64,000 nt of DNA from Actinomyces glycerinitolerans (lineage in GTDB: Bacteria; Actinomycetota; Actinomycetes; Actinomycetales; Actinomycetaceae). Position 1 is the stretch's first letter. Every line of letters starts with the position of its first letter. Of this stretch, positions 1-64,000 are shown one piece after another. The position numbers and the translations under genes are program-made. The DNA lies in contig NZ_FQTT01000001.1 of NCBI RefSeq assembly GCF_900098745.1, positions 186,001 to 250,000 on the forward strand, read 5' to 3'. The notes under the pieces are model-generated. The model was not told the DNA's origin. It did not search any database and worked only from the letters and a program-made list of their open reading frames with translations.

Positions 1-1308
1 CTCGACTCGCCGCGCGTGGCCACCCTGCGCAGCGTTGAGGACGCCGCCCGTCTGCGGGAGTGGGCGGACGCGGGCGCCCGGTCCGCCGTCGTCCTGGGCG
101 CGGGCTTCATCGGCGTTGAGGCCGCCGAGGTGCTGGCCAAGCGCGGCATTGCCACCACCATCGTCGAGTACGCGGAGCACGTGCTGCCGCCGCTGGAGCG
201 GGAGCACGCCTACCCGATCACCCAGGAGCTGCGCGGGCTCGGCGTCGACGTCCGCACGGGAACCGCCGCCGAGTCCATCACCCACGGCGCCGACGCCGAC
301 GAGGTCCGCCTGGCCGACGGCACGCGCGTGCGGGCAGACCTGATCGTCCTGGCCACGGGGGTGCGCCCGGACACCGACGCCTTCGCCTCCTCCGGGCTGG
401 AACTGGAGCGCGGGGCGATCGTCGTCGACGAGCACGGCCGCACGAACCTGCCGCACGTGTACGCCGTCGGCGACGCCACCGTGTCCACCGATCCGGTGAC
501 CGGGGCGCGGCGTCCCGTCCCCCTGGCAGGCCCGGCGAACCGAGCGGGGCGGCTGGTGGCCGACTTCATCATGGATCCCGACCACGCCCGCCCGATCCCC
601 GCACCCCTGGGCACGGCCATCGTGCGCGCCGGGGGTATGACGGCGGCGATGACCGGCGCGAACCGCGCCGCGTTGGACGCCGCCGGGATCGAGTACACGA
701 CCATCCACCTGCACCCCAACCAGCATGCCGGCTATTTCCCGGGGGCATCCCAGTTGCACCTGTCGGTCAGCTTCGCACCGGACGGGCGGATTCTCGGCGC
801 CCAGTGCGTGGGCCGCGACGGCGTCGACAAGCGCATCGACGTGCTGGCCACGGCCATCCGCGCCGGGCTGGGCGTTGCGGACCTGATCGACCTGGACCTG
901 GCCTACGCCCCACCCTTCGGACAGGCGAAGGACCCGGTGAACCTGGCCGGAATGCTGGGGGCGAACGTCCTGAACGGAACCGTGGAGGTGTGGGATGTGC
1001 GCGACCTGGAGCGGGTCCGCCAGACCCACCTGCTGCTGGACGTGCGCACGAGGGCCGAGGTCGCCCGCGGCATGGTGCCGGGCGTCCTCAACATTCCGCA
1101 CACCGAGCTGCGCGCCCGCATCGAGGAGGTGCGGCAGGCCGCCGCGGGACGCCCCATCGGCGTGATCTGCCAGGTGGGGGTGCGGGCGAATATCGCCCAC
1201 CGGATCCTGGCGGGTAATGGGCTGAAGTCCTCGGTTCTCACCGGCGGCATGATCACTCTGCGCGCCTGGCTGGGGGACGCCGCCGACTCCTACCTGGTGG
1301 GGGCGTGA
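1..1308 (+). CDS. CoA-disulfide reductase / rhodanese fusion, 5' end outside window
   Basis: This is the C-terminal 435 residues of a pyridine nucleotide-disulfide oxidoreductase; the reading frame is open to base 1, so the N-terminal FAD domain and its active-site Cys lie outside. An NAD(P)H-binding motif GAGFIGVEAAE is encoded near 97-130, the second FAD contact VYAVGDAT near 457-480, followed by the dimerisation domain. From about 1030 a rhodanese domain follows (LLLDVRT), with its likely active-site Cys in VICQVGVRA at 1168-1170. Fused CoADR-rhodanese enzymes are known to reduce CoA-disulfides, CoA-persulfides or polysulfides. Its stop overlaps the GTG start of the downstream CsoR/CstR-type regulator, so the two are probably co-transcribed. 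The GTG at 16 is an internal codon, not the true start. The function class is secure; the physiological substrate is inferred. Confidence 0.9.
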   Translation, partial: LDSPRVATLRSVEDAARLREWADAGARSAVVLGAGFIGVEAAEVLAKRGIATTIVEYAEHVLPPLEREHAYPITQELRGLGVDVRTGTAAESITHGADADEVRLADGTRVRADLIVLATGVRPDTDAFASSGLELERGAIVVDEHGRTNLPHVYAVGDATVSTDPVTGARRPVPLAGPANRAGRLVADFIMDPDHARPIPAPLGTAIVRAGGMTAAMTGANRAALDAAGIEYTTIHLHPNQHAGYFPGASQLHLSVSFAPDGRILGAQCVGRDGVDKRIDVLATAIRAGLGVADLIDLDLAYAPPFGQAKDPVNLAGMLGANVLNGTVEVWDVRDLERVRQTHLLLDVRTRAEVARGMVPGVLNIPHTELRARIEEVRQAAAGRPIGVICQVGVRANIAHRILAGNGLKSSVLTGGMITLRAWLGDAADSYLVGA

Positions 1309-1733
1309 TCGCCGTGGCCAAGGCTCAAGATGCGGCAACTCGAGGTGCCGCCGCGACGACGGCAGGCGCTGAGGCGACGGCGGCCCCGGGATTCGAGTGC
1401 GATCCGGAGACGAAGCGGCGCATCGTCAACCGGCTCAAGCGGGCACGTGGCCAGCTGGACGCCGTCATCGACGCCGCCGAACGCGAGGCCTCCTGCAAGG
1501 AGATCGTCACGCAGCTGTCGGCGGTGACGCACGCGCTGAACCGGGCCGGTTTCGTCATCGTCGCCACCGCCATGCAGGCCTGCGCCGACGGCGAGCGGAC
1601 GACGTCGGCCGGCCGGGACGGCAGGGACGGCGTCGGCGAGACCGACGGGACCGGTGCCTCGTCGAATGGGGCTTCCCGGCCGGGGGCGCTGACCATGGAC
1701 GAGCTGGAGAAGATCTTCCTGTCCCTGGTCTGA
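1305..1733 (+). CDS. CsoR/FrmR-family repressor, CstR-like
   Basis: A 142-residue protein with the all-helical DUF156 (CsoR/RcnR/FrmR) domain from about residue 35, after a 30-residue Ala/Thr-rich extension. In copper-sensing CsoR the ligands are Cys, His and Cys at relative positions 0, +25 and +29. Here Cys64 and Cys93 are exactly 29 apart, but the +25 position (residue 89) is Ala. Loss of that His with retention of both Cys is the pattern of CstR, which senses persulfides. The neighbouring CoA-disulfide reductase/rhodanese gene supports a reactive-sulfur role. The GTG at 1305 overlaps the upstream stop codon; a second GTG at 1314 is equally possible. The repressor family is certain; the ligand is inferred. 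Confidence 0.85.
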   Translation: MIAVAKAQDAATRGAAATTAGAEATAAPGFECDPETKRRIVNRLKRARGQLDAVIDAAEREASCKEIVTQLSAVTHALNRAGFVIVATAMQACADGERTTSAGRDGRDGVGETDGTGASSNGASRPGALTMDELEKIFLSLV

Positions 1734-1799
1734 GCGCCACCCGGGCGCGATCTCCCCCTTTCTTTCATCACCCGATCACCACAACCAGAGGAGAACATC

Positions 1800-1979
1800 A
1801 TGTGTCGCAAGGTGACGTGCAAGCGGTGCGGCAAGCCCACCTGGGCCGGCTGCGGGCAGCACATTGAGCAGGCGCTGGCGGGCGTGCCCAAGTCGCAGCG
1901 CTGCCAGGGCCACGACGACAAGCCCGCCGCGCCCGCCACGCCGTCGAGCTTCCTGCGGGGGCTCTTCGGGCGTGGTTAG
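1800..1979 (+). CDS. Small Cys-rich (zinc-ribbon-like) protein
   Basis: A 59-residue protein starting MCRKVTCKRCGKPTWAGCG, with Cys at positions 2, 7, 10, 18 and 35 and His at 21 and 38. The CxxC pair and the following Cys/His could bind zinc or iron, but no enzymatic motif is visible. A good ribosome-binding site (AGAGGAGAA) sits just before the ATG at 1800. It lies 66 bases after the CstR-like repressor and reads the same way, so it may belong to the same operon. The Cys-rich half is followed by a Pro/Ala linker and a basic C-terminus (FLRGLFGRG). I recognise it as a type of short conserved actinobacterial protein of unknown function. Confidence 0.7.
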   Translation: MCRKVTCKRCGKPTWAGCGQHIEQALAGVPKSQRCQGHDDKPAAPATPSSFLRGLFGRG

Positions 1980-2024
1980 ACCTCTGGCGAGGCGGATCAT
2001 TCCGATTACCGACAGACCTTTCGT

Positions 2025-3635
2025 CTATCCATCAATGACGGGCACGTCCGTCAGGCGCCAGGGCAGCGGATTCACGTCCGCGTCGGCCGGACGGTCCACA
2101 ATGACGGTGTCCTCACCGGTATCGGGCCAGGCGATGCACACGCGCATAACCTGCCCCTCTTTCAATGAGCCGACGACGTTGAGTTCCGCCAAGGGGCGGT
2201 GGGATTCCCGGTCCGGGGGCAGGTAGTCGACGGGAAACACGTAGCTGCCACCGGAGAGCAGCGTGACACCGCTGGCCGCGGCGTAGCTGCTCACCCCGCC
2301 GGACTCCCCGCGGGCGTTATTCAGTCCCCAACCGGAGCTGTCTGTCAGCACCTGGCGCGGCGACACCTCAGCGCCGCCTTCACCACCGGTCAGCACCAAC
2401 TCCCCGAACAGCAGACCACCGCGTCTGGTGACCTGCTCCAGGGTGATGGTGAGACTGCTGCTCCCGCCGTCGGGATCGGGGATGGTCACGCCGTCGGGGC
2501 CGGGCGCGCTGGGGCCCTCCGGCTCGGGCACCAAGGACGTGGCCGCCGGTGCGTTCAAAGTGCTCGTTGTGCCGCCGGTGGGCGTGATGACGATCTCCAC
2601 GCGCCGGTTGGCGGCGCGAGCGGCGTCGTCCGTGCCCTGCACTCGTGGCTCTTTCTCCCCCTTGCCCGCAACAGTCACCTCCCAGGCGGACAGATCGGTC
2701 AGCTCCCCCAGGCGGTCGGAGACGGCCTGAGCGCGCCGCTCGGACAGGCCCTGGTTGTAGTCGTCGTCGTTGACGTCATCGGTGTGCCCGGTGATCGTCA
2801 GGTTCCCGCCGTCGGGGTAGCCGGCGATCGTGTCGGCCGTGTCGCTCAGCAGCGCGTCCGCCTCGCCGGTCAGATCGGAGGAGTCGACCTCAAAGGTGAC
2901 ATCCCCGGAGATGGTCACGGTGACGTCCTTGTCGGTACTCAGTCCGCTGCCAGAGCCGTCAACGGCCTCCGTGTAGCGCTCCAGCGGGATGGGTGCGGCG
3001 AACACAGAATTCGGCTCGGCCTCCGCCAGGATCGTCTGGGCGTCCAAGTCGGGCACCGCATCCAGGTTCACGACCGGCACCTGGAAGAAACCGGTCGTGG
3101 ACAGCAGCACGGTTACCGTGGAGATGTCGGCGTCGATGCCGCCGAAGGCGATTCGAAGGTCCAACGATCCCCCCGGTTTCACTGAGTCGCTTGAGAAGTC
3201 AGTGTGCGTAGGGATCCACACGCGACTGTTCTCGGAATCGATGATTCGCAGCGGCTGGGTGCCGTGGTCCTCGTCAAGGTAGTTGCCGACCCAGGTGAAG
3301 CCCGGGGAGCAGTAGGTGTCCTGGTTGGGATCGTCCTCGGGACGTTCTACGTGTATGAGCAGGATCGACGACGACTCATCAACGCGCACCAGCGGGCCGA
3401 CCTCCACATCGAGGGTGTTGCCCTCGAGCACGTCGGTCACTCGTTGCAGCGAGGTGGTGGCCGGTGCGGCCGGAGCCGCAGTCGTACCGCCCGTGGACGT
3501 GGCGTCGCCGGAGCCAGCGGGGGAGGAACTCGGCGAGCCGGAGCAGGCCGTCAATGCACTCAGTCCTCCAACGATCACAGGGAGAGTGAGCGCGCCACGG
3601 CGTGAGAGCAGCCGTGAGGACATGGAAAAAGCCAT
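2025..3635 (-). CDS. Lipoprotein with OmpA-family domain
   Basis: A 536-residue exported lipoprotein. The N-terminus has a basic stretch, a hydrophobic core and a lipobox ending LTAC with the lipidated Cys at residue 31, then a Ser/Gly/Thr-rich linker. A C-terminal-type OmpA domain occupies roughly residues 235-352 and shows TGHTDD and ANRRVEI, the peptidoglycan-binding signature of the family. The flanking regions (about 60-210 and 390-536) look like two related beta-rich modules of unknown function. The ATG at 3635 has GGAAGG six bases upstream; an internal ATG at 3623 is less well placed. It probably links the membrane to the wall. No operon partner is visible. Confidence 0.85.
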   Translation of the reverse strand: MAFSMSSRLLSRRGALTLPVIVGGLSALTACSGSPSSSPAGSGDATSTGGTTAAPAAPATTSLQRVTDVLEGNTLDVEVGPLVRVDESSSILLIHVERPEDDPNQDTYCSPGFTWVGNYLDEDHGTQPLRIIDSENSRVWIPTHTDFSSDSVKPGGSLDLRIAFGGIDADISTVTVLLSTTGFFQVPVVNLDAVPDLDAQTILAEAEPNSVFAAPIPLERYTEAVDGSGSGLSTDKDVTVTISGDVTFEVDSSDLTGEADALLSDTADTIAGYPDGGNLTITGHTDDVNDDDYNQGLSERRAQAVSDRLGELTDLSAWEVTVAGKGEKEPRVQGTDDAARAANRRVEIVITPTGGTTSTLNAPAATSLVPEPEGPSAPGPDGVTIPDPDGGSSSLTITLEQVTRRGGLLFGELVLTGGEGGAEVSPRQVLTDSSGWGLNNARGESGGVSSYAAASGVTLLSGGSYVFPVDYLPPDRESHRPLAELNVVGSLKEGQVMRVCIAWPDTGEDTVIVDRPADADVNPLPWRLTDVPVIDG

Positions 3636-3873
3636 GAGCTACCTTCCGAAGACACCAGGAACGAGTCAAATGTATCGGCAGCATAACAGAATCAGGTGCG
3701 AGCACGATCGGAAATCTCAACCACCGGCATGCCGATGATCTTCTCCGCGAGTTGTCCAAGTTCGGCATGAACGCGTCCGCAGCAGTGAACCATGATTATC
3801 AAATCATTGAAATGACGCGGTTCTCCGGAACACCACCCGGCCCGTCAAGCGCGTTTACGCCGATCTCGGAGCA
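3636..3873. other. Intergenic stretch, no gene seen
   Basis: This 238-base gap contains the ribosome-binding site of the OmpA-domain lipoprotein at its left end. It is richer in A+T than its surroundings. No convincing reading frame, RNA gene or hairpin was recognised. Confidence 0.5.
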
Positions 3874-4449
3874 TCATTCTCCCTCGTCCCCCACCCGCAG
3901 CTCTCCGACAACGCCGGGCTCGCAGAAGAAGGCCGGAGCGAGTCGCGCGTAGGCATCCTTTGTGGGGAGCCGCAAAAGCTCCTCGTGCATCGCAAGCAGG
4001 TCGATCTTCCCGAACAAGTAGGCTTCTCCGCCGTCAAACCGCACTGTTCGAGTCAGGCTGCAGTCTGCGTACGCCGGGCACTCCAGTAGGTGCGGCACCC
4101 CGCCCACGCGTGACTCTTCCAGCGTCAGGCCCGCCACGGCCAGCCTGCTTTCTCTGGGTGCATCCGCGACCTCTGCGGCCCGCTCGGCCTGCCGGGCGGT
4201 AGGGAAGTTCAGAGTGAAGCGTCCGGTGGCGGTCGCATTGACACAGGTCTGATGCTGCTCGGAACATCCGAACCCGATGATCGGCCCGCGGAAGGCGGCC
4301 ATTGACACCCAGCTCTTCGGCGCCAGATTCACCTCGCCGTCGGCATCGCGAGTCGTCACATACACGATCTGTCCGGGCACAGGGGACGGACGCCACTGCC
4401 ACTTGTCCGCGGGCAGTGGATGAAAAGGCGAAGCCGCGGTCCGCTCCAT
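3874..4449 (-). CDS. Flavin reductase-like (FMN split-barrel) protein
   Basis: A 191-residue cytosolic protein of the flavin reductase-like domain family. The typical opening is present: a segment on using the flavin (VPGQIVYVTTRD), NLAPKSWVSMAAFRGPIIGF, and then TGRFTLNFP around residue 80. Members bind FMN and use NAD(P)H to reduce flavin or small substrates; this subgroup is often annotated only as flavin reductase family protein and its substrate is unknown. A GTG at 4461 would add four residues, but the ATG at 4449 is better spaced from GGGG. The gene is divergent from the short HicB-like gene, with only 35 bases between the starts. Confidence 0.8.
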   Translation of the reverse strand: MERTAASPFHPLPADKWQWRPSPVPGQIVYVTTRDADGEVNLAPKSWVSMAAFRGPIIGFGCSEQHQTCVNATATGRFTLNFPTARQAERAAEVADAPRESRLAVAGLTLEESRVGGVPHLLECPAYADCSLTRTVRFDGGEAYLFGKIDLLAMHEELLRLPTKDAYARLAPAFFCEPGVVGELRVGDEGE

Positions 4450-4470
4450 GCCTTGCCCCACAGCCTCCAG

Positions 4471-4476
4471 TATAAG
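4471..4476 (+). promoter_or_regulatory. Putative -10 box for the HicB-like gene
   Basis: TATAAG lies nine bases before the ATG at 4485. No good -35 element is found at the usual distance. The short spacing implies a leaderless or very short-leader transcript. Confidence 0.35.
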
Positions 4477-4484
4477 GTCGAGGC

Positions 4485-4700
4485 ATGAACCGGAGCCCTA
4501 CGGCGACCGCGACCCGCTGGTCAGGAGGCTGGGAGCTCGAGCTCGACGACCACCGCACCCAGGTTGCCCACCTCTACCGGGCACGCCAGCAGGTCATCGA
4601 TTACCTCGATACCGTTGACGCGGCCACCGACCACTCCAGTTGGGAGATCGACATCGTCCTCGAAGTCGACTCCCTCGGGCAGGTTCACCACGTCGGCTGA
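4485..4700 (+). CDS. Short HicB-like orphan protein, possibly truncated
   Basis: A 71-residue product with a compact motif (RWSGGWELELDDHRTQVAHL, then ARQQVIDYLDTVD) that resembles the N-terminal beta-alpha fold of actinobacterial HicB-like antitoxin-type proteins. From memory, longer relatives continue past the DIV segment with a charged helix and a small HTH; here the frame stops soon after it, so this may be a decayed copy. No HicA-like toxin gene is adjacent. A TATAAG box at 4471-4476 places a transcription start close to the ATG, so the mRNA could be nearly leaderless. It could also be a stable short family member. The identity is tentative. Confidence 0.5.
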   Translation: MNRSPTATATRWSGGWELELDDHRTQVAHLYRARQQVIDYLDTVDAATDHSSWEIDIVLEVDSLGQVHHVG

Positions 4701-4800
4701 CCGTCACGCGCTCGCCCGCCGACCGCTGGGCAGCAGTCCCCTGAACGCCGCCCGCTAAGCACCTCGAATTCGTGTCGGAGCTCTGTGAGAGGCTGCGGGC

Positions 4801-6240
4801 ATGCGGATCCTCCACACCTCCGACTGGCACCTCGGGCGCACCTTCCACGGCCGGGTGCTCGACGACGCCCAGGCCACCTTCGCCGACCATCTGATCGAAC
4901 TGGTGGACTCCGAGCAGGTGGACGCCGTCGTCATCTCCGGTGACGTGTACGACCGCGCCATCCCGCCCACCGCCGCCGTCCGACTGCTCGATGACACCCT
5001 GTGCCGCCTGGCCGACCGCACCCGCGTGGTGCTTACCCCCGGCAACCACGACTCCGCCCAGCGGCTCGGCTTCGCCGCCGCCCTGCTGCGCGAGGGGCTG
5101 GACCTGCGCGTGCGCGTGGCCGACGTCGACCGGCCCGTCATCATCCCCGACGCCGCCGGCCGCCCCGGCCTGTACGTCTACGCCCTGCCCTACCTGGACC
5201 CCGACGCCGCCCGCATATCCCTGCCCCGGCTGCTCGCCGAGCGCCTCGGGGAGGGAGAGGGCTCGGGCGTGCAGGGCGATGATGCGGCTCCGGCCGACCT
5301 CGCCGTGCCCTCACCCGCCGACGGCGAGTCCCCCGCGAGCGCCAGCGACGTCGACTCCCCCACCCGCGCCGGCTCGCCCTCCCAGGCCGGCTCCGGCCTT
5401 CTGCCGCGCAGCCACGAGGCGGTGGTCTCCGGGGCTTTGCGGCTGGTGGCCCGCGATCTCGCCTCCCGCCGAGCCGACGACGCGGCCAGGGTGCCGGCGC
5501 TGGCCATGGCGCATGCCTTCGTCGTCGGCGCTCAGGCCAGCCCCGACTCCGAACGGGATATCCGCGTGGGCGGAGTGGACTCCGTCCCGGCCGGCGTGTT
5601 CACCACGCTCGGAGGCTCACCGCTGGCGGGCACCTCCGGCGGACTCGACTACGTGGCCCTCGGTCACCTGCACCGCCCCCAGGAACTGCACGACTCCGCC
5701 CGGGATCGCGGGGCCGACGGCGCGCAGGCCGTCGCTGAGGCGGCCGGCACGGGCACCTCCCACCCGCGCCTGGTCTACTCCGGCAGCCCGCTGCCCTTCT
5801 CCTTCCCGGAGGCCGACGCCGCCAAGTCCTCCGTGCTGCTGGAACTGGACGCCTCCGGCGTCACTCGCCTGGAGCGCATCCCCACGCCCACTCCGTACCG
5901 GCCCACCACGCTACGCGGCACGCTCGAGGAGCTGCTCGCCCCCGCCAACGCCGCACACGCCACCGACTGGATACGGGTGGAACTCACCGGGCCCATGCCG
6001 TCGGGCACCATGGCGCAGCTCAAGGATCGCTTTCCCAACCTGTTGGCCTTCTCCCACACCCGCCCCGAACGCGAGCAGCGCGAAACCATCACGATCAGCC
6101 GCGCCTCCGACCCGGTGGAGGTGGCCGACCGCTTCCTGGCCGAGATGCTCGGGGATGCTCCGAGCCCCGCCCAGCACGCCATCATGTCCGAGGTCTACGA
6201 CGCCGCCCGCCGCCAGACCAGCAGTAAGAAGGAGCGCTGA
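4801..6240 (+). CDS. sbcD: Exonuclease subunit SbcD (Mre11-like nuclease)
   Basis: A 479-residue calcineurin-like phosphoesterase. The metal-binding motifs appear in order: HTSDWHLGR (residues 5-13), GDVYDR (about 47), TPGNHDS (about 79) and GHLHRP. SbcD is the nuclease subunit of the SbcCD complex, which with the SMC-like ATPase SbcC cuts DNA hairpins and blocked ends in the cytoplasm. A low-complexity insertion of about 60 residues (Ser/Pro/Ala/Asp-rich, roughly residues 145-205) interrupts the fold between the catalytic motifs and looks like a surface loop. The stop codon overlaps the sbcC ATG (TGATG), so the two are translationally coupled. Confidence 0.95.
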   Translation: MRILHTSDWHLGRTFHGRVLDDAQATFADHLIELVDSEQVDAVVISGDVYDRAIPPTAAVRLLDDTLCRLADRTRVVLTPGNHDSAQRLGFAAALLREGLDLRVRVADVDRPVIIPDAAGRPGLYVYALPYLDPDAARISLPRLLAERLGEGEGSGVQGDDAAPADLAVPSPADGESPASASDVDSPTRAGSPSQAGSGLLPRSHEAVVSGALRLVARDLASRRADDAARVPALAMAHAFVVGAQASPDSERDIRVGGVDSVPAGVFTTLGGSPLAGTSGGLDYVALGHLHRPQELHDSARDRGADGAQAVAEAAGTGTSHPRLVYSGSPLPFSFPEADAAKSSVLLELDASGVTRLERIPTPTPYRPTTLRGTLEELLAPANAAHATDWIRVELTGPMPSGTMAQLKDRFPNLLAFSHTRPEREQRETITISRASDPVEVADRFLAEMLGDAPSPAQHAIMSEVYDAARRQTSSKKER

Positions 6241-9200
6241 TGCGACTGCACCGACTGACCGTCACCGGCGTAGGCCCGTTCCGTGGCACGGAGACCATCG
6301 ACTTCGACCGCTTCGCCGCGTCCGGCCGCTTCCTGCTGACCGGGCCGACCGGCTCGGGCAAGACCACCATCATCGACGCGATCGTGTTCGCCCTGTACGG
6401 GCAGGTGGCCGACTCCGACGGCTCCTCCAAGCAGCGCATCCGCTCCACCCTTGTAGACCCCGCCGTCCGCAGCACGGTGGACCTGGTCTTCTCCAACTCC
6501 GCCGGCGTCTATCGCGTCCTGCGCACGCCGGAGTACATGCGGCCCAAGCAGCGCGGCAGCGGCACCACCAAGCAGAACGCCACGGTGAAGCTGTGGCGGA
6601 TGTCGGCTCCCGCTGGGGCAACCGTGGATGAGCCGATCACCCGCGTCGACGAGGCGGGTAAGGAGATCCGGCGGATCGTGGGCCTGGACCGGGAGCAGTT
6701 CACCCAGACGGTGATCCTGCCCCAGGGGAAGTTCGCCCGGTTCCTACGAGCAACCTCCGATCAGCGCCACGAACTGCTGCGCGACGTGTTCGGCACCGGC
6801 ATCTTCGACGCCATGCAGGAGGAGCTACGCGCCCGCAGACGCGACGTAGAGCGGCAGATGGAGGCGGCCCGGCAGGCCCTGCGCACCCGCGCCGACGTCC
6901 TGGCCCCGTTACTGTCCGCGCCCGTTACCCCGCCACCGGTCACCGATGCGCCGATGGATGACGCGTCTGCCGCTCCCGGCGTCGGGGCATCAACCGGCGC
7001 CCCCGCCGACGAGCCCGCGTGGCCCGACGACGTCACCGAGCCGGGGCCGTACTCCTCGCCCGCCGCCCGCCTGGAGGCCCTCGTCACCGCCGCCGCACCG
7101 GATGCCGCCGCCATCATCGCCTTCGGCGAGGAGGCCGTGGCGGCCGCCCAGGCCGCGGCCACTCCCGCCGAACAGGCCCTGCAGGTGGCCGACGCCGCCC
7201 GGAGGGAGGCGTCGGCCACCCTCGACGCCGCGCGAGCGCTGCAGGAGCGCCTGAACCGCCGTGCCCGGCTGCTGAGCGAGCAGCAGCAGCTCGACGCCAC
7301 CGCCGCGCAGGACGCCGACGCCGCCGCCCGCCTGGATGCCGCCCGCCGCGCCGGACCGGTCGCCCGCGCACTGGCCCGGGCACGGGACGCCGCACGTACA
7401 GCCGAGGCCGCCCGCAGCCGGGCCGCACAGACCCTCGCCGACGCCGCCCCCGCGGAGGCCGCCGACGCCGATTCCGATAGCGCACGCGCCGTAACCGCCG
7501 CCGAGGCGGTCCCGGCCGGCGCGGCCCTGGACGGGCTCGCTGCACTGCTCTCGACCGAGGCGGTCGGCACCGGCACCGCGGCCGAGCCGACGGCCGATTC
7601 CGACGCGCACCAGACCGTTCCCACCCCCGAGGTCGAGCCCTCCCTGGCGGCCGTGACCGCGGCCGCGGCGGCGCTCACCGAGCGCGGTCAGAGCCTGCGC
7701 ACGCGCGCCGGAGCGCTCAGCGCCGTCGTCGAGGTGGAGGCGGGCCTGCCCGCCCGGGCGCAGGCGGCGCAGGCGGAACAGGAGCGGCTGACCGCCACCG
7801 CGGCCGAGGTGGAGCGCGCCGCCGCACAGTTGGCCCAGCGCCCCGGGCTGCAGGCCGAGCTGGTCGAGCGCCTGACCGCCGCCCGGGAGGCACAGGCCGG
7901 GCTGGCGCAGGCGCGCGTGACGCGGGACGCCTGCCGGGAGCGTTTACAGGCCGCCCAGCGGGCCGAGGCCCTGGAGCCTCGCATCGCCGCGGCCCGCGAC
8001 GCCGTGCAGCAGGCCGCCGCCGAGGCGCTGGCCGCGGCGGGCCTGGTTGCGCAGCGGCGCAGCGCCTGGATCAACACCACCGCCGGCTCGCTGGCCACCG
8101 AGCTCGTCGACGGGCAACCCTGTCCCCTGTGCGGATCCACCGAGCACCCCTCCCCCGCCACGCCCGGGGAGTCCGCGGTCTCTCGCACCCAGGTTGAGGA
8201 CGCGGAGGCGGCGCAGCAGCAGGCGGATGCCGCCCTGGCCGCCCGCACCCGGGAACACGACGCCCTGGTCACCGAGCAGGCCGCCGCGCGGGCGCAGGCC
8301 GGCGAGGACTCCGTGGCCGACCTCACCCAGTCCCTGGAGACCGCCGCAGCCCAACTCGAGGCCGCAGAGCGGACCGCCGCGCCGCTGGCCCAGCTGGAGG
8401 CCGAGCTGGCGGAGTTCACCGAAGTGACCGACCAGCTGCGCGAAGGCCTCGATCAGCGGCGCAGCCGCCTGGCGGAGGACCGTGCCCGCCTGGAGGCGGG
8501 GGCCGCCGCCCTCACCCAGGATCGGGAACGGTGCCGCAACGCCCGCGGAGAGCACGAGTCCGTGGCCGCACGTATGCGTTCCCTGGCCGGCGCCGCCGAC
8601 GCCGCCGCCGAGCTGGCCGGCCTGCTCACCACGGCCGGAGACACCGCCCGCACCGTCGTTCAGGAACGCGGCGAGCTGGCCGACGTCGTGGCGCAGGCCG
8701 GGTTCGTGTCCGCCGAGCAGGCCGCGACGGCCAGCCTGCCCGGCCCCGATCTGGCGGCCCTGGAGGCACAGGTCAACGAGGCGACGGCGCGGCGCGAACG
8801 GGTCCGGCAGGCACTGACCGAGGACGAGGCGATCGCCTCCCTCACGGGGGAGGAGATCGCCGACGTCGACGGCGCCCAGGAGCGACTGGCCGCCGCCGAT
8901 GCCGCCTACGAGGCGGCGCTGCAGGCGCGGGAGCAGGCGCGTGCGTTCCTCGCCCGGGTTCGGGACGCGGCCGCCGGACTCGCCGACGCCGCCGATACGC
9001 TCACCACCGCCATGGAGGACTCCGCCGCCCTGCTGGAGGTAGCCGCCCTGGCCACCGGCTCCAACGACGCCGCGACCCCGCTATCCACCTGGGTGCTGCT
9101 GGAGCGATTCAACGACGTACTCGCCTTCGCCAACGACAGGCTGGACCAGATGTCTGCGGGCCGCTACGCACTCGTCCGGGTCGCCGACGAGGCCGGCTCT

Positions 9201-9572
9201 GCGCGCCGCAAGGACCGGGGCCTGGGACTTGGTGTGGTGGACCGGTTCTCCGACTCGGGTGTGCGCGATCCCAAGACGCTGTCCGGCGGGGAGACGTTCT
9301 ACGTGTCCCTGTCGCTGGCCCTCGCCCTGGCGGACGTGGTCACGGCCGAGTCCGGCGGGGTGTCGATGGATACCTTGTTCATCGACGAGGGCTTCGGCTC
9401 ACTGGATCCCGAGACGCTGCAGGCCGTACTCGCCGAACTCGGGCGGCTTCAGGCCGGTGGACGCACGGTCGGGATCGTGTCCCACGTGGAGGAACTGCGT
9501 CGGCAGGTGGCCGACCGCATTGAGGTCACCCGCTCGCCGACCGGTTCCACGCTGCGCACGATCGCCTCCTAG
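6240..9572 (+). CDS. sbcC: Exonuclease subunit SbcC (Rad50-like ATPase)
   Basis: A 1110-residue SMC-like ATPase. The N-terminal Walker A is GPTGSGKTT (residues 35-43). Long Ala/Arg/Glu-rich coiled-coil arms flank a zinc hook CPLCGS with Cys at about 628 and 631. The C-terminal half-domain carries the signature LSGGETF (about 1014) and Walker B DTLFIDEGFGSLD (about 1044). The arms contain low-complexity Ala/Pro/Asp inserts near residues 225-260 and 390-460 that would break the coiled coil. With SbcD it forms the SbcCD nuclease, which processes palindromic and protein-blocked ends. Translation is coupled to sbcD. Confidence 0.95.
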   Translation: MRLHRLTVTGVGPFRGTETIDFDRFAASGRFLLTGPTGSGKTTIIDAIVFALYGQVADSDGSSKQRIRSTLVDPAVRSTVDLVFSNSAGVYRVLRTPEYMRPKQRGSGTTKQNATVKLWRMSAPAGATVDEPITRVDEAGKEIRRIVGLDREQFTQTVILPQGKFARFLRATSDQRHELLRDVFGTGIFDAMQEELRARRRDVERQMEAARQALRTRADVLAPLLSAPVTPPPVTDAPMDDASAAPGVGASTGAPADEPAWPDDVTEPGPYSSPAARLEALVTAAAPDAAAIIAFGEEAVAAAQAAATPAEQALQVADAARREASATLDAARALQERLNRRARLLSEQQQLDATAAQDADAAARLDAARRAGPVARALARARDAARTAEAARSRAAQTLADAAPAEAADADSDSARAVTAAEAVPAGAALDGLAALLSTEAVGTGTAAEPTADSDAHQTVPTPEVEPSLAAVTAAAAALTERGQSLRTRAGALSAVVEVEAGLPARAQAAQAEQERLTATAAEVERAAAQLAQRPGLQAELVERLTAAREAQAGLAQARVTRDACRERLQAAQRAEALEPRIAAARDAVQQAAAEALAAAGLVAQRRSAWINTTAGSLATELVDGQPCPLCGSTEHPSPATPGESAVSRTQVEDAEAAQQQADAALAARTREHDALVTEQAAARAQAGEDSVADLTQSLETAAAQLEAAERTAAPLAQLEAELAEFTEVTDQLREGLDQRRSRLAEDRARLEAGAAALTQDRERCRNARGEHESVAARMRSLAGAADAAAELAGLLTTAGDTARTVVQERGELADVVAQAGFVSAEQAATASLPGPDLAALEAQVNEATARRERVRQALTEDEAIASLTGEEIADVDGAQERLAAADAAYEAALQAREQARAFLARVRDAAAGLADAADTLTTAMEDSAALLEVAALATGSNDAATPLSTWVLLERFNDVLAFANDRLDQMSAGRYALVRVADEAGSARRKDRGLGLGVVDRFSDSGVRDPKTLSGGETFYVSLSLALALADVVTAESGGVSMDTLFIDEGFGSLDPETLQAVLAELGRLQAGGRTVGIVSHVEELRRQVADRIEVTRSPTGSTLRTIAS

Positions 9573-9580
9573 CCGGACGC

Positions 9581-9593
9581 CGGGCGACGCCCG
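9581..9593. terminator. Weak hairpin after sbcC
   Basis: CGGGC-GAC-GCCCG forms a 5-bp stem with a 3-base loop, eight bases after the sbcC stop, between convergent genes. There is no U-run, so a termination role is only a guess. Confidence 0.25.
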
Positions 9594-9652
9594 CGGGTTG
9601 ACGCCCCGGGCCATGGGTGCGATGCAGCGGCCTCGGGGGCGGCACTGTGGCC

Positions 9653-10141
9653 TCAGCGGAGACGTCGCCGGCCGGCGCCCAGTTCCTCGGCGAGTGCGTT
9701 CCGTTCGGACACGTCGTACCACAGCAGATCCGCGTCGGCGGCGCGCTCGAAGGCGGCCTCGTCACCGGTGCGGGCGGCGCGCACATCGGGCTCGGCGTCC
9801 GCCTCATCCACGAGGAGTGCCGCAACGGCGTCCCACTCCACTGGCGCGGTCAACTCAACCGTTCCCGGCAGCACGTCGTCGCCCGCCGGCACTTCCCGCA
9901 CCTGCTCCTCCTCGACGTCGGCGGCGATCACCACCCGCCGGTCGGCCAGGGCCTCGGCGCCGGGCACAGCCAGCAGCATTACGGAGGAGTCCGCGGCGCA
10001 CAGGCTGGCGGAGACCTCCAGCCCCTCCTGGTCCTCCTCGGGGAACACGGCGGCGAGCGCGGGCGTGGCGGCGTGGGCGGTGCGGGGGCTGATCGAGTCC
10101 GCGGACAGGTCGGCGGCGGTGGCTGGCAGGTAGACGCGCAT
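9653..10141 (-). CDS. DUF6912-type conserved actinobacterial protein
   Basis: A 162-residue soluble protein beginning MRVYLPAT, the usual opening of this family. The reading frame extends 11 codons upstream, but the ATG at 10141 matches family starts. The sequence is acidic and Ala-rich, with no catalytic motif, signal or membrane segment visible. Its function is unknown. It is divergent from the gene at 10318, with a 176-base gap, and the two are often neighbours in actinobacteria as far as I recall. Confidence 0.7.
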   Translation of the reverse strand: MRVYLPATAADLSADSISPRTAHAATPALAAVFPEEDQEGLEVSASLCAADSSVMLLAVPGAEALADRRVVIAADVEEEQVREVPAGDDVLPGTVELTAPVEWDAVAALLVDEADAEPDVRAARTGDEAAFERAADADLLWYDVSERNALAEELGAGRRRLR

Positions 10142-10317
10142 GGGGCAAGTGTGCCCCGAAACCGGGCCCGGCACGCACTTGCCACTGCGCGCACGCCACC
10201 CGGGCCTCCCTCACACGCACCCCAACGCCGCACGCGTTCACCGCCCCAACCGGCACGCGCGCGGGCTACGACTAACGTCCCCTTGGCGCGGCGGGGCCTA
10301 TGTGGTGGGCTGTCGGT

Positions 10318-10842
10318 ATGAACTGGGACAGCTTGCTGACCGATCTGGAAAGCCGCTTCGACGCCGAGCGGCGCACCAACATCGCCGCCGAGGCCGCCGA
10401 CCTCGCGGAGGCGGAGATCGCCGCCCTGCACCTGGCCGACCGGCTGCGCGGCGCCGTCGGCCGCACCGTGCACCTGCGCACGCGCGGCGGGGCCGCCGTC
10501 GACGGCGTGGTGCGGCGCGCGGAGGACGCCTTCGTGCTGGTGGATGAAGGCGAGGGGATCCAGTCGCTCGTGCCACTCGAGGCGGTCGCACTGGCCTCGC
10601 CCCTGCCCGGTCCCGCACCGGCACCCAATGGGCACCACCGCCCCAGCCTCCAGGGCGCGCTGCGGGAGCTCGCCCGCGCGGGCACACGGGTGCGCGTGAT
10701 CTGCGCTTCGCAGGAGGTCACGGGCCGACTCGCCCGGGTGGGGGCCGACTACATCGACGTCGCCCGCGACCCGGTGTCCGGGCACGCCCCCGGGGCGATC
10801 ACCATTGCGCTGGCGGTGATCGATGTGATCCGCAGCCGGTAA
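10318..10842 (+). CDS. Conserved actinobacterial protein, function unknown
   Basis: A 174-residue soluble protein starting MNWDSLLTDLESRFDAE. An N-terminal helix is followed by a beta-rich segment (GRTVHLRTRGGAAVDGVV) that may be a small barrel, a Pro-rich linker, and a second beta-rich segment ending AITIALAVIDVIRSR. I recognise the type as a conserved hypothetical of actinobacteria but know no function. The ATG at 10318 is preferred over an in-frame ATG at 10300 because the extension is short and unlike the family. A strong inverted repeat follows the gene at 10891-10914. Confidence 0.6.
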   Translation: MNWDSLLTDLESRFDAERRTNIAAEAADLAEAEIAALHLADRLRGAVGRTVHLRTRGGAAVDGVVRRAEDAFVLVDEGEGIQSLVPLEAVALASPLPGPAPAPNGHHRPSLQGALRELARAGTRVRVICASQEVTGRLARVGADYIDVARDPVSGHAPGAITIALAVIDVIRSR

Positions 10843-10890
10843 GCAGTGGCGGCAGCAGAAACGGCACCGATCCGACCGCAGGCGTCACGA

Positions 10891-10914
10891 CCCGGGCCGT
10901 TGTCTTGGCCCGGG
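10891..10914. terminator. Bidirectional hairpin terminator candidate
   Basis: The arms CCCGGGCC and GGCCCGGG are perfect 8-bp complements around an 8-base loop. The hairpin sits between two convergent genes (ending 10842 and 10931), where it could stop transcription from both sides. It lacks a clear U-tract, which is common in high-G+C actinobacteria. Confidence 0.6.
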
Positions 10915-10930
10915 CTCGGCGCTCGGTGGC

Positions 10931-11164
10931 CTAGGCGTTCACGGATCGGGGTGTCTTGGCGCTCCCGGAGGCCACCATCTGACGAGTCGCGGCCAGTTGC
11001 CGCTCCACGTACTCGTCGAAGGCACTCTCCGGAACCCGCCACAGGTGCCGTGCCCCCACCTGGATTGCGGGCAGCTCCCCGGACTGGATCAGGGCACGCA
11101 CCCCCTGGGCGGACAGCTGGAGGTGCTCGGCTACTTCGGCGATGGTCAGAAACTTATCCGGCAT
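10931..11164 (-). CDS. Helix-turn-helix (excisionase/MerR-like) DNA-binding protein
   Basis: A 77-residue protein with an HTH_17 (excisionase family) domain: LTIAEVAEHLQLSAQGVRALIQ, followed by the wing ELPAIQVGARHLWRV and a helix ESAFDEYVERQL. Such proteins bind DNA as small regulators or recombination accessory factors. No integrase or phage gene is near, so a transcription factor is more likely. The gene is divergent from the SAF-domain gene at 11277; the region between contains direct repeats and a palindrome that could be its operator. Confidence 0.85.
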   Translation of the reverse strand: MPDKFLTIAEVAEHLQLSAQGVRALIQSGELPAIQVGARHLWRVPESAFDEYVERQLAATRQMVASGSAKTPRSVNA

Positions 11165-11170
11165 GGCACT

Positions 11171-11243
11171 ATGCTCTCATCATCTTGCCGTATGCGCCAT
11201 AGTTGAACATACTTGTGGATAGCCAATGATGCTCTCAGAGCAT
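11171..11243. promoter_or_regulatory. Divergent regulatory region with repeats and palindrome
   Basis: ATGCTCTCA occurs at 11171-11179 and again at 11229-11237. The second copy is part of a perfect palindrome ATGCTC-TCA-GAGCAT (11229-11243). A GTATG/CATAC inverted pair lies at 11190-11194 and 11208-11212. For the rightward gene, TTGAAC (11203-11208) and AATGAT (11225-11230) with a 16-base spacer form a plausible promoter overlapped by the palindrome. This fits autoregulation by the adjacent HTH protein, which is inferred. Confidence 0.45.
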
Positions 11244-11276
11244 CCAAAGGTCACGCTCATGATCGAGGAGGATCCC

Positions 11277-11951
11277 GTGAGCTCAGCGCAGCGAAGCGCA
11301 CCCCACGCCCCCAATACCAGCCCCGGCCGCCCAGCGCCCGGTCGCCTGCGCCGCCCCACTTGGAAGGATCCGCGGCTCGCCGGCGGACTGGTGCTGATCG
11401 GTGCGGCCGTGGCCATGGGCACCTGGGCCGTCAACGCCGCCGCGGACACCGAACAGATCTACGTACTCGCCCAGGACGTCGCCCCCGGCACCGACCTGAA
11501 CGCCGACGGGGTGCTCACGCTGGTCGACTCCCACCCCGGCACCGCCGCCTACGTCACCGCGGGGGACCTGCCCGCGGACGCCGTCGCCACCCGCTCGCTC
11601 CAGGCCGGAGAGCTGCTGCCGTCCGGAGCGGTCGGAGCCGCCGGAGACGTCGACCTGCGTTCCGTGGTACTCGACGTCGCCTCCGGCCTGCCCACGGGCA
11701 CCGGCGCCGGCGACGTCGTTGACCTGTGGGCCCTTCCCACCGCCCCGGTCGCCGGGCAGGAGGCCGGTGCCGCCGAGGTCGTGGCCCGGGGGCTGACGAT
11801 CTCCTCCGTCGGGGAGGCCGGCGCCTCCATCATCGGCGGCACCAGCGTGCAGGTGGAGGTACTCGTCCCCCAGGACGCGGTCGCCGACGTGCTCACCGCC
11901 GTCGGTGCCAACGGACCCCTCGTACTCGTGCCCACCGGCCAGGGGCAGTGA
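11277..11951 (+). CDS. SAF-domain protein, CpaB/RcpC-like
   Basis: A 224-residue protein with one N-terminal membrane segment (GGLVLIGAAVAMGTWAVNA) and an extracytoplasmic SAF domain beginning VYVLAQDVAPGTDLN in spirit (here IYVLAQDVAPGTDL). SAF-domain proteins of the CpaB/RcpC type belong to Flp/Tad pilus assembly. The GTG at 11277 has GAGGAGG five bases upstream, so it is preferred over ATG at 11226. Its stop overlaps the ATG of the ATPase gene (TGATG), indicating coupling. No pilin, secretin or CpaF ATPase is found nearby, so a true pilus role is uncertain. Confidence 0.8.
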   Translation: MSSAQRSAPHAPNTSPGRPAPGRLRRPTWKDPRLAGGLVLIGAAVAMGTWAVNAAADTEQIYVLAQDVAPGTDLNADGVLTLVDSHPGTAAYVTAGDLPADAVATRSLQAGELLPSGAVGAAGDVDLRSVVLDVASGLPTGTGAGDVVDLWALPTAPVAGQEAGAAEVVARGLTISSVGEAGASIIGGTSVQVEVLVPQDAVADVLTAVGANGPLVLVPTGQGQ

Positions 11952-13684
11952 TGGCGGCCGCGAGCCAAGACGGGATGACACCCCCGGGGCCGCGCGGCGT
12001 CCTGTTGGCGCTGGGCGACGACGCCGACATCCTGCGCGCCATCGACACGCCGGGCTCGGGCATGCGGGTGGTGCGCCGCTGTGCGGACACGGCCGAGCTG
12101 CTCGGCGCCGCCATGGCTGGGCTGGGAACACTCGCCGTCGTCGGCACGGACTTTGACGAACTCGACCGCAGTGTGCTGGACCGATTGAACCGGGCCGGAG
12201 TAACCGGCCTGCTGCTGGCACCGAACGGCGACCGCAAGCACTGGGAGAGCGCCGGCTGGCCGGTGGAGTCCACCGCCGCCCCTGCCGCCGCGGTGTGCGC
12301 CCGCCTGCAACTGATCGCCCGCGGCCACACCTCCTCGCCGGGCCCGCGTCCGGACGCCCCCACGACCGCGACCCCGGCCGCGGCGGCAGCGTCTACCACG
12401 ACAGCCTCGGCCCCGCCTGCGGGGGCGGTGGCCGCGGCCGACCTGTGGGAGGAATTCGACGCGGCACCCACGCCCGCACTGCCGCCGAGCTTCTCGCCGC
12501 AGCCGGAGGCCGTGAGTCCGGCCGGTGCGCCCGCGACTGCTCACGCCAGGGCCACTGTCGCCGGGGACACCGAGCTCGGCGGGCTGGTGGTGGTGTGGGG
12601 CCCGCACGGCGCGCCGGGGCGCACCACCGTGGCCGCGGCCCTGGCCAGCGGACTCGCCGGCGACACCATCCTGATTGACGCCGACATCGAGGCGCCCAGT
12701 CTGACCCAGCTGCTCGGGCTGCCCGAGGACTCCTCCGCGCTGGCGACGGCGGCGCGGCTGGCCTCGCGCGGCCGCCTGGACGCAGAGACCCTGGACCGCA
12801 TACTCATACCGGTCAGCGAGGGCCGTCGGCTGTTGACCGGACTGGGGCGACCCGGCCGCTGGCGAGAGCTGCCGCCCGCGGCGATGCCGGAGGTGTGGGC
12901 GCACTGCCGGCGGGCGGCCGCCTGGACGGTGGTGGATGTCGCCGGAGGCCAGATCGACGACGCCGTGGACGACTTCACCCTGGAGCCGGGGCGCGGCGCC
13001 GTGACGGCGGATCTGCTGCGCAGCGCGGACGTCGTGGTGATCGTGGGCGCCGGCGACCCGATCGGGGTACGCCGACTGCTGCAGCTCATGGATGACTTGG
13101 ACGGCGACCTGCGGCCGAACGGGCGCGTCGAGGTGGTAGTCAACCGCGTGCGCGCCTCCGCCGCGGGGCCGTCTCCGCAGCGAGCGGTGCGGGAGGCGCT
13201 GGCGCGCTTCGGCGATCTGGAGGACGTCGTCGTGCTGCCCGACGATGCGCAGACGGCTGACCGCTGCCTGATGGAGGGACGCAGCGTGCTCGAGGCCGCA
13301 CCGGGCTCACCATTGGGACGGGCACTGGCCGAACTGGTTGATCGCGTAGACCCGCGCTCGGGCGCCTCGGCCCGGGCGGGGCATACCGGCCGTGGCGTTC
13401 GGCTACGCCGTCTGACTTCCCGGCTGCGCACCCAGCGACGGCCGAAAGCCACGAGCGAGCGCGTTGCCGCGGCGCCAAGCGCCGGGCCGACGGGCGCGGT
13501 GAGCAGTCCCGCCGTGGGCGCCCCCACGCCCGCACCGCCGCCACCGCCGGAGGAGGGTCCCGTTGCCGCCCCGGGTACCGTTGCCGCCCGCTCCGCGATC
13601 GCGGCCGTGGATCCCCAGGCCCCCTTGGCGCGGCCCGCGCCAGACGGCTCCGCGCGCCGCCGCTCGGGCCGCCACCGCGCCTGA
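11951..13684 (+). CDS. TadZ/CpaE-like P-loop ATPase
   Basis: A 577-residue protein. The first 110 residues form a receiver-like domain, followed by an Ala/Pro/Thr-rich linker, and a MinD/ParA-type domain starts near residue 205. Its Walker A region reads GPHGAPGRTTVAAALA: both signature lysines of the deviant Walker A (KGGxGKT) are replaced. The next motif is ILIDADIEAPSLTQLLG. The C-terminal 110 residues are disordered and rich in Ala, Pro and Arg. CpaE/TadZ proteins localise Tad pilus machinery; some have weakened ATPase motifs. The start is the ATG overlapping the SAF gene stop; upstream in-frame sequence is the SAF gene in another frame. Confidence 0.75.
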   Translation: MAAASQDGMTPPGPRGVLLALGDDADILRAIDTPGSGMRVVRRCADTAELLGAAMAGLGTLAVVGTDFDELDRSVLDRLNRAGVTGLLLAPNGDRKHWESAGWPVESTAAPAAAVCARLQLIARGHTSSPGPRPDAPTTATPAAAAASTTTASAPPAGAVAAADLWEEFDAAPTPALPPSFSPQPEAVSPAGAPATAHARATVAGDTELGGLVVVWGPHGAPGRTTVAAALASGLAGDTILIDADIEAPSLTQLLGLPEDSSALATAARLASRGRLDAETLDRILIPVSEGRRLLTGLGRPGRWRELPPAAMPEVWAHCRRAAAWTVVDVAGGQIDDAVDDFTLEPGRGAVTADLLRSADVVVIVGAGDPIGVRRLLQLMDDLDGDLRPNGRVEVVVNRVRASAAGPSPQRAVREALARFGDLEDVVVLPDDAQTADRCLMEGRSVLEAAPGSPLGRALAELVDRVDPRSGASARAGHTGRGVRLRRLTSRLRTQRRPKATSERVAAAPSAGPTGAVSSPAVGAPTPAPPPPPEEGPVAAPGTVAARSAIAAVDPQAPLARPAPDGSARRRSGRHRA

Positions 13685-13755
13685 TCGAGACTTCTTCGCC
13701 CAGCCGGTCCAAATCGGACGCACACACCCGGATTCAACGCACACCCGAGACCCGC

Positions 13756-13784
13756 TTGACACACCTGCACCCATCGACGATGAT
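13756..13784 (+). promoter_or_regulatory. Putative promoter for the LysM gene
   Basis: A perfect -35 TTGACA (13756-13761) is followed after 17 bases by GATGAT (13779-13784), which matches four of six -10 positions. GATGAT is also the left arm of an inverted repeat, GATGAT-CTAAC-ATCATC (13779-13795), so a regulator could cover the -10 region. The LysM gene starts at 13825. Confidence 0.5.
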
Positions 13785-13824
13785 CTAACATCATCAAACA
13801 TGATCAACGGCGATGGGATGACAC

Positions 13825-14748
13825 ATGAGCGCATCAACGTGGATACTCACTCCCGAACCGGTGGCCCGCCGACGCGCCGCACTCGGCAGCGTCCGTCTGG
13901 CCTGCCTCGGTTTGGCCTGCGCCGCGGCCATGCCGGTGCTGCTCGGCACAGCAGCTCAAAGTGTCCGCAGCCTGCTGGCGCTGCCGCCCGCCTGGTGGGG
14001 CGCCAGCCAGCTGTCCGCAGTGATCACCGCGCTGGCCTGCGGCGCCGGCGCGGTGGGCGCACTGTGGCATCTGGTGTCCGTCGTCGTCGCCCTCGTCGTA
14101 TTGCGCCGCTCCACCCGTGCGGGCACCCTCGCCGGCTTCCGGAACCACGACGCCGGGGCGGCGGTCCGGCTACTGCGCCGCTGGGGTGCTCCCCTGGTGC
14201 GGCGGATCGCCGGTGGTGTTCTCGTCGTCGGCATCACCACGAGCCCGGCGCTGGCCGCCACCGACTCCGCACCGGACACCGATGACCTGGGCTGGCAGCC
14301 CACCGTGAATGCCCCGGCGCAGCCCGGCACGCCGGAGGCCATCGAACCGGAAGCCCTCGCATCTCCGGCCGCCACTGCGCCGACCGTGCCCACGCCCACC
14401 GCAGAGGCCACGGAGCACGTCCCCCTGCTGCCCGATGCCGACAACCCGGGCGCGCAGTTGACCGACCCGCTTACCACCAGGAGTCACTCGGCCGGAGCCG
14501 TCGCGGGAGGCTCCCCCACCACAACCGGCGAGCCCACGGTCGCCGCCTCGCACCGCGTCGCCGTCGGCGAGTCCCTGTGGTCAATCACCGCCAGTCTGCT
14601 CGGTCCCGAGGCCGCCACCGCCGACATCGCCGCCGCCTGGCCCCATCTGTATCGGGCCAACGTCGAAACGATCGGCACCGACCCCGGGCTCATTCACCCC
14701 GGAACGCTCCTGACCGTTCCCGCTCTCACCGACCCATCCGACTCGTGA
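13825..14748 (+). CDS. LysM-domain membrane protein
   Basis: A 307-residue protein with about three hydrophobic segments in its first 150 residues (near 12-32, 52-95 and 125-150). An extended Pro/Ala/Thr-rich linker follows, then a C-terminal LysM-like domain starting HRVAVGESLWSITASLLGPEA and ending HPGTLLTVPAL. LysM domains bind peptidoglycan, so the protein probably anchors to the membrane and contacts the wall. It follows the TadZ-like gene after a 140-base gap with its own promoter and precedes the Rv3235-family gene by 55 bases. Confidence 0.8.
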   Translation: MSASTWILTPEPVARRRAALGSVRLACLGLACAAAMPVLLGTAAQSVRSLLALPPAWWGASQLSAVITALACGAGAVGALWHLVSVVVALVVLRRSTRAGTLAGFRNHDAGAAVRLLRRWGAPLVRRIAGGVLVVGITTSPALAATDSAPDTDDLGWQPTVNAPAQPGTPEAIEPEALASPAATAPTVPTPTAEATEHVPLLPDADNPGAQLTDPLTTRSHSAGAVAGGSPTTTGEPTVAASHRVAVGESLWSITASLLGPEAATADIAAAWPHLYRANVETIGTDPGLIHPGTLLTVPALTDPSDS

Positions 14749-14803
14749 GCGCCCCGCAGCGCCTCCGCGTTCACCGACACCGCCCCGCCCCAGGAGAACC
14801 ACC

Positions 14804-15481
14804 ATGTCAGTCCTAGCCGCACCCGCGACCGCGCCCCGCACCGGGCCGGTAACAGCATCGGAATCAAGCCGCGTGCCGAAGCGGCAGCCCGCACACCCGA
14901 GACGACGCTCCGAGACGACGCCGCAGCCACGCCCGCTCCAGGTGCGGCGCCTGCCCGCCACCGCGTCCGGCAGCACGGTGACGCGCGAGACCGGCCCGGA
15001 CGGCGCCGAGCAGCCTCGCGGCTGGGATCGGATGTCCTTCCGCCCCGCCCTGAAAGAGCGCAACCGGCGCGCCGCCGGACCGGAGATCGTGCCCACTACG
15101 GCGGCGCTCGCATCCGGCACCGCCACCGGCCCGAGCACCCCGGGCGCCGACGCCCTCATGCCGGACCCGGCGCGCTTCGCGGCCGTCGTCGTGACCGCCG
15201 CCGCGGAGGTGCTGTCCGGTCACCGCAGCGCCGATCACCTCGCCCGCTGGACCACGCCGGAGTTGTTCGCAGCCCTTGCCCGCCGGGCGGGCCTGGCCCG
15301 CAGACTGCTGGGGCGGGCGCCCACGCGCATGCGCCCCCGCTCCGTGCACGCCCAGCGCCCCGAACATGGCACCTGTGAGGTGACGATCCTGCTCGACGAC
15401 GGTTCCCGCGTACGCGCGGCGGCGGCCCGGCTGGAGGCCTTCCGGGGCCGCTGGCTACTGGCCGCTCTGGAGATCGCCTGA
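14804..15481 (+). CDS. Rv3235-family protein
   Basis: A 225-residue protein. The first 115 residues are basic, Pro/Arg/Thr-rich and probably disordered. A conserved C-terminal domain spans about 120-225 (VTAAAEVLSGHRSADHLARW, ending LEAFRGRWLLAALEIA), the signature of the Rv3235 family found close to secA in actinobacteria. Its function is unknown; closeness to secA suggests export or envelope work but is not proof. AGGAGAA precedes the ATG. The gene converges on secA with only 11 bases between the stops. Confidence 0.75.
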   Translation: MSVLAAPATAPRTGPVTASESSRVPKRQPAHPRRRSETTPQPRPLQVRRLPATASGSTVTRETGPDGAEQPRGWDRMSFRPALKERNRRAAGPEIVPTTAALASGTATGPSTPGADALMPDPARFAAVVVTAAAEVLSGHRSADHLARWTTPELFAALARRAGLARRLLGRAPTRMRPRSVHAQRPEHGTCEVTILLDDGSRVRAAAARLEAFRGRWLLAALEIA

Positions 15482-15492
15482 AATCGCCCGAG

Positions 15493-18396
<2,904 letters not shown>

Positions 18397-18694
18397 GCTG
18401 CTTTCTCCCCTGGTAGGTGGTGGACTCCCGCCGCGACTGCTTGCCCGGCCCGACGGGCCTCATGCCCGGTTAACCGAGCACAGACGCGGCCATGGTATGC
18501 CATCGGGCCGCCGGCGCCCCGGCGCATGGCCCACTATCGCTGACCGCATAGACCGTCGGGCAGCCCCCGAACCGCCCTCCGTGTTCCGCCGTCGGCGTCC
18601 ACAGGCCGGCTTCGCGACCGCCCGCCCCGCCGCGCTGTGGATAACCCGTTCATCGACCTGGGCGACAGGGCCGGGCGGGCGCACACTGGCGGAC

Positions 18695-19522
18695 ATGGCT
18701 CGTTTGTCTTCCCGGTTCCCCGGGGTGCTCGCCGACGCGCTGCGTGTGGGCCTGCCGGTCAGCTGCGCCGGCTGCGGACGCTGGGACACGCCCCTGTGCG
18801 CGGACTGCGCGGCGCTGCTGGCGGCGCCGCCGCACCGGGTGGAGCACGTCGACGCCGCCGGAGGGGTGACGGTGTGGGCACTGTCCGCCTATACCGGGCC
18901 GGTGCGCCCCCTGGTGCTGGGCTGGAAGAACGGGGCGCGCGAGGATCTGGGCCCGGTCATGGCCGCGGCGGGCGAGCGGGCGGGCAGCTGGCTGGCCGCC
19001 CACCTGCTCCCCGACGCGGTGACGGCGGCCGCGGCCAGCGGGTGCCTGCTGGTGATTCCGGCGCCCTCGGGCCTGGGGCGCCGGCTGCGCGGGCGCCTGG
19101 TGGCGGCGGACTTCGCCGACGCCGTGGCCCGGGGGCTGGCCGTCGGCTGGCCGGAGGCGGTCCGGACCGAGGCGTCCGGGCCGAGTGGCCCCGGCCCGGT
19201 GACGGTGGCGAGCGCGGATGTGCTGCGGCGCCGGACACGGGCGGGCGGCGCGCACCAGGCGGGGCGCTCGGCCGCCCAGCGGCGCGCCAACCGGGCGGTG
19301 CCGCCGCGGCTGGTGGCGCCGGTGCGCGGCATGGCGGTGGTGCTGGTCGACGACGTGGTGACTACGGGGGCGACCCTGGGCGCCTGTGCTCGGGCGCTTA
19401 CGGGGGCGGGAGCGGTCCTCGGCGGCGCTCTGGTGGTGGCCGCCGCGCCCCCACCGGCCCGTAGCCGACCCGTAGTCGTCCCCGGTGACGGGGTGAACCT
19501 GCGGCCCACGGAAATGGTGTAA
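18695..19522 (+). CDS. ComF-family phosphoribosyltransferase-like protein
   Basis: A 275-residue protein with a four-Cys zinc-finger-like N-terminus (CAGCGRWDTPLCADC, residues about 20-34) and a C-terminal phosphoribosyltransferase domain with the PRPP-binding motif VVLVDDVVTTGAT. ComF/GntX proteins are linked to DNA uptake or carbon metabolism; the biochemical role in actinobacteria is unclear. The ATG at 18695 gives the normal length; the frame is open further upstream but without family similarity. In many actinobacteria comF, hpf and secA are neighbours, as here, although secA points the other way. Confidence 0.85.
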   Translation: MARLSSRFPGVLADALRVGLPVSCAGCGRWDTPLCADCAALLAAPPHRVEHVDAAGGVTVWALSAYTGPVRPLVLGWKNGAREDLGPVMAAAGERAGSWLAAHLLPDAVTAAAASGCLLVIPAPSGLGRRLRGRLVAADFADAVARGLAVGWPEAVRTEASGPSGPGPVTVASADVLRRRTRAGGAHQAGRSAAQRRANRAVPPRLVAPVRGMAVVLVDDVVTTGATLGACARALTGAGAVLGGALVVAAAPPPARSRPVVVPGDGVNLRPTEMV

Positions 19523-19701
19523 GTTATGTGTCGTAACGCACATGGCAGCGCGGAGGCCAAGGATGGCTCCGCCCCGGCGGTCCGCCGGCAGCAAAGGAGG
19601 AGGTGGCTGACCACTCCGAAGCTCGCCGCGAGGTGCGGCGGGTGCTTTCCCTAGCCCGATCCCCTCACAAGGATCACCTGGACTCAGAAAGAGGTTCCAC
19701 C

Positions 19702-20352
19702 ATGGACATCACCGTCGTCGGCCGCAACGCGGAGATCAGTTCCCGGCTGCGGGACTACGTCGAGGAGAAGGCCGCCAAGGTCGCGCAGTTCGACCCGCGC
19801 GTCCAACGTGTCGAGGTCGAGATCACCCACGAGCGCAACCCGCGTCAGGCGGACACCGCCGAGCGCGCGGAGATCACCGTCATCTCCAAGGGCCCGGTGA
19901 TCCGGGCCGAGGCCAGCTCCTCCGACCGCTTCGCCGCCTTCGACATCGCCATGGGGAAGCTCACCGAGCGCCTGCGCCGGGCACGGGACCGCAAGAAGAA
20001 CCACCGCCGCCACATCGTTGAGGTGCCCGAGCCGACACCGCAGGCCGCCGCCGAGGAGCCCGAAGTCCCGGAGACGAACGACCTGCCCATTGAAGACTCC
20101 CCCTCCGCGCCCACCGAGCCGGGCGTGGCCGTGGAATCCCAGCTGGGCGACTCCCCGGTGGTGGTGCGTCAGAAGCTCCACGAGGCGGTACCGATGACGG
20201 TGGACGAGGCGCTGTACCAGATGGAGCTGGTCGGCCACCCGTTCTACCTGTTCATTGAGAAGTCCACCATGCAGCCCTGCGCCGTCTACCACCGGCGCGG
20301 CTGGACCTACGGGGTCATCCGCCTGAACGCGCGCGTCACCACCGACGACTGA
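19702..20352 (+). CDS. hpf: Ribosome hibernation promoting factor, long form
   Basis: A 216-residue long HPF. The N-terminal S30AE/YfiA domain (MDITVVGRNAEISSRLRDYV, about 1-105) sits in the decoding region of the 30S subunit. A Pro/Glu-rich linker of about 50 residues follows, and the C-terminal dimerisation domain (about 155-216, ending YGVIRLNARV) joins two 70S ribosomes into the inactive 100S dimer. The ATG at 19702 has AGAGG upstream and matches the family start. An in-frame GTG at 19603 would add 33 residues and lies only two bases after a strong SD-like AAAGGAGG, so an extended or leader-regulated form is possible but less likely. A perfect 16-bp hairpin ends the gene. Confidence 0.92.
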   Translation: MDITVVGRNAEISSRLRDYVEEKAAKVAQFDPRVQRVEVEITHERNPRQADTAERAEITVISKGPVIRAEASSSDRFAAFDIAMGKLTERLRRARDRKKNHRRHIVEVPEPTPQAAAEEPEVPETNDLPIEDSPSAPTEPGVAVESQLGDSPVVVRQKLHEAVPMTVDEALYQMELVGHPFYLFIEKSTMQPCAVYHRRGWTYGVIRLNARVTTDD

Positions 20353-20376
20353 CCCGCCTGGCCCGTCGCCCCTCCG

Positions 20377-20415
20377 CTCCGCCCCGCGTACGCAGCAGCC
20401 GTACGCGGGGCGGAG
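20377..20415 (+). terminator. Strong hairpin terminator after hpf
   Basis: Two 16-base arms (20377-20392 and 20400-20415) are perfectly complementary with a 7-base loop, starting 24 bases after the hpf stop. The downstream sequence is G-rich with few Us, so it would act as an actinobacterial I-shaped terminator. Confidence 0.75.
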
Positions 20416-20451
20416 GCGTTGCGGTTGGGGGGAATCGTCTAGGGTGGGAGC

Positions 20452-20895
20452 GTGCCTCGGCCTTCCCATCTGCCCCCGGCGCGCATCCCCGCCTCCCCGC
20501 ACCGGCGCGACCGGCACGGGCGCGGAATGCGCGGGCCGCTGCTGCCGCCCAACCTGCCCGCCTGGCGTACCCGAGCCGAGCGTTTCGACGCCATGGTCAT
20601 CGCCGCCGCCGACGATCTGGCCCGGCGTCACCCGGAGATCACCCAGATGCAGTTCGCGGTTGAGGAGGTTCCCCCCTCTGACCCGGCACCGTGGGAGCAC
20701 GGCGTCGTCCTCGGGCGCGGCTTCGCAGCCGAGCCGCGCGCCGGCCTGCCCGCACGCATCGTCCTGTATCGGCGTCCGATCACCTCTCGGGCCGGCGACG
20801 ACGCCGAACTGGTCGAGCTCGTACGGCGTGTGGTGGTGGAGCAGGTGGCCCTCATGCTCGGCCGCCGTCCGGAGGAGATCGACCCGGATCTGTGA
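20452..20895 (+). CDS. Metallopeptidase-family protein lacking HExxH
   Basis: A 147-residue protein of the zincin-like metallopeptidase family (PF06262 type): MVIAAADDLARRHPEI, a beta segment FAVEEVPPSDPAPWEHG, and IVLYRRPI. At the position where active members carry the zinc-binding HExxH helix this one reads VVVEQVALMLG, so the catalytic His and Glu arrangement is missing and the protein is probably not a peptidase. This variant is shared by many actinobacterial copies as I recall, so it is likely a conserved pseudoenzyme. The GTG start follows a G-rich stretch. It is followed at 56 bases by DUF3499, the same pairing seen near whiB2 in other actinobacteria. Confidence 0.75.
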   Translation: MPRPSHLPPARIPASPHRRDRHGRGMRGPLLPPNLPAWRTRAERFDAMVIAAADDLARRHPEITQMQFAVEEVPPSDPAPWEHGVVLGRGFAAEPRAGLPARIVLYRRPITSRAGDDAELVELVRRVVVEQVALMLGRRPEEIDPDL

Positions 20896-20951
20896 ACCGG
20901 CCCGCGCCGCGGCTCCCACGGAAGGCGGCCGCCCGGCGGTAGCCTGCGGGC

Positions 20952-21389
20952 GTGAGAAGAGTCCGACACTGCCGCAGACCCGGGTGTGAGAACCCGGCGG
21001 TCGCCACCTTGACCAGCGTGTACGCCGACTCCACGATCGTGCTCGGCCCGCTGGCCACCGAGGCCCAGCCCGAGGCCTACGACCTGTGTGAGAAGCACGT
21101 CGAGTCCTTCACGGCGCCGCGCGGCTGGCAGGTAATCCGACTCGCCACCGACTTCCAGCCGGCCCCGCCGTCGGAGGACGACCTGACCGCCCTGGCCGAC
21201 GCCGTCCGCGAGGCCTCGCGGACGCCGCAGCCCCGACCCCGGCCCGCCGAGCACGCCGGCCGTCCCGCCGGGATTCTGCCCGCCTCCCTGACCGAGCCGC
21301 TGCCCGACCACCTGACCGGTCTGGGCGACGGCGAGATCGCCCGCCGCGGTCATCTGCGCGTGCTGCGCGGCAAGAAGACGGACGACTGA
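20952..21389 (+). CDS. DUF3499-family protein
   Basis: A 145-residue protein with two Cys near the N-terminus (HCRRPGCENPAVATL) and a third in YDLCEKHVESF, a Cys/His set that could bind zinc. The central segment APRGWQVIRL is typical of DUF3499. The C-terminal half is Pro/Ala-rich. The family is confined to actinobacteria and has no known function. It lies just after the metallopeptidase-family gene on the same strand, likely in one transcription unit. Confidence 0.8.
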   Translation: MRRVRHCRRPGCENPAVATLTSVYADSTIVLGPLATEAQPEAYDLCEKHVESFTAPRGWQVIRLATDFQPAPPSEDDLTALADAVREASRTPQPRPRPAEHAGRPAGILPASLTEPLPDHLTGLGDGEIARRGHLRVLRGKKTDD

Positions 21390-21420
21390 CCCGCTCCACA
21401 CCCGTGCACGGCGCCCGGGG

Positions 21421-22302
21421 TCAATGCCGCGGTGTCGCCGTGGGTGCCGTCACCTCGTGCGGTGGCGTCTGCAGGGCGGCGCGCGCCTGGTCCTCCAGGC
21501 GCCGGTCCCGAATCTCCAACATGAACTCGCGGTCGCGCCGGGCCGCCAGGATCGCCGCCAGGAACCGCTCCGGGTGGGTGTTCGGCGGAGGCGGCGGCGC
21601 CACATAGGGCTCGGCCTGCGCCGCCAACTGCAGGGCCAGGCGCGCCCGGGCCTGCGGCTGCATGGAAGAGGCCCGCTGCAGGAAGGTGCGCGCCGCCAGG
21701 GCCAGGTGCCCGGGTAGGGCGCGCAGGTCGGCATCCGCGGCCCACTCGGCCAGCTCCGGCGGCATCAGTATTGGCGGGGCGTCGGCGGCGCCGTTGCGGA
21801 CACGCACCGCGTAGGTGCCCGCCAACAGGTCGCCCAGGCGCTTACCCCTCCGCGTCACCACGCAGGCGGACACGGCGGGAATGCCCGCCGTCCCCCAGAT
21901 CTCCACGACCCCCACCAGTGCCCGTACCAGGCTGTGGCGCAGCCGGACCGCGCCGCCGTCGTCGCGCACAATCCGGGAGCCGGTCACCATGCGGCCCGCT
22001 GAACGCCCCCGGGTGAGCACCTCCACCGTCAGCGGCACCACCACCAGCCACCCCAGCAGCGTCAGGGACAGCAGTGCCGCCACCAACGCCTCCGAGGCCT
22101 GGGGGAAGATCCGCCCGCCCACCGTGGACGCCGTGACCAGGGTGATCAGCAGGCCCGCGCCATACAGCGCATAGTCGATGATCCCGGACAGGATCCGGGA
22201 GCCGGGTGAGGCCGGCAGCACCTCCAGGGCGATGGCCTCCCCGGTCACCATCAGCTCCGGCGTCATCATCCGCTCGGATGAGGCGACGTCCCCACTCACC
22301 AT
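21421..22302 (-). CDS. RDD-family membrane protein
   Basis: A 293-residue membrane protein. The RDD domain begins with SPGSRILSGIIDYALYG (near residue 32), with hydrophobic segments at about 45-65, 75-100 and 130-150 and the variant Arg/Asp signature R-x(3)-D. A long cytoplasmic tail rich in Ala/Arg/Pro follows from about 190. RDD proteins are of uncertain function, possibly transport. The ATG at 22302 has GAGGGGAG six bases upstream, better than the in-frame start at 22344. It is divergent from the SpoIIM-like gene with only 14 bases between starts. Confidence 0.8.
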   Translation of the reverse strand: MVSGDVASSERMMTPELMVTGEAIALEVLPASPGSRILSGIIDYALYGAGLLITLVTASTVGGRIFPQASEALVAALLSLTLLGWLVVVPLTVEVLTRGRSAGRMVTGSRIVRDDGGAVRLRHSLVRALVGVVEIWGTAGIPAVSACVVTRRGKRLGDLLAGTYAVRVRNGAADAPPILMPPELAEWAADADLRALPGHLALAARTFLQRASSMQPQARARLALQLAAQAEPYVAPPPPPNTHPERFLAAILAARRDREFMLEIRDRRLEDQARAALQTPPHEVTAPTATPRH

Positions 22303-22316
22303 GACACACTCCCCTC

Positions 22317-23312
22317 GTGGACATTGACGCCTATGTTGCCGCACACCGCGATCAGTGGGACCGCCTGGACCAGCTCACCTCGCGCCGCCGCCTGACCGGC
22401 GCCGAGGCGGACGAGTTGGTGACCCTGTACCGGGCCACGGCCGGCCACTTCTCGCGCATCCGCACCGGCGCACCCGACCCGGCGCTGCTGGCGCAGCTGT
22501 CCACCCGCATCGCGGCGGCGCGGGGCCGCATTACCGGCACGCGTGAAGCCCGGGCCAGCGATCTGCGCCGCTTCTGGGGTACTAGCGTTCCGGCGGCCCT
22601 GTACCGGCTGCGCTGGTGGACGCTGGCGGTGACGGTATTGGAGGTGGCGATCGCCGTGGTCGTGGGCGTGTGGACGCTGCGCACCCCGGAGGCCATGAGC
22701 GCTCTGGGGCCCCAGAGCAATTTGGACACCTACGCCCACGAGTCCTTCGAGGACTACTACTCCAACTACGCCGCCAGCGAGTTCGCCGGCCAGGTGTGGA
22801 CGAATAACGCCCGCGTCGCCGCACTGTGCGTGGCCGGCGGCATCACCGGGCTGCTGCCCGCCTACATACTGCTGGCCAATGCCGTCAACCTGGGGCAGGC
22901 GGGAGCCGTCATGGCCGATCACGACCTGCTCGCACAGTTCTTCGCCCTGATCACCCCACACGGGCTGCTGGAGCTGACCTGCGTGTTCGTGGCCGGGGCC
23001 GCCGGCCTGAAACTGTTCTGGACCATGCTCGACCCCGGCGGCAGGTCGCGGGGTGCGGCACTGGCCGCCGAGGGCCGCGCCCTGATCACCGTGGCGGTCG
23101 GCTTGACGGCGGCGCTGGCGGTGGCCGGGTTCATCGAGGCCTTCGTGACCCCGGCCTCGCTGCCCTGGATCCTGAAGGGGCTGATCGGGCTGTTGGCGCT
23201 GGCGGTGTTCTGGGCGTACACGCTGCTGCTGGGACGCCGCGCCGTGCTCGCCGGACACACCGGCGACCTCGACGCCGACGAGGCAGGCGCCGTCCAGTTG
23301 GAGGTCGGCTGA
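22317..23312 (+). CDS. SpoIIM-like (DUF95) membrane protein
   Basis: A 331-residue integral membrane protein of the stage II sporulation protein M family. A charged N-terminal helix (MDIDAYVAAHRDQWDRLDQL) precedes five to six membrane segments from about residue 100; the conserved NNARVAALCVAGGITGLLPA block is present. In non-sporulating actinobacteria this family has no defined role and accompanies RDD, DUF58 and MoxR genes, as here. The GTG start lacks an upstream SD on this strand and is only 14 bases from the divergent RDD start, so leaderless translation is possible. Confidence 0.8.
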   Translation: MDIDAYVAAHRDQWDRLDQLTSRRRLTGAEADELVTLYRATAGHFSRIRTGAPDPALLAQLSTRIAAARGRITGTREARASDLRRFWGTSVPAALYRLRWWTLAVTVLEVAIAVVVGVWTLRTPEAMSALGPQSNLDTYAHESFEDYYSNYAASEFAGQVWTNNARVAALCVAGGITGLLPAYILLANAVNLGQAGAVMADHDLLAQFFALITPHGLLELTCVFVAGAAGLKLFWTMLDPGGRSRGAALAAEGRALITVAVGLTAALAVAGFIEAFVTPASLPWILKGLIGLLALAVFWAYTLLLGRRAVLAGHTGDLDADEAGAVQLEVG

Positions 23313-23341
23313 GCCGGCAGTGGTCCGAACCCACATACGCA

Positions 23342-24634
23342 TCACAGCCTCCCCGCGGCCTTGAGGGCCAGGTAGGTGTCCGCCAGGGCGGGGGCCAGCC
23401 CGGCCGGTGGGGCCTCAACCACCTCCACGCCGGCGCGGCGCAGTCGCCCGCGCAGCGCATTCAGCTCTACCAGGTCGCGCTCGGCCGCGGCCGCCGTGTA
23501 GACGGTCCCGGCGTCGTCGCGCCGGGAGCGCAGGCGCTCCAGGCCCGGGTCGGTGGCCGAGGCCACCGCCACCGTGTGCTTGCGGGCCATATTCGCCAAT
23601 GCCCGCAGCATGGCCGCATTCGTACCCGACCCGTCCAGTCCGGTGAGCACCACCACGAAGGCGTGCTGCGACAGGGACGCCTCCACCATCCCGGCCACCA
23701 GCGTCCAATCCGTCTCCACCAGTGCGGCGTCCAGCGGCGCGAAGGCGTCCGCCAGGGCCCCCAGCAGGGCGGGGCCGGACACGCCGCGCACCTGCGCCCG
23801 GGTCTCCACGTCGACGGCGACGGCATCCACCCGGTCGCCCGCCCGCGAGGCCAGGGCCGCCATCAGCAACATCGCCTCGATCTGGGCGTCCAGCCGCGGG
23901 GCGTCGTCGAGCCGCGCCGCCGCCATCCGCCCGGTGTCAACCACGATCAGCACCCGCCGGTCCCGCTCGGGACGCCAGGTGCGTATCACCACCTCCCCGC
24001 GGCGGGCCGTGGAGCGCCAGTCGATGGAGCGCACGTCGTCTCCGATCACGTACTCGCGCAGGGAGTCGAACTCGGTGCCGGCCCCGTGCACCATGACGGC
24101 ACTGCGTCCGTCCATCTCCCGCAGGCGTGCGAGCCGGCTGGGCAGGTGGCGGCGGGAGGCGAAGCGCGGCAGCACGCGCAGCCGGGCCGGGGCCGACAGC
24201 GAGGCCTGTCTGCCCGCCAATCCCAGTGGACCGCGCACCCGCACCGTGACCAGGTCGGCGTTGCGGTCGCCGCGACGTGTGGGCGTCAAGGAGGTGCGCA
24301 GGCGCCGCCGTCGCCCGGCAGGAATCGTCAGCGCCTGCCGTTGCCCGGAGGCGCCCGCCGACGGCGGCCAGGCGTCGCGCACCTGCAGCCGCATGGTCCG
24401 GCCGGTGGTGTTGGTCAGGGTCAGGGTGTCCGCGGTGGTCTCCCCCAGGCGCACGGACCGGGCCACCGCCCGGGCGGCGCGCAGGCCCCGGGGTGAGGGG
24501 GCCGCCGTCACGTCGGCGGCCACCAGCAGTGTCGTAAGGGCCGTCCACGCCAGTACGGTGCCCGGGCGGGGCACCAGCAGCACCGGCACGGCGCCGGCGG
24601 CCAGCAGCCAGACTGTGCGCATGGTCAGGTACAT
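23342..24634 (-). CDS. DUF58 protein with vWA-like domain
   Basis: A 430-residue protein. Two hydrophobic segments occupy residues 5-45, followed by a beta-sandwich region, the DUF58 core (GTEFDSLREYVIGDDVRSIDW, about residue 185) and a von Willebrand A-like fold (VLIVVDTGRMAAARLDD). DUF58 proteins are partners of MoxR ATPases; the pair is thought to act in protein maturation or envelope stress. The ATG at 24634 has GAGGAGG four bases upstream; in-frame sequence beyond it overlaps moxR and is spurious. It is the last gene of a leftward five-gene operon. Confidence 0.87.
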   Translation of the reverse strand: MYLTMRTVWLLAAGAVPVLLVPRPGTVLAWTALTTLLVAADVTAAPSPRGLRAARAVARSVRLGETTADTLTLTNTTGRTMRLQVRDAWPPSAGASGQRQALTIPAGRRRRLRTSLTPTRRGDRNADLVTVRVRGPLGLAGRQASLSAPARLRVLPRFASRRHLPSRLARLREMDGRSAVMVHGAGTEFDSLREYVIGDDVRSIDWRSTARRGEVVIRTWRPERDRRVLIVVDTGRMAAARLDDAPRLDAQIEAMLLMAALASRAGDRVDAVAVDVETRAQVRGVSGPALLGALADAFAPLDAALVETDWTLVAGMVEASLSQHAFVVVLTGLDGSGTNAAMLRALANMARKHTVAVASATDPGLERLRSRRDDAGTVYTAAAAERDLVELNALRGRLRRAGVEVVEAPPAGLAPALADTYLALKAAGRL

Positions 24635-24737
24635 GGGGCCTCCTCTCGGCGGTGGGTTGTCGGGTATGTGGGGCCAGCCCCGCTTGGCGGCGGGTGCGGC
24701 CGACGCGGGGAGCGCCGGGGGCTGCCGGCCCGGCCGG

Positions 24738-25783
<1,046 letters not shown>

Positions 25784-25787
<4 letters not shown>

Positions 25788-26992
25788 CGTAAGTGGACCT
25801 CGCTCTCGAGTTGTTCCAAACGCACGGCCAGATCTGCCAGGGCCTGGTCGTCCGCGGGGGTCGGCCCGTACAGGGCCTGGTCTATTTCGGCGACGGGTCG
25901 GCCACAGGCGCCTGCGGCCGCATGCAGCAGTTCGCTGCGGGAGGCGGCCGGGGACAGTCCCAGGGACCGGCCGAGCCGCAGGGCCGTGCCCGCCCGCAGC
26001 GCCTGGGCGGCGCGCTCACGGTCCCCGGCGCGGCGGTACAGGCGCCCACGGCCGATGGCCGTCTCCGTGGCCTGCACCAGCACCGGCAGGTCCTCGGGCA
26101 CGAGCCGGCCGAAGCGGCGCCCGCGCACGACCGCTAACGCCACCACGACCACGCTGCCGAGGAACAGCATCACCGGCAGCCACGGCGGCAGCGACGGACT
26201 GTCCCACACTCTGACTGCGACGCCCGCCTGCGAGGCGTCGAACCAGACCAGCTTCGGGTTGTGCCCCAGGGCGCGGATGGCCAGGGCGGCGTTGCCGGCG
26301 GTAGTGAGCTTGGAATTAGTGACGATGCGCGGGTCGGCGATCACCCGCAACGTGCCGCCCCCGTCCAGCGGGGCGGTGGCGTACGCGTATGCGTCCTCGT
26401 CTGCCGCATCCACCGGGAAGCAGCCGACCGCGCCGACGACGTCGTTCAGCGCGACGGAGCCGGCCGAGCCCGCCAGGGACCGGGCGGCGACGGCATCCGG
26501 GTCCGTGCACTCCGGCTGCAGGGAGTCGTCCGCGCTGGTGCCGGTGGGGAGCATGTCGCTCAGCTCACCGAAGTCCTGATACAGGGACCCCAGAACCACC
26601 ACGTCCTGCCCCACCCAGGCCAGCTGCTCGCGGTCGAAGTAACTCATTTCGCCCACGTTCAGCACCACGACGGTGGCGCCGTCCGCGGCGGCGGACACGG
26701 CGGCGTCCCCAGTGTTCACGCTGGTGACGTCCACGCCCTCATCGCGCAGCAGTTGGGCCAGCGCCTGGGCGCCGTCGTCATGGGGGTTGTCAATGGCGTA
26801 GGGGACCTTGGAGGTCTGGGGAGTGGCCCACCAGGTGGCCAGGGCGACGAGCAGTACCAGCGCGCCGGCGGCCAGGAAGGGACGCCAGCGGCGCAGCCGT
26901 TCACCGGGGCGCGCTCCGACGACCTGGTCGCCGAGGTCGGCGACCTTCGGGGCGTCACCGGGGGGAGTCGTAGTGGTCCGGGGCGTGCTCAT
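25784..26992 (-). CDS. DUF4350-domain membrane protein
   Basis: A 402-residue protein with an N-terminal membrane segment (FLAAGALVLLVALATWWA, about 40-57), an extracytoplasmic region of about 200 residues containing the DUF4350 fold (SKVPYAIDNPHDDGAQALAQ), a second segment near 270-290 and a cytoplasmic Arg/Ala-rich domain. Function is unknown; the domain regularly accompanies MoxR, DUF58 and DUF4129. It overlaps both neighbours by 4 bases, showing tight operon organisation. Confidence 0.85.
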
Positions 26993-27699
26993 GCGTGCAC
27001 CTGCCCCGCTGGAGCCTCCAGCGCCAGGGGAGCACGGGTCACCCGCTCGGCGAACTCCCGCATCCAGGTGTCCTGGGTGGGGGTGGGCTCGACGCGCCCG
27101 TAGCGCACGGCGTCGAACAAGCCGGCCGCCTGATTCATCTGAGCGGCGAGTTCCCCCAGGGGCCGGGCGGCCAGCCTCGCCGCCTCATGCGCGGTCATGC
27201 CAGGGTAGTCCTCGATGGCACCGCGCTCATCCAGGGAGCGCACCACCGCTCGGAAGCGTTCGACGACGGCGGTCGCCCAGTCGCCCCGCACGGCGGCAGC
27301 GTCGGCGGCACGGGTCAGGGCCGCGGCATCGCGGTCGTCCTCGAATAGTGGCGCGTCGGGCCGAGTGGCGCGTCGGGCCCAGGTGACCCGGGTGATCAGT
27401 GCCACCAGGGCCACCAGCAGGGCCGCCACCAGCACGAAGACCAGCAGAGTGGACAGCCAGGCAGGCGCCCCGGGGACGGCGTCGCGCGGGTCCAGGTGCT
27501 GGCTCAGCCACTGCCATATCCGCTGCCACACGCTCGCCGCGTGGTGGTAGGCGGGCTTGGCCAGTTCCTCCTCGGCGGCGCGACGGGCCTGGTCGGCGTC
27601 GGGCGTGGCAGGGACGTCCCCGGGCACACCCCTGCGTCCCCCCGCGTGCACGATGCGGGCGGCGTCAAGGAGCGGCACCGGGAGCACTGTGGTCATCAT
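26989..27699 (-). CDS. DUF4129-domain membrane protein
   Basis: A 236-residue protein with one central membrane segment (LLVFVLVAALLVALVALI, about 84-103). The DUF4129 domain follows, with AVVERFRAVVRSLDERGAI and a C-terminal FDAVRYGR. DUF4129 is sometimes found in transglutaminase-like proteins; alone it has no known activity. The gene is second in the leftward operon, 16 bases after the GPDP-membrane-domain gene, and overlaps DUF4350 by 4 bases. Confidence 0.85.
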   Translation of the reverse strand: MMTTVLPVPLLDAARIVHAGGRRGVPGDVPATPDADQARRAAEEELAKPAYHHAASVWQRIWQWLSQHLDPRDAVPGAPAWLSTLLVFVLVAALLVALVALITRVTWARRATRPDAPLFEDDRDAAALTRAADAAAVRGDWATAVVERFRAVVRSLDERGAIEDYPGMTAHEAARLAARPLGELAAQMNQAAGLFDAVRYGRVEPTPTQDTWMREFAERVTRAPLALEAPAGQVHA

Positions 27700-27715
27700 T
27701 CTCAGCCGGTCCGGC

Positions 27716-29029
27716 TCACACGTTGGCGGAACGGCGCAGCTCCACGTCCAGGCCCTCGCGGCGCATGCGCAGGTCGATGTAGATCAGGGCGACGACGGCC
27801 GCGGAGAACGGCATGATCACCGCGCTGACCAGGAAGGTCGCAAACGTAACCAGCACATCCAACGCAACAATGACCGTGCCGCCGGCCAGCACGCCGCCAA
27901 CACCGGTGACCATCCCCAGCGGGAAGCCGATGAGAGCGGAGACCGCGCTGACCAGCATCGCCGACAGCAGCAGCGTTCCCAGCACCCGCCAGAAGCTGCC
28001 GCGGGTCAACTGCCAGGAGCGGCGGATGCCCTCCCACACGCTCACGTTCTCCAGGATGAGGGCGGCCCCGGCCACCGACAGTCGCACCCCCAGGAAGGCC
28101 GCGGCGATGACGCCGCCAACCATCAGCAGGAAGCCCAGCAGCACCAGCAGCACCAGGCTGTTTCCGGACCCATCGCTGTTGAACGTCGTGTAGAACATGC
28201 CGGCGAAGAGCAGGCCGACGCCCGTTACGGCCAGGACGGCGGTCAGGGTGGTAATCAGGTTGACCAGGATGGACTGGCCGATCAGGGCCCAGATGCGCGG
28301 CCGGGTGCGCTCCCACACGTCCGTGGGGGTGGCGATGCGGCCCAGCACCGAACGGGAGACGGTGACGGTCAGCAGGCCGGTCAGGACGGCGGTGGCCAGC
28401 AGCGTGATTATCTCCTCCAGCATCGTTCCGGTCAGGGTGCCCCCGAGCAGGGACAACGTGGCGTTGAAGGCTTCTGCCTGCGAGACCGTGGGGTCGTAGT
28501 CGTTGTAGTAGTCCGCGGAGGCGAGAGAGATGAGTGAGCGCCTGAAGATGAAGGCCATCAGTGCGGAGAACAGGCCGGCCGCCCCCATGACCAGCAGGGA
28601 CGGCAGGAACATGGCCCGTGGGTTGGCGCGCAGGGACTCGAAGGCGCCACCAATGATCTCGGTGATGCTCAGCGGACGCAGCGGAATGATGCCGGGCTTG
28701 GGGGCGGCGAAGAATCCACCCGGGCCCGCGGCGTAGTAGTCGCCGGCCGGTTGGTTGTACTGGCTGTACTGACCGTACTGGGGGGCCGGCCCGTAGCCCT
28801 GTCCCGCTGGGGTCTGCTGATTTTGGCCGTATGCGGGCGGTTGCTGCTCGCTATAACCGCCCGACTCCGCTTGCTGGTCGTAGCCGGGCCGCTCGGGCTG
28901 CGGGGCGTAGGCGCCGTAGCGCGGGCCGGGTGCCGCACTCGGGGAGGCTCCGGCGTCGTGGGAAGCGCCGTCAGTGGGGCCGTCGCCGGAAGGAGACTGC
29001 CATCCGGTGTTGTCACTGGTCATGGGCAT
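27716..29029 (-). CDS. Membrane protein with glycerophosphodiesterase-type membrane domain
   Basis: A 437-residue protein. The first 115 residues are rich in Gly, Pro, Gln and Tyr and lack hydrophobic segments. A segment GIIPLRPLSITEIIGGAFESLRANPRA follows in two parts, then six membrane segments spread over about 135-425. This is the membrane domain often annotated as GPDPase_memb; the soluble phosphodiesterase domain is absent, so no catalytic activity is expected. It is the first gene of the leftward MoxR operon and diverges from mtrA. ATGs at 29029 and 29023 are both possible; neither has a strong SD. Confidence 0.75.
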   Translation of the reverse strand: MPMTSDNTGWQSPSGDGPTDGASHDAGASPSAAPGPRYGAYAPQPERPGYDQQAESGGYSEQQPPAYGQNQQTPAGQGYGPAPQYGQYSQYNQPAGDYYAAGPGGFFAAPKPGIIPLRPLSITEIIGGAFESLRANPRAMFLPSLLVMGAAGLFSALMAFIFRRSLISLASADYYNDYDPTVSQAEAFNATLSLLGGTLTGTMLEEIITLLATAVLTGLLTVTVSRSVLGRIATPTDVWERTRPRIWALIGQSILVNLITTLTAVLAVTGVGLLFAGMFYTTFNSDGSGNSLVLLVLLGFLLMVGGVIAAAFLGVRLSVAGAALILENVSVWEGIRRSWQLTRGSFWRVLGTLLLSAMLVSAVSALIGFPLGMVTGVGGVLAGGTVIVALDVLVTFATFLVSAVIMPFSAAVVALIYIDLRMRREGLDVELRRSANV

Positions 29030-29093
29030 ACTGTTTCACGTCGCCGGCGCTCGCGTTCTCCACCCTGAGGAGGAGAAAAGCCTTCCCGAGAAC

Positions 29094-29120
29094 CTTAGTC
29101 GCCACTAAGTTGCATATGAT
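29094..29120. promoter_or_regulatory. mtrA upstream region: dyad and -10 box
   Basis: A perfect 6-bp dyad, CTTAGT-CGCC-ACTAAG (29094-29109), lies immediately before TATGAT (29115-29120), a good -10 sequence for rightward transcription toward mtrA at 29183. No strong -35 is visible, so an activator may be needed, or the dyad may be an operator shared with the divergent membrane-protein gene. Confidence 0.4.
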
Positions 29121-29182
29121 GAAGGTCACTGAGAGGCGTGTGGCGTCCATATACGGCGCTTGCGCGTGTCAAGATAGGCGCC

Positions 29183-29866
29183 ATGCGCACTCGCATTCTG
29201 GTCGTTGACGATGATACTGCCCTGGCCGAGATGATCGGCATCATGCTCGAGGCGGAGGACTACACTCCGTCCTTCTGCGCCGACGGCGCTAAGGCGCTCG
29301 ACGCCTTCCATGAGACCGATCCGGATTTGGTCCTGCTGGACCTAATGCTGCCGGGCCTGGATGGCGTGGAGATCTGCAAGCTCATCCGCGCCGAGTCCGA
29401 CGTGCCGATCATCATGCTCACCGCCCGCACCGACACCCAGGACGTCGTTGCCGGCCTCGAGGCCGGCGCGGACGACTACGTCACCAAGCCCTTCAAGTCC
29501 AAGGAACTGCTCGCGCGCGTACGCACCCGCCTGCGTCGCAACGTGGACGCCAACGGTGCCGAGCACGTCCGCGTCGGAGACCTGGACATTGACGTCTCCG
29601 GCCACCAGATCCACCGTGGCGAGACCCCCATCAACCTCACGCCCCTGGAGTTCGACCTGCTGGTCACCCTCGCCCGCACCCCCTGGAAGGTGTTCACCCG
29701 CGAGGAGCTGCTGGAGCAGGTTTGGGGCTACCAGCACGCCGCAGACACCCGCCTGGTCAACGTCCACGTCCAGCGCCTGCGCGCCAAGATTGAGAAGGAC
29801 CCCGAGCACCCCAGCATCGTGGTCACCGTGCGCGGCGTGGGCTACCGCGCCGGCGACGGCAAGTGA
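29183..29866 (+). CDS. mtrA: Two-component response regulator MtrA
   Basis: A 227-residue OmpR/PhoB-type regulator. The receiver domain has acidic residues D9-D11, phospho-acceptor D53 (LVLLDLMLPG) and the conserved Lys in VTKPFKSKE. A winged-helix DNA-binding domain covers about 130-227 (NLTPLEFDLLVTLAR, VWGYQHAADTRLVNVHVQRLR). MtrA controls wall metabolism and division genes in actinobacteria. The ATG at 29183 gives the family length; the in-frame ATG at 29138 is less likely. It is followed by mtrB and lpqB in the conserved order. Confidence 0.95.
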   Translation: MRTRILVVDDDTALAEMIGIMLEAEDYTPSFCADGAKALDAFHETDPDLVLLDLMLPGLDGVEICKLIRAESDVPIIMLTARTDTQDVVAGLEAGADDYVTKPFKSKELLARVRTRLRRNVDANGAEHVRVGDLDIDVSGHQIHRGETPINLTPLEFDLLVTLARTPWKVFTREELLEQVWGYQHAADTRLVNVHVQRLRAKIEKDPEHPSIVVTVRGVGYRAGDGK

Positions 29867-29932
29867 CGCCGCCGGGAGGGCCGGCGCCCACAGCCGGCCT
29901 CCCGTGCCCGACGCGCCACCTGAGGCACTGAC

Positions 29933-31801
29933 GTGGATAGCCAGGGCCCGGGCCGGCACGTGGGGCGCCGTGGCTTGACGTCCCCACTGCGGGCGGTACG
30001 CCGCTCGTTGGGCACCTCCATGGTGCTGTTCGCCACGAGCGCCGGGATCGTGCTGATCGCGGTGCTACTCGTGGCCGTGACCATGACCATCCGCAATGAC
30101 GTCTTCTCCGAGCGGCGTGCGGCCATCCTCACCGACGCGCACCAGCGCACCGTCGCCGCCCAGGCCGCCTTCGACGTCGCCACCGTGGACACGGCCGACG
30201 ACTTGGCCACCACCGCGCAGGCACAGCTCGCCGCCATCAATGACTCCTTCGCCGGGGCCGGCGGCGTGGGCGTCTCCCTGCGCCGTGCCGAGGACGAGAC
30301 CGCCACCACCGTCATCAACGATCTGACCACCAACGCCGACCTGGTCGCACTCGTCACCGACGACCTGGTCGCCCAGGTGGACGCCGGGCAGGCCGGGACC
30401 GAGTACTCCCAGTCCGTCGGCATCCCGGACTCGGCCGGCGGCACCGACCCGGGCCTGGTCGTCGGCGCCCGGGTCAACCTGCCGCTGGCCGGCGGCTACG
30501 ACCTGTTCCTCGTGTACACACTGGCCCCAGAACAACACGTGATCGACCTGGCCACCCGGGCGATCGTCATCGCCGGCGCGGGCTTCCTGCTCATCCTCAT
30601 CATCGGCCTGTGGGCCCTGGCCTCGCGCGTGCTGATCCCCATTCGCCGCGCCTCCCTGGCCGCCGAGCGGCTGGCGGCGGGCCACCTCAACGAGCGGTTA
30701 CCGGTGGTCGGGGAGAACGAGATCGCCACCCTGTCCCGGTCCTTCAACAACATGGCCGATTCGCTTGAGGCGCAGATCCAGGCGTGGGAGAACCTGTCGA
30801 AGGTGGAGCGACTGTTCGTCTCCGACGTCTCCCACGAGCTGCGCACCCCCCTGGCCTCCATCCGGCTCGCCGCCGAACAGATCTGGCAGGCCCGCAACGA
30901 GATCCACGATCCCTTTGCCGCCCGCAGCCTGGAAATCCTCATGCGTGAGATCGACCGCTTCGAGCAGATGCTCTCCGATCTGCTGGAGATCTCCCGCATC
31001 GACTCCGGCCGAGTGCAGTTGCGTGCCGCGGAGGCGGACATCACCGCCACCCTGCGCGGTGTGCTGGACCTGGTGGCGGTCCACGTGGAGGCCTCCGGCT
31101 CCCCGATCCGCCTGCACGCGCCCGCCGAGCCGGTGGTTGCCGAGGTGGACGTAGCCCGGGTGGAACGCATTTTGCGCAACCTCATCGTCAACGCCCTCGA
31201 GCACGCCGAGGGCTCCCCGATCGACATCACCGTCGCCGCCAATGACGACGCCGTCGCCGTGCGTGTGCGCGACCACGGGGTGGGTATGAGCCCGGACGTG
31301 GTCAAGAAGGTCTTCGACCGCTTCTACCGCGCCGATCCCTCCCGCAAACGCACCCTGGGTGGCACCGGGCTGGGCCTATCCATCTCCCTGGAGGACGCCG
31401 TCCTACACGGCGGCACCCTCACCGCCTGGGGCTGGCCCGCCGACGGCGCCTCCTTCCTGCTGACACTCCCGCGTCGGCTCGGTCCGGACGCGACCCCCGG
31501 CACCTTCACCAAGCCCGGCCCGCTGGGGGTGGTTCCCGACGATGCCCCGCCCGTCTCCCGCGCCGGCACCCACGCCGTACAGACGGATGAGGCCGCGCCG
31601 GTCTCCCCGGCCCTGACCCCGTCACCGGCCTCCCGCCGCTCCGACGTCGACCGCAACGACGACGCCGGGATTGCCGGCCCCAACGGCGGCGACCCCGAGG
31701 CTCCCGGCCGAGGTGCCGGCGTTGGCGCGGATGAGTCACCCACCGCGAAGACTCCCGAAGATGCCCTGGCGCGCGGACAGCGCGAGGAAGAACACCCGTG
31801 A
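29933..31801 (+). CDS. mtrB: Sensor histidine kinase MtrB
   Basis: A 622-residue membrane sensor. Two membrane segments (about 32-52 and 200-225) bracket an extracytoplasmic sensor domain, followed by HAMP (about 230-280), the HisKA box SHELRTPLAS with His301, and the ATPase domain with NLIVNALEHAEG, DHGVGM and GGTGLGLSISLEDA. The C-terminal 110 residues are disordered and rich in Pro/Asp/Arg, an extension beyond the catalytic domain. MtrB phosphorylates MtrA. GTG start with GAGG upstream. The stop overlaps the lpqB GTG by 4 bases. Confidence 0.95.
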   Translation: MDSQGPGRHVGRRGLTSPLRAVRRSLGTSMVLFATSAGIVLIAVLLVAVTMTIRNDVFSERRAAILTDAHQRTVAAQAAFDVATVDTADDLATTAQAQLAAINDSFAGAGGVGVSLRRAEDETATTVINDLTTNADLVALVTDDLVAQVDAGQAGTEYSQSVGIPDSAGGTDPGLVVGARVNLPLAGGYDLFLVYTLAPEQHVIDLATRAIVIAGAGFLLILIIGLWALASRVLIPIRRASLAAERLAAGHLNERLPVVGENEIATLSRSFNNMADSLEAQIQAWENLSKVERLFVSDVSHELRTPLASIRLAAEQIWQARNEIHDPFAARSLEILMREIDRFEQMLSDLLEISRIDSGRVQLRAAEADITATLRGVLDLVAVHVEASGSPIRLHAPAEPVVAEVDVARVERILRNLIVNALEHAEGSPIDITVAANDDAVAVRVRDHGVGMSPDVVKKVFDRFYRADPSRKRTLGGTGLGLSISLEDAVLHGGTLTAWGWPADGASFLLTLPRRLGPDATPGTFTKPGPLGVVPDDAPPVSRAGTHAVQTDEAAPVSPALTPSPASRRSDVDRNDDAGIAGPNGGDPEAPGRGAGVGADESPTAKTPEDALARGQREEEHP

Positions 31802-33546
31802 GCGTGCCCGCCCCCGGCCGGGGTACCGGCGCAAGCGGACTGCCACGTCGGCAGGCCCTCGCAGCCCTGCTGCTGGGTGGCGCGGGAACCCTCGCCGCCT
31901 GCACGGGCCTGCCCACCTCCGGGGAGGTTTCCGGTTCCAACGTCGTCCATGGTCCCGACGAACAACTCGTCCAGAGCGCGGCCGGCCCGGCCGACGGCGC
32001 CGCCCCCGAGGAAATCGTCATCGGCTTCCTGCGTGCCTGCGCGGCCGGATTCTTCGACGACTTCGCCACGGCCCGCGCCTTCCTGACCGACGATGCCGCC
32101 GCCTCCTGGCAACCCACCGAGACGGTGGGCGTTTACGACGGCTCGACCGCGCCGGTGGTCGTCCTCGCCGACGATGCGGTGGACGTGACGGTGGATCTGA
32201 TCGGCGACGTCGACCCTGCCGGCGTGTTCACCGCCGCCGCCGAGGCCAACCACCGCTGCCGCTACGGGCTGGTAGCCGACGACGCCGGCCAGTGGCGCAT
32301 AGCGGAACTACCGGCCGGAATGCTCCTGTCCGATGGTGACCTGACCACCGAATTCGCCTCCGCCTCACTGTATTTCCTCACCCCCGACCACGAGCGCCTG
32401 GTCCCGGAGCTGCGGTGGTTGCCGCGGCACGAGCTGCCCCGGCGACTGATCGAGGCGCTTCTGGGCGGGCCCTCCACCTGGCTGGCCGCGGGCGTGGCCA
32501 CGGCCGTCCCCGAGGCCGCCGCGGTGGGTGACGACGGCGTCGTGGTGGAGGCCGGCACCGCCGCCGTGGACCTGACCGGCCTGGGCACGCTGGACCAGGC
32601 ACAGGCCGGGCTACTGGTCGCCCAGATCCGAGCCACCCTGGTCGGCGCGACGTCCGACGGTGGCATCCTGGTGCAGGACGTGGCCGTACGAGCCGACGGG
32701 AATGAGCTCGGACCGGCGGCGTCCCTGCCCGCTGTGGACACCGACCCCGGGGCGGTGGTCGGCATGTGCACGGGCGCAGTCGTGCAGGGCACCGCCTCCA
32801 CCCGCACCACGCTGGTGGCGGCCCAGACCCTGGGCGCCGACACCGCCACCCACCCCACGCTCGGGGCCGATGGCACCGTCTACGTCCTGAGCCGCTCCAG
32901 CCTGCTGCGTGTGCCTGCCGGCGCAAGCGCGGCCGACGTGATCCTGTCGGTGGGAGACGCCGACACCGAAGCCGACTCCCACGAGCTGCTCGCCCCCATC
33001 GCCGACCGCCACGGCTGGGTGTGGACCGCCACCGCCGGAACCCTGCTGGCGGTGGATGGCCGCGGCCGACGCGCCGCGCTCGTCGCCCCCTGGTTGGAGG
33101 ACCGGGAGGTGTTGGCCTTCGACCTGGCCGCCGAGTCCGCCCGCATCGTGGTGCGCCACCGCGCCGACGGCTCCGCGGACCGGGTGAGCGTGGCCGCCAT
33201 TGTCCGCGACGGGGACGCCCCCACCGGGCTGGGCGATCCGCTTGAGCTGCCGGCCGCCGTCGTAGCCCGTACCGACGCCGTCGTCTGGTACGACCCGGTC
33301 AGCGTAGCCGTCCTGGCGGCAGCCACCGACGGGCAGGACGCGGAGGCATCGGGCGTGACCCGGATTCCCGTGGGCGGCGCGCTGACCACCCCGATCACCT
33401 CGCCGGCGGCTACCGCCCTGACCGCCGACCGCGTTACCGGCACCCTGCAGCTGACCGACGCGGACGGCCAGGTCTGGCAGCGCAGCGGCTCCGCCTGGCG
33501 GGTGGGCGCCACCGATGTCGCCGACCTCGCCTACCCGCTGGCCTGA
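31798..33546 (+). CDS. lpqB: Lipoprotein LpqB
   Basis: A 582-residue lipoprotein: lipobox LAAC with Cys35, a GerMN-type domain around 185-300 (LVPELRWLPRHELPRRLIEALLGGPS) and a C-terminal beta-propeller-like region (about 320-575). LpqB is known to interact with the extracellular part of MtrB and to influence MtrA phosphorylation. The 4-base overlap with mtrB supports co-expression. The downstream region holds a long imperfect hairpin. Confidence 0.93.
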   Translation: MSVPAPGRGTGASGLPRRQALAALLLGGAGTLAACTGLPTSGEVSGSNVVHGPDEQLVQSAAGPADGAAPEEIVIGFLRACAAGFFDDFATARAFLTDDAAASWQPTETVGVYDGSTAPVVVLADDAVDVTVDLIGDVDPAGVFTAAAEANHRCRYGLVADDAGQWRIAELPAGMLLSDGDLTTEFASASLYFLTPDHERLVPELRWLPRHELPRRLIEALLGGPSTWLAAGVATAVPEAAAVGDDGVVVEAGTAAVDLTGLGTLDQAQAGLLVAQIRATLVGATSDGGILVQDVAVRADGNELGPAASLPAVDTDPGAVVGMCTGAVVQGTASTRTTLVAAQTLGADTATHPTLGADGTVYVLSRSSLLRVPAGASAADVILSVGDADTEADSHELLAPIADRHGWVWTATAGTLLAVDGRGRRAALVAPWLEDREVLAFDLAAESARIVVRHRADGSADRVSVAAIVRDGDAPTGLGDPLELPAAVVARTDAVVWYDPVSVAVLAAATDGQDAEASGVTRIPVGGALTTPITSPAATALTADRVTGTLQLTDADGQVWQRSGSAWRVGATDVADLAYPLA

Positions 33547-33617
33547 GCCCGACTCCTCGGGCGGAGTGCCGGCCCCGGCCCCGCGCCCGGCGTCATGCAC
33601 ACGCGTTTGCGTCGCGT

Positions 33618-33674
33618 ACACGTGTTTTAGAGCTTTGCGGGCGCTGCGCCCATGCAAACCTCCAAAATGCGTGT
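33618..33674. terminator. Long imperfect hairpin between convergent lpqB and DUF5719 genes
   Basis: Arms 33618-33638 and 33654-33674 pair at 17 of 21 positions, with an inner GGGCG-CTG-CGCCC hairpin forming the loop. The outer flanks GCGTCGCGTACACG and CGTGTACGAGACGG are also largely complementary, allowing a competing pairing. The position between convergent genes fits a two-way terminator; an alternative is a small repeat element. Confidence 0.55.
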
Positions 33675-33777
33675 CTTTGTGGGGAACTCGTGTACGAGAC
33701 GGTTCCGGGCGCGCCCACGACGCCGTCACGATGACCTCGCAGGCCGGTACAGAATGCGGGACAGAGCCGGGAAAGGG

Positions 33778-35262
33778 TCAGTACAGCCGGAGGTTGCGGG
33801 AGGACTGGGCGGCGGCGTCGGGCACGGTGGGGAGCACGGAGATGAGCGTGCCCGGCACGTCGCCGGAGACCTCGGTGGTGACGACGGCGGCCGCGGAGAC
33901 CTGCTGCCCGCCGGCCCCGGTGATCACCAGCGCCGACACCTCGTCGGGAACCCTGGGGGTGAGCGTGGTGGTGGCGGGGACCGTGACCTCGTCGGTCCAC
34001 TCCCCATCCGCTGAGGTCAGGGTGACGGTAGCGTCGGCTGCCCCGGAGTTGGTAAGCACCACAGTGGCGTCCAGGCCGCCCTCGCGGGGCACGGCCAGGG
34101 TGGAGCCCGCGGCGTCGGCGGCGGCCTGCACCCAGGCCGTGTCGTGGGCGAGGGCGCCGGAGCGGTCGGGGTACTCCCCCGCGCTGCGCACAAGCTTGAC
34201 GGCCGCGCCCACTGTCGCGTCCGAGGTCACGTGCACGGCGTAGGCACCGGGGTCCACGCCCGCCAGGGAGATGTCGAAGACGGCGCCCGGGTCGACGGTC
34301 ACGGCGGTGGCGCCCGGCAGGTCCTCCTCGCCGTCGGCGCCGATCAGAGAGATCGACACGGTGGCGGGGGCCTCGGCGGGGTTGACCACGCGCACGGCCG
34401 GGGAGTCGGAGGAGTCGGCGCCGTCGGTCTCCGTCTCCCCCTGCGCGGCGGCCTCCACGAGCACGACTCCGGGGATGGTCAGGTCGGTGGCGGGAGCGGC
34501 GCCGGCGGTGAGCGTGTCGACGCCGGCGGGGGTCTCACCGTCGAGGGACTCGGTGACCAGGGCCGGAATGAGCACGCCCCCGTCCGCCTCCACGCTCAGC
34601 GCTAGGCGGTCGTCCGCGGCCCCGGCGGCCTCGAGCAGCACGCCGACGGTCTCACCGGCGCCGACGGCCACCTGCCCGGAGGATGGCAGGGTGAGCTCAC
34701 CGGTGGAGCCGTACAGGTGGATGGTGGCGGTAACCGTGGTCAGTCCGGGGTTGGTCAGCCGCAACTCGGAGGAGGAGCCGACGGCGGCCGAGCCGCCGAC
34801 GATCCAGGCGACGGAGGCGGGGGCGGCACAGGGGGCGGCGCTCAGGCCGCGCAGGTCGCCGCCGGCGGTCAGGGTGGTGACCGTGGCGACGGCGCCGGTG
34901 GCTTGGCCGCCGGGGGCCCGCACCGTCAGGATGCCGCCGTCGGCGGTATCGAAGGTGGTGGTGGCGTCCTCGAGCGACTCCGAGCCGTAGGTGAGGGTGG
35001 AGTCGGCGTCGAGTGCGGTGATGGTGGTGGATGCCGTGGGCTCGTCGAGGTCAATGCCGCCGATGGTGTTGTTCGGGGCTGCGGGACAGGCGTAGATGAC
35101 GTCGGCGGCAGGGGCGGGCACCGCGGTGGCGGTTACGTTCTGGCTGGTCGCGCGCGGACTGCCGGTCCCCCACCAGGTCAGGGCGAGGACCGCGGCCAGC
35201 AGCAGGAGCGCGGAGGCGACGCGCCCGGCGATGGCGAAGAGTTTGCGACGGGGAAGGCTCAT
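33778..35262 (-). CDS. DUF5719-family exported protein
   Basis: A 494-residue protein with a single N-terminal membrane segment (VASALLLLAAVLALTWWG, about 14-31) and a large extracytoplasmic part of repeated beta-rich modules with Val/Thr/Ala-rich strands. It matches the DUF5719 family, found in actinobacteria after a large GT2 membrane glycosyltransferase. Function is unknown; it may be an anchored partner of that glycosyltransferase. Its ATG overlaps the preceding gene's stop by 4 bases, so it is the third gene of the whiB operon. Confidence 0.8.
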   Translation of the reverse strand: MSLPRRKLFAIAGRVASALLLLAAVLALTWWGTGSPRATSQNVTATAVPAPAADVIYACPAAPNNTIGGIDLDEPTASTTITALDADSTLTYGSESLEDATTTFDTADGGILTVRAPGGQATGAVATVTTLTAGGDLRGLSAAPCAAPASVAWIVGGSAAVGSSSELRLTNPGLTTVTATIHLYGSTGELTLPSSGQVAVGAGETVGVLLEAAGAADDRLALSVEADGGVLIPALVTESLDGETPAGVDTLTAGAAPATDLTIPGVVLVEAAAQGETETDGADSSDSPAVRVVNPAEAPATVSISLIGADGEEDLPGATAVTVDPGAVFDISLAGVDPGAYAVHVTSDATVGAAVKLVRSAGEYPDRSGALAHDTAWVQAAADAAGSTLAVPREGGLDATVVLTNSGAADATVTLTSADGEWTDEVTVPATTTLTPRVPDEVSALVITGAGGQQVSAAAVVTTEVSGDVPGTLISVLPTVPDAAAQSSRNLRLY

Positions 35263-38200
35263 ACGGTGCGCCTCCTGCGGCGCAGGGGCAGGGCGAACAG
35301 GGCGGTGATGACCCAGATGACGGGGATGCCGCGAGCAGCGATCGCGCCGAGGGCGGTGCCGTGAGTGACCACGAGTTCGCCGCCGTCGGCGGGGACGATG
35401 AAGGCGGTGCGCCAGCTGCCGGCGGCGTCGGGCACGGTGGTGGCCGCAAGTGGCTCGCCGTTCAGGGTGGCCCGCCAGGCACCGTCGTTGCGCTCGGCGA
35501 GCATGAGCACGCGCCTGCCGGTGCCCGCCTGAAGGGCGGTGCGGACGGCCGTGGCTCCGGTGGCGTTGGCGGGGATGGTGGTGGCGGTGCCGTCGGCGGC
35601 CTGCAGTACGGCCCGGGCCGATTCGGGGGCGGCGGCGGGGGCGACGCGCCAGGAGGTGCCGGAGTCGGTGCGGGCGAGTTGTTCCAGGCCGGGGGTGGCC
35701 TCCAGGCCGGCGCGGGTGGAGGCGGTCAGTTCGTCGCCGACGGCGTCGGTCAGCAGCACGACGGCGATGCCGTGGGCGGCCAGGGCGTCGGCCACGTCCT
35801 CGTCCTGGCCGGCGGCGGCGCGCACCACCAGGTCGGCGAGTTCGGCGTCGGCCGGGTCGGTCAGGGTGGTGGTGAGCGGGTCGTCTGCCGCGGTCGCGGC
35901 CGGCGCGGGGCTTGCGGCCGCGGTGGTTCCGGACGCCATGCGCGTGGCGAGCTGGGTTGTCAGGACGTCGGGAGTCACGTCGGTCAGCTGGGTGCCGTCC
36001 CCGCGCCAGATGCGCACGCGCAGTCCGGAGTCGCCTCCCGACAGGATCAGTATGCGTCCGGCGGTGTCGGAGGACTGGATCTCAGCGGCGATCAGGGGGA
36101 TGCGGCTGCCGGCGGGCCGCAGGGCCATCACATCGGCGTCGGTGCCGGTGGCGGTGGAGGCGTGGGCCGCCAGGGCCCAGGCCCCGCCCACGCTCAATGG
36201 GGCGGCGACGGCGATGACACCGGCGCCCACCAGCCCGACGCGCGCCCAGCGCCTCCAGCCGGGAGCGTGGGCGGGCAGGGCCGCATATGCGGCGTCGCCG
36301 GCGGCCAGGGCGGCGGTGAGCAGGCCGGCAAGGGCGAAGGAGACGCCGGTGCCGGCCCAGGCGGCTACGGTGACGGAGCCGGTGCCGTCGGTTTGGGTGC
36401 CGACGGCGACGATGACGCGCGTCCCGGCGGCGGCCAGGGCCAGCCCGCCCAGCGCCATGAGGAAACCGGCGCGGGCACAGTTGCCGCGGCGCCCACCGGT
36501 CAGCAAGCCGAAGACCGCCGCGACTGGGACGATGGCGAGTAGGGCCTTGGCGGTCAGCGCAAGGTTCGGGTCGGCGATCAGGGACTCGACGTCTTGCGGC
36601 ATGCCCAGGAGGGTTTCGATGGTGCTGGGAGGGGCGACGGCAGCTGGCAGGCCGGTGTCGGTGAGCAGATAGTGCACGCCGTCGTCCACGTCACCGGCCT
36701 GGGCCAGGCGCGCGGCGCGCCACCAGGCGGGGGTGGCGGTGGCCGCGACCGGTACGAGCGTCAGTAGCAGGCGCGGCGCGCTGCGGCGCATGCATGCCGT
36801 CAGCACAATCAGGCCGACGAGGATAAGCGCGGCGGTGGCGGGGGCGGCGGCCACGATCAGGCTGAGCAGCAGTCCCGCCGCCGCGGCGGCCGTGGGTGAG
36901 CCGGGGCCGTAGCGCTCCGGCAAGGGCAGCGGCGGGCCGGCGGCCTCGGGCACCTCGACGGGCTCAGCGGCGGCAGCGTCTGTTGCCGGCGGCTCGACGT
37001 CCGCGGACGCCTCCGATGCGGCGAGGCCGTCCGCCTCGGAAGCGTCGCCCGGTGCGTCCGCCTCGGAAGCGTCGCCCGGTGCGTCCGCCTCGGAAGCGTC
37101 GCCCGGTGCGTCCGCCTCGGAAGCGTCGGCGACCTCCGCCAGTTGGTCCTGCGCCTCCTGAGGGGCCGCGGGGTCGTCGTCGGCCAGCTCGGCCAGGTCC
37201 TCAATGCGGGCGGCGGCGAAGTGGTCGAGCTCGGCCTTCTCCGCCTGGGTGGCGTGGTGCGCGCCCACCATCCCGGACAGGACCACGTCGCGCCGATCCG
37301 CCCCCACGGCGCGTGCGAGCGCCGTCAACGCCCACGGCAGCGTCAGGTGCACGATGACGGCGGTGAGCCGTCCCTGTCCGACGGCCAGCAGCAGCCCCGG
37401 GGCCAGCGCCCAAACGAGCGCCGCCCAGGCGCGCAGCGGGTTGCGGCGGGTCACGGTGCCGGCGGCGTACCAGGCGCCGAGCGCCGCCAGGGGGACGGCC
37501 AGCACCAGCAGGATATGCACCAGGGCGTCACCGTCGAGGCCGACCCAGGAGCCGACCGCCACCGGCAGGGCCAGGGTGGCCAGCAGTGGACTCAAGGCGG
37601 CGGGATAGCCGTCTCCGGAGCCGCCCCAGGTGGACCAGGCGGCGTCCCACAGGTCGCGCCCGCTGACCCCCAGGCCGGGCAGGGCGCCACCGGTCACGGT
37701 GCGGGCGACCAGGACCTGCGACAACCCGACAGCAGCGAAGGCTCCCGCCACGATCAGTACGCCGGCCAGGACGAGGCGCCGCCGCCGGGTCAGGGCGGCC
37801 AACTCACGCAGTTCCAACTCGCTGCGGGCGGCCTCACGGGCGGCGCGCTCGCGCTCCTGGCGCCGCCGGTCGCGGCGGGCGGCACGGATGTCGGCGGCGC
37901 TGACGTACAGCTCGGACAGTACGGTGCGACGCACGTCCTGGTGCGCGGCGAGCCGCCTGCGGCCGCGCCGGATCGCGGCGCCGCTGCGAGCGACGGCGAG
38001 GGCGGCGGCCAACTCGTCACGGGCCAGCGCGGGTGCCTTGGTCAGCAGCCGCCAGGCGGCACGGGCCAGCCCGAGCAGGACGATCCAGGCCAGCAGCAAC
38101 GGCAAGGGACGGGCCGAGAAGGTCGCCCATGCGGTCAGCTGCGCGCTGCGCCGGGCGCGGAAGGAGCGGTCCGGATCGGGTTCGGGGACGGCGACGGTCG

Positions 38201-39212
38201 GAGGCGTATCGCTCTGGTCGGCGTGACCAGGGACGCGGTGCGGGCCGTGGGGCTGTTGGGCGGGGCGCAGGCCGAGGTAGCTGGCGCGGCGGTGGCGCAG
38301 GACGGCGTCGGGCACCACGACGACGCGGTGGCCGGCCAGGCGCACGGCGCGGGACAGCTCCAGGCCGTCGTCGAAGAGCGGGAACGCCGGTGAGATGCCC
38401 CCGAGCTGGTCCCAGACGGCGCGGTCGATCAGCGCCCCGGCGGTGCCGACGGCAAGCATGTCCGTGCGGTCGTCGTGTTGGCCCTGGTCTACCTCCCCCT
38501 CGACGACGTCGTTGGCGCGGCGGGCGGATGCGGTGGTGCGCAGGCCCACCTCGAGCAGTTCGTGGGGCCGTTCCCAGTCGACCTGCTTGGGCCCGGCCAG
38601 GGCGATGGAGCGGGCCGTGCGTACGGCGGCGAGCAGCGCCGCCAGGCAGTCGGGATCGGGGGCGGAGTCGTCGTGCAACAGCCACAGCCAGGAGCCCTCG
38701 GTGGGCTGGGCTGCCGGTGCGTCGACCTCGGTGGCACGGTAGATCTCGGTATCGGAGATCGGCGACATGGCGCCGGTGGGGCCGGTCAGCTGCCCGGAGG
38801 CGGTGGTAACGGCGCCGGTGGTCGCGTCCGGCCGGTCCGTCTGGCGCGACCCCGTGAAGTGGTCGCGGTGACGGCGGCGCTTGCGGTTGCCCTTGGCGAT
38901 CAGCTCGGCGTACTTGGTCAGGCCGCGTCCGACGGCGTCGCCGAAACCGGTGGCCTCGGGTACGTGTACCACGCGTACAGCGGTGACCGCGTCGGTACCG
39001 GATTCGACCACGGCCTCCTCGATGGGTGTACCGTCACCGAGTCCGTTGGCGCGAGAGGCGACGTCGACGATCAGCAGTACGTCGGGAGCGACGGTTTGGC
39101 CGGCCAGGGCATGCAGGGTTTCAGGCAAGTAGGGGGTGACCCCGGCTGAGACGAGGACCGCGAGGACCCCGCCGGGTGCAGGTTGCTGGGCGGCGCTTCC
39201 CGCCTGGCTCAT
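35259..39212 (-). CDS. Giant GT2 membrane glycosyltransferase
   Basis: A 1317-residue protein. The N-terminal GT2 domain (about 1-370) has VLAVLVSAGVTPYLPETL, LLHDDSAPDPD as the DxD-type site, and GTAGALIDRAVWDQLGG. A basic helical stretch and about a dozen membrane segments follow between about 480 and 1075, then an extracytoplasmic C-terminus with a final membrane helix. A Glu/Ala/Asp-rich loop near 690-760 contains a nonapeptide repeat. Family members are presumed to build wall or surface glycan. The ATG at 39212 overlaps the whiB stop as ATGA; an upstream in-frame start at 39263 lies inside whiB. The polymer made is unknown. Confidence 0.85.
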   Translation of the reverse strand: MSQAGSAAQQPAPGGVLAVLVSAGVTPYLPETLHALAGQTVAPDVLLIVDVASRANGLGDGTPIEEAVVESGTDAVTAVRVVHVPEATGFGDAVGRGLTKYAELIAKGNRKRRRHRDHFTGSRQTDRPDATTGAVTTASGQLTGPTGAMSPISDTEIYRATEVDAPAAQPTEGSWLWLLHDDSAPDPDCLAALLAAVRTARSIALAGPKQVDWERPHELLEVGLRTTASARRANDVVEGEVDQGQHDDRTDMLAVGTAGALIDRAVWDQLGGISPAFPLFDDGLELSRAVRLAGHRVVVVPDAVLRHRRASYLGLRPAQQPHGPHRVPGHADQSDTPPTVAVPEPDPDRSFRARRSAQLTAWATFSARPLPLLLAWIVLLGLARAAWRLLTKAPALARDELAAALAVARSGAAIRRGRRRLAAHQDVRRTVLSELYVSAADIRAARRDRRRQERERAAREAARSELELRELAALTRRRRLVLAGVLIVAGAFAAVGLSQVLVARTVTGGALPGLGVSGRDLWDAAWSTWGGSGDGYPAALSPLLATLALPVAVGSWVGLDGDALVHILLVLAVPLAALGAWYAAGTVTRRNPLRAWAALVWALAPGLLLAVGQGRLTAVIVHLTLPWALTALARAVGADRRDVVLSGMVGAHHATQAEKAELDHFAAARIEDLAELADDDPAAPQEAQDQLAEVADASEADAPGDASEADAPGDASEADAPGDASEADGLAASEASADVEPPATDAAAAEPVEVPEAAGPPLPLPERYGPGSPTAAAAAGLLLSLIVAAAPATAALILVGLIVLTACMRRSAPRLLLTLVPVAATATPAWWRAARLAQAGDVDDGVHYLLTDTGLPAAVAPPSTIETLLGMPQDVESLIADPNLALTAKALLAIVPVAAVFGLLTGGRRGNCARAGFLMALGGLALAAAGTRVIVAVGTQTDGTGSVTVAAWAGTGVSFALAGLLTAALAAGDAAYAALPAHAPGWRRWARVGLVGAGVIAVAAPLSVGGAWALAAHASTATGTDADVMALRPAGSRIPLIAAEIQSSDTAGRILILSGGDSGLRVRIWRGDGTQLTDVTPDVLTTQLATRMASGTTAAASPAPAATAADDPLTTTLTDPADAELADLVVRAAAGQDEDVADALAAHGIAVVLLTDAVGDELTASTRAGLEATPGLEQLARTDSGTSWRVAPAAAPESARAVLQAADGTATTIPANATGATAVRTALQAGTGRRVLMLAERNDGAWRATLNGEPLAATTVPDAAGSWRTAFIVPADGGELVVTHGTALGAIAARGIPVIWVITALFALPLRRRRRTV
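37030..37128 (-). repeat. 27-bp in-frame tandem repeat inside the giant glycosyltransferase
   Basis: TCCGCCTCGGAAGCGTCGCC plus seven more bases recurs three full times and a partial fourth, almost without change. It encodes the nonapeptide SEADAPGDA on the minus strand. The near-identity of the copies suggests recent slippage and possible length variation between strains without frame loss. Confidence 0.9.
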
Positions 39213-39526
39213 ACCGCGCGCCGTTTGAGCTTGCGGCGCTCGCGCTCGGACAATCCTCCCCAAATCCCGAAGCGCTCATCGTTGGCCAGGGCGTACTCCA
39301 GGCATTCCTCACGGACTTCGCAAGAGGCACACACGCGCTTGGCTTCGCGCGTGGAACCTCCCTTCTCAGGGAAGAAGGCCTCGGGGTCGGTCTGAGCGCA
39401 CAGCGCGCGCTCCTGCCAGGCCAGGGGGCCTTCGTCTGGATCGTCGTCGCCGAGCAGAAGGAGGAGCGCCTCGTCGTCGGCGTCGTCGGACCGCTCAAGC
39501 GGCCCGTCGCCGAGGATGTTCCACAC
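39209..39526 (-). CDS. WhiB-family iron-sulfur regulator, WhiB2-like
   Basis: A 105-residue WhiB protein. The cluster ligands are Cys43, Cys66, Cys69 and Cys75 (CASCEVREEC), followed by the GIWGG turn and a basic tail LSERERRKLKRR. The acidic N-terminus and neighbours (GT2, DUF5719, TIGR03089, manA) fit the WhiB2/WhmD group that affects septation; the subgroup is inferred. WhiB proteins bind a 4Fe-4S cluster and act with the housekeeping sigma factor. GTG start with GAAGGGAAG five bases upstream. A clear promoter lies ahead and the stop overlaps the glycosyltransferase start. Confidence 0.92.
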   Translation of the reverse strand: MWNILGDGPLERSDDADDEALLLLLGDDDPDEGPLAWQERALCAQTDPEAFFPEKGGSTREAKRVCASCEVREECLEYALANDERFGIWGGLSERERRKLKRRAV

Positions 39527-39565
39527 GATGGCTTCCCTTCAGGATGCGGACGATGTTCACGTAGA

Positions 39566-39595
39566 ATTACACGGGTGTGAGCCGCCGTGAGTCAA
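39566..39595 (-). promoter_or_regulatory. Promoter of the whiB operon
   Basis: Reading leftwards, TTGACT (39595-39590) and TGTAAT (39571-39566) are separated by 18 bases, both matching five of six sigma-70 consensus positions. A start near 39559 would give a leader of about 33 bases before the GTG at 39526. Confidence 0.7.
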
Positions 39596-39803
39596 GCCGC
39601 GGCAGAGAAGTTCACTTAATTGCGACGGCACGCAGACCGGCGCAGACACGCCGTTATAAGACTGAACTTTTACGTATCGTGACGTGGCTCACAGCCGATT
39701 CTCCGGGAGCGTCAAGACGCCCCACGGCGACAGCCTCACGGCAATCAGCGGCGAGAACGCCGCGCCACGGCAGCGACCCCGGTCCTCTGCTTAGATCTGT
39801 GCC

Positions 39804-40577
39804 GTGACCCGCAACACCACCCACCCGCATGACCCTCTTGCCGACCTGCTCCCCACGGCGGCGGACGCCGACCGCGCCTGGCTCGTGTGGTACGCGCCGG
39901 GCGAGCGAGTGGAACTGACCGGGCGGGTGCTGAACATGTGGCAATGCAAGATCGCTCATCTGCTCGCCGAGGAGGCCCCGGCCGTGGGCGCCGAGGCGTA
40001 CCCGCTTGTGCAACTGAGCCTGGGGGCGCACTGGCGCACGGTGACCTGGTGCTGCGGCACCTGGCTCGCAGGTGGGACGGTGACCTTCGACGCCCCCGCC
40101 GACGTGTCGGTGGCTTTCACCCCGGAGGAGCTGGATGCGGATGCGCAGCTGCAGGTGCTGGTGCCGCGCGCCGCCCTGGCCATGCGCTGGCCGGGCGAAC
40201 TGCCGCCGCTGGTGCTCGATGGCGTAGCCGATGTCATGGGCTACGCGGACTCCTTCACCGCACCGGCCGTCGATGGCGCCCGCACCGCTTTCCGGGCTGA
40301 TGCGACGCAAGCCTCGGGCACGCCCGCAGGGATCTCGCGCGCCGCCCTGGTCGCGGGGCTGGCCGAGTCGTCAAACCCGACCGACGCCCCCGGCGCCGCG
40401 GAGCACGCCTCCGCAGCCTGGACGCGGCCGCGAGCCGCACTGGTGCGCTCCGACACCGCCCTGGATGCGATGCGCGGCGTGCTCGCCGCCTGGCGCAACG
40501 GGCTGACCGCGGTGCTCGTCTCCCCCGACGCGGACGCCGAGCTCACCCAGACGGCCGCCCGCCAGGAGGGCACCTAG
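39804..40577 (+). CDS. TIGR03089-family protein
   Basis: A 257-residue protein that resembles the N-terminal half of an AMP-forming acyl-CoA synthetase (WLVWYAPGERVELTGRVLNM, AHLLAEE, LSLGAHWRTVTWCCGTWLAGG) but lacks the AMP-binding and C-terminal motifs. This is the actinobacterial TIGR03089 family, of unknown function. The C-terminal 100 residues are Ala/Thr-rich. GTG start. It is divergent from whiB, as often seen in actinobacteria, and is followed by a repeat-rich gene-free region. Confidence 0.82.
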   Translation: MTRNTTHPHDPLADLLPTAADADRAWLVWYAPGERVELTGRVLNMWQCKIAHLLAEEAPAVGAEAYPLVQLSLGAHWRTVTWCCGTWLAGGTVTFDAPADVSVAFTPEELDADAQLQVLVPRAALAMRWPGELPPLVLDGVADVMGYADSFTAPAVDGARTAFRADATQASGTPAGISRAALVAGLAESSNPTDAPGAAEHASAAWTRPRAALVRSDTALDAMRGVLAAWRNGLTAVLVSPDADAELTQTAARQEGT

Positions 40578-40663
40578 GTCCTGTTGTGTAAGTGCTTGGG
40601 TGGCGGTGCGCGGTTGGGTGTCTGTGTACGTGGCCGTTGAGCCTGTCGGTTGGACCCCTGTTC

Positions 40664-40708
40664 CCCCGTTGGACCGCCGTAGCCGCCGGTTACAGCGGTC
40701 CAACGGGG
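40664..40708. repeat. Perfect 14-bp inverted repeat
   Basis: CCCCGTTGGACCGC (40664-40677) and GCGGTCCAACGGGG (40695-40708) are exact complements around a 17-base loop. The right arm is the first unit of the adjoining tandem array. It might terminate transcription of the TIGR03089 gene. A further inverted partial copy, CGGTTGGACC, lies at 40647-40656. Confidence 0.85.
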
Positions 40709-40829
40709 CGTGGGCGGTCCAACCGGGGCGTGGGCGGTCCAACCGGGGCGTGGGCGGTCCATCGGGGCGTGGGCGGTCCAACCGGGGCGTGGGCGGTCCA
40801 TCGGGGCGTGGGCGGTCCAACCGGGGCGG
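40695..40829 (+). repeat. Tandem array of 19/20-bp units, about seven copies
   Basis: Units start at 40695, 40714, 40734, 40754, 40773, 40793 and 40812 (last one partial). Two forms occur: GCGGTCCAACCGGGGCGTGG (20 bases, containing the dyad CGGT-CCA-ACCG) and a 19-base form with CCATCGGGG; the first unit is a 19-base variant CCAACGGGG. They alternate toward the right end. Copies are otherwise identical. Confidence 0.95.
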
Positions 40830-41098
40830 TACAAGACCCACTCGCCCCCTTCGACGAGCGCACACAGCCCACTCAAACTGGAGCCCCGTAGCCACCAGAC
40901 ACGACGAACTCGCCATCCGCTACCAGACCACCACCCACATCACCAGCACCGCCCCACCGGCACAAACGACTCACACAACACGACCTAACCGCCCAGCCGC
41001 CGAGGCAGGTCGAAGCTGCACCGAGACCGGTCATTGCGGCACGGCGCTTCCAGCCGATTACCCCAGAGCGCCCGGCGCCACGCCAGAACCGACACCGA

Positions 41099-42286
41099 CT
41101 AAGGCACGTCGGCCTGGACGACGGTCCCCTCCCCCTCGACCGCCAGGGTGCGTTCGTCGGCGCCGACGAACAGCGCCTGTCCGCGCACCAGCGGCGCCTG
41201 CCCGGCAGGCGTGGTGACCGTCGTACTCCCCTCGGTCGCCAGCACAATCCGCGGCCCTCGGCCGGGCACTTGCACGCGCCCGTCGGAGGGGACCACGGTG
41301 GTCACAAGCAGCTCGAAGTCGTCCACGGGCACGTAATAGGCGCGGGTCGCCCGGGACAGGTACTCGGGGGCGGGACGCACCGGGGGCGCCGCCACATAGT
41401 CCACACAGGCCAGCATCTCCGGCACGTCCACGTGCTTGGTGGTCAGCCCGGCGCGCAGCACATTGTCGGAGGAGGCCATCACCTCGATGCCCATGCCTGA
41501 GATGTAGGCGTGGACGCTGCCCGCGGGCACGAACAGGGCCTCGCCCGGCCGCAGGGTGACGGGGTTGAGCAGCAGCGCTGCGGCCACGCCCGGATCGCCG
41601 GGGAAGGACCGCCACATGCTGATCACATTGGAGTCAACCCGCCGCGACGGCGAGTCTCCGGCGGTGAGCCGGGCATCTATCTCCTCCACCAGTTCGGCGA
41701 TCTCCGCCGGCGCGGGCCGGGTGGAGGCGGAGACGAGGTCGGTGAACACCTGCCGGATCCCGAAGCGGGTCGGATTCAGCCGCAGGGTGCGACGCATGCG
41801 CCGAGCCAACGGGGAGCGCAGCTCGGCCAGTACCTCGGCGGCCCGCCGCGGCGCCCGAAAGCCGGTGACCGCCTCGAAGTGGGTCAGCGCCAACACCATC
41901 TCCGGCTTGTGGTTGGCGTCCTTGTAGTTACGCATTGGACTGTCCAGGGGAACACCGGCCTCGTTCTCCAGCTCGTAGCCCTCGACCGCCTGTTCCAGCG
42001 ACGGGTGCACCTGCAGGGAGAGTACGCGGGCGGGAGCGATGAACTTGAGGAGGAAGGGCAGCTTGGGGCCGAAGCGCCGCACCACATCCTCCCCGAGCAG
42101 GCGCTGCGGGTCGGAGTCGATGAGTGCGGCCAGGGTGCGGTCACCCACGCGGGTGGGCCCGGCGGGGTGAGCGCCGTACCACTGCTCGGCCCAGGGTTGG
42201 CCGTCCTCGTGGATGCCGAGAAACTCGGGTATGGCCTCGGGCGAGCCCCAGTCGTAGCGCTGCCGCGCACCGTCAAGACGTTCCAT
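41099..42286 (-). CDS. manA: Mannose-6-phosphate isomerase, class I
   Basis: A 395-residue type I phosphomannose isomerase, interconverting fructose-6-phosphate and mannose-6-phosphate for GDP-mannose supply. Zinc ligands are visible in SLQVHPS, in NHKPEMV and in the His of VPAGSVHAYISG. The catalytic Arg region falls in the C-terminal cupin. The reading frame has a TTG at 42295, but the ATG at 42286 (MERLDGARQRYDWGSPEAIP) is closer to family starts; neither has a strong SD. It is divergent from rmlA. Its location near whiB and rml genes resembles the conserved actinobacterial order. Confidence 0.93.
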   Translation of the reverse strand: MERLDGARQRYDWGSPEAIPEFLGIHEDGQPWAEQWYGAHPAGPTRVGDRTLAALIDSDPQRLLGEDVVRRFGPKLPFLLKFIAPARVLSLQVHPSLEQAVEGYELENEAGVPLDSPMRNYKDANHKPEMVLALTHFEAVTGFRAPRRAAEVLAELRSPLARRMRRTLRLNPTRFGIRQVFTDLVSASTRPAPAEIAELVEEIDARLTAGDSPSRRVDSNVISMWRSFPGDPGVAAALLLNPVTLRPGEALFVPAGSVHAYISGMGIEVMASSDNVLRAGLTTKHVDVPEMLACVDYVAAPPVRPAPEYLSRATRAYYVPVDDFELLVTTVVPSDGRVQVPGRGPRIVLATEGSTTVTTPAGQAPLVRGQALFVGADERTLAVEGEGTVVQADVP

Positions 42287-42532
42287 GAAGGCCAACGGTA
42301 ACGGAAGCTGCGGCCGCCTCCGGTCATGACGCCGGCGACGCCCCGCCCCGGGACTCGCGACGGCTCAGGGCTACACGCTTCCAGCGGCGCTCACGGCTAC
42401 TCGCTCCCAGCCGCCCCCTCGGCGACCCGCCCCGGGCGGTACCAGGTAAGCCCGGCACTCGTCTTCTTCCGGGACCCGTCAGACAGTACCGCAAAAACCC
42501 GGCCGCCCCAATTGCGACGAAATGGGGTGTGC

Positions 42533-43423
42533 ATGGTCCAGACTGTGCCCATGCGAGGCATCATCCTGGCCGGCGGCTCCGGCACCCGACTGAACCCCAT
42601 CACCCTGGGCACCTCCAAGCAGCTGGTGCCGGTGTACGACAAGCCGATGATCTACTACCCGCTGAGCACGCTGATGCTCGCCGGCATCCAGGACGTGCTG
42701 GTCATCACCACCCCGCACGATGCGCCCAGCTTCCACCGGCTGCTGGGCGACGGCTCCCAGCTGGGCGTGAACCTGTCCTACACGGTGCAGGAGGTTCCCA
42801 ACGGTCTGGCGCAGGCCTTCGTGCTGGGGGCGGACTTCATCGGCGACCAGCCGGCCGCCCTGGTGCTGGGTGACAACATCTTCTACGGCCCTGGCATGGG
42901 CACGCGCCTGCGCCGCCACACCAACCCCGACGGCGGCGTCGTGTACGCCTACCAGGTCGCCGACCCGACGGCCTACGGTGTGGTGGAGTTCGACGCCGAC
43001 TTCAAGGCCGTGTCCATCGAGGAGAAGCCCACCCGCCCCAAGTCGGACTACGCCGTTCCCGGGCTGTACTTCTACGACAATGATGTGGTTGAGATCGCCA
43101 AGAACCTCGCTCCCTCCGCGCGCGGCGAGTACGAGATCACCGACATCAACCGCACCTACCTGGACGCCGGGCGACTGACCGTGGAGGTGCTCCCCCGCGG
43201 CACCGCCTGGCTGGACACCGGCACCTTCGACTCGCTGGCCGACGCCACCAGCTTCGTGCGCACGGTCCAGCACCGGCAGGGGCTGAACATCGGCTGCCCG
43301 GAGGAGGTCGCCTGGCGCATGGGCTTCATCGACGACGACGGCCTGCGCGAGCGCGCCGAACCGCTGGTCAAGTCCGGCTACGGTCAGTACCTGCTCGGCC
43401 TGCTCGAGCGCGAGCGGCGCTGA
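42533..43423 (+). CDS. rmlA: Glucose-1-phosphate thymidylyltransferase RmlA
   Basis: A 296-residue nucleotidyltransferase making dTDP-glucose, the first step of dTDP-L-rhamnose synthesis. It has the motif [27 protein letters not shown], the metal-site segment [10 protein letters not shown] and the EEKPTRPKS loop, all typical of RmlA. The ATG at 42533 has GGGGTG nearby; a later ATG at 42551 (MRGIILAGG) is also possible. The epimerase-reductase step is encoded 10 kb away as an RmlC-RmlD fusion; the dehydratase RmlB is not in this window. Confidence 0.95.
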
Positions 43424-43572
43424 CGGGCCCAGCGGCAAGCCGCCCGCACCCGGACAGTGAGGCCGCGAATGCTCCACCGCAAGAGGCCGAACCGCGCAGG
43501 CGAGTCGTTTCCGAGACATCTCAGCCAATTGCTAACGTAGTCGTACAAAAAACCCGCTCAGCAGGAGTTGCC

Positions 43573-44328
43573 ATGCCCACCCAATTCCCCAGCACGCTGG
43601 TCATCATGCCGGCATGGAATGAAGAGGACGTGATTGGTGGGACCATTAGCGAACTACGCCGGATCGTCCCGGACTACGACCTGCTCGTCGTCAACGACGG
43701 CTCTACCGATCGCACCTCGCAGATCGCCCAAGAGGCCGGAGCTCACGTCCTCGATCTGCCCTATAACCTCGGCGTCGGCGGGGCGATGCGGACCGGATAC
43801 AAGTTCGCCCGCCGTTTCGGTTACACCAGAGCCATCCAAGTCGACGCGGATGGCCAGCACGATCCTCGTGACATCAATCGGGTACTCGCTGGGCTCGAGC
43901 ACTCGAACATCTCCATCGGAGCACGTTTCACCAAGACCGGAACATACCGGGTACGCGGGCCAAGGCGCTGGGCGATGGTGATGCTCGCCACCATTATCGG
44001 ACGGATTGCGCATACCAGGCTAACCGATGTCACCAGCGGCTTCCGTGCGGCGGATGCGATCGCGATCGACCAGTACTGCCTCCACTATCCGGCCGAGTAC
44101 TTGGGGGACACAATTGACTCGCTGGTCATCGCTGTGCGCTCGGGACTGACCGTGAATCAAGTCGGTGTGGACATGAGGCCTAGACAAGCAGGCGCGCCTT
44201 CCAACAATCCCTGGAAGGCTGCCGTATACCTCATCAGAAGCATGTTCGCACTGTTCATCGCGCTGACCCGCCGACCCATTATCCGAGCGGGGCGTGAGTC
44301 GACAACAGCCGCCCAGAAGGGGGAGTGA
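43573..44328 (+). CDS. GT2 glycosyltransferase, DPMS-like
   Basis: A 251-residue family 2 transferase: IMPAWNEEDVIGGTI, VVNDGSTDRT, the metal-binding VDADGQHDP, and SGFRAADA. The fold resembles dolichol-phosphate-mannose synthases, which load a polyprenyl-phosphate with a sugar. The C-terminal hydrophobic segment (IRSMFALFIALT) could touch the membrane. CAGGAG precedes the ATG. It is paired with the DUF2304 gene, two bases downstream of its stop, a common couple in surface-glycan loci. Base composition drops here relative to rmlA. Confidence 0.87.
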   Translation: MPTQFPSTLVIMPAWNEEDVIGGTISELRRIVPDYDLLVVNDGSTDRTSQIAQEAGAHVLDLPYNLGVGGAMRTGYKFARRFGYTRAIQVDADGQHDPRDINRVLAGLEHSNISIGARFTKTGTYRVRGPRRWAMVMLATIIGRIAHTRLTDVTSGFRAADAIAIDQYCLHYPAEYLGDTIDSLVIAVRSGLTVNQVGVDMRPRQAGAPSNNPWKAAVYLIRSMFALFIALTRRPIIRAGRESTTAAQKGE

Positions 44329-44330
44329 CT

Positions 44331-44714
44331 ATGTCCCAGCTCTTCTACCTCCTCATCGCCGCCCTCGTTGTCGCTTTTGTCTTCACGCTGCTGCGCGGCG
44401 GCAAACTGCGAGAAAAATACGCCGCGCTGTGGATTCTCGTGGGAATAGCCATCGTTCTACTGGCGGTGGTCCCCGGACTGCTATCGTCCTTGGCCCACCT
44501 CCTCGGATTCGAAGTTCCTTCAAACCTGCTATTCGTACTGGCGATCTTTCTATTGCTGGGGGTTACGCTCCATCACTCACTGGAGATTAGCCGTCTCGAG
44601 GACGAGACACGGATTCTGACGGAAAACATCGCAATCCTCAATCTAATTGTAACCCAGGCGGGTCTGGATTCCCATTTCCCCCGACATCCGCATGCCGGAC
44701 CCGACACCAAGTAG
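44331..44714 (+). CDS. DUF2304 small membrane protein
   Basis: A 127-residue protein with three hydrophobic segments (about 3-20, 33-53 and 65-82) and a C-terminal helical segment with heptad-like character (LEISRLEDETRILTENIAIL). DUF2304 proteins accompany GT2 transferases and may assist a polyprenyl-linked sugar pathway; the role is not established. The ATG at 44331 has GGGGGAG six bases upstream and is preferred over the GTG at 44325. The gene converges on the GT4 gene at 44743. Confidence 0.8.
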   Translation: MSQLFYLLIAALVVAFVFTLLRGGKLREKYAALWILVGIAIVLLAVVPGLLSSLAHLLGFEVPSNLLFVLAIFLLLGVTLHHSLEISRLEDETRILTENIAILNLIVTQAGLDSHFPRHPHAGPDTK

Positions 44715-44742
44715 CGGGCCCTAGAATCAGCATTCATGGGAC

Positions 44743-45846
44743 TCAGCGACCGGCGAGTACTTCACCGACCACCTTGCTGTACTCACGTGCGCGTACCGGC
44801 CAAGTCCAGGGATCGATGAGCTCCCGTGATGCGGGAACCGGCGGATTATCCAAGAGTTCCTGGAGAGCCGTCACCAGACAGTCCAGGCTCCGCTCACGAC
44901 AGATCTTCACCGGCGCCCCCGACTCCCTCAGCAGCTGAGCGCCGGGAACCTCAAACGTCACGACCCGCCCCCTCTCGGCAATTGTCTCCAGTAGGGTGGT
45001 CTGAAATCCCTCAGACAGCACCGTAGGGTTGACCAGCGTCGCTCCGCGCAGGGCTGCGCGCGCCTGCTCCTGCGGTACACGACCGCGTATCGCGACCACT
45101 CCGTTCAACCCCAGCGTCCTGCACTCCTGACGGGCCTGAGCGAGCTGAGCTCCGTCGCCCAGCAACTCGCCGGTCACGTCCTGCCCTGCCGCTCGCAACG
45201 CCGACACCGCCCGCAGGAAGGTGTCCCATCCCTTTCCCGCCACAACTCGGCCTACAAACACCAGGTGGTCAGGCCGGTCCGGAACCGCATCCGTGAAGAC
45301 TGATGGTGTAATCGCGTTGTAGAACACGTCTGCATGTGGAGCACCTAGACGTCGAGCGAATGCAGCCGCCTCGGGCGAGACACCGAGCACCCGGTCGGCA
45401 TGGCGCAGAACATATCGGCCCGCAGTAAGGTCAACGGCGCGGGAGCCCACGGTGATAATGGGGGAAGGAGAGGCGACGAAACCACTCCCGTGCTCGGTGT
45501 GAATGACGGGAAGCCCCGCCGCCTGTGCAGCCCGCATCCCTACGAGGCTCATGGGGAAGAAGCGTGTGTGTGTAGAAACGACGTCGACGTGCTCACGCCG
45601 CAGGTACTGCGCGATTGCCCGGGCCGTTCCCGGCCCCGGGAAGGAGATGACCTCCGCGATCGGCAGGTGGGCACGGCCCGTCAGAACCTTGACGCCGCCG
45701 TCGTTGCGCCTGGAGCGCTCAGACGAGATCGTCAGGACGTGCACCCGGTGTCCCAAGTCGTCCAGCCCCTGAGCGAGGTTGGAGACGTGGGACTCGAGCC
45801 CGCCGAGACGAGGCGGATAGGAGTTCGTAACGATAGCGAGGTGCAC
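44743..45846 (-). CDS. GT4 glycosyltransferase
   Basis: A 367-residue GT-B transferase. The N-terminal domain starts MHLAIVTNSYPPRLGGLESHV, the donor-binding domain has LVFVGRVVAGKGWDTFL (about 193) and the acidic motif VLSEGFQTTLLE (about 283), all family 4 features. It probably adds one sugar to the lipid-linked unit in the cytoplasm. GTG start. It is the last gene of the leftward lic operon, 45 bases after the flippase gene. Confidence 0.88.
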   Translation of the reverse strand: MHLAIVTNSYPPRLGGLESHVSNLAQGLDDLGHRVHVLTISSERSRRNDGGVKVLTGRAHLPIAEVISFPGPGTARAIAQYLRREHVDVVSTHTRFFPMSLVGMRAAQAAGLPVIHTEHGSGFVASPSPIITVGSRAVDLTAGRYVLRHADRVLGVSPEAAAFARRLGAPHADVFYNAITPSVFTDAVPDRPDHLVFVGRVVAGKGWDTFLRAVSALRAAGQDVTGELLGDGAQLAQARQECRTLGLNGVVAIRGRVPQEQARAALRGATLVNPTVLSEGFQTTLLETIAERGRVVTFEVPGAQLLRESGAPVKICRERSLDCLVTALQELLDNPPVPASRELIDPWTWPVRAREYSKVVGEVLAGR

Positions 45847-45891
45847 AAGCGGCCTTTTCTGAAGTGATGGGGGTGACCGGCATTCAGCGTA

Positions 45892-47148
45892 CTACCGACG
45901 CGTCGTCGCGTGCGTCTGCGCACCGGCCAGCCGCGCTGAATGCAGGGACAGAAGTAAGAACAGCAGGGCGAGCACGAGCATCGCCCCCGCGTATGACAGG
46001 GCCGCTCCCATCAGCGCCCAAATCGGCACCAACAGGCGGCTGAGCACCAGGACGACGACGGCGGCGGCGGCGTAGCCTCCAAAGACCAGAACCTGACGAC
46101 GCATAGTTGTCAGGGCGTAGTACAGGATGACCGCCACAGCGTTGAAGGCACCACCGGCAACCAATATCATGAGCTCGGGCAGATAAGCCGAGACATCCTG
46201 ATTGAAGACAAGCTGCAGGATCCACGGCCCCGCCACGAGCGAAACCAACGCCACCAGGACGAACGCCCCGGAAGTGGTCACCAGGCCCCGGCGAACAAGC
46301 CTGGCGAACCCCTGTCTGTCACCGCCGACCCAACGGGAGGCAATCGGGGTGAGCAATGGCCGGAACACAAACAGGGAAAGCATATTGATGGCTACTGCCG
46401 GCATGTAAATGATAGCGAACACGCCTTGCGCCTGAGAGTCCAGGAACTCCTCAATAGCGTACCTCGGCGCATTGGTCAGATACATCGCTAGGAAAGAGCC
46501 GAGGAATAGCGGCAGGCATTCTACGAGCAGGGACCAGATCCGGCTGAAGTCCCAGCATGGTCGCACCGAGAACAGGCGCCGTGCCGCGGGCAGGTACAGC
46601 AGAACGAAGGCGATGCTGGACATCACCAACGTCAGAATGGTGGCACTCATCAGGTCATGAGTCACCACCAGGGTCACGACGAAAACACCGGTCGTGGTAG
46701 TGATTCGCCAGAAGCAGGCACGGCCTCCTATGTCCAGCCGCCCATTGCGCTGGAACTCGGAGTAGAACACATCCTCAACCGCATCGAATATGCGCAGCAT
46801 AGCCACCAAGAGGCTAACTAGTCCGTCGCGAGGATTAGCCCCCGCCATGGTCGCCGCTACGATCCCCCCAATCATGAGTACGGTCGTCACGATGCGGGTG
46901 GCCAGGTAGTTCCCGAATGCGTAGCGCCCGGAGACGTCGGTTACATGATAGGTGCGAACCTCGTACATACCCAGGGTTTGGAATTGCTGGCCGACGGCGA
47001 TCGCCAGGGAATAGACCCCGGCCGCGGCAATTCCGGCGGTGCGAGTAACCGCCGTGAGCATGATTACCAGGGAAAGCGAGCTCATGAGCGAGGCCGCGGT
47101 ATTCCACACGTAGTCGCGGCCCAACTGCCGCCTGTCGCCACTGACCAC
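45892..47148 (-). CDS. Polysaccharide flippase (Wzx/MATE-like)
   Basis: A 418-residue polytopic protein with about twelve membrane segments, typical of the oligosaccharide flippase family. It should move a lipid-linked oligosaccharide from the inner to the outer face of the membrane. No soluble domain is present. GTG start two bases after the stop of the LicD gene. Its place between licD and GT4 genes indicates that the phosphocholine-bearing unit is assembled inside and exported; this is inferred from context. Confidence 0.85.
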   Translation of the reverse strand: MVSGDRRQLGRDYVWNTAASLMSSLSLVIMLTAVTRTAGIAAAGVYSLAIAVGQQFQTLGMYEVRTYHVTDVSGRYAFGNYLATRIVTTVLMIGGIVAATMAGANPRDGLVSLLVAMLRIFDAVEDVFYSEFQRNGRLDIGGRACFWRITTTTGVFVVTLVVTHDLMSATILTLVMSSIAFVLLYLPAARRLFSVRPCWDFSRIWSLLVECLPLFLGSFLAMYLTNAPRYAIEEFLDSQAQGVFAIIYMPAVAINMLSLFVFRPLLTPIASRWVGGDRQGFARLVRRGLVTTSGAFVLVALVSLVAGPWILQLVFNQDVSAYLPELMILVAGGAFNAVAVILYYALTTMRRQVLVFGGYAAAAVVVLVLSRLLVPIWALMGAALSYAGAMLVLALLFLLLSLHSARLAGAQTHATTRR

Positions 47149-47150
47149 GC

Positions 47151-48014
47151 CTAGTCCTCCGGTGAAGCATAGGGCCCAAAAGTCACCCAGGCTGCCGCAT
47201 GGTTCACCCGCTCATCCTCCGCCGGCAGTTCCATATAGCTACCATAACCGCGGGTCAGGACGGCATCATACTGGCGAGGCAGCATGACACGAATCCCCTC
47301 AAAGGGCACCCGGCGGGCCGGGAAGAGCTCGTCCAGACGCACTGCCCAGTGGCGCGGGTCTGTGGTCGAGTAGTCACCCAGCATCTCGGTGTGGCTTCCC
47401 TCGAAGCGTCTCGCGCTGCGCTCCCACCGGCTCTGCAGCAGGCGCGGACTTACGCCGAGCATACGCATCGTCCAGTGGACAACATGCAGCACGCCGGTAG
47501 CGAGATGGGTCAGGGGGGCCGGCAGGTCAACCTGCGCGTGCGGGGTTCCTCTCAGGTACAACAGCCTCCCCCACAGCCAGGTACTTCGCCTTTGGCGGCG
47601 GTAGGAGGCGCCATCGTCAGGCAAGGAATCGAGCGGGAACAGATCCACTCCAATGGGCATGCGGTAAGGGCGATCCCGCGCCGCCTGCGAAACGAACTCA
47701 CTGCCCACCAGTCCTAGAACAGCGAAAGTCTGAGGATAGTCGGGATCGGAACGCGGCGAGTGAATCTTGAAGGCCTCGCCCAGCACAGCGGGAGCCTGGT
47801 CAAGGAAGCGCTCGTAATCCGGACGGGGCATGCACACATCGGCGTCGTCATCCCAGGGGATGAACCCCCGGTGACGCACGGCACCAATAGCGGTGCCGCC
47901 GTAGACGGTGTAGCGGACTCCAAGGTCAATGCACACGCGGTCAAGCTCCTCTAGGACAAGCGTAGTCGCGCGCTGGACTTGGGCGAGCTGCTCCGATGGT
48001 TCGTCGCCGCTCAT
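47151..48014 (-). CDS. LicD-family phosphocholine transferase (second copy)
   Basis: A 287-residue LicD protein. The nucleotidyltransferase-like motif is YGGTAIGAVRHRGFIPWDDD (about 38-57), followed by ADV as the second acidic group. LicD enzymes move phosphocholine from CDP-choline to a sugar of teichoic acid or polysaccharide; related proteins transfer other phospho-groups. It is clearly paralogous to the gene immediately upstream (shared motif, WLWGRLL, RGTP, YGSYM/YGDYM), so a duplication with divergence is likely. Start and stop overlap by 4 bases with that gene. Confidence 0.9.
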   Translation of the reverse strand: MSGDEPSEQLAQVQRATTLVLEELDRVCIDLGVRYTVYGGTAIGAVRHRGFIPWDDDADVCMPRPDYERFLDQAPAVLGEAFKIHSPRSDPDYPQTFAVLGLVGSEFVSQAARDRPYRMPIGVDLFPLDSLPDDGASYRRQRRSTWLWGRLLYLRGTPHAQVDLPAPLTHLATGVLHVVHWTMRMLGVSPRLLQSRWERSARRFEGSHTEMLGDYSTTDPRHWAVRLDELFPARRVPFEGIRVMLPRQYDAVLTRGYGSYMELPAEDERVNHAAAWVTFGPYASPED

Positions 48015-48892
48015 GACCGTCCTTCCTCGAACTCGTCGGCATACGGCCCGAAGTCGACCAGGTGCATCCGGTGATTACGCTGCTGGTCCGGCGGCGGCAG
48101 GGCCATGTAGTCGCCGTAACCGCGGCTCAGCAAGGCGTCATAGTTGTGCGGAAGCATTACGGTGATGTCCTCAAAAGGTACGTCGCGGGTGGGGAACAAC
48201 TCCTCGCGGGTGACTACCCAATTGTAGGGATCGCGCATGGTGAAGTCGGCCATACGTCCCGTGTCCTCGTGCTCGTAAGCGCGTACTGCCTTCTCCCACC
48301 GCAGCTGCAGCGCGGCGGGCGAGACTCGAGTCAGCCTCAGGCCCCAGTGCACCAGAGTTGTGAGCGCATAGATCAGGCGGCGGCGCACTCCGGTGATGCC
48401 GATAAGGTAGGGGCGGGGAGTACCTCGCAGAAACAGCAGGCGGCCCCAAAGCCAACTCCGGCGGCTCATAGAACGCATGGCGCCGTCGTCGTCAGGAATA
48501 TTATCCACCGGAAGGACGTCGACGAAGAAAGGCATGCGATAGCTCGAGTCCTTATCCGCTTCGGGGATTAAAAGCGTTCCCTTGAGCACCATTTTGGTGA
48601 ACATAAAAGGGAACTCGGGGACGGTACGGGTGTTGTGCAGCTCGAACTCCCCTCCCATGACGGCGGGGGCCTCGCACAGGAACCGCTCGTAGTCTGCACG
48701 CGTGAGCATCACGTCAACGTCGTCGTCCCACGGAATAAATCCCCGGTGGCGAACCGCTCCGATGGCGGTGCCACCGTAGACGGCGTACTGGATCCCCAAC
48801 TCGCGGCACACCCGATCGAACTCGCCTAGCAAACGGGTGAGCAGCACGTGGATGTGGTCAAGCTGCCGCTGGTCAGCCGCGTGAGAAGGCAT
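48011..48892 (-). CDS. LicD-family phosphocholine transferase (first copy)
   Basis: A 293-residue LicD protein with YGGTAIGAVRHRGFIPWDDD followed by VDV, SYRMPFFVDVLPVDNI and SRGYGDYMALPPPDQ near the end, the typical LicD scaffold. It probably attaches phosphocholine to a second sugar position compared with its paralogue. The ATG at 48892 has GGGAG six bases upstream; ATGs at 48898 and 48922 and an earlier start at 48949 are alternatives. It overlaps the permease gene by 20 bases, so translation is coupled. Confidence 0.9.
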   Translation of the reverse strand: MPSHAADQRQLDHIHVLLTRLLGEFDRVCRELGIQYAVYGGTAIGAVRHRGFIPWDDDVDVMLTRADYERFLCEAPAVMGGEFELHNTRTVPEFPFMFTKMVLKGTLLIPEADKDSSYRMPFFVDVLPVDNIPDDDGAMRSMSRRSWLWGRLLFLRGTPRPYLIGITGVRRRLIYALTTLVHWGLRLTRVSPAALQLRWEKAVRAYEHEDTGRMADFTMRDPYNWVVTREELFPTRDVPFEDITVMLPHNYDALLSRGYGDYMALPPPDQQRNHRMHLVDFGPYADEFEEGRS

Positions 48893-49883
48893 TGGCATCT
48901 CCCGTCTGATCTGGGCCGTCATCAGTTGGCGAGTCAGGGCAGGCCGCATCGCGTCCAGCCCCCGGAAAGGTCACCAGCGTACGCCAGTCCGGCGTAGCCG
49001 CCAGTACCGTTCCAACCAGCAGGACGAGGCACCCCGCGATCTGCAGCGGCGTGGGCACGGACCCTTGGAGCAGAAAGGCGAACAGTACCGCCCATGCCGA
49101 ATACGAGATATTCAGAGCCATGCCTCGCGACGCCCCGATTGTGCCGATGGCCTTGTAGTAGAACAAGTATGAGAACGCACCCGCAATTCCGGCAAGCGCA
49201 ACGACCGAGGCGGCCCGCGTTGCCACAGACGCCAAGGTGAAACCAAGGATCCCGGACAACGGTGCAACCACTAGCAAATAGACCAGTGAGGACGTGGTCT
49301 CGCGAATCTGCAGCGCAGTCTCGTTGTCAACCGTGTCATCACGCATGCCCCAGGCCAACAGCACGGCCTCAGAGCCCCAGCCCAACACGCACGCGAGCGC
49401 GGCAAGAACACCGACCGGCGCTGAGCCGGGAACATCGAACTCCGTGGAGGACCATCCGATAAGTACCACTGCCGCCAGTGCCACCACCAGCGCCACCACC
49501 TGTCGCGGTCTCATACGCTCGCCGAGCAGAATCGCGGCCAGCAGGGTGCCCACGGCGGGATAGAACGTGGAGATGATCGCGGTGTAGGCAGGACCGATGT
49601 TATCAATCGCAATCAGGTAGCCGGTCATTCCGAAGGGACCACCCAGGAGCGCCCCAAGCATGACAATCTTACCGCTACGAGTGCGCAGGGCCGCCGCGGT
49701 ATCGTGCAGCCGACCCCGCGCTGCCATATATAGCGCAAGCACAATAGCGCACGTGGTGTCGTGCAGAACGGCGCCGGTTAGCGTCGCGTTCCCAACGCCG
49801 AGAAACGGCACCAGTACCAGGGCCATACCGAGAACAACGGTGTCGAGGCCCCACAGCGCCCCGCTGATCACCCCGTACCTCAT
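48873..49883 (-). CDS. LicB-like DMT/EamA permease, probable choline importer
   Basis: A 336-residue membrane protein with ten predicted helices in two EamA repeats; NIGPAYTAIISTFYPAVGTLLAA marks the first repeat and AIGTIGASRGMALNISYSAWA the second. DMT permeases of this position in lic operons (LicB) take up choline. The specificity here rests on the neighbours: choline kinase/cytidylyltransferase upstream and LicD downstream. Its ATG overlaps the upstream stop by 4 bases. A hydrophilic tail of about 35 residues follows the last helix. Confidence 0.82.
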   Translation of the reverse strand: MRYGVISGALWGLDTVVLGMALVLVPFLGVGNATLTGAVLHDTTCAIVLALYMAARGRLHDTAAALRTRSGKIVMLGALLGGPFGMTGYLIAIDNIGPAYTAIISTFYPAVGTLLAAILLGERMRPRQVVALVVALAAVVLIGWSSTEFDVPGSAPVGVLAALACVLGWGSEAVLLAWGMRDDTVDNETALQIRETTSSLVYLLVVAPLSGILGFTLASVATRAASVVALAGIAGAFSYLFYYKAIGTIGASRGMALNISYSAWAVLFAFLLQGSVPTPLQIAGCLVLLVGTVLAATPDWRTLVTFPGAGRDAACPDSPTDDGPDQTGDANAFSRG

Positions 49884-51739
49884 GCCACCGCTCCCGCCGA
49901 CAGGCGCGGCGCCGGCGCGCTCAACAACGGAGTGTCTGTCTCATAGGAGGCCAACAGCGCATCAACGTAGTCGACGGCATGGCGGTAGTAGATGAACAGC
50001 CACTCCCCCACTTCATCCCCCTCCGCTTCCTTCGCCAACGCCCATACATACCAGCACCAGCCGGCGAAAACGACGTGTGCCCAGAAGTGACGTCGCTCAA
50101 CGGGAGTGGGCTCGCCCTCGAAATAGGCGAATAGCGCTTCCTCAGCCTGCTCACCGCTCAGCTGGGCGCACACGACCATGGTGCCGAAGTCGCTAGCAAC
50201 ATCGGACATACCGGCATACTCCCAGTCGATAAGATCGATGTGCCCGTGCTCATCAACGAGGAAGTTCAGCGGAAAGAAGTCATTGTGGCTGGGCCCGACC
50301 GGGAAGCCGTCGGCATCGGCATAGCGGCTAAGCCGAAGGATCTTCTCCCGCAGCTCGCCATATCCGGGCACATCGACGGGACCGTTGGCGGTAAGTAGGC
50401 GCTCGTAGCGCAGCCCCTCCTCCACGAAACCGAAGCTGCGCGCGAGCACTCGGTCGCTGTTGTGAAGACTGCGCGCCATGGACATCGCCCGCGCCAACTC
50501 ACCAGGACGGTTCACGTCTAGATTACGACAGTGGGGGATGAAACGGGATATCTTCCACCCCTTGTCTGGGTCGCCCGCGAGAAATGTCCGGTCAATGCCG
50601 AGCTCCCGGGCCAGGAACAGAGCATCAAACTCAGCTTGCCGATCAACGATCTGGTCCGTGCCGACGCCTGGATGACGGTACACGTATTCCTGGCCGCCGG
50701 CGCTGAAGTGGCACGAGAGGTTCGTGATGCCCTGCTTGAGCGGATAGAAGTCGACGATCTCTGCCTTTGGCACGCTCAAAGCCGAGGCAATATTGTCGAA
50801 CACCTCCGAGTCCACATTCTCCATGAACAACGGATCGAAAGAACGGATCTCGTCAACCGAGTCGAACTCATTGATGACGCCAGCCGGGTAGCGGCGCACT
50901 CGCATGTCAAGGTCGCTGACGTGGTCGAGGTAAATCGCTTCCCACAGCTTTGCGGCGGTCTCCGGCAGGTGGTACACCTCTTCAAGGATCTGGCGGAACG
51001 CTGCCGAGAAGGTCCGGTCGAAGTAGACGTGACCGAGCATCGTCCAGGCGTCGGCACCGCCCATAGTCGCGCCGGTAATGCGATCACCTGCGCCCACGGT
51101 TATACACCACTCGTCGGTGCTGCCCTCAGCATACTGGGCCGAGTAGTAGGCGTGATGGACGTGCGACTCGAAGGGGTTAACGGTGAAGTAGTCATCCGAG
51201 GAACACACGTAGGTGTTGTCGAGCCGGTCGCGTACGCGCCACAAAGAACCGTTGTTGTTACGCGTGGCGTACTCATCATTGACGACGATTCGGACGCCGT
51301 ATTTCTCCGCCAGGTAGAAGAAGTACTCCTTCTTGTATCCGACAACGACGGTGATGTCGCTTATTCCGGCTTCAAGTAGCTGTTCAATTTGCCGCTCGAT
51401 GAGCACCTCCCCACGGACCCGCAGGGTTCCCTTGGGACGCTCGTAGGAAATCGGAGCGAACCGCTCGGAGAGCCCAGCAGCGAGTACGACGGCGTTGGTC
51501 ACGCGGTACGGTTCCAACGCGGCTGCACCCGCGTCAGTCAGGGAGCGGTCCGCCAGCAGCCCGAGTGCCTCACACTCGCGCACCGCAGCGTTGGCGCTGC
51601 CCAACGACATGCCGGTCGCCGCCTGGACCTGCCGCTGAGTCAGCGGCTCTCCGGCGCGCAAGTACGCGTAGAGCACATCGAACTGCGACCGTTTCAAAGA
51701 AAGGGTCCCCTTATCTGGAGAAGTCACAGGCAACACCAT
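49880..51739 (-). CDS. wHTH - LicC cytidylyltransferase - LicA choline kinase fusion
   Basis: A 619-residue three-part protein. Residues about 10-75 form a winged helix-turn-helix (LTQRQVQAATGMSLGSANAA). Residues about 82-310 are a LicC-type nucleotidyltransferase (NAVVLAAGLSERFAPISYE, KGTLRVRGEVLIERQI, SSDDYFTV) that would make CDP-choline. Residues about 330-590 are a choline kinase-like phosphotransferase with HNDFFPLNFL as the catalytic loop (about 483) and IDWEYAG as the metal site (about 500). Together they would turn choline into CDP-choline for LicD. The ATG at 51739 is chosen; a TTG at 51757 would add six residues. It heads a six-gene operon with overlapping starts and stops. Confidence 0.9.
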   Translation of the reverse strand: MVLPVTSPDKGTLSLKRSQFDVLYAYLRAGEPLTQRQVQAATGMSLGSANAAVRECEALGLLADRSLTDAGAAALEPYRVTNAVVLAAGLSERFAPISYERPKGTLRVRGEVLIERQIEQLLEAGISDITVVVGYKKEYFFYLAEKYGVRIVVNDEYATRNNNGSLWRVRDRLDNTYVCSSDDYFTVNPFESHVHHAYYSAQYAEGSTDEWCITVGAGDRITGATMGGADAWTMLGHVYFDRTFSAAFRQILEEVYHLPETAAKLWEAIYLDHVSDLDMRVRRYPAGVINEFDSVDEIRSFDPLFMENVDSEVFDNIASALSVPKAEIVDFYPLKQGITNLSCHFSAGGQEYVYRHPGVGTDQIVDRQAEFDALFLARELGIDRTFLAGDPDKGWKISRFIPHCRNLDVNRPGELARAMSMARSLHNSDRVLARSFGFVEEGLRYERLLTANGPVDVPGYGELREKILRLSRYADADGFPVGPSHNDFFPLNFLVDEHGHIDLIDWEYAGMSDVASDFGTMVVCAQLSGEQAEEALFAYFEGEPTPVERRHFWAHVVFAGWCWYVWALAKEAEGDEVGEWLFIYYRHAVDYVDALLASYETDTPLLSAPAPRLSAGAVA

Positions 51740-51775
51740 CCGTTCATCAGCTTTCAATCATGGCTAGCGTTCGAA

Positions 51776-51805
51776 AGCATACACACGCCACCCAGATTTG
51801 AACAA
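51776..51805 (-). promoter_or_regulatory. Putative promoter of the lic operon
   Basis: Reading leftwards, TTGTTC (51805-51800) and TATGCT (51781-51776) are 18 bases apart. The -35 is a modest match (three of six) and the -10 matches four of six. A start near 51769 would give about 30 bases of leader before the ATG at 51739. Confidence 0.4.
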
Positions 51806-51820
51806 ACGCCGCCGGCGTTT
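51804..51820 (-). terminator. Hairpin terminator after the DUF2142 gene
   Basis: AAACGCC-GCC-GGCGTTT forms a perfect 7-bp stem with a 3-base loop; on the minus strand it is followed by GTTC after three Ts of the stem. It lies between the DUF2142 stop (51855) and the lic promoter, so it would separate the two units. Confidence 0.5.
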
Positions 51821-51854
51821 CCCCCGGCGATGGCCCACACCGCCCACCTCCAGG

Positions 51855-53414
51855 TCACGCGGCAGCAGGCGACTCCGCCGTCGGGGCCGCGGAGGCAGCG
51901 GGAGTCTCGCGCTCAACCGGCCGTGACCTGCCGCCGCCCACCAACCACACCAGCATCGTGGAGGCCAAGAGGGTACAGGCCGTGACCAATGCCCACAGCT
52001 GCATCGGGGAGATAGGAATGTTCCACCACCACTGGACGCCGACATCAAGGTTAAAGGGCACACGATTGATGTCCTCAATGCCTTGCGTATACCGGAGCAG
52101 TAGTCGATGAACCGCAGCGGAACTCACCGCAGTGGACACAACGACGACCAGCATCGCCTGCGTACGAGTCATCATCGTACGCGAGTCGTCGGTGAGAAAA
52201 AGCACGAGGTAGAACACCGCCAGCAACGGCAGCACATAGCGGGGCTGAACCATGACATAGACATTCGGCAAGCCATTGAGAATCGCATACACAACGGGCA
52301 TTCCCGCCAGCGCCCCGAGAATAACTCCCGCCGACAACAACTTACGCCAGGTCATCACCCGGACTCCCATGAACAGCGCGATACCGGCGAGGCTCAGCGC
52401 GCCAATGGTGATCACGCCGTCCATGGGGACATCCCACCAACCTCCACCCCAGCGGCGCCCATACATACCCGCCAGGAACTGAGGCACACCCTGAACGATC
52501 TCGAACAGCCGGGTACGAGTCATTGGCGGAGGCTGAGCCCCCTCACCGGAGGCGTAGCCGCCCTGCCCCGTGCTCCGCATCACCCAAACTCCAGCAAAGC
52601 CAACAACAGCCGCGACCAGCGCATGGACACGGATCTGCCGCCGCCAACGCACCCCCAGAAGCAGCGCCAGGGAGACCACGAAGAGGAAGAAGGCCGCGTC
52701 GCCACGGGACATGCAGGCGAGCACGCTCCCAACGACGCCCAGCCCCAGCAGCAGCCACTGGCGCTTACCTTCAGCCCTGAGCGACATGAATAAGCCGGAG
52801 GCGTAGGCAAGCACCCCAGTCAGCGCCCACGAACTGGGATTATTGGAAGCTACGAAATATACGCCCATTGGAATCCAGGCGAATCCGACCGCGGCAATGT
52901 AGCCGGCACGCAGTGCGGGTGGCGACAGCAGCGCAATCGTTCCCAACAGGGCCACTGCGATGAGGACGTTGACAACACGCATTAAGATCACCGAGCGGGT
53001 GACGTCGCTACCGACGAGGGCGTGATGGAAACGGTAGTAACCCACCGGATAGTTCCCGTCGTCATAACGAGCCGTATAGGCGGTCGTCTCGTCCGAATAG
53101 GACATCCGGCAAGCAGCAGATGTCTCCGGGTGCTTCTTATAGCAGAGCGAATCATCATCGATGGTCTGCGGCACCAGGACCTGCGTAACGTTGTCGATCG
53201 TCTTGGTCTGACAAGACTCCGCCACCGGACGCGGACACCATATGCTTCCCAGATGGTAGTCATCGTCGGGAGAGCCGCCCGATGGGGAGCACAGCACCCA
53301 GCCGACCCCGACGACGAGCAAAAGCAGCATGGTCAGCGCGGCCCCGAGGCGCCTGCGGCTTCCAAGGGGCCACCGCGATCGTCCCGCCTGGCTCGACCCG
53401 GTTGCTGCATCCAT
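51855..53414 (-). CDS. DUF2142-family polytopic membrane protein
   Basis: A 519-residue membrane protein with an N-terminal segment at about 27-44, an extracytoplasmic loop of about 90 residues with several Cys (CPRPVAESC, DSLCYKK, AACRMSY), and ten or more further membrane segments. It fits DUF2142, a family of probable glycosyltransferases of the GT-C type found in surface-polysaccharide loci. The early loop has acidic residues (PDDDYHLGS) at the place where GT-C enzymes carry a DxD/ExD site. GAGGAG precedes the ATG by eight bases. Function is inferred only. Confidence 0.75.
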   Translation of the reverse strand: MDAATGSSQAGRSRWPLGSRRRLGAALTMLLLLVVGVGWVLCSPSGGSPDDDYHLGSIWCPRPVAESCQTKTIDNVTQVLVPQTIDDDSLCYKKHPETSAACRMSYSDETTAYTARYDDGNYPVGYYRFHHALVGSDVTRSVILMRVVNVLIAVALLGTIALLSPPALRAGYIAAVGFAWIPMGVYFVASNNPSSWALTGVLAYASGLFMSLRAEGKRQWLLLGLGVVGSVLACMSRGDAAFFLFVVSLALLLGVRWRRQIRVHALVAAVVGFAGVWVMRSTGQGGYASGEGAQPPPMTRTRLFEIVQGVPQFLAGMYGRRWGGGWWDVPMDGVITIGALSLAGIALFMGVRVMTWRKLLSAGVILGALAGMPVVYAILNGLPNVYVMVQPRYVLPLLAVFYLVLFLTDDSRTMMTRTQAMLVVVVSTAVSSAAVHRLLLRYTQGIEDINRVPFNLDVGVQWWWNIPISPMQLWALVTACTLLASTMLVWLVGGGRSRPVERETPAASAAPTAESPAAA

Positions 53415-53878
53415 TGATTATTCTCCTCGTTGCTCGACGCGATGCCCGCACCCCAAGCCGACCGGAGAGGAGTGGAACGCCGGCGCTGTCGCACCCCGCC
53501 ATGCAGGAGTTGCGCATGCCGCAGCAGCACGCAGTCTCGTCAACACGACCGAGAAGATCTCGCAAACAGTCGCCGGAAGCTCGCGCCAGGGAATGCTAGC
53601 AGGTATTGAGGCGGCTATGGAGACTCTGTTTGTTTCCTGGGTTGCCTGGAGTGAAGCCAACCACCCGGGCTTAGCGGCATTGGCTGGGTGGGCCTATCCA
53701 GGTTGCTGCCAGTGAGGTACCCCTGCCATGGCGCGTGAACGTGCGGTTTCCTCGACCGAGAGACGGCATTTGCCCAGCCGGGAGGGACGGGATGCCCTAC
53801 AGGTCTAGGCTAGGTGGGTCGACGGCTTGCGGCGCTCGCCGTCAGCCCGGCACCGTAGTGCGAACCAGATGGAGAACC
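53415..53878. other. Gene-free region upstream of rmlCD
   Basis: 464 bases between the divergent DUF2142 and rmlCD genes. The left end holds the DUF2142 ribosome-binding site and the right end GGAGAACC for rmlCD. Short open frames inside show no family similarity. Promoters for both genes must lie here, but no convincing -35/-10 pair was found. Confidence 0.5.
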
Positions 53879-55351
53879 ATGACTGACACGGCCGACACCC
53901 CCGACCGCACCGACGGCATCGAGCTGCTCAAGCCGCTCGGTGTTGAGACCACCCCGATTCCCGGCTTCCTGCGCATCGATCTGACCGTGCACGGCGACAA
54001 CCGGGGCTGGTTCAAGGAGAACTGGCAGCGGGAGAAGATGACGGCCCTGGGGCTGCCGGACTTCGGCCCGGTGCAGAACAACATCTCCTTCAACGACGAG
54101 GTCGGGGTGACCCGCGGCATCCACGCCGAGCCGTGGGACAAGTTCGTGTCGGTGGCCACCGGGCGCGTCTTCGGTGCTTGGGTGGACCTACGTGAGGGGC
54201 CGTCCTTCGGCACCGTGTACACCACCGAGATCGACCCGTCGGTGGCCGTGTTCGTGCCCAAGGGTGTGGGCAACGCCTACCAGACGCTGGAGCCGAACAC
54301 CGCCTACACCTACCTGGTCAACGATCACTGGTCGCCCGACGCCCAGTACACCTTCTTGAACCTGGCCGATGAGACCGTCGCCGTGCCGTGGCCGATTCCG
54401 CTGGAGCAGGCGATCCAGTCCGACAAGGACCGCGCCCACCCGCGCCTGGCGGACGTCGTCCCCTTCGCAGCCACCGACGCCACCGCGGATGGCAGGCGCG
54501 TGCTGGTCACCGGCTGCAAGGGGCAGCTCGGCCGCGAGCTCATGAAGCAGCTGCCCGCGGCCGGCTTCAGCCCCACCGGCGTGGATCTGCCGGAGGTGGA
54601 CATCTCCGACGCCGACGCCATGGCCGCCTGGGACTGGTCCGCTTACGACATCATCATCAACGCCGCCGCCTGGACGAACGTCGACGGCGCCGAGACCCCC
54701 GAGGGACGGCCCCTGTCCTGGCGCGCCAACGCCACCGGCCCGGCAAACCTGGCCCGGGAGGCGGCCCGCCACGATCTGACCCTGGTGCACATCTCCAGCG
54801 AGTACACCTTCGACGGCACGCTTGAGCCGCACACGGAGGATGAGTCCCCCAGCCCGCTGGGTGTGTACGGCCAGTCGAAGGCGGGCGGCGACGCCGCCGT
54901 CGAGGCCACTCCCAAGCACTACCTGGTGCGCACCTCCTGGGTGGTGGGTGACGGCAAGAACTTCGCCAAGACCATGGCCTCCCTGGCCGCGCGCGGCATC
55001 GCTCCGAAGGTGGTGGACGACCAGACCGGCCGACTCACCTTCACCACCGACCTGGCGGCCGGCATCATCCACCTGCTGTGCACCGGCGCCGAGTACGGCA
55101 CCTACAACCTGTCCGGTGAGGGGCCCGTGGTCTCCTGGTGCGACGTCGCCAAGCGCGTCTACGAACTGGTGGGCCACAGAGCGGACGAGGTCACTCCCGT
55201 GTCCACCGCCGAGTACTACGCCGGGCAGGAGGGCATCGCCCCGCGCCCGCTTCGCAGCGCCCTGGACCTGAGCAAGATCGAGGCGACCGGGTTCACGCCG
55301 GGCGACTCCATGGAGCGCCTGGACGCCTACGTGCCCACGATCGAGCTGTGA
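53879..55351 (+). CDS. RmlC-RmlD fusion: dTDP-4-dehydrorhamnose epimerase and reductase
   Basis: A 490-residue bifunctional protein. Residues about 10-200 form the cupin epimerase RmlC (GWFKENWQ, NNISFNDEVGVTRGIHAEP, FGAWVDLREG, FVPKGVGNAYQ). Residues about 205-490 form the short-chain reductase RmlD with the NADP motif VTGCKGQLGRELM and the YGQSKAGGD catalytic Tyr-Lys region. Together they carry out the last two steps of dTDP-L-rhamnose synthesis; rmlA is at 42533. Such fusions are known in actinobacteria. GGAG precedes the ATG at 53879 and family similarity begins shortly after it, whereas the open frame upstream to 53735 is not conserved. High G+C like the core genes. Confidence 0.93.
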   Translation: MTDTADTPDRTDGIELLKPLGVETTPIPGFLRIDLTVHGDNRGWFKENWQREKMTALGLPDFGPVQNNISFNDEVGVTRGIHAEPWDKFVSVATGRVFGAWVDLREGPSFGTVYTTEIDPSVAVFVPKGVGNAYQTLEPNTAYTYLVNDHWSPDAQYTFLNLADETVAVPWPIPLEQAIQSDKDRAHPRLADVVPFAATDATADGRRVLVTGCKGQLGRELMKQLPAAGFSPTGVDLPEVDISDADAMAAWDWSAYDIIINAAAWTNVDGAETPEGRPLSWRANATGPANLAREAARHDLTLVHISSEYTFDGTLEPHTEDESPSPLGVYGQSKAGGDAAVEATPKHYLVRTSWVVGDGKNFAKTMASLAARGIAPKVVDDQTGRLTFTTDLAAGIIHLLCTGAEYGTYNLSGEGPVVSWCDVAKRVYELVGHRADEVTPVSTAEYYAGQEGIAPRPLRSALDLSKIEATGFTPGDSMERLDAYVPTIEL

Positions 55352-55488
55352 GTTCGTGAACGCTAGCGGGGTGCGCCTCATGGGGACGTGACCCACCCCC
55401 CACCCCTGTGGGCAACGAGTCCGAAAATGTGGCCATCTCTGCGACGCGACACGCGCCAAGTCCTTGCCTAGTCCGTTAGCCTTCCCAC

Positions 55489-56811
55489 ATGCGTATTTCG
55501 GTAATTGGTTGTGGATACCTGGGCGCTGTGCACGCGGCCTCGATGGCCGAGTTGGGCCATACGGTGGTGGGGGTTGACGTCGACGCCCGCAAGGTCGAGC
55601 TGCTGTCCCAGGGCAAGGCCCCCTTCTTCGAGCCCGATTTCGAGGATGTCCTGCGCCGCAACGTGGATGCCGGGCGGCTGACCTTCACCACCGACTACGC
55701 GGCAATCGCCGGCGCGCAGGTGCACTTCATCGGCGTGGGCACGCCCCAGTCGGAGACCGGTGCCGCGAACCTCACCTACGTGAACGCAGCCATCGAGGGC
55801 ATGCTGCCGCACCTGGGCCAGTGCACCGACGGACCGGAGGTCGTCGCCGGCAAGTCCACCGTCCCGGTGGGTACCGCCGCCCGCCTGGCCGAGCAGGTCG
55901 CCCCTACCGGCGTGACCCTGGTGTGGAACCCGGAGTTCCTGCGCGAGGGCTTCGCGGTCAAGGACACCCTCGACCCCGACCGCATGGTTTACGGACTGCC
56001 CGACGACGAGCGGGCCGCGGCGGACGCACAGGCGGTCCTGGACGAGTTGTACCGGCCGATTATCGAGGCGGGTAAGCCCCGGCTGGTGATGGATTATCAG
56101 ACCGCGGAGCTGGTGAAGATCTCCGCCAATGCCTTCCTTGCCACCAAGATCTCCTTCATCAACGCCATGGCTCAGATCTGCGACGCCGCCGACGCCGACG
56201 TGACCGCGTTGGCCGGCGCCATCGGCCTGGACGACCGCATCGGCAAGCGGTTCCTGCGTGCGGGTATCGGCTTTGGTGGAGGCTGCCTGCCCAAGGACAT
56301 TCGCGCCTTCCAGGCCCGCGCCAACGAACTGGGCGTCGGCGAGTCGCTTGGCTTCCTGGCCGAAGTGGACAAGGTCAACGACGCCGTACGCCACTCCGTG
56401 GTGGACACCGCGCGTCGGCTGCTGGGCGAGGACTTGGCTGGAAAGCGGGTGGCGGTCCTCGGCGCGGCCTTCAAGCCGGACAGTGACGACATGCGCAACT
56501 CCCCCGCACTCGACCTGGCGCAGGAGTTCACGGACCTGTCCGCCTCTGTGGTGGTCATGGACCCGGCGGCCAGCCCCATCCTGGCCGACCGCGAGGGCCT
56601 GCCCTACGAGATCGCCTCCAGTATTGAGGCGGCGCTGAATGGCGCTGACCTGATCGTGCTGGGAACCGAGTGGAAGCAGTTCACCACCTTCGACCCCGCC
56701 AAGGCCGCCGAGCTGGTGGCCCGCCGCATCGTCATCGACGGGCGCAATGCGCTGCCGCGCGAGGATTGGAAGGCCGCCGGCTTCACCTACGCGGGCATCG
56801 GCCGGCGCTGA
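55489..56811 (+). CDS. UDP-glucose 6-dehydrogenase
   Basis: A 440-residue UDP-glucose/GDP-mannose dehydrogenase. The NAD motif VIGCGYLGAVHAASMAELGH opens the protein, the middle domain has WNPEFLREGFAVKD, and the catalytic Cys266 lies in GFGGGCLPKDIRAF. The C-terminal UDP-binding domain has AFKPDSDDMRNSPA. It oxidises UDP-glucose to UDP-glucuronate, a precursor for acidic surface sugars. The gene stands alone between rmlCD and the GT2 gene, with 130-base gaps at both ends. Confidence 0.93.
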   Translation: MRISVIGCGYLGAVHAASMAELGHTVVGVDVDARKVELLSQGKAPFFEPDFEDVLRRNVDAGRLTFTTDYAAIAGAQVHFIGVGTPQSETGAANLTYVNAAIEGMLPHLGQCTDGPEVVAGKSTVPVGTAARLAEQVAPTGVTLVWNPEFLREGFAVKDTLDPDRMVYGLPDDERAAADAQAVLDELYRPIIEAGKPRLVMDYQTAELVKISANAFLATKISFINAMAQICDAADADVTALAGAIGLDDRIGKRFLRAGIGFGGGCLPKDIRAFQARANELGVGESLGFLAEVDKVNDAVRHSVVDTARRLLGEDLAGKRVAVLGAAFKPDSDDMRNSPALDLAQEFTDLSASVVVMDPAASPILADREGLPYEIASSIEAALNGADLIVLGTEWKQFTTFDPAKAAELVARRIVIDGRNALPREDWKAAGFTYAGIGRR

Positions 56812-56943
56812 AGCTCGCCCCTGTGTAGGCATCCGGTGCCGCCCCGGATGGCGGGCAGCTTGTAGGCTTGGCCACGTCACACCATCGCGGTGCTCGACGC
56901 ACCTACCTGCGTTCGCCGGCGCTCCCATCCGAGAAGGAAGTTC

Positions 56944-57972
56944 ATGAAGCTGTTCGTGCAGATCCCCTGTCTCAATGAGGAGGGGACGCTAGGCCTGGTC
57001 CTGGACACGATTCCCCGTCAGATCGAGGGGGTCGACGAGATCGAGATCCTCGTCATCGACGATGGCTCTAAGGACCGCACCGTGGAGGTGGCCCGAGAGC
57101 ACGGGGTCAAGCACTTCGTGCGCCACGCCCGCAACATGGGCCTGGCCCGCTCCTTCCGGGACGGCGTTGACTACGCCCTGGCGCACGGCGCCGACATTGT
57201 GGTCAACACCGACGGCGACAACCAGTACAAGCAGGAGTACATCGGCGACCTGGTGGCCCCGGTGGTGCGCGGCGAGGCCGACATCGCCATCGCCGATCGG
57301 CAGACCGCCAAGATCGCTCACTTCTCCTGGTTCAAGAAGCGCATGCAGCACTTCGGCTCCCAGGTGGTCAACTACGCGGCCGGCACCCGCCTGCCCGACG
57401 CCGCCTCCGGCTTCCGCGCCTACTCCAAGAACGCCCTGCTCAAACTCAATGTGATCACTCAGTTCTCCTACTGCATGGAGACGATCATTCAGGCGGGCAA
57501 CAAGCGGCTGCGCATTGCGTCGGTGCCGATCACCACCAACCCCAAGACGCGTGAATCGCGCCTGTTCAACAACATCTTCCAGCACATGGCCAAGTCCGGT
57601 GGAGCGATCACCCGCTCCTACCTGATGTTCAAACCGCACGTGGTGCTGGGCTGGCTGGCAGCGTTCTTCGCGATCGTCGGGGCCATTCCGTTCGTCCGCT
57701 TCTTCATCCTGTGGTGCATGGGCACCGCCGGCGGTCACATCCAGTCGCTGGTCTTCGGCACCACGATGCTGGTGGCGGCCCTGCTGTGTGTGGCCCTGCT
57801 GGTGATCGCCGACCTGCAGCGCACCAACCGGGTGCTGATCGAGGAGACTCTGGAACGGGTGAAGAACATCGAGTATGGGCGCGTGGACGACACGCAGATC
57901 TCCGGTATCAGAGCCGCCCTCATCCCCGGCCTGTTGCCGGGCGGGGACGATCCCAACAGCCAGGAAGACTGA
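56944..57972 (+). CDS. GT2 polyprenyl-phosphate glycosyltransferase with two membrane segments
   Basis: A 342-residue transferase. The GT2 domain (1-230) has QIPCLNEEGTLGLVLDTI, VIDDGSKDRT, VNTDGDNQY as the metal site and ASGFRAYSK. Two membrane segments follow near 238-262 and 278-300, then a short tail. This is the layout of ArnC/GtrB-type enzymes that make polyprenyl-phosphate sugars. GAAGGAAG precedes the ATG at 56944; an in-frame start at 56890 is not supported. It is followed four bases after its stop by the next transferase, forming an operon with the two genes downstream. Confidence 0.88.
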   Translation: MKLFVQIPCLNEEGTLGLVLDTIPRQIEGVDEIEILVIDDGSKDRTVEVAREHGVKHFVRHARNMGLARSFRDGVDYALAHGADIVVNTDGDNQYKQEYIGDLVAPVVRGEADIAIADRQTAKIAHFSWFKKRMQHFGSQVVNYAAGTRLPDAASGFRAYSKNALLKLNVITQFSYCMETIIQAGNKRLRIASVPITTNPKTRESRLFNNIFQHMAKSGGAITRSYLMFKPHVVLGWLAAFFAIVGAIPFVRFFILWCMGTAGGHIQSLVFGTTMLVAALLCVALLVIADLQRTNRVLIEETLERVKNIEYGRVDDTQISGIRAALIPGLLPGGDDPNSQED

Positions 57973-57975
57973 GAC

Positions 57976-59139
57976 GTGCGCAGGGTTCTGGGCTTCGGCA
58001 CCTATGACGTCGCCTCGCATCCGCGCGTCGAGGTGCTTCTGGAGGGCTTGCGTCGCACACCCGGCAACAAGGTCCGCGAGCTGGATGAGCCCCTGGGACT
58101 GAGCACCGCCGACCGGGTCGCGATCCTCAAACAGCCCTGGCGACTCCCGGTTCTTGCCGGGCGACTGACCTCGCGCTGGTCTCGTCTGGCCGCCGGCAGT
58201 CGCCGCTATCGCGGCTCCCACAAGCCCGATGCCCTGCTGGTGGGTTACATGGGTCATTTCGACGTGCTGCTGGCCCGTCTGCTCTACCCCCGCACGACGA
58301 TCATTCTGGACCACCTGATCTTCGCCTCCGGCACCGCCCGCGACCGCGGCGAGGATGGGGCCAAGGCAAAGCTTCTGTCCGTCCTCGACCGTATGGCAAC
58401 ACACTGCGCCGATGTGGTAGTGCTGGACACCGCCGAGCACGCCGCCAAGCTTGACGCCTCCATCACCGACCGCGGGGTGATCGTCCCGGTCGGGGCCCCC
58501 ATTTCCTGGTATGAGGCCGGAGAGGGCGCCGCCACGGCACGCGGCGACGACGACGGCGCCCGGAACACAGGACGCCCCCTCACCTTGGTCTTTTTCGGGC
58601 TGTTCACTCCGCTGCAAGGCACGCCATACATCGCTCACGCGCTGCGGCAACTTGCTGAGCGAGGTGTGCCGGTGCGAACGTTGCTGATCGGAGCGGGGCA
58701 GGATCGCGCCGAATGCGAACAGATCCTGGCCGGCTCCCCGGCCGAGCGGATGGTTCAGTGGCGCGACTGGGTGGACTCCGCCGAGCTGCCCCGTGTGGTG
58801 GCCGAGCACGACGTCTGCCTCGGCATCGTCGGCACCACCGACAAAGCGCTCGACGTCGTCCCGAACAAGGTCTACCAAGGGCTGGCGGCCGGATGCGCCG
58901 TCGTCACCTCCGACACCGCCCCGCAACGCCGCGCGATCGGCGACGGCGCGATTCTGGTCCCGCCGGGTGATCCCCGCGCCTTGGCGGACGCCCTGGAGCG
59001 TCTGGCAACCGATCCGACGGCACTGCGCGACGCACGTGAGCGCGCCAAGGCCGCCGCGGCGGCCTTCGTGCCCGAGCAGGCCGTCCTCCCGCTGGTCGCT
59101 GCCCTGGAGCGCGCTCGTACCACGGAGGCGACTCGGTGA
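57976..59139 (+). CDS. GT4-like glycosyltransferase
   Basis: A 387-residue GT-B-type protein. The N-terminal half begins MRRVLGFGTYDVASHPRVEV, and the C-terminal half shows LVFFGLFTPLQGTPYIAHAL, LLIGAGQD and DKALDVVPNKVYQGLAAGCAV with the donor-site Lys and Glu-like area replaced by a variant, so its sugar is not predictable. GTG start. It overlaps the next gene by 4 bases, which suggests that the two act together. Confidence 0.8.
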   Translation: MRRVLGFGTYDVASHPRVEVLLEGLRRTPGNKVRELDEPLGLSTADRVAILKQPWRLPVLAGRLTSRWSRLAAGSRRYRGSHKPDALLVGYMGHFDVLLARLLYPRTTIILDHLIFASGTARDRGEDGAKAKLLSVLDRMATHCADVVVLDTAEHAAKLDASITDRGVIVPVGAPISWYEAGEGAATARGDDDGARNTGRPLTLVFFGLFTPLQGTPYIAHALRQLAERGVPVRTLLIGAGQDRAECEQILAGSPAERMVQWRDWVDSAELPRVVAEHDVCLGIVGTTDKALDVVPNKVYQGLAAGCAVVTSDTAPQRRAIGDGAILVPPGDPRALADALERLATDPTALRDARERAKAAAAAFVPEQAVLPLVAALERARTTEATR

Positions 59140-60083
59140 GCCTGCTCATCAAGAAGACCGTGGATGCGCTGCGCTCCACGCCGGTCCGGGTTGGCTTTCT
59201 CGTGCTGGTGGTCCTGCTGGCCGTGTATGCGGTCGTCTCCCAGTGGGATGACATCGTGGCCGCCATGGCCGGCATGAATCCGCTACTGCTACTCGGTTCA
59301 CTGCTGGCCGGCGTGATCTACGTGCTGCTGACCATGCTCGCCTGGCGGGTACTGCTGGCGGACATGGGCACAACGCTGCCGCTGAGCGCGGCCTTCCGCG
59401 TCTTCTTCGTCTCCCAGCTCGGCAAGTACATGCCCGGAGGGGTGTGGAACATCCTCGCCGCGGCGGAGCTCGGTGCAGACCATGACATTCCGCGCCGCCG
59501 CTCGGTGTCGGTCATGGCGGTGACGGTAATCGTCTCCATCGTCACCGGCGCCGCGCTGGCGGTCGTGATGATGCCCTTCGCCTCAGACCAGTTGCGCGAC
59601 AGCTACGGCTGGGTGAGCTGGACACTCCCCGTCTTCGTCGTCATGCTGCTGCCGCCGGTCCTCAACCGGCTACTCGCGCTGGTCTTCCGGCTCACGGGGC
59701 GGCCTCCGCTGGAACATCCGGTCAGCTGGTCCGGGATCGGCGCCTGCACGGCCTGGACACTCGTCGCCTGGGCGGTCGCCGGCATTCAGGTGTGGCTGCT
59801 GGGTATCGGCATTGGAATGGCCGGCTCGCCGGCCACACTGGCATTGTGCATCGGCGGGTACGCCATGGCCTGGACCGTCGGCTTCCTGATCGTATTCGTT
59901 CCCGCGGGCGCCGGCGTGCGCGAGGGTGTGCTCGGGCTCGTCCTGGCGGGCTCGCTGACCACCGGCGGCGTCGTCGCGGTGGTGCTGCTGTCCCGCGTGG
60001 TGCTGACCGTCGCGGATCTCGTCATGGGCGGCGGAAGTCTTCTGACCATGCGTCGTGTGTCAGGCCTGCGCCGCACCAAGTAA
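59136..60083 (+). CDS. UPF0104/LPG-synthase-type membrane protein
   Basis: A 315-residue integral membrane protein with eight predicted segments, of the family that includes the membrane domain of lysylphosphatidylglycerol synthase (MprF-like). Typical motifs are FFVSQLGKYMPGGVWNI and FVPAGAGVREGVLG. Without the synthase domain such proteins are proposed to flip lipid-linked substrates; for this one it may export the sugar-lipid made by the two preceding transferases. GTG start overlapping the previous stop by 4 bases. Confidence 0.83.
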   Translation: MSLLIKKTVDALRSTPVRVGFLVLVVLLAVYAVVSQWDDIVAAMAGMNPLLLLGSLLAGVIYVLLTMLAWRVLLADMGTTLPLSAAFRVFFVSQLGKYMPGGVWNILAAAELGADHDIPRRRSVSVMAVTVIVSIVTGAALAVVMMPFASDQLRDSYGWVSWTLPVFVVMLLPPVLNRLLALVFRLTGRPPLEHPVSWSGIGACTAWTLVAWAVAGIQVWLLGIGIGMAGSPATLALCIGGYAMAWTVGFLIVFVPAGAGVREGVLGLVLAGSLTTGGVVAVVLLSRVVLTVADLVMGGGSLLTMRRVSGLRRTK

Positions 60084-60098
60084 CTCAATTGATCCGTG

Positions 60099-60130
60099 GG
60101 GCCCTGCGAGTGGTGTCCCGCCGAGGGCCC
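60099..60130. terminator. Possible hairpin between convergent genes
   Basis: GGGCCCT (60099-60105) and AGGGCCC (60124-60130) pair perfectly with an 18-base loop between the stops of the UPF0104 and GT2 genes. The long loop makes a terminator role only possible. Confidence 0.3.
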
Positions 60131-60152
60131 GACGCTACTTAACCTTCGCCGG

Positions 60153-61538
60153 TCACCAGTGTCGGTATTCGATATGCGGATCACGCATCATGCTGTGCTG
60201 CCATGGCAGCAGGGAGGCGATCTCCTCAGAGGTGATCTGCGGACGACGAGTAGAGGACTCACGATGCCGCATCCGTACCGAGTTCACGCAAATCACGGCT
60301 CTGCCGTCAGTACCCGCCTTGAGGCAGAAGTCAATGTCGTTGAAATTGAGAGGCAGGTCTTCGTTGAATCCGCCGACGGCCCGGAAGTCGGCGGCTGTAC
60401 ACATCAAGCAAGCACCCGTCACCGCCAGATACGGAACATCCGCCTGCGCCTGAGGATGACCCGGATCGTCAACCTCGAAGATCCGAGGATGCATGGGTAA
60501 CTCACCGGGAGGGCAGACCACTCCCATGTGTTGAATGGTGTCGTCTTCAAACAGCAGTCGGGCACCGACAACCACGACCTCTGGCCTGGCGAGCGTACCT
60601 AGAAGATTGTTCATCCAACCCGAGGTGATGGGTTCAACATCATCGTTGAGCAGCAGCAGAACATCTCCCGCGGCTTGCCTCGCGCCTTCGTTGACGGCCA
60701 CGGAGAAGTTGAACGGACCGCTCGTCCGGACCACGCGTAGACGATTCCCAAGGATTTCCCGACAAGGCGTCACCGCTGAATCCGCGGTTGTCTCGTCAAC
60801 AACAAGCACGACCTCCCAGCGGTCATGTTCGACTGTGCGTACGAGTGCCCGCAATAGACGCTCTACCAGCACCTCTGTGGCTTCGTCGACGCGCCGACTG
60901 GCGAAGGCGGTTGGCACGATGATCGACACGTGCTCAGAAGCATCGTCCCTATGCCGCACGAGTGGCATGCCCGCGGAGGACAGAACGACTGATTCCGCGG
61001 AACGCCCCTGTGCAGCGCGGAACATGCGTGTCAGCTTCGGGCGATCTGCTTGTGCCGCCATGCTGGTCGTGGTGGCCTGTACCACCGCCGTCACCGGGCA
61101 GTGGACGATCCGCTCCGCCTCCGACGTGACTCGCAGCAAGATCTCCCAATCCGACATCGAGTCTTCCAACTGTGGCAGTTTCTTCGCGGCGTACCCGCCT
61201 TCGATTAGCACCGCACGCCCACCGTAGGGCAGTTGTTCCAGCAACAGCGGCAGCCAGCGCGGAGAGTGTATGACGCCGAAAGGAGTCCTGGCGTTCATCG
61301 TAGTGACCTGGGCCTCAAATGCCTGAGCAAAGCACGACAATGCTTCCAGGGCTCCCGACTCAACCTTGTCGCCAGCCCGCAGCAGCAACACGTGAGACGC
61401 TTCTGGACGCACAACGGCTTCGCGCCAAGGGGTGACGCATGCCCGATCCTGCTCCCGGCGCACCAGACCAAACGCTGCGAGGGTACGCTCCTCATCCTCG
61501 TCGCTGCCCGGGCTAATGAAGACATCGACCGCTGTCAT
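60153..61538 (-). CDS. GT2 glycosyltransferase with variant N-terminal domain
   Basis: A 461-residue protein. The first 200 residues are a divergent GT2-like half lacking a clear DxD. The second half (about 205-461) is a rhamnosyltransferase-type GT2: SIIVPTAF, VVLVVDETT, LLLLNDDVEPI as the metal site (about 290) and GGFNEDLPLNFNDIDFCLKA. It probably adds a sugar to the surface glycan. The ATG overlaps the stop of the small upstream gene by 4 bases. Base composition is lower in G+C than for ugd or rmlCD. Confidence 0.83.
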   Translation of the reverse strand: MTAVDVFISPGSDEDEERTLAAFGLVRREQDRACVTPWREAVVRPEASHVLLLRAGDKVESGALEALSCFAQAFEAQVTTMNARTPFGVIHSPRWLPLLLEQLPYGGRAVLIEGGYAAKKLPQLEDSMSDWEILLRVTSEAERIVHCPVTAVVQATTTSMAAQADRPKLTRMFRAAQGRSAESVVLSSAGMPLVRHRDDASEHVSIIVPTAFASRRVDEATEVLVERLLRALVRTVEHDRWEVVLVVDETTADSAVTPCREILGNRLRVVRTSGPFNFSVAVNEGARQAAGDVLLLLNDDVEPITSGWMNNLLGTLARPEVVVVGARLLFEDDTIQHMGVVCPPGELPMHPRIFEVDDPGHPQAQADVPYLAVTGACLMCTAADFRAVGGFNEDLPLNFNDIDFCLKAGTDGRAVICVNSVRMRHRESSTRRPQITSEEIASLLPWQHSMMRDPHIEYRHW

Positions 61539-61915
61539 CGGTTCTTCCCAGCCATTGTCCCGATAATCCGGCGGGTTCCACGGATCGGCATGGCCACCCG
61601 CCGCGACAGCCTACCCAGCACGGGATGCCCCTTGCGTGCGGTCGACGCTTCCGACGACGTCGCCGCCTGCAACTCATCTTGGGCCCTGTCCGCTCGAAGC
61701 GTCTCCTCCCGCACCCGCGTCGCCTGTTCCTGCAGCAACTGGTCCCGCAAGCGGATACCCGCGCTCAACATTGTCACCAGCGCTCGATACTCCTCAATCT
61801 CCTGCTTGAGGCCCTGTACTTCGGCGCTTTCTGCCCGGGCTGCGAGCGCCTGACGAAACATGCGGTCGGCTGTGCGCAGGTCGGTATGGGGGTCGACAGG
61901 CGTTGAGTCGGTCAT
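61535..61915 (-). CDS. Small coiled-coil protein coupled to GT2
   Basis: A 126-residue protein. A central coiled coil (about 35-95; VQGLKQEIEEYRALVTML) is followed by a basic tail (LGRLSRRVAMPIRGTRRIIG). No catalytic motif or membrane segment is visible. The ATG at 61915 is chosen over an in-frame start at 61954 because the extension overlaps the divergent promoter area; the SD is weak. It is translationally coupled to the GT2 gene and could help its folding or membrane placement. This type of small gene next to GTs is unassigned. Confidence 0.6.
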   Translation of the reverse strand: MTDSTPVDPHTDLRTADRMFRQALAARAESAEVQGLKQEIEEYRALVTMLSAGIRLRDQLLQEQATRVREETLRADRAQDELQAATSSEASTARKGHPVLGRLSRRVAMPIRGTRRIIGTMAGKNR

Positions 61916-61980
61916 GAACGCCAGCATACGGCGACGCGCCACGACCGTCAGCACAAGACGGTGCCGGTAGCATGAGTCCC

Positions 61981-64000
61981 ATGCGGATCGCCCAGGTGTC
62001 AGGACACTATCCTCCGAATTTCGTTTCCGGCGGCACCCTCGTGCCGCAGCGGGTCGCCCTCGCCGCGCATAGAGCCGGACACGAGTCCTACGTTTACGCG
62101 GGGTACCTCGATGAGAACCGCCGTCCGCTGGAGACTTGGGACGAGGATGTTGAAGGCGTACACGTCACCTGGCTGGTGACGACCCCATGGACGGCCTGGG
62201 ACGATGAACGCAACTGGGACAATCCTGAGGCGACTGCCGCTTTCCGAACATGGCTTGACCGAGTTCGTCCCCAAGTGGTCCACTTTCACTCGATTCAGAC
62301 TCTGGGTGTCGGACTCGTGGAGGCCGCCCACAATGCCGGTGCCCGCGTGGTGCTGACCATGCACGACTTCTGGTGGTTCTGCTCCCACCAGTTCCTGGTT
62401 AACGAGGACATGCGCCCGACTTCGCTAGTCGCCGATCTGGGAGCGTGCGACTGTGAGACCGGCGGACCAGCCCTTCGGGAACGCTCTGCACGCATGCGCC
62501 GCGCGCTGGACGCCGTCGATGTGGTACTCGCACCGTCCGCCAGCGCTGCCCGCGTTTACGCCGCCAACGGCGTGGACGCTTCCATTCTGCGTGTAGATGA
62601 GAACGGGCTACCGGATGAGCAGCTCGCCACACTCACCCGGACGGCGGCGCTCCGCCCACGCGAAGCGGCCGGCCCTCTACGCCTTATGTACGCCGGTGGT
62701 GCCCAGGCGATGAAGGGCTTCGATGTTCTGGTGGACGCATGCCGCAGACTCGAAGATGTCTCCGAGCTCGTCCTTGACGCTTATGGCACGCACGACGCAC
62801 ATGTTCGGAGTCTTCCCGCCTGGGTCAGACTCGAGCCCGCCTTTGCCCCGGAGGAGTTGCCGACGGTACTGGCAAAGCACGACTTCCTTGTACTGCCCTC
62901 TGTCATGCGTGAGTCCCACTCGATCCTGACTCGCGAGGCTCTCGCCGCGGGCCTGGGTGTGGTGTGTACGGATACGCTCGGCCCTGAGGAGGCGGTGGAG
63001 GATGGTTTCAACGGACTGATCATTCCGGCGGGCAACCCCGAGGCCTTAGCCAATGCCCTGAGGGAACTCGCCTCCGATCCCAGCAACGCCAGGTCAATGA
63101 CGGGCCGGGGGTCATCCTCACCTATCCGCACTTTCTCCGATCAGGCGGCCGGCATTCTCAAGCTTTACGAAGATCTAGTCGACGGCCCGTCGGCGCCCTC
63201 GGCACAAGCGGACTCACAGGCCGCAGTGCGCGATGCCCAACGCAGTCTCTTGCACCGGATCCTGTTCATTGTCGGTATCTCTGGCGCCCCGCTGCGGTAC
63301 CGGGTGCACTTGCCCGCCGAGGCGCTACGAATACGCGGATACAACACTGACGTCCGTCACTACCGTGATCCGGAGCTCACCGAGATCGCCGGCAAGGCGG
63401 ACGCCGTCGTTCTCTACCGAGTTCCTGCCACCAATCAGATATTGGAGCTCATCAACAGTATCAAGGACTCGGACCGGACCGTGCCGATTCTATTCGACGT
63501 CGATGATCTTATTTTCGATCCGTCGCTACGTGGCACGCTAGATAACCTTGATGGACTCTCCGATGCGGAGGCAGATCTGTGGTGGCACGGTGTCGAGCGC
63601 TATCGCACCACACTAGAGAACTCTGACGCTTATATTGGATCGACACAAGTTCTGTGCGACCGGGCGAACGAGCTGACAGGACTGCCCGCATACCGCTTCG
63701 CCAACGGCGTCGGGAGAATATTGGCCCGCGCCTCCGACGCAGCTGTCGCCTCTCCCCGCACCCCTGGACCCCCGCGTATTGGGTATTTCTCGGGCACCAC
63801 TACGCACGACGCCGACTGGGCGAGCATTGAGTCCACAGTCACCGCGGTCATGGAACGACACCAAGACGTGGTCCTGGTTCTCGGCGGCCACATTCAGCCC
63901 ACCACTGCCCTGCAGCGCTTCGGAGACCGCGTGCAGCGTCTCCCCTTCCTTGACTGGCAAGAGTTGCCGCGGGCCCTGCGCGATACCGATATCTGTCTGG
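61981..64000 (+). CDS. Two-domain GT4-type glycosyltransferase, 3' end outside window
   Basis: Open from the ATG at 61981 to the window end (673 codons seen). A first GT-B unit (1-395) begins MRIAQVSGHYPPNFVSGG and shows HFHSIQTLG, LTMHDFWWFC, MYAGGAQAMKGFDVLV, and the donor motif MRESHSILTREALAAG (about 310). A second GT-B unit begins near residue 422 (RILFIVGISGAPLRYRVHLP) with VPILFDVDDLIFDP and RIGYFSGTTTHDADW. Such double transferases add two sugars in polysaccharide assembly. The gene is divergent from the coiled-coil/GT2 pair. Confidence 0.88.
   Translation, partial: MRIAQVSGHYPPNFVSGGTLVPQRVALAAHRAGHESYVYAGYLDENRRPLETWDEDVEGVHVTWLVTTPWTAWDDERNWDNPEATAAFRTWLDRVRPQVVHFHSIQTLGVGLVEAAHNAGARVVLTMHDFWWFCSHQFLVNEDMRPTSLVADLGACDCETGGPALRERSARMRRALDAVDVVLAPSASAARVYAANGVDASILRVDENGLPDEQLATLTRTAALRPREAAGPLRLMYAGGAQAMKGFDVLVDACRRLEDVSELVLDAYGTHDAHVRSLPAWVRLEPAFAPEELPTVLAKHDFLVLPSVMRESHSILTREALAAGLGVVCTDTLGPEEAVEDGFNGLIIPAGNPEALANALRELASDPSNARSMTGRGSSSPIRTFSDQAAGILKLYEDLVDGPSAPSAQADSQAAVRDAQRSLLHRILFIVGISGAPLRYRVHLPAEALRIRGYNTDVRHYRDPELTEIAGKADAVVLYRVPATNQILELINSIKDSDRTVPILFDVDDLIFDPSLRGTLDNLDGLSDAEADLWWHGVERYRTTLENSDAYIGSTQVLCDRANELTGLPAYRFANGVGRILARASDAAVASPRTPGPPRIGYFSGTTTHDADWASIESTVTAVMERHQDVVLVLGGHIQPTTALQRFGDRVQRLPFLDWQELPRALRDTDICL

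Follow-up and report, generated by a model that had tools for sequence, protein, structure and literature searches.

A probable phosphocholine decoration operon in Actinomyces glycerinitolerans, with a fused LicC-LicA enzyme predicted to read an operator at its own promoter

In pneumococci and Haemophilus, surface phosphocholine (ChoP) helps to determine both colonisation and host recognition. The closest described systems for its attachment are the Lic-1 pathways (licABCD) of Haemophilus and Streptococcus; pneumococci carry lic1 plus lic2, the latter consisting of licD1, licD2 and tacF, and a flippase gene beside licD is therefore a known arrangement and not new (PMC4364537). TacF has been described as the gatekeeper teichoic-acid flippase, a member of the MOP superfamily that is tied to LicD (PMC13385700). 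The presence of lic genes in Actinomyces is already published: lic enzymes and TEPC-15 reactivity were reported in A. viscosus and A. gerencseriae, and the structure that carries ChoP in Actinomyces was given as unknown (PMC10434233). Phosphonyl tailoring through PntC combines a LicC-like cytidylyltransferase with LicD logic, and PntC enzymes are relatives of LicC that prefer 2-aminoethylphosphonate (AEP), one of them retaining the aromatic box (PMC6697681). Finally, NadR of Enterobacterales unites a helix-turn-helix domain, an NMN adenylyltransferase and a ribosylnicotinamide kinase in one chain and controls the genes of its own pathway (PMC12421817).

The window analysed here, a stretch of 64,000 nucleotides of A. 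glycerinitolerans (contig NZ_FQTT01000001.1, positions 186,001 to 250,000), contains six genes of a phosphocholine operon, all on the minus strand (44743-51757): a single gene for a winged helix-turn-helix (wHTH), LicC and LicA protein (LicCA, 49880-51757, 625 aa), the gene of the choline permease LicB (48873-49883), two LicD phosphotransferase genes (LicD1, 48011-48949; LicD2, 47151-48014), a Wzx/MOP-type lipid-oligosaccharide flippase gene (45892-47148) and a GT4 glycosyltransferase gene (44743-45846), the last assigned by a domain match. The first-pass annotation had placed this gene set in one leftward unit, in agreement with the strand and the domain matches found here. The overlapping starts and stops it described hold at three of the five junctions, LicCA/LicB (4 nt), LicB/LicD1 (up to 77 nt) and LicD1/LicD2 (4 nt), but not at LicD2/flippase and flippase/GT4, where gaps of 2 and 45 nt were found. 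Position 51805, where the annotated span ended, is not a start, as translation from its TTG runs into a TAG short of 51757, and the stretch 51741-51803 is an operator-like site; the start candidates for licCA are TTG at 51757, ATG at 51739 and GTG near 51727. Further upstream on the same strand lies a gene for a DUF2142 predicted membrane protein (51855-53414), and a terminator-like hairpin between this gene and the operator (51809-51830, minus strand) suggests a separate transcription start for the lic unit, although the hairpin is weak by itself (region total 10, mean of shuffles 7.3). Beyond the GT4 gene, a GT2 gene on the plus strand (43573-44328), weakly similar to the polyprenyl-phospho-GalNAc synthase PpgS and below that family's cut-off, is an associated neighbour and is paired with a gene for a DUF2304 membrane protein (44325-44714, plus strand). 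A GC3 block was also seen, which bears on the question of whether the operon originated by transfer.

Homologues of LicA, LicB, LicC and LicD, two LicDs and a MOP-type flippase are shared with the Lic-1 systems of Haemophilus and Streptococcus, whereas the fusion of LicC and LicA in that order behind a wHTH, the single operon and its own putative operator set the present locus apart. Within Actinomyces, the lic enzymes of A. viscosus and A. gerencseriae come from the same genus, and the A. gerencseriae locus (L058) carries the same fused gene; the report on these species gives the presence of the enzymes, the word "fusion" is absent from its main text and the parts consulted describe no operator (PMC10434233).

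LicCA matches the Pfam families MarR_2 (wHTH), NTP_transf_3 and APH/choline kinase. The MarR_2 domain comprises residues 21-69 (51551-51697; 1.1e-7; pLDDT about 84-91), the LicC domain, a CTP:phosphocholine cytidylyltransferase, residues 85-311 (50825-51505) and the LicA choline-kinase domain residues 321-596 (49970-50797). Both enzymatic domains named in the first-pass annotation, a choline kinase/cytidylyltransferase, are thus present, but in the reverse order, with the cytidylyltransferase before the kinase and the DNA-binding domain, which that annotation lacked along with the operator, before both. In sequence searches the protein matched solved LicC (1jyk, 5.9e-39) and LicA (4r77, 4.6e-27), and choline-bound LicA was the top match in a fold search with the fused protein, whose structure model reached only partial confidence (pTM 0.55, with part of the LicC domain below pLDDT 50). 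When compared with the reference residues for the choline-kinase motif, cage and rim of LicA (PMC4364537), the catalytic residues T29, D176, N181, D194 and E196 are kept (T345, D493, N498, D511 and E513), and all four positions of the choline cage are aromatic (Y514, W569, W572 and W586, the last a W for Y), so that LicA-type catalytic residues and an aromatic choline pocket are found together. L021 and L026, two of the 18 genus members aligned, have a non-aromatic fourth cage residue, and the rim residue E213 is replaced by C530, which leaves the published motif for choline kinases incompletely matched. Homology is the basis on which the LicC domain is assigned as a phosphocholine cytidylyltransferase, and three changes in its pocket (D105 to S186, D192 to E273 and Y190 to L271) bear on its specificity. 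LicB matches the solved choline permease LicB (7b0k, 4.5e-29), a member of the DMT/EamA group. Choline is regarded here as the likely substrate of LicCA. Choline-binding repeats (PF01473) had zero matches in the A. glycerinitolerans genome, and control genomes were equally silent, so that this zero weighs neither way.

The genome has no LicD matches besides LicD1 and LicD2 (PF04991, 3.2e-36 and 5.5e-35), and both keep the WDDD motif of LicD transferases. The flippase had no Pfam match of its own, and its sequence profile matched none of the solved chains at E <= 1; nine of the 30 sequences in its alignment matched Polysacc_synt, and the predicted structure (pLDDT 92.2) has the MOP/Wzx fold, matching WzxE with Z 32.4 and rmsd 3.3 over 391 aligned residues. 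It thereby resembles TacF in superfamily and in co-occurring with LicD; TacF was not among the fold matches listed, which come from a structure library that ends (2026-04-08) before the TacF paper (May 2026). Of 49 Actinomyces genomes, 31 contain all three of fused LicCA, LicD and the flippase, and in the other 18 none of the three was found, a co-occurrence that supports decoration before flipping. The claim that phosphocholine would be added to a lipid-linked oligosaccharide before export is in this way supported by homology, active-site residues and genome distribution. LicB was missing from five of the 31 lic-positive genomes. At E <= 1e-40, GT4 was found in 22 of these and in none of the 18 lic-negative genomes (missing from nine lic-positive ones), and GT2 in 29 and two, respectively.

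Two other readings of the biochemistry were weighed. The pathway may act on another amino-alcohol or on AEP instead of choline, as the changes E213 to C in LicA and D105 to S, D192 to E and Y190 to L in LicC would allow, the Glu at the D192 position being as in the AEP enzyme Tde-PntC (PMC6697681), together with the AEP preference of PntC enzymes and the aromatic box that one of them retains. Against this stand the fused kinase domain, the adjoining LicB permease and the aromatic LicA cage, the first two setting the locus apart from PntC tailoring, and the lack of a PEP mutase: the genome's sole PF13714 match, at 32 bits, is without the Ppm motif, and tailoring with AEP was set aside on this ground. 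In addition, A. gerencseriae, reported as TEPC-15 positive (PMC10434233), has LicCA and LicD matches of this type only (L058, genome G009), and a non-choline substrate is considered improbable. Also unlikely is a membrane glycolipid, in place of a wall polymer, as the carrier of phosphocholine. In its favour, the sole NCBIfam match of both LicDs (E <= 0.001) is the diacylglycerol cholinephosphotransferase Mf1, with low scores of 51.9 and 61.9 bits against a cut-off of 225, while the strict co-occurrence of a Wzx-type flippase with LicD and the position of the genes within a rhamnose-sugar/glycosyltransferase region speak against it.

The putative operator is a GTTC-N27-GAAC dyad before the fused gene, followed by a third half-site (GTTC-N27-GAAC-N23-GAAC, 51741-51803, minus strand), with half-sites at 51800-51803, 51769-51772 and 51742-51745 and a -10-like TATGCT at 51776-51781, so that it covers the promoter; the same spacing is found in relatives. 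In longer form the dyad reads GTTCA-N25-[T/C]GAAC, joined by the third half-site. Of 125 confirmed relatives the best 80 were examined, many of them close kin; the dyad at N26-28 spacing was present before 75 of these 80, compared to 0 to 4 of 80 for eleven control 4-mers, and the half-sites in reversed order gave three of 80; in 65 representatives from this set with less than 90% protein identity it was present in 60. GTTC-N27-GAAC occurred 66 times in the 24.8 kb before licCA, whereas 1521.7 kb of other sequence contained it 23 times. In a search across the genus, the triad stands directly before LicCA in 28 of the 31 lic-positive genomes, with 37 matches in total in these genomes, and the one other match in the A. 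glycerinitolerans genome is unlike it in sequence.

The TQR and SLG..N residues of the wHTH are invariant in the 18 aligned genus members. In the best 80 of 125 relatives, the dyad accompanies 74 of 75 proteins with QR and one of five without (Fisher 1.6e-5), and a GLA helix goes with a GTTCG half-site in three of three cases versus two of 72 (1.5e-4), Fisher values that are overstated because related loci are not independent. The same held out of sample in 19 further loci, i.e. loci whose 100 bases before licCA were absent from the earlier 80, several being mutual close kin (such as L146/L147, L157/L158 and L166/L167): the dyad was present in 14 of 15 with QR kept and in none of four with QR lost, and an LGLATVN or LGVATVN helix went with GTTCG in three of three, QR and helix being judged by eye. 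Four of the five dyad-less loci among the 80 lack QR (L082, L083, L111, with RR, and L131); in the fifth, L092, two lic-like genes stand before licCA, and the first of these is preceded by a strict match. L114 keeps the dyad with QQ instead of QR, and two loci with an SLG helix carry GTTCG. L159, out of sample, has QR and no dyad, its upstream DNA appearing by eye to be the coding end of another gene that runs into licCA, and L168 was placed among the QR-lost loci on the ground that its match begins only at profile position 37, but stops in its frame make its upstream window uncertain.

The GTTC dyad could also be the site of another regulator, the wHTH of LicCA having lost DNA binding or only mediating assembly, since GAAC/GTTC is also a LexA-type half-site, though with a different spacing. 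This is considered improbable, as loss of the dyad tracks loss of QR and the half-site change tracks the helix change both in and out of sample, the triad stands directly before LicCA in nearly all lic-positive genomes, and the strict matches in other places tend to lie at licB or licCA-like genes (of 17, six in three loci lie upstream of licB and four in three loci upstream of another LicCA-like gene). The enzyme thus contains a DNA-binding domain and its own promoter a conserved site that follows that domain; given the conserved dyad and its covariation with the wHTH, held in the 19 further loci, LicCA very probably autoregulates its operon through the predicted operator.

Taken from the computed domains, active sites, co-occurrence, operator and covariation, a complete Lic-1 pathway with built-in wHTH-operator control is the probable reading of the locus. 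Choline would be imported by LicB, phosphorylated by the kinase domain of LicCA and converted into CDP-choline by its cytidylyltransferase domain; the two LicDs would transfer phosphocholine to a lipid-linked oligosaccharide assembled partly by GT4, and the dedicated flippase would then turn the decorated lipid outward. The N-terminal wHTH would bind the dyad and the third half-site and, as these overlap the licCA promoter, we infer repression of the operon rather than activation, with choline, phosphocholine or CDP-choline as likely effector. LicCA would resemble NadR in joining an N-terminal DNA-binding domain, a nucleotidyltransferase and a kinase, a likeness of design and not of membership, the domain families (NTP_transf_3 and APH/choline kinase in place of NMN adenylyltransferase and ribosylnicotinamide kinase) and the pathway being different. 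It is probably an enzyme-regulator with three functions, the convergent counterpart of NadR in the phosphocholine metabolism of Actinomycetaceae and Coriobacteriia: its wHTH would bind the putative operator at the licCA promoter and, in some species, one at licB, and the level of surface phosphocholine would be set through the enzyme's sensing of its own substrate or product; no report of such an enzyme-regulator was found in the literature. If so, decoration would be coupled directly to the supply of choline through one protein, both maker of CDP-choline and reader of its own operator, the switch would be common to many members of both groups, and a precise DNA site and protein are offered for testing. 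The strict co-occurrence of LicCA, LicD and flippase likewise points to a possible TacF-like export step in Actinomyces. The decorated surface may, as the first-pass annotation predicted, present a ligand for C-reactive protein and the platelet-activating-factor receptor.

Gene order was compared over the same 80 loci, assigned by taxon label to Actinomycetaceae (34) and others (46), with ORFs containing internal stops excluded and 17 window genes known to the scan, so that an unlabelled neighbour may represent any other gene. LicB lies directly downstream of LicCA in 26 of the 34 Actinomycetaceae loci and in 30 of the 46 others (with a limit wide enough for overlapping ORF starts), LicD adjoins the flippase in 21 of 30 and five of 11 cases, respectively, and the DUF2142 gene is found around LicCA in 19 of the 34 Actinomycetaceae loci. 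Two loci labelled Sanguibacter (L075) and Xylanimonas (L077) show a Schaalia-like gene order. The nearest named relative is A. succiniciruminis, a rumen species by its name.

From its promoter, the lic operon on the - strand comprises LicCA (49880-51757), the permease LicB, the phosphotransferases LicD1 and LicD2, a flippase and the glycosyltransferase GT4. LicCA carries a MarR_2 wHTH (residues 21-69), a LicC cytidylyltransferase domain (residues 85-311; 1jyk, 5.9e-39) and a LicA kinase domain (residues 321-596; 4r77, 4.6e-27). A predicted operator, GTTC-N27-GAAC-N23-GAAC, was first seen by inspecting the DNA 5' of licCA in 34 Actinomycetaceae loci, 29 of which contain the loose triad (shuffles: mean 0.22, maximum 2). 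In the 29 loci with an exact N27 pair, the half-site bases hold about 1.6 bits and most spacer positions 0-0.5, except next to the half-sites and at a TA in the -10 position; a third half-site follows at spacing 22-24 in 24 of them. The candidate operator of the window spans 51741-51803, with half-site 1 at the -35 position, TATGCT (51776-51781) followed closely by half-site 2, and half-site 3 before the probable start. The half-site of LexA resembles the GAAC/GTTC half-site.

Among 80 loci from Actinomycetaceae and Coriobacteriia, the best 80 of 125 confirmed relatives, GTTC-N27-GAAC occurred 66 times in the 24.8 kb 5' of licCA versus 23 times in 1521.7 kb elsewhere. When spacings of 8-45 were scanned, only 26, 27 and 28 were clearly prominent (19, 66 and 12 occurrences); spacing 9 came next with 10. 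The N26-28 dyad was present in 75/80 loci, compared to 0-4 for eleven control 4-mers of equal composition and three for the reversed order. Of 17 strict matches elsewhere, six lie upstream of licB, as two overlapping or neighbouring matches in each of L093, L108 and L110, and four upstream of a further LicCA-like gene (two in L064, one each in L091 and L092); the other seven are inside coding sequence or lack a licB or LicCA-like neighbour. Within the genus, the triad search returned 37 matches among the 31 lic-positive genomes. By position, the triad is directly 5' of LicCA in 28 of these, in reverse sense in G037 and G044, and none was found there in G005, G026 and G036. Seven of the 18 lic-negative genomes contained 20 matches in total. 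A single repeated element of G001 (GTTCGTAGGG...TACGAACG), dissimilar to the operator, accounts for 14 of these through its copies at 14 places in that genome.

We hold, on computational evidence, that LicCA itself probably reads the predicted operator, mainly because the dyad follows both the QR residue pair of the wHTH and the type of recognition helix. In the 80 loci, among which kinship is present, the dyad accompanies QR in 74/75 cases versus 1/5 without QR (p 1.6e-5); in L092, the only locus with QR but no dyad, a match stands 5' of the first gene in its run. GTTCG replaces GTTCA in all three loci with GLA for SLG in the recognition helix (L119, L129, L130), versus 2/72 other loci (p 1.5e-4). 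In a further sample of 396 genomes of the phylum, LicCA (E <= 1e-100) was carried by 18, the window's own included, and was confined to three families. Excluding the window's own locus, the dyad was found in 18/23 loci and control 4-mers in at most two. Four of the 23 overlap earlier loci; in the remaining 19 the dyad is present in 14/15 with QR and in 0/4 without (L161, L162, L163 and L168, the last counted as QR lost with its frame uncertain). The sole QR-bearing exception, L159, appears internal to an operon. LGLATVN or LGVATVN helices again go with GTTCG (L156, L157 and L158, 3/3, of which the latter two are close kin). Extra LicCA-like copies stand beside the first in L064 and in the pairs L151/L163, L157/L167 and L158/L166, and are possibly enzyme-only or variant-substrate forms; the L163 copy has lost the QR motif.

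In the regulation proposed here, free or low-ligand LicCA would occupy the dyad over the promoter and keep the operon down, and ligand would release it when choline is available; the opposite sense is conceivable. The nearest logic is that of NadR, in which, according to the available text of PMC12421817, the HTH stands at the N-terminus, ahead of nucleotidyltransferase and kinase domains. The LicCA domains belong to other families, so that LicCA would work like NadR without being a NadR. A literature search, with most subscription journals outside its reach, found no relevant report of a fused or autoregulated choline kinase.

In the LicC domain, W136, D107 and E216 are conserved and D105, D192 and Y190 altered; W136, D107 and Y190 have pocket roles. 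The D192 change is to Glu, the state reported for the AEP-specific Tde-PntC in the accessible part of PMC6697681. The choline-binding and catalytic residues given for pneumococcal LicA in the accessible sections of PMC4364537 align with T345, D493, N498, D511 and E513, and the choline cage maps to aromatic Y514, W569, W572 and W586. Among 18 aligned genus members, the fourth cage residue is non-aromatic in two (L021, L026), and the cysteine that replaces rim glutamate E213 in the window is invariant. Judged from these residues, the kinase domain argues for choline, whereas the LicC domain leaves room for doubt on the substrate. The organism's own genome yielded no PEP mutase bearing the Ppm motif. 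The adjoining permease matches solved LicB, and LicD1 and LicD2 retain the WDDD motif.

Pairing of LicD with a flippase, from which, with the gene order, the first-pass annotation predicted decoration before export, is not new, since the pneumococcal lic2 unit comprises licD1, licD2 and tacF (PMC4364537, in the portion available). According to excerpts of PMC10434233, A. viscosus and A. gerencseriae both react with TEPC-15 and possess lic enzymes, and their ChoP carrier is listed as unknown; the A. gerencseriae locus (L058) shares the fused gene, the operator, LicB and the flippase, and has one LicD. Outside Actinomyces, a LicD protein is on record for the actinobacterium Gardnerella vaginalis (PMC2928729, in part).

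The window flippase gave no Pfam match, and 9/30 members of its alignment matched Polysacc_synt; its model (pLDDT 92.2) is closest in fold to WzxE (Z 32.4, rmsd 3.3, 391 residues). LicCA is present in 31 of 49 Actinomyces genomes (in G005 as pieces only), and LicD and the flippase (E <= 1e-20) occur in the identical 31; the flippase thus follows LicD exactly, in counts that kinship inflates. LicB (E <= 1e-20) was found in 26/31 and in one genome without lic, GT4 (E <= 1e-40) in 22/31 versus 0/18 lic-negative genomes, and a PpgS-like GT2 (E <= 1e-40) in 29/31 versus 2/18. G032, without LicCA or LicD matches, encodes a LicB that shares 75% identity with the window's, probably an orphan choline importer. 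At 43573-44714, a GT2 and DUF2304 pair resembles mycobacterial PpgS and its partner. Past the window end, L133:6265-8343 (68265-70343 if window numbering were continued) encodes a Wzt with a Wzt_C domain and an ABC-2 permease, a distinct Wzm/Wzt-type ABC exporter that would offer an additional way out close to the lic flippase. We infer that the ChoP oligosaccharide and the main polymer of rhamnose would take separate routes and be joined outside. Two DUF6541 proteins lie side by side at L133:11996-16051.

The window is 186001-250000 of contig C7 in Actinomyces genome G000, its genus taken from the named loci, and the closest named record is Actinomyces succiniciruminis AM4 (L086), a species of the rumen by its name, whose fused enzyme is 100% identical. 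Third-position GC is 0.66-0.76 across genes 43573-53414, versus 0.8-0.95 in most other genes called in 4.8-60 kb. This block, perhaps acquired as a cassette, lies between an rmlA-like gene (42326-43423, named by eye from sequence) and an rmlC-rmlD fusion (53735-55351). Between two genes at 40574-40916, ORF translations contain a repeated peptide-coding unit, which suggests a short tandem repeat, and the product of a small - strand ORF at 39209-39526 resembles, by eye, a WhiB-type protein.
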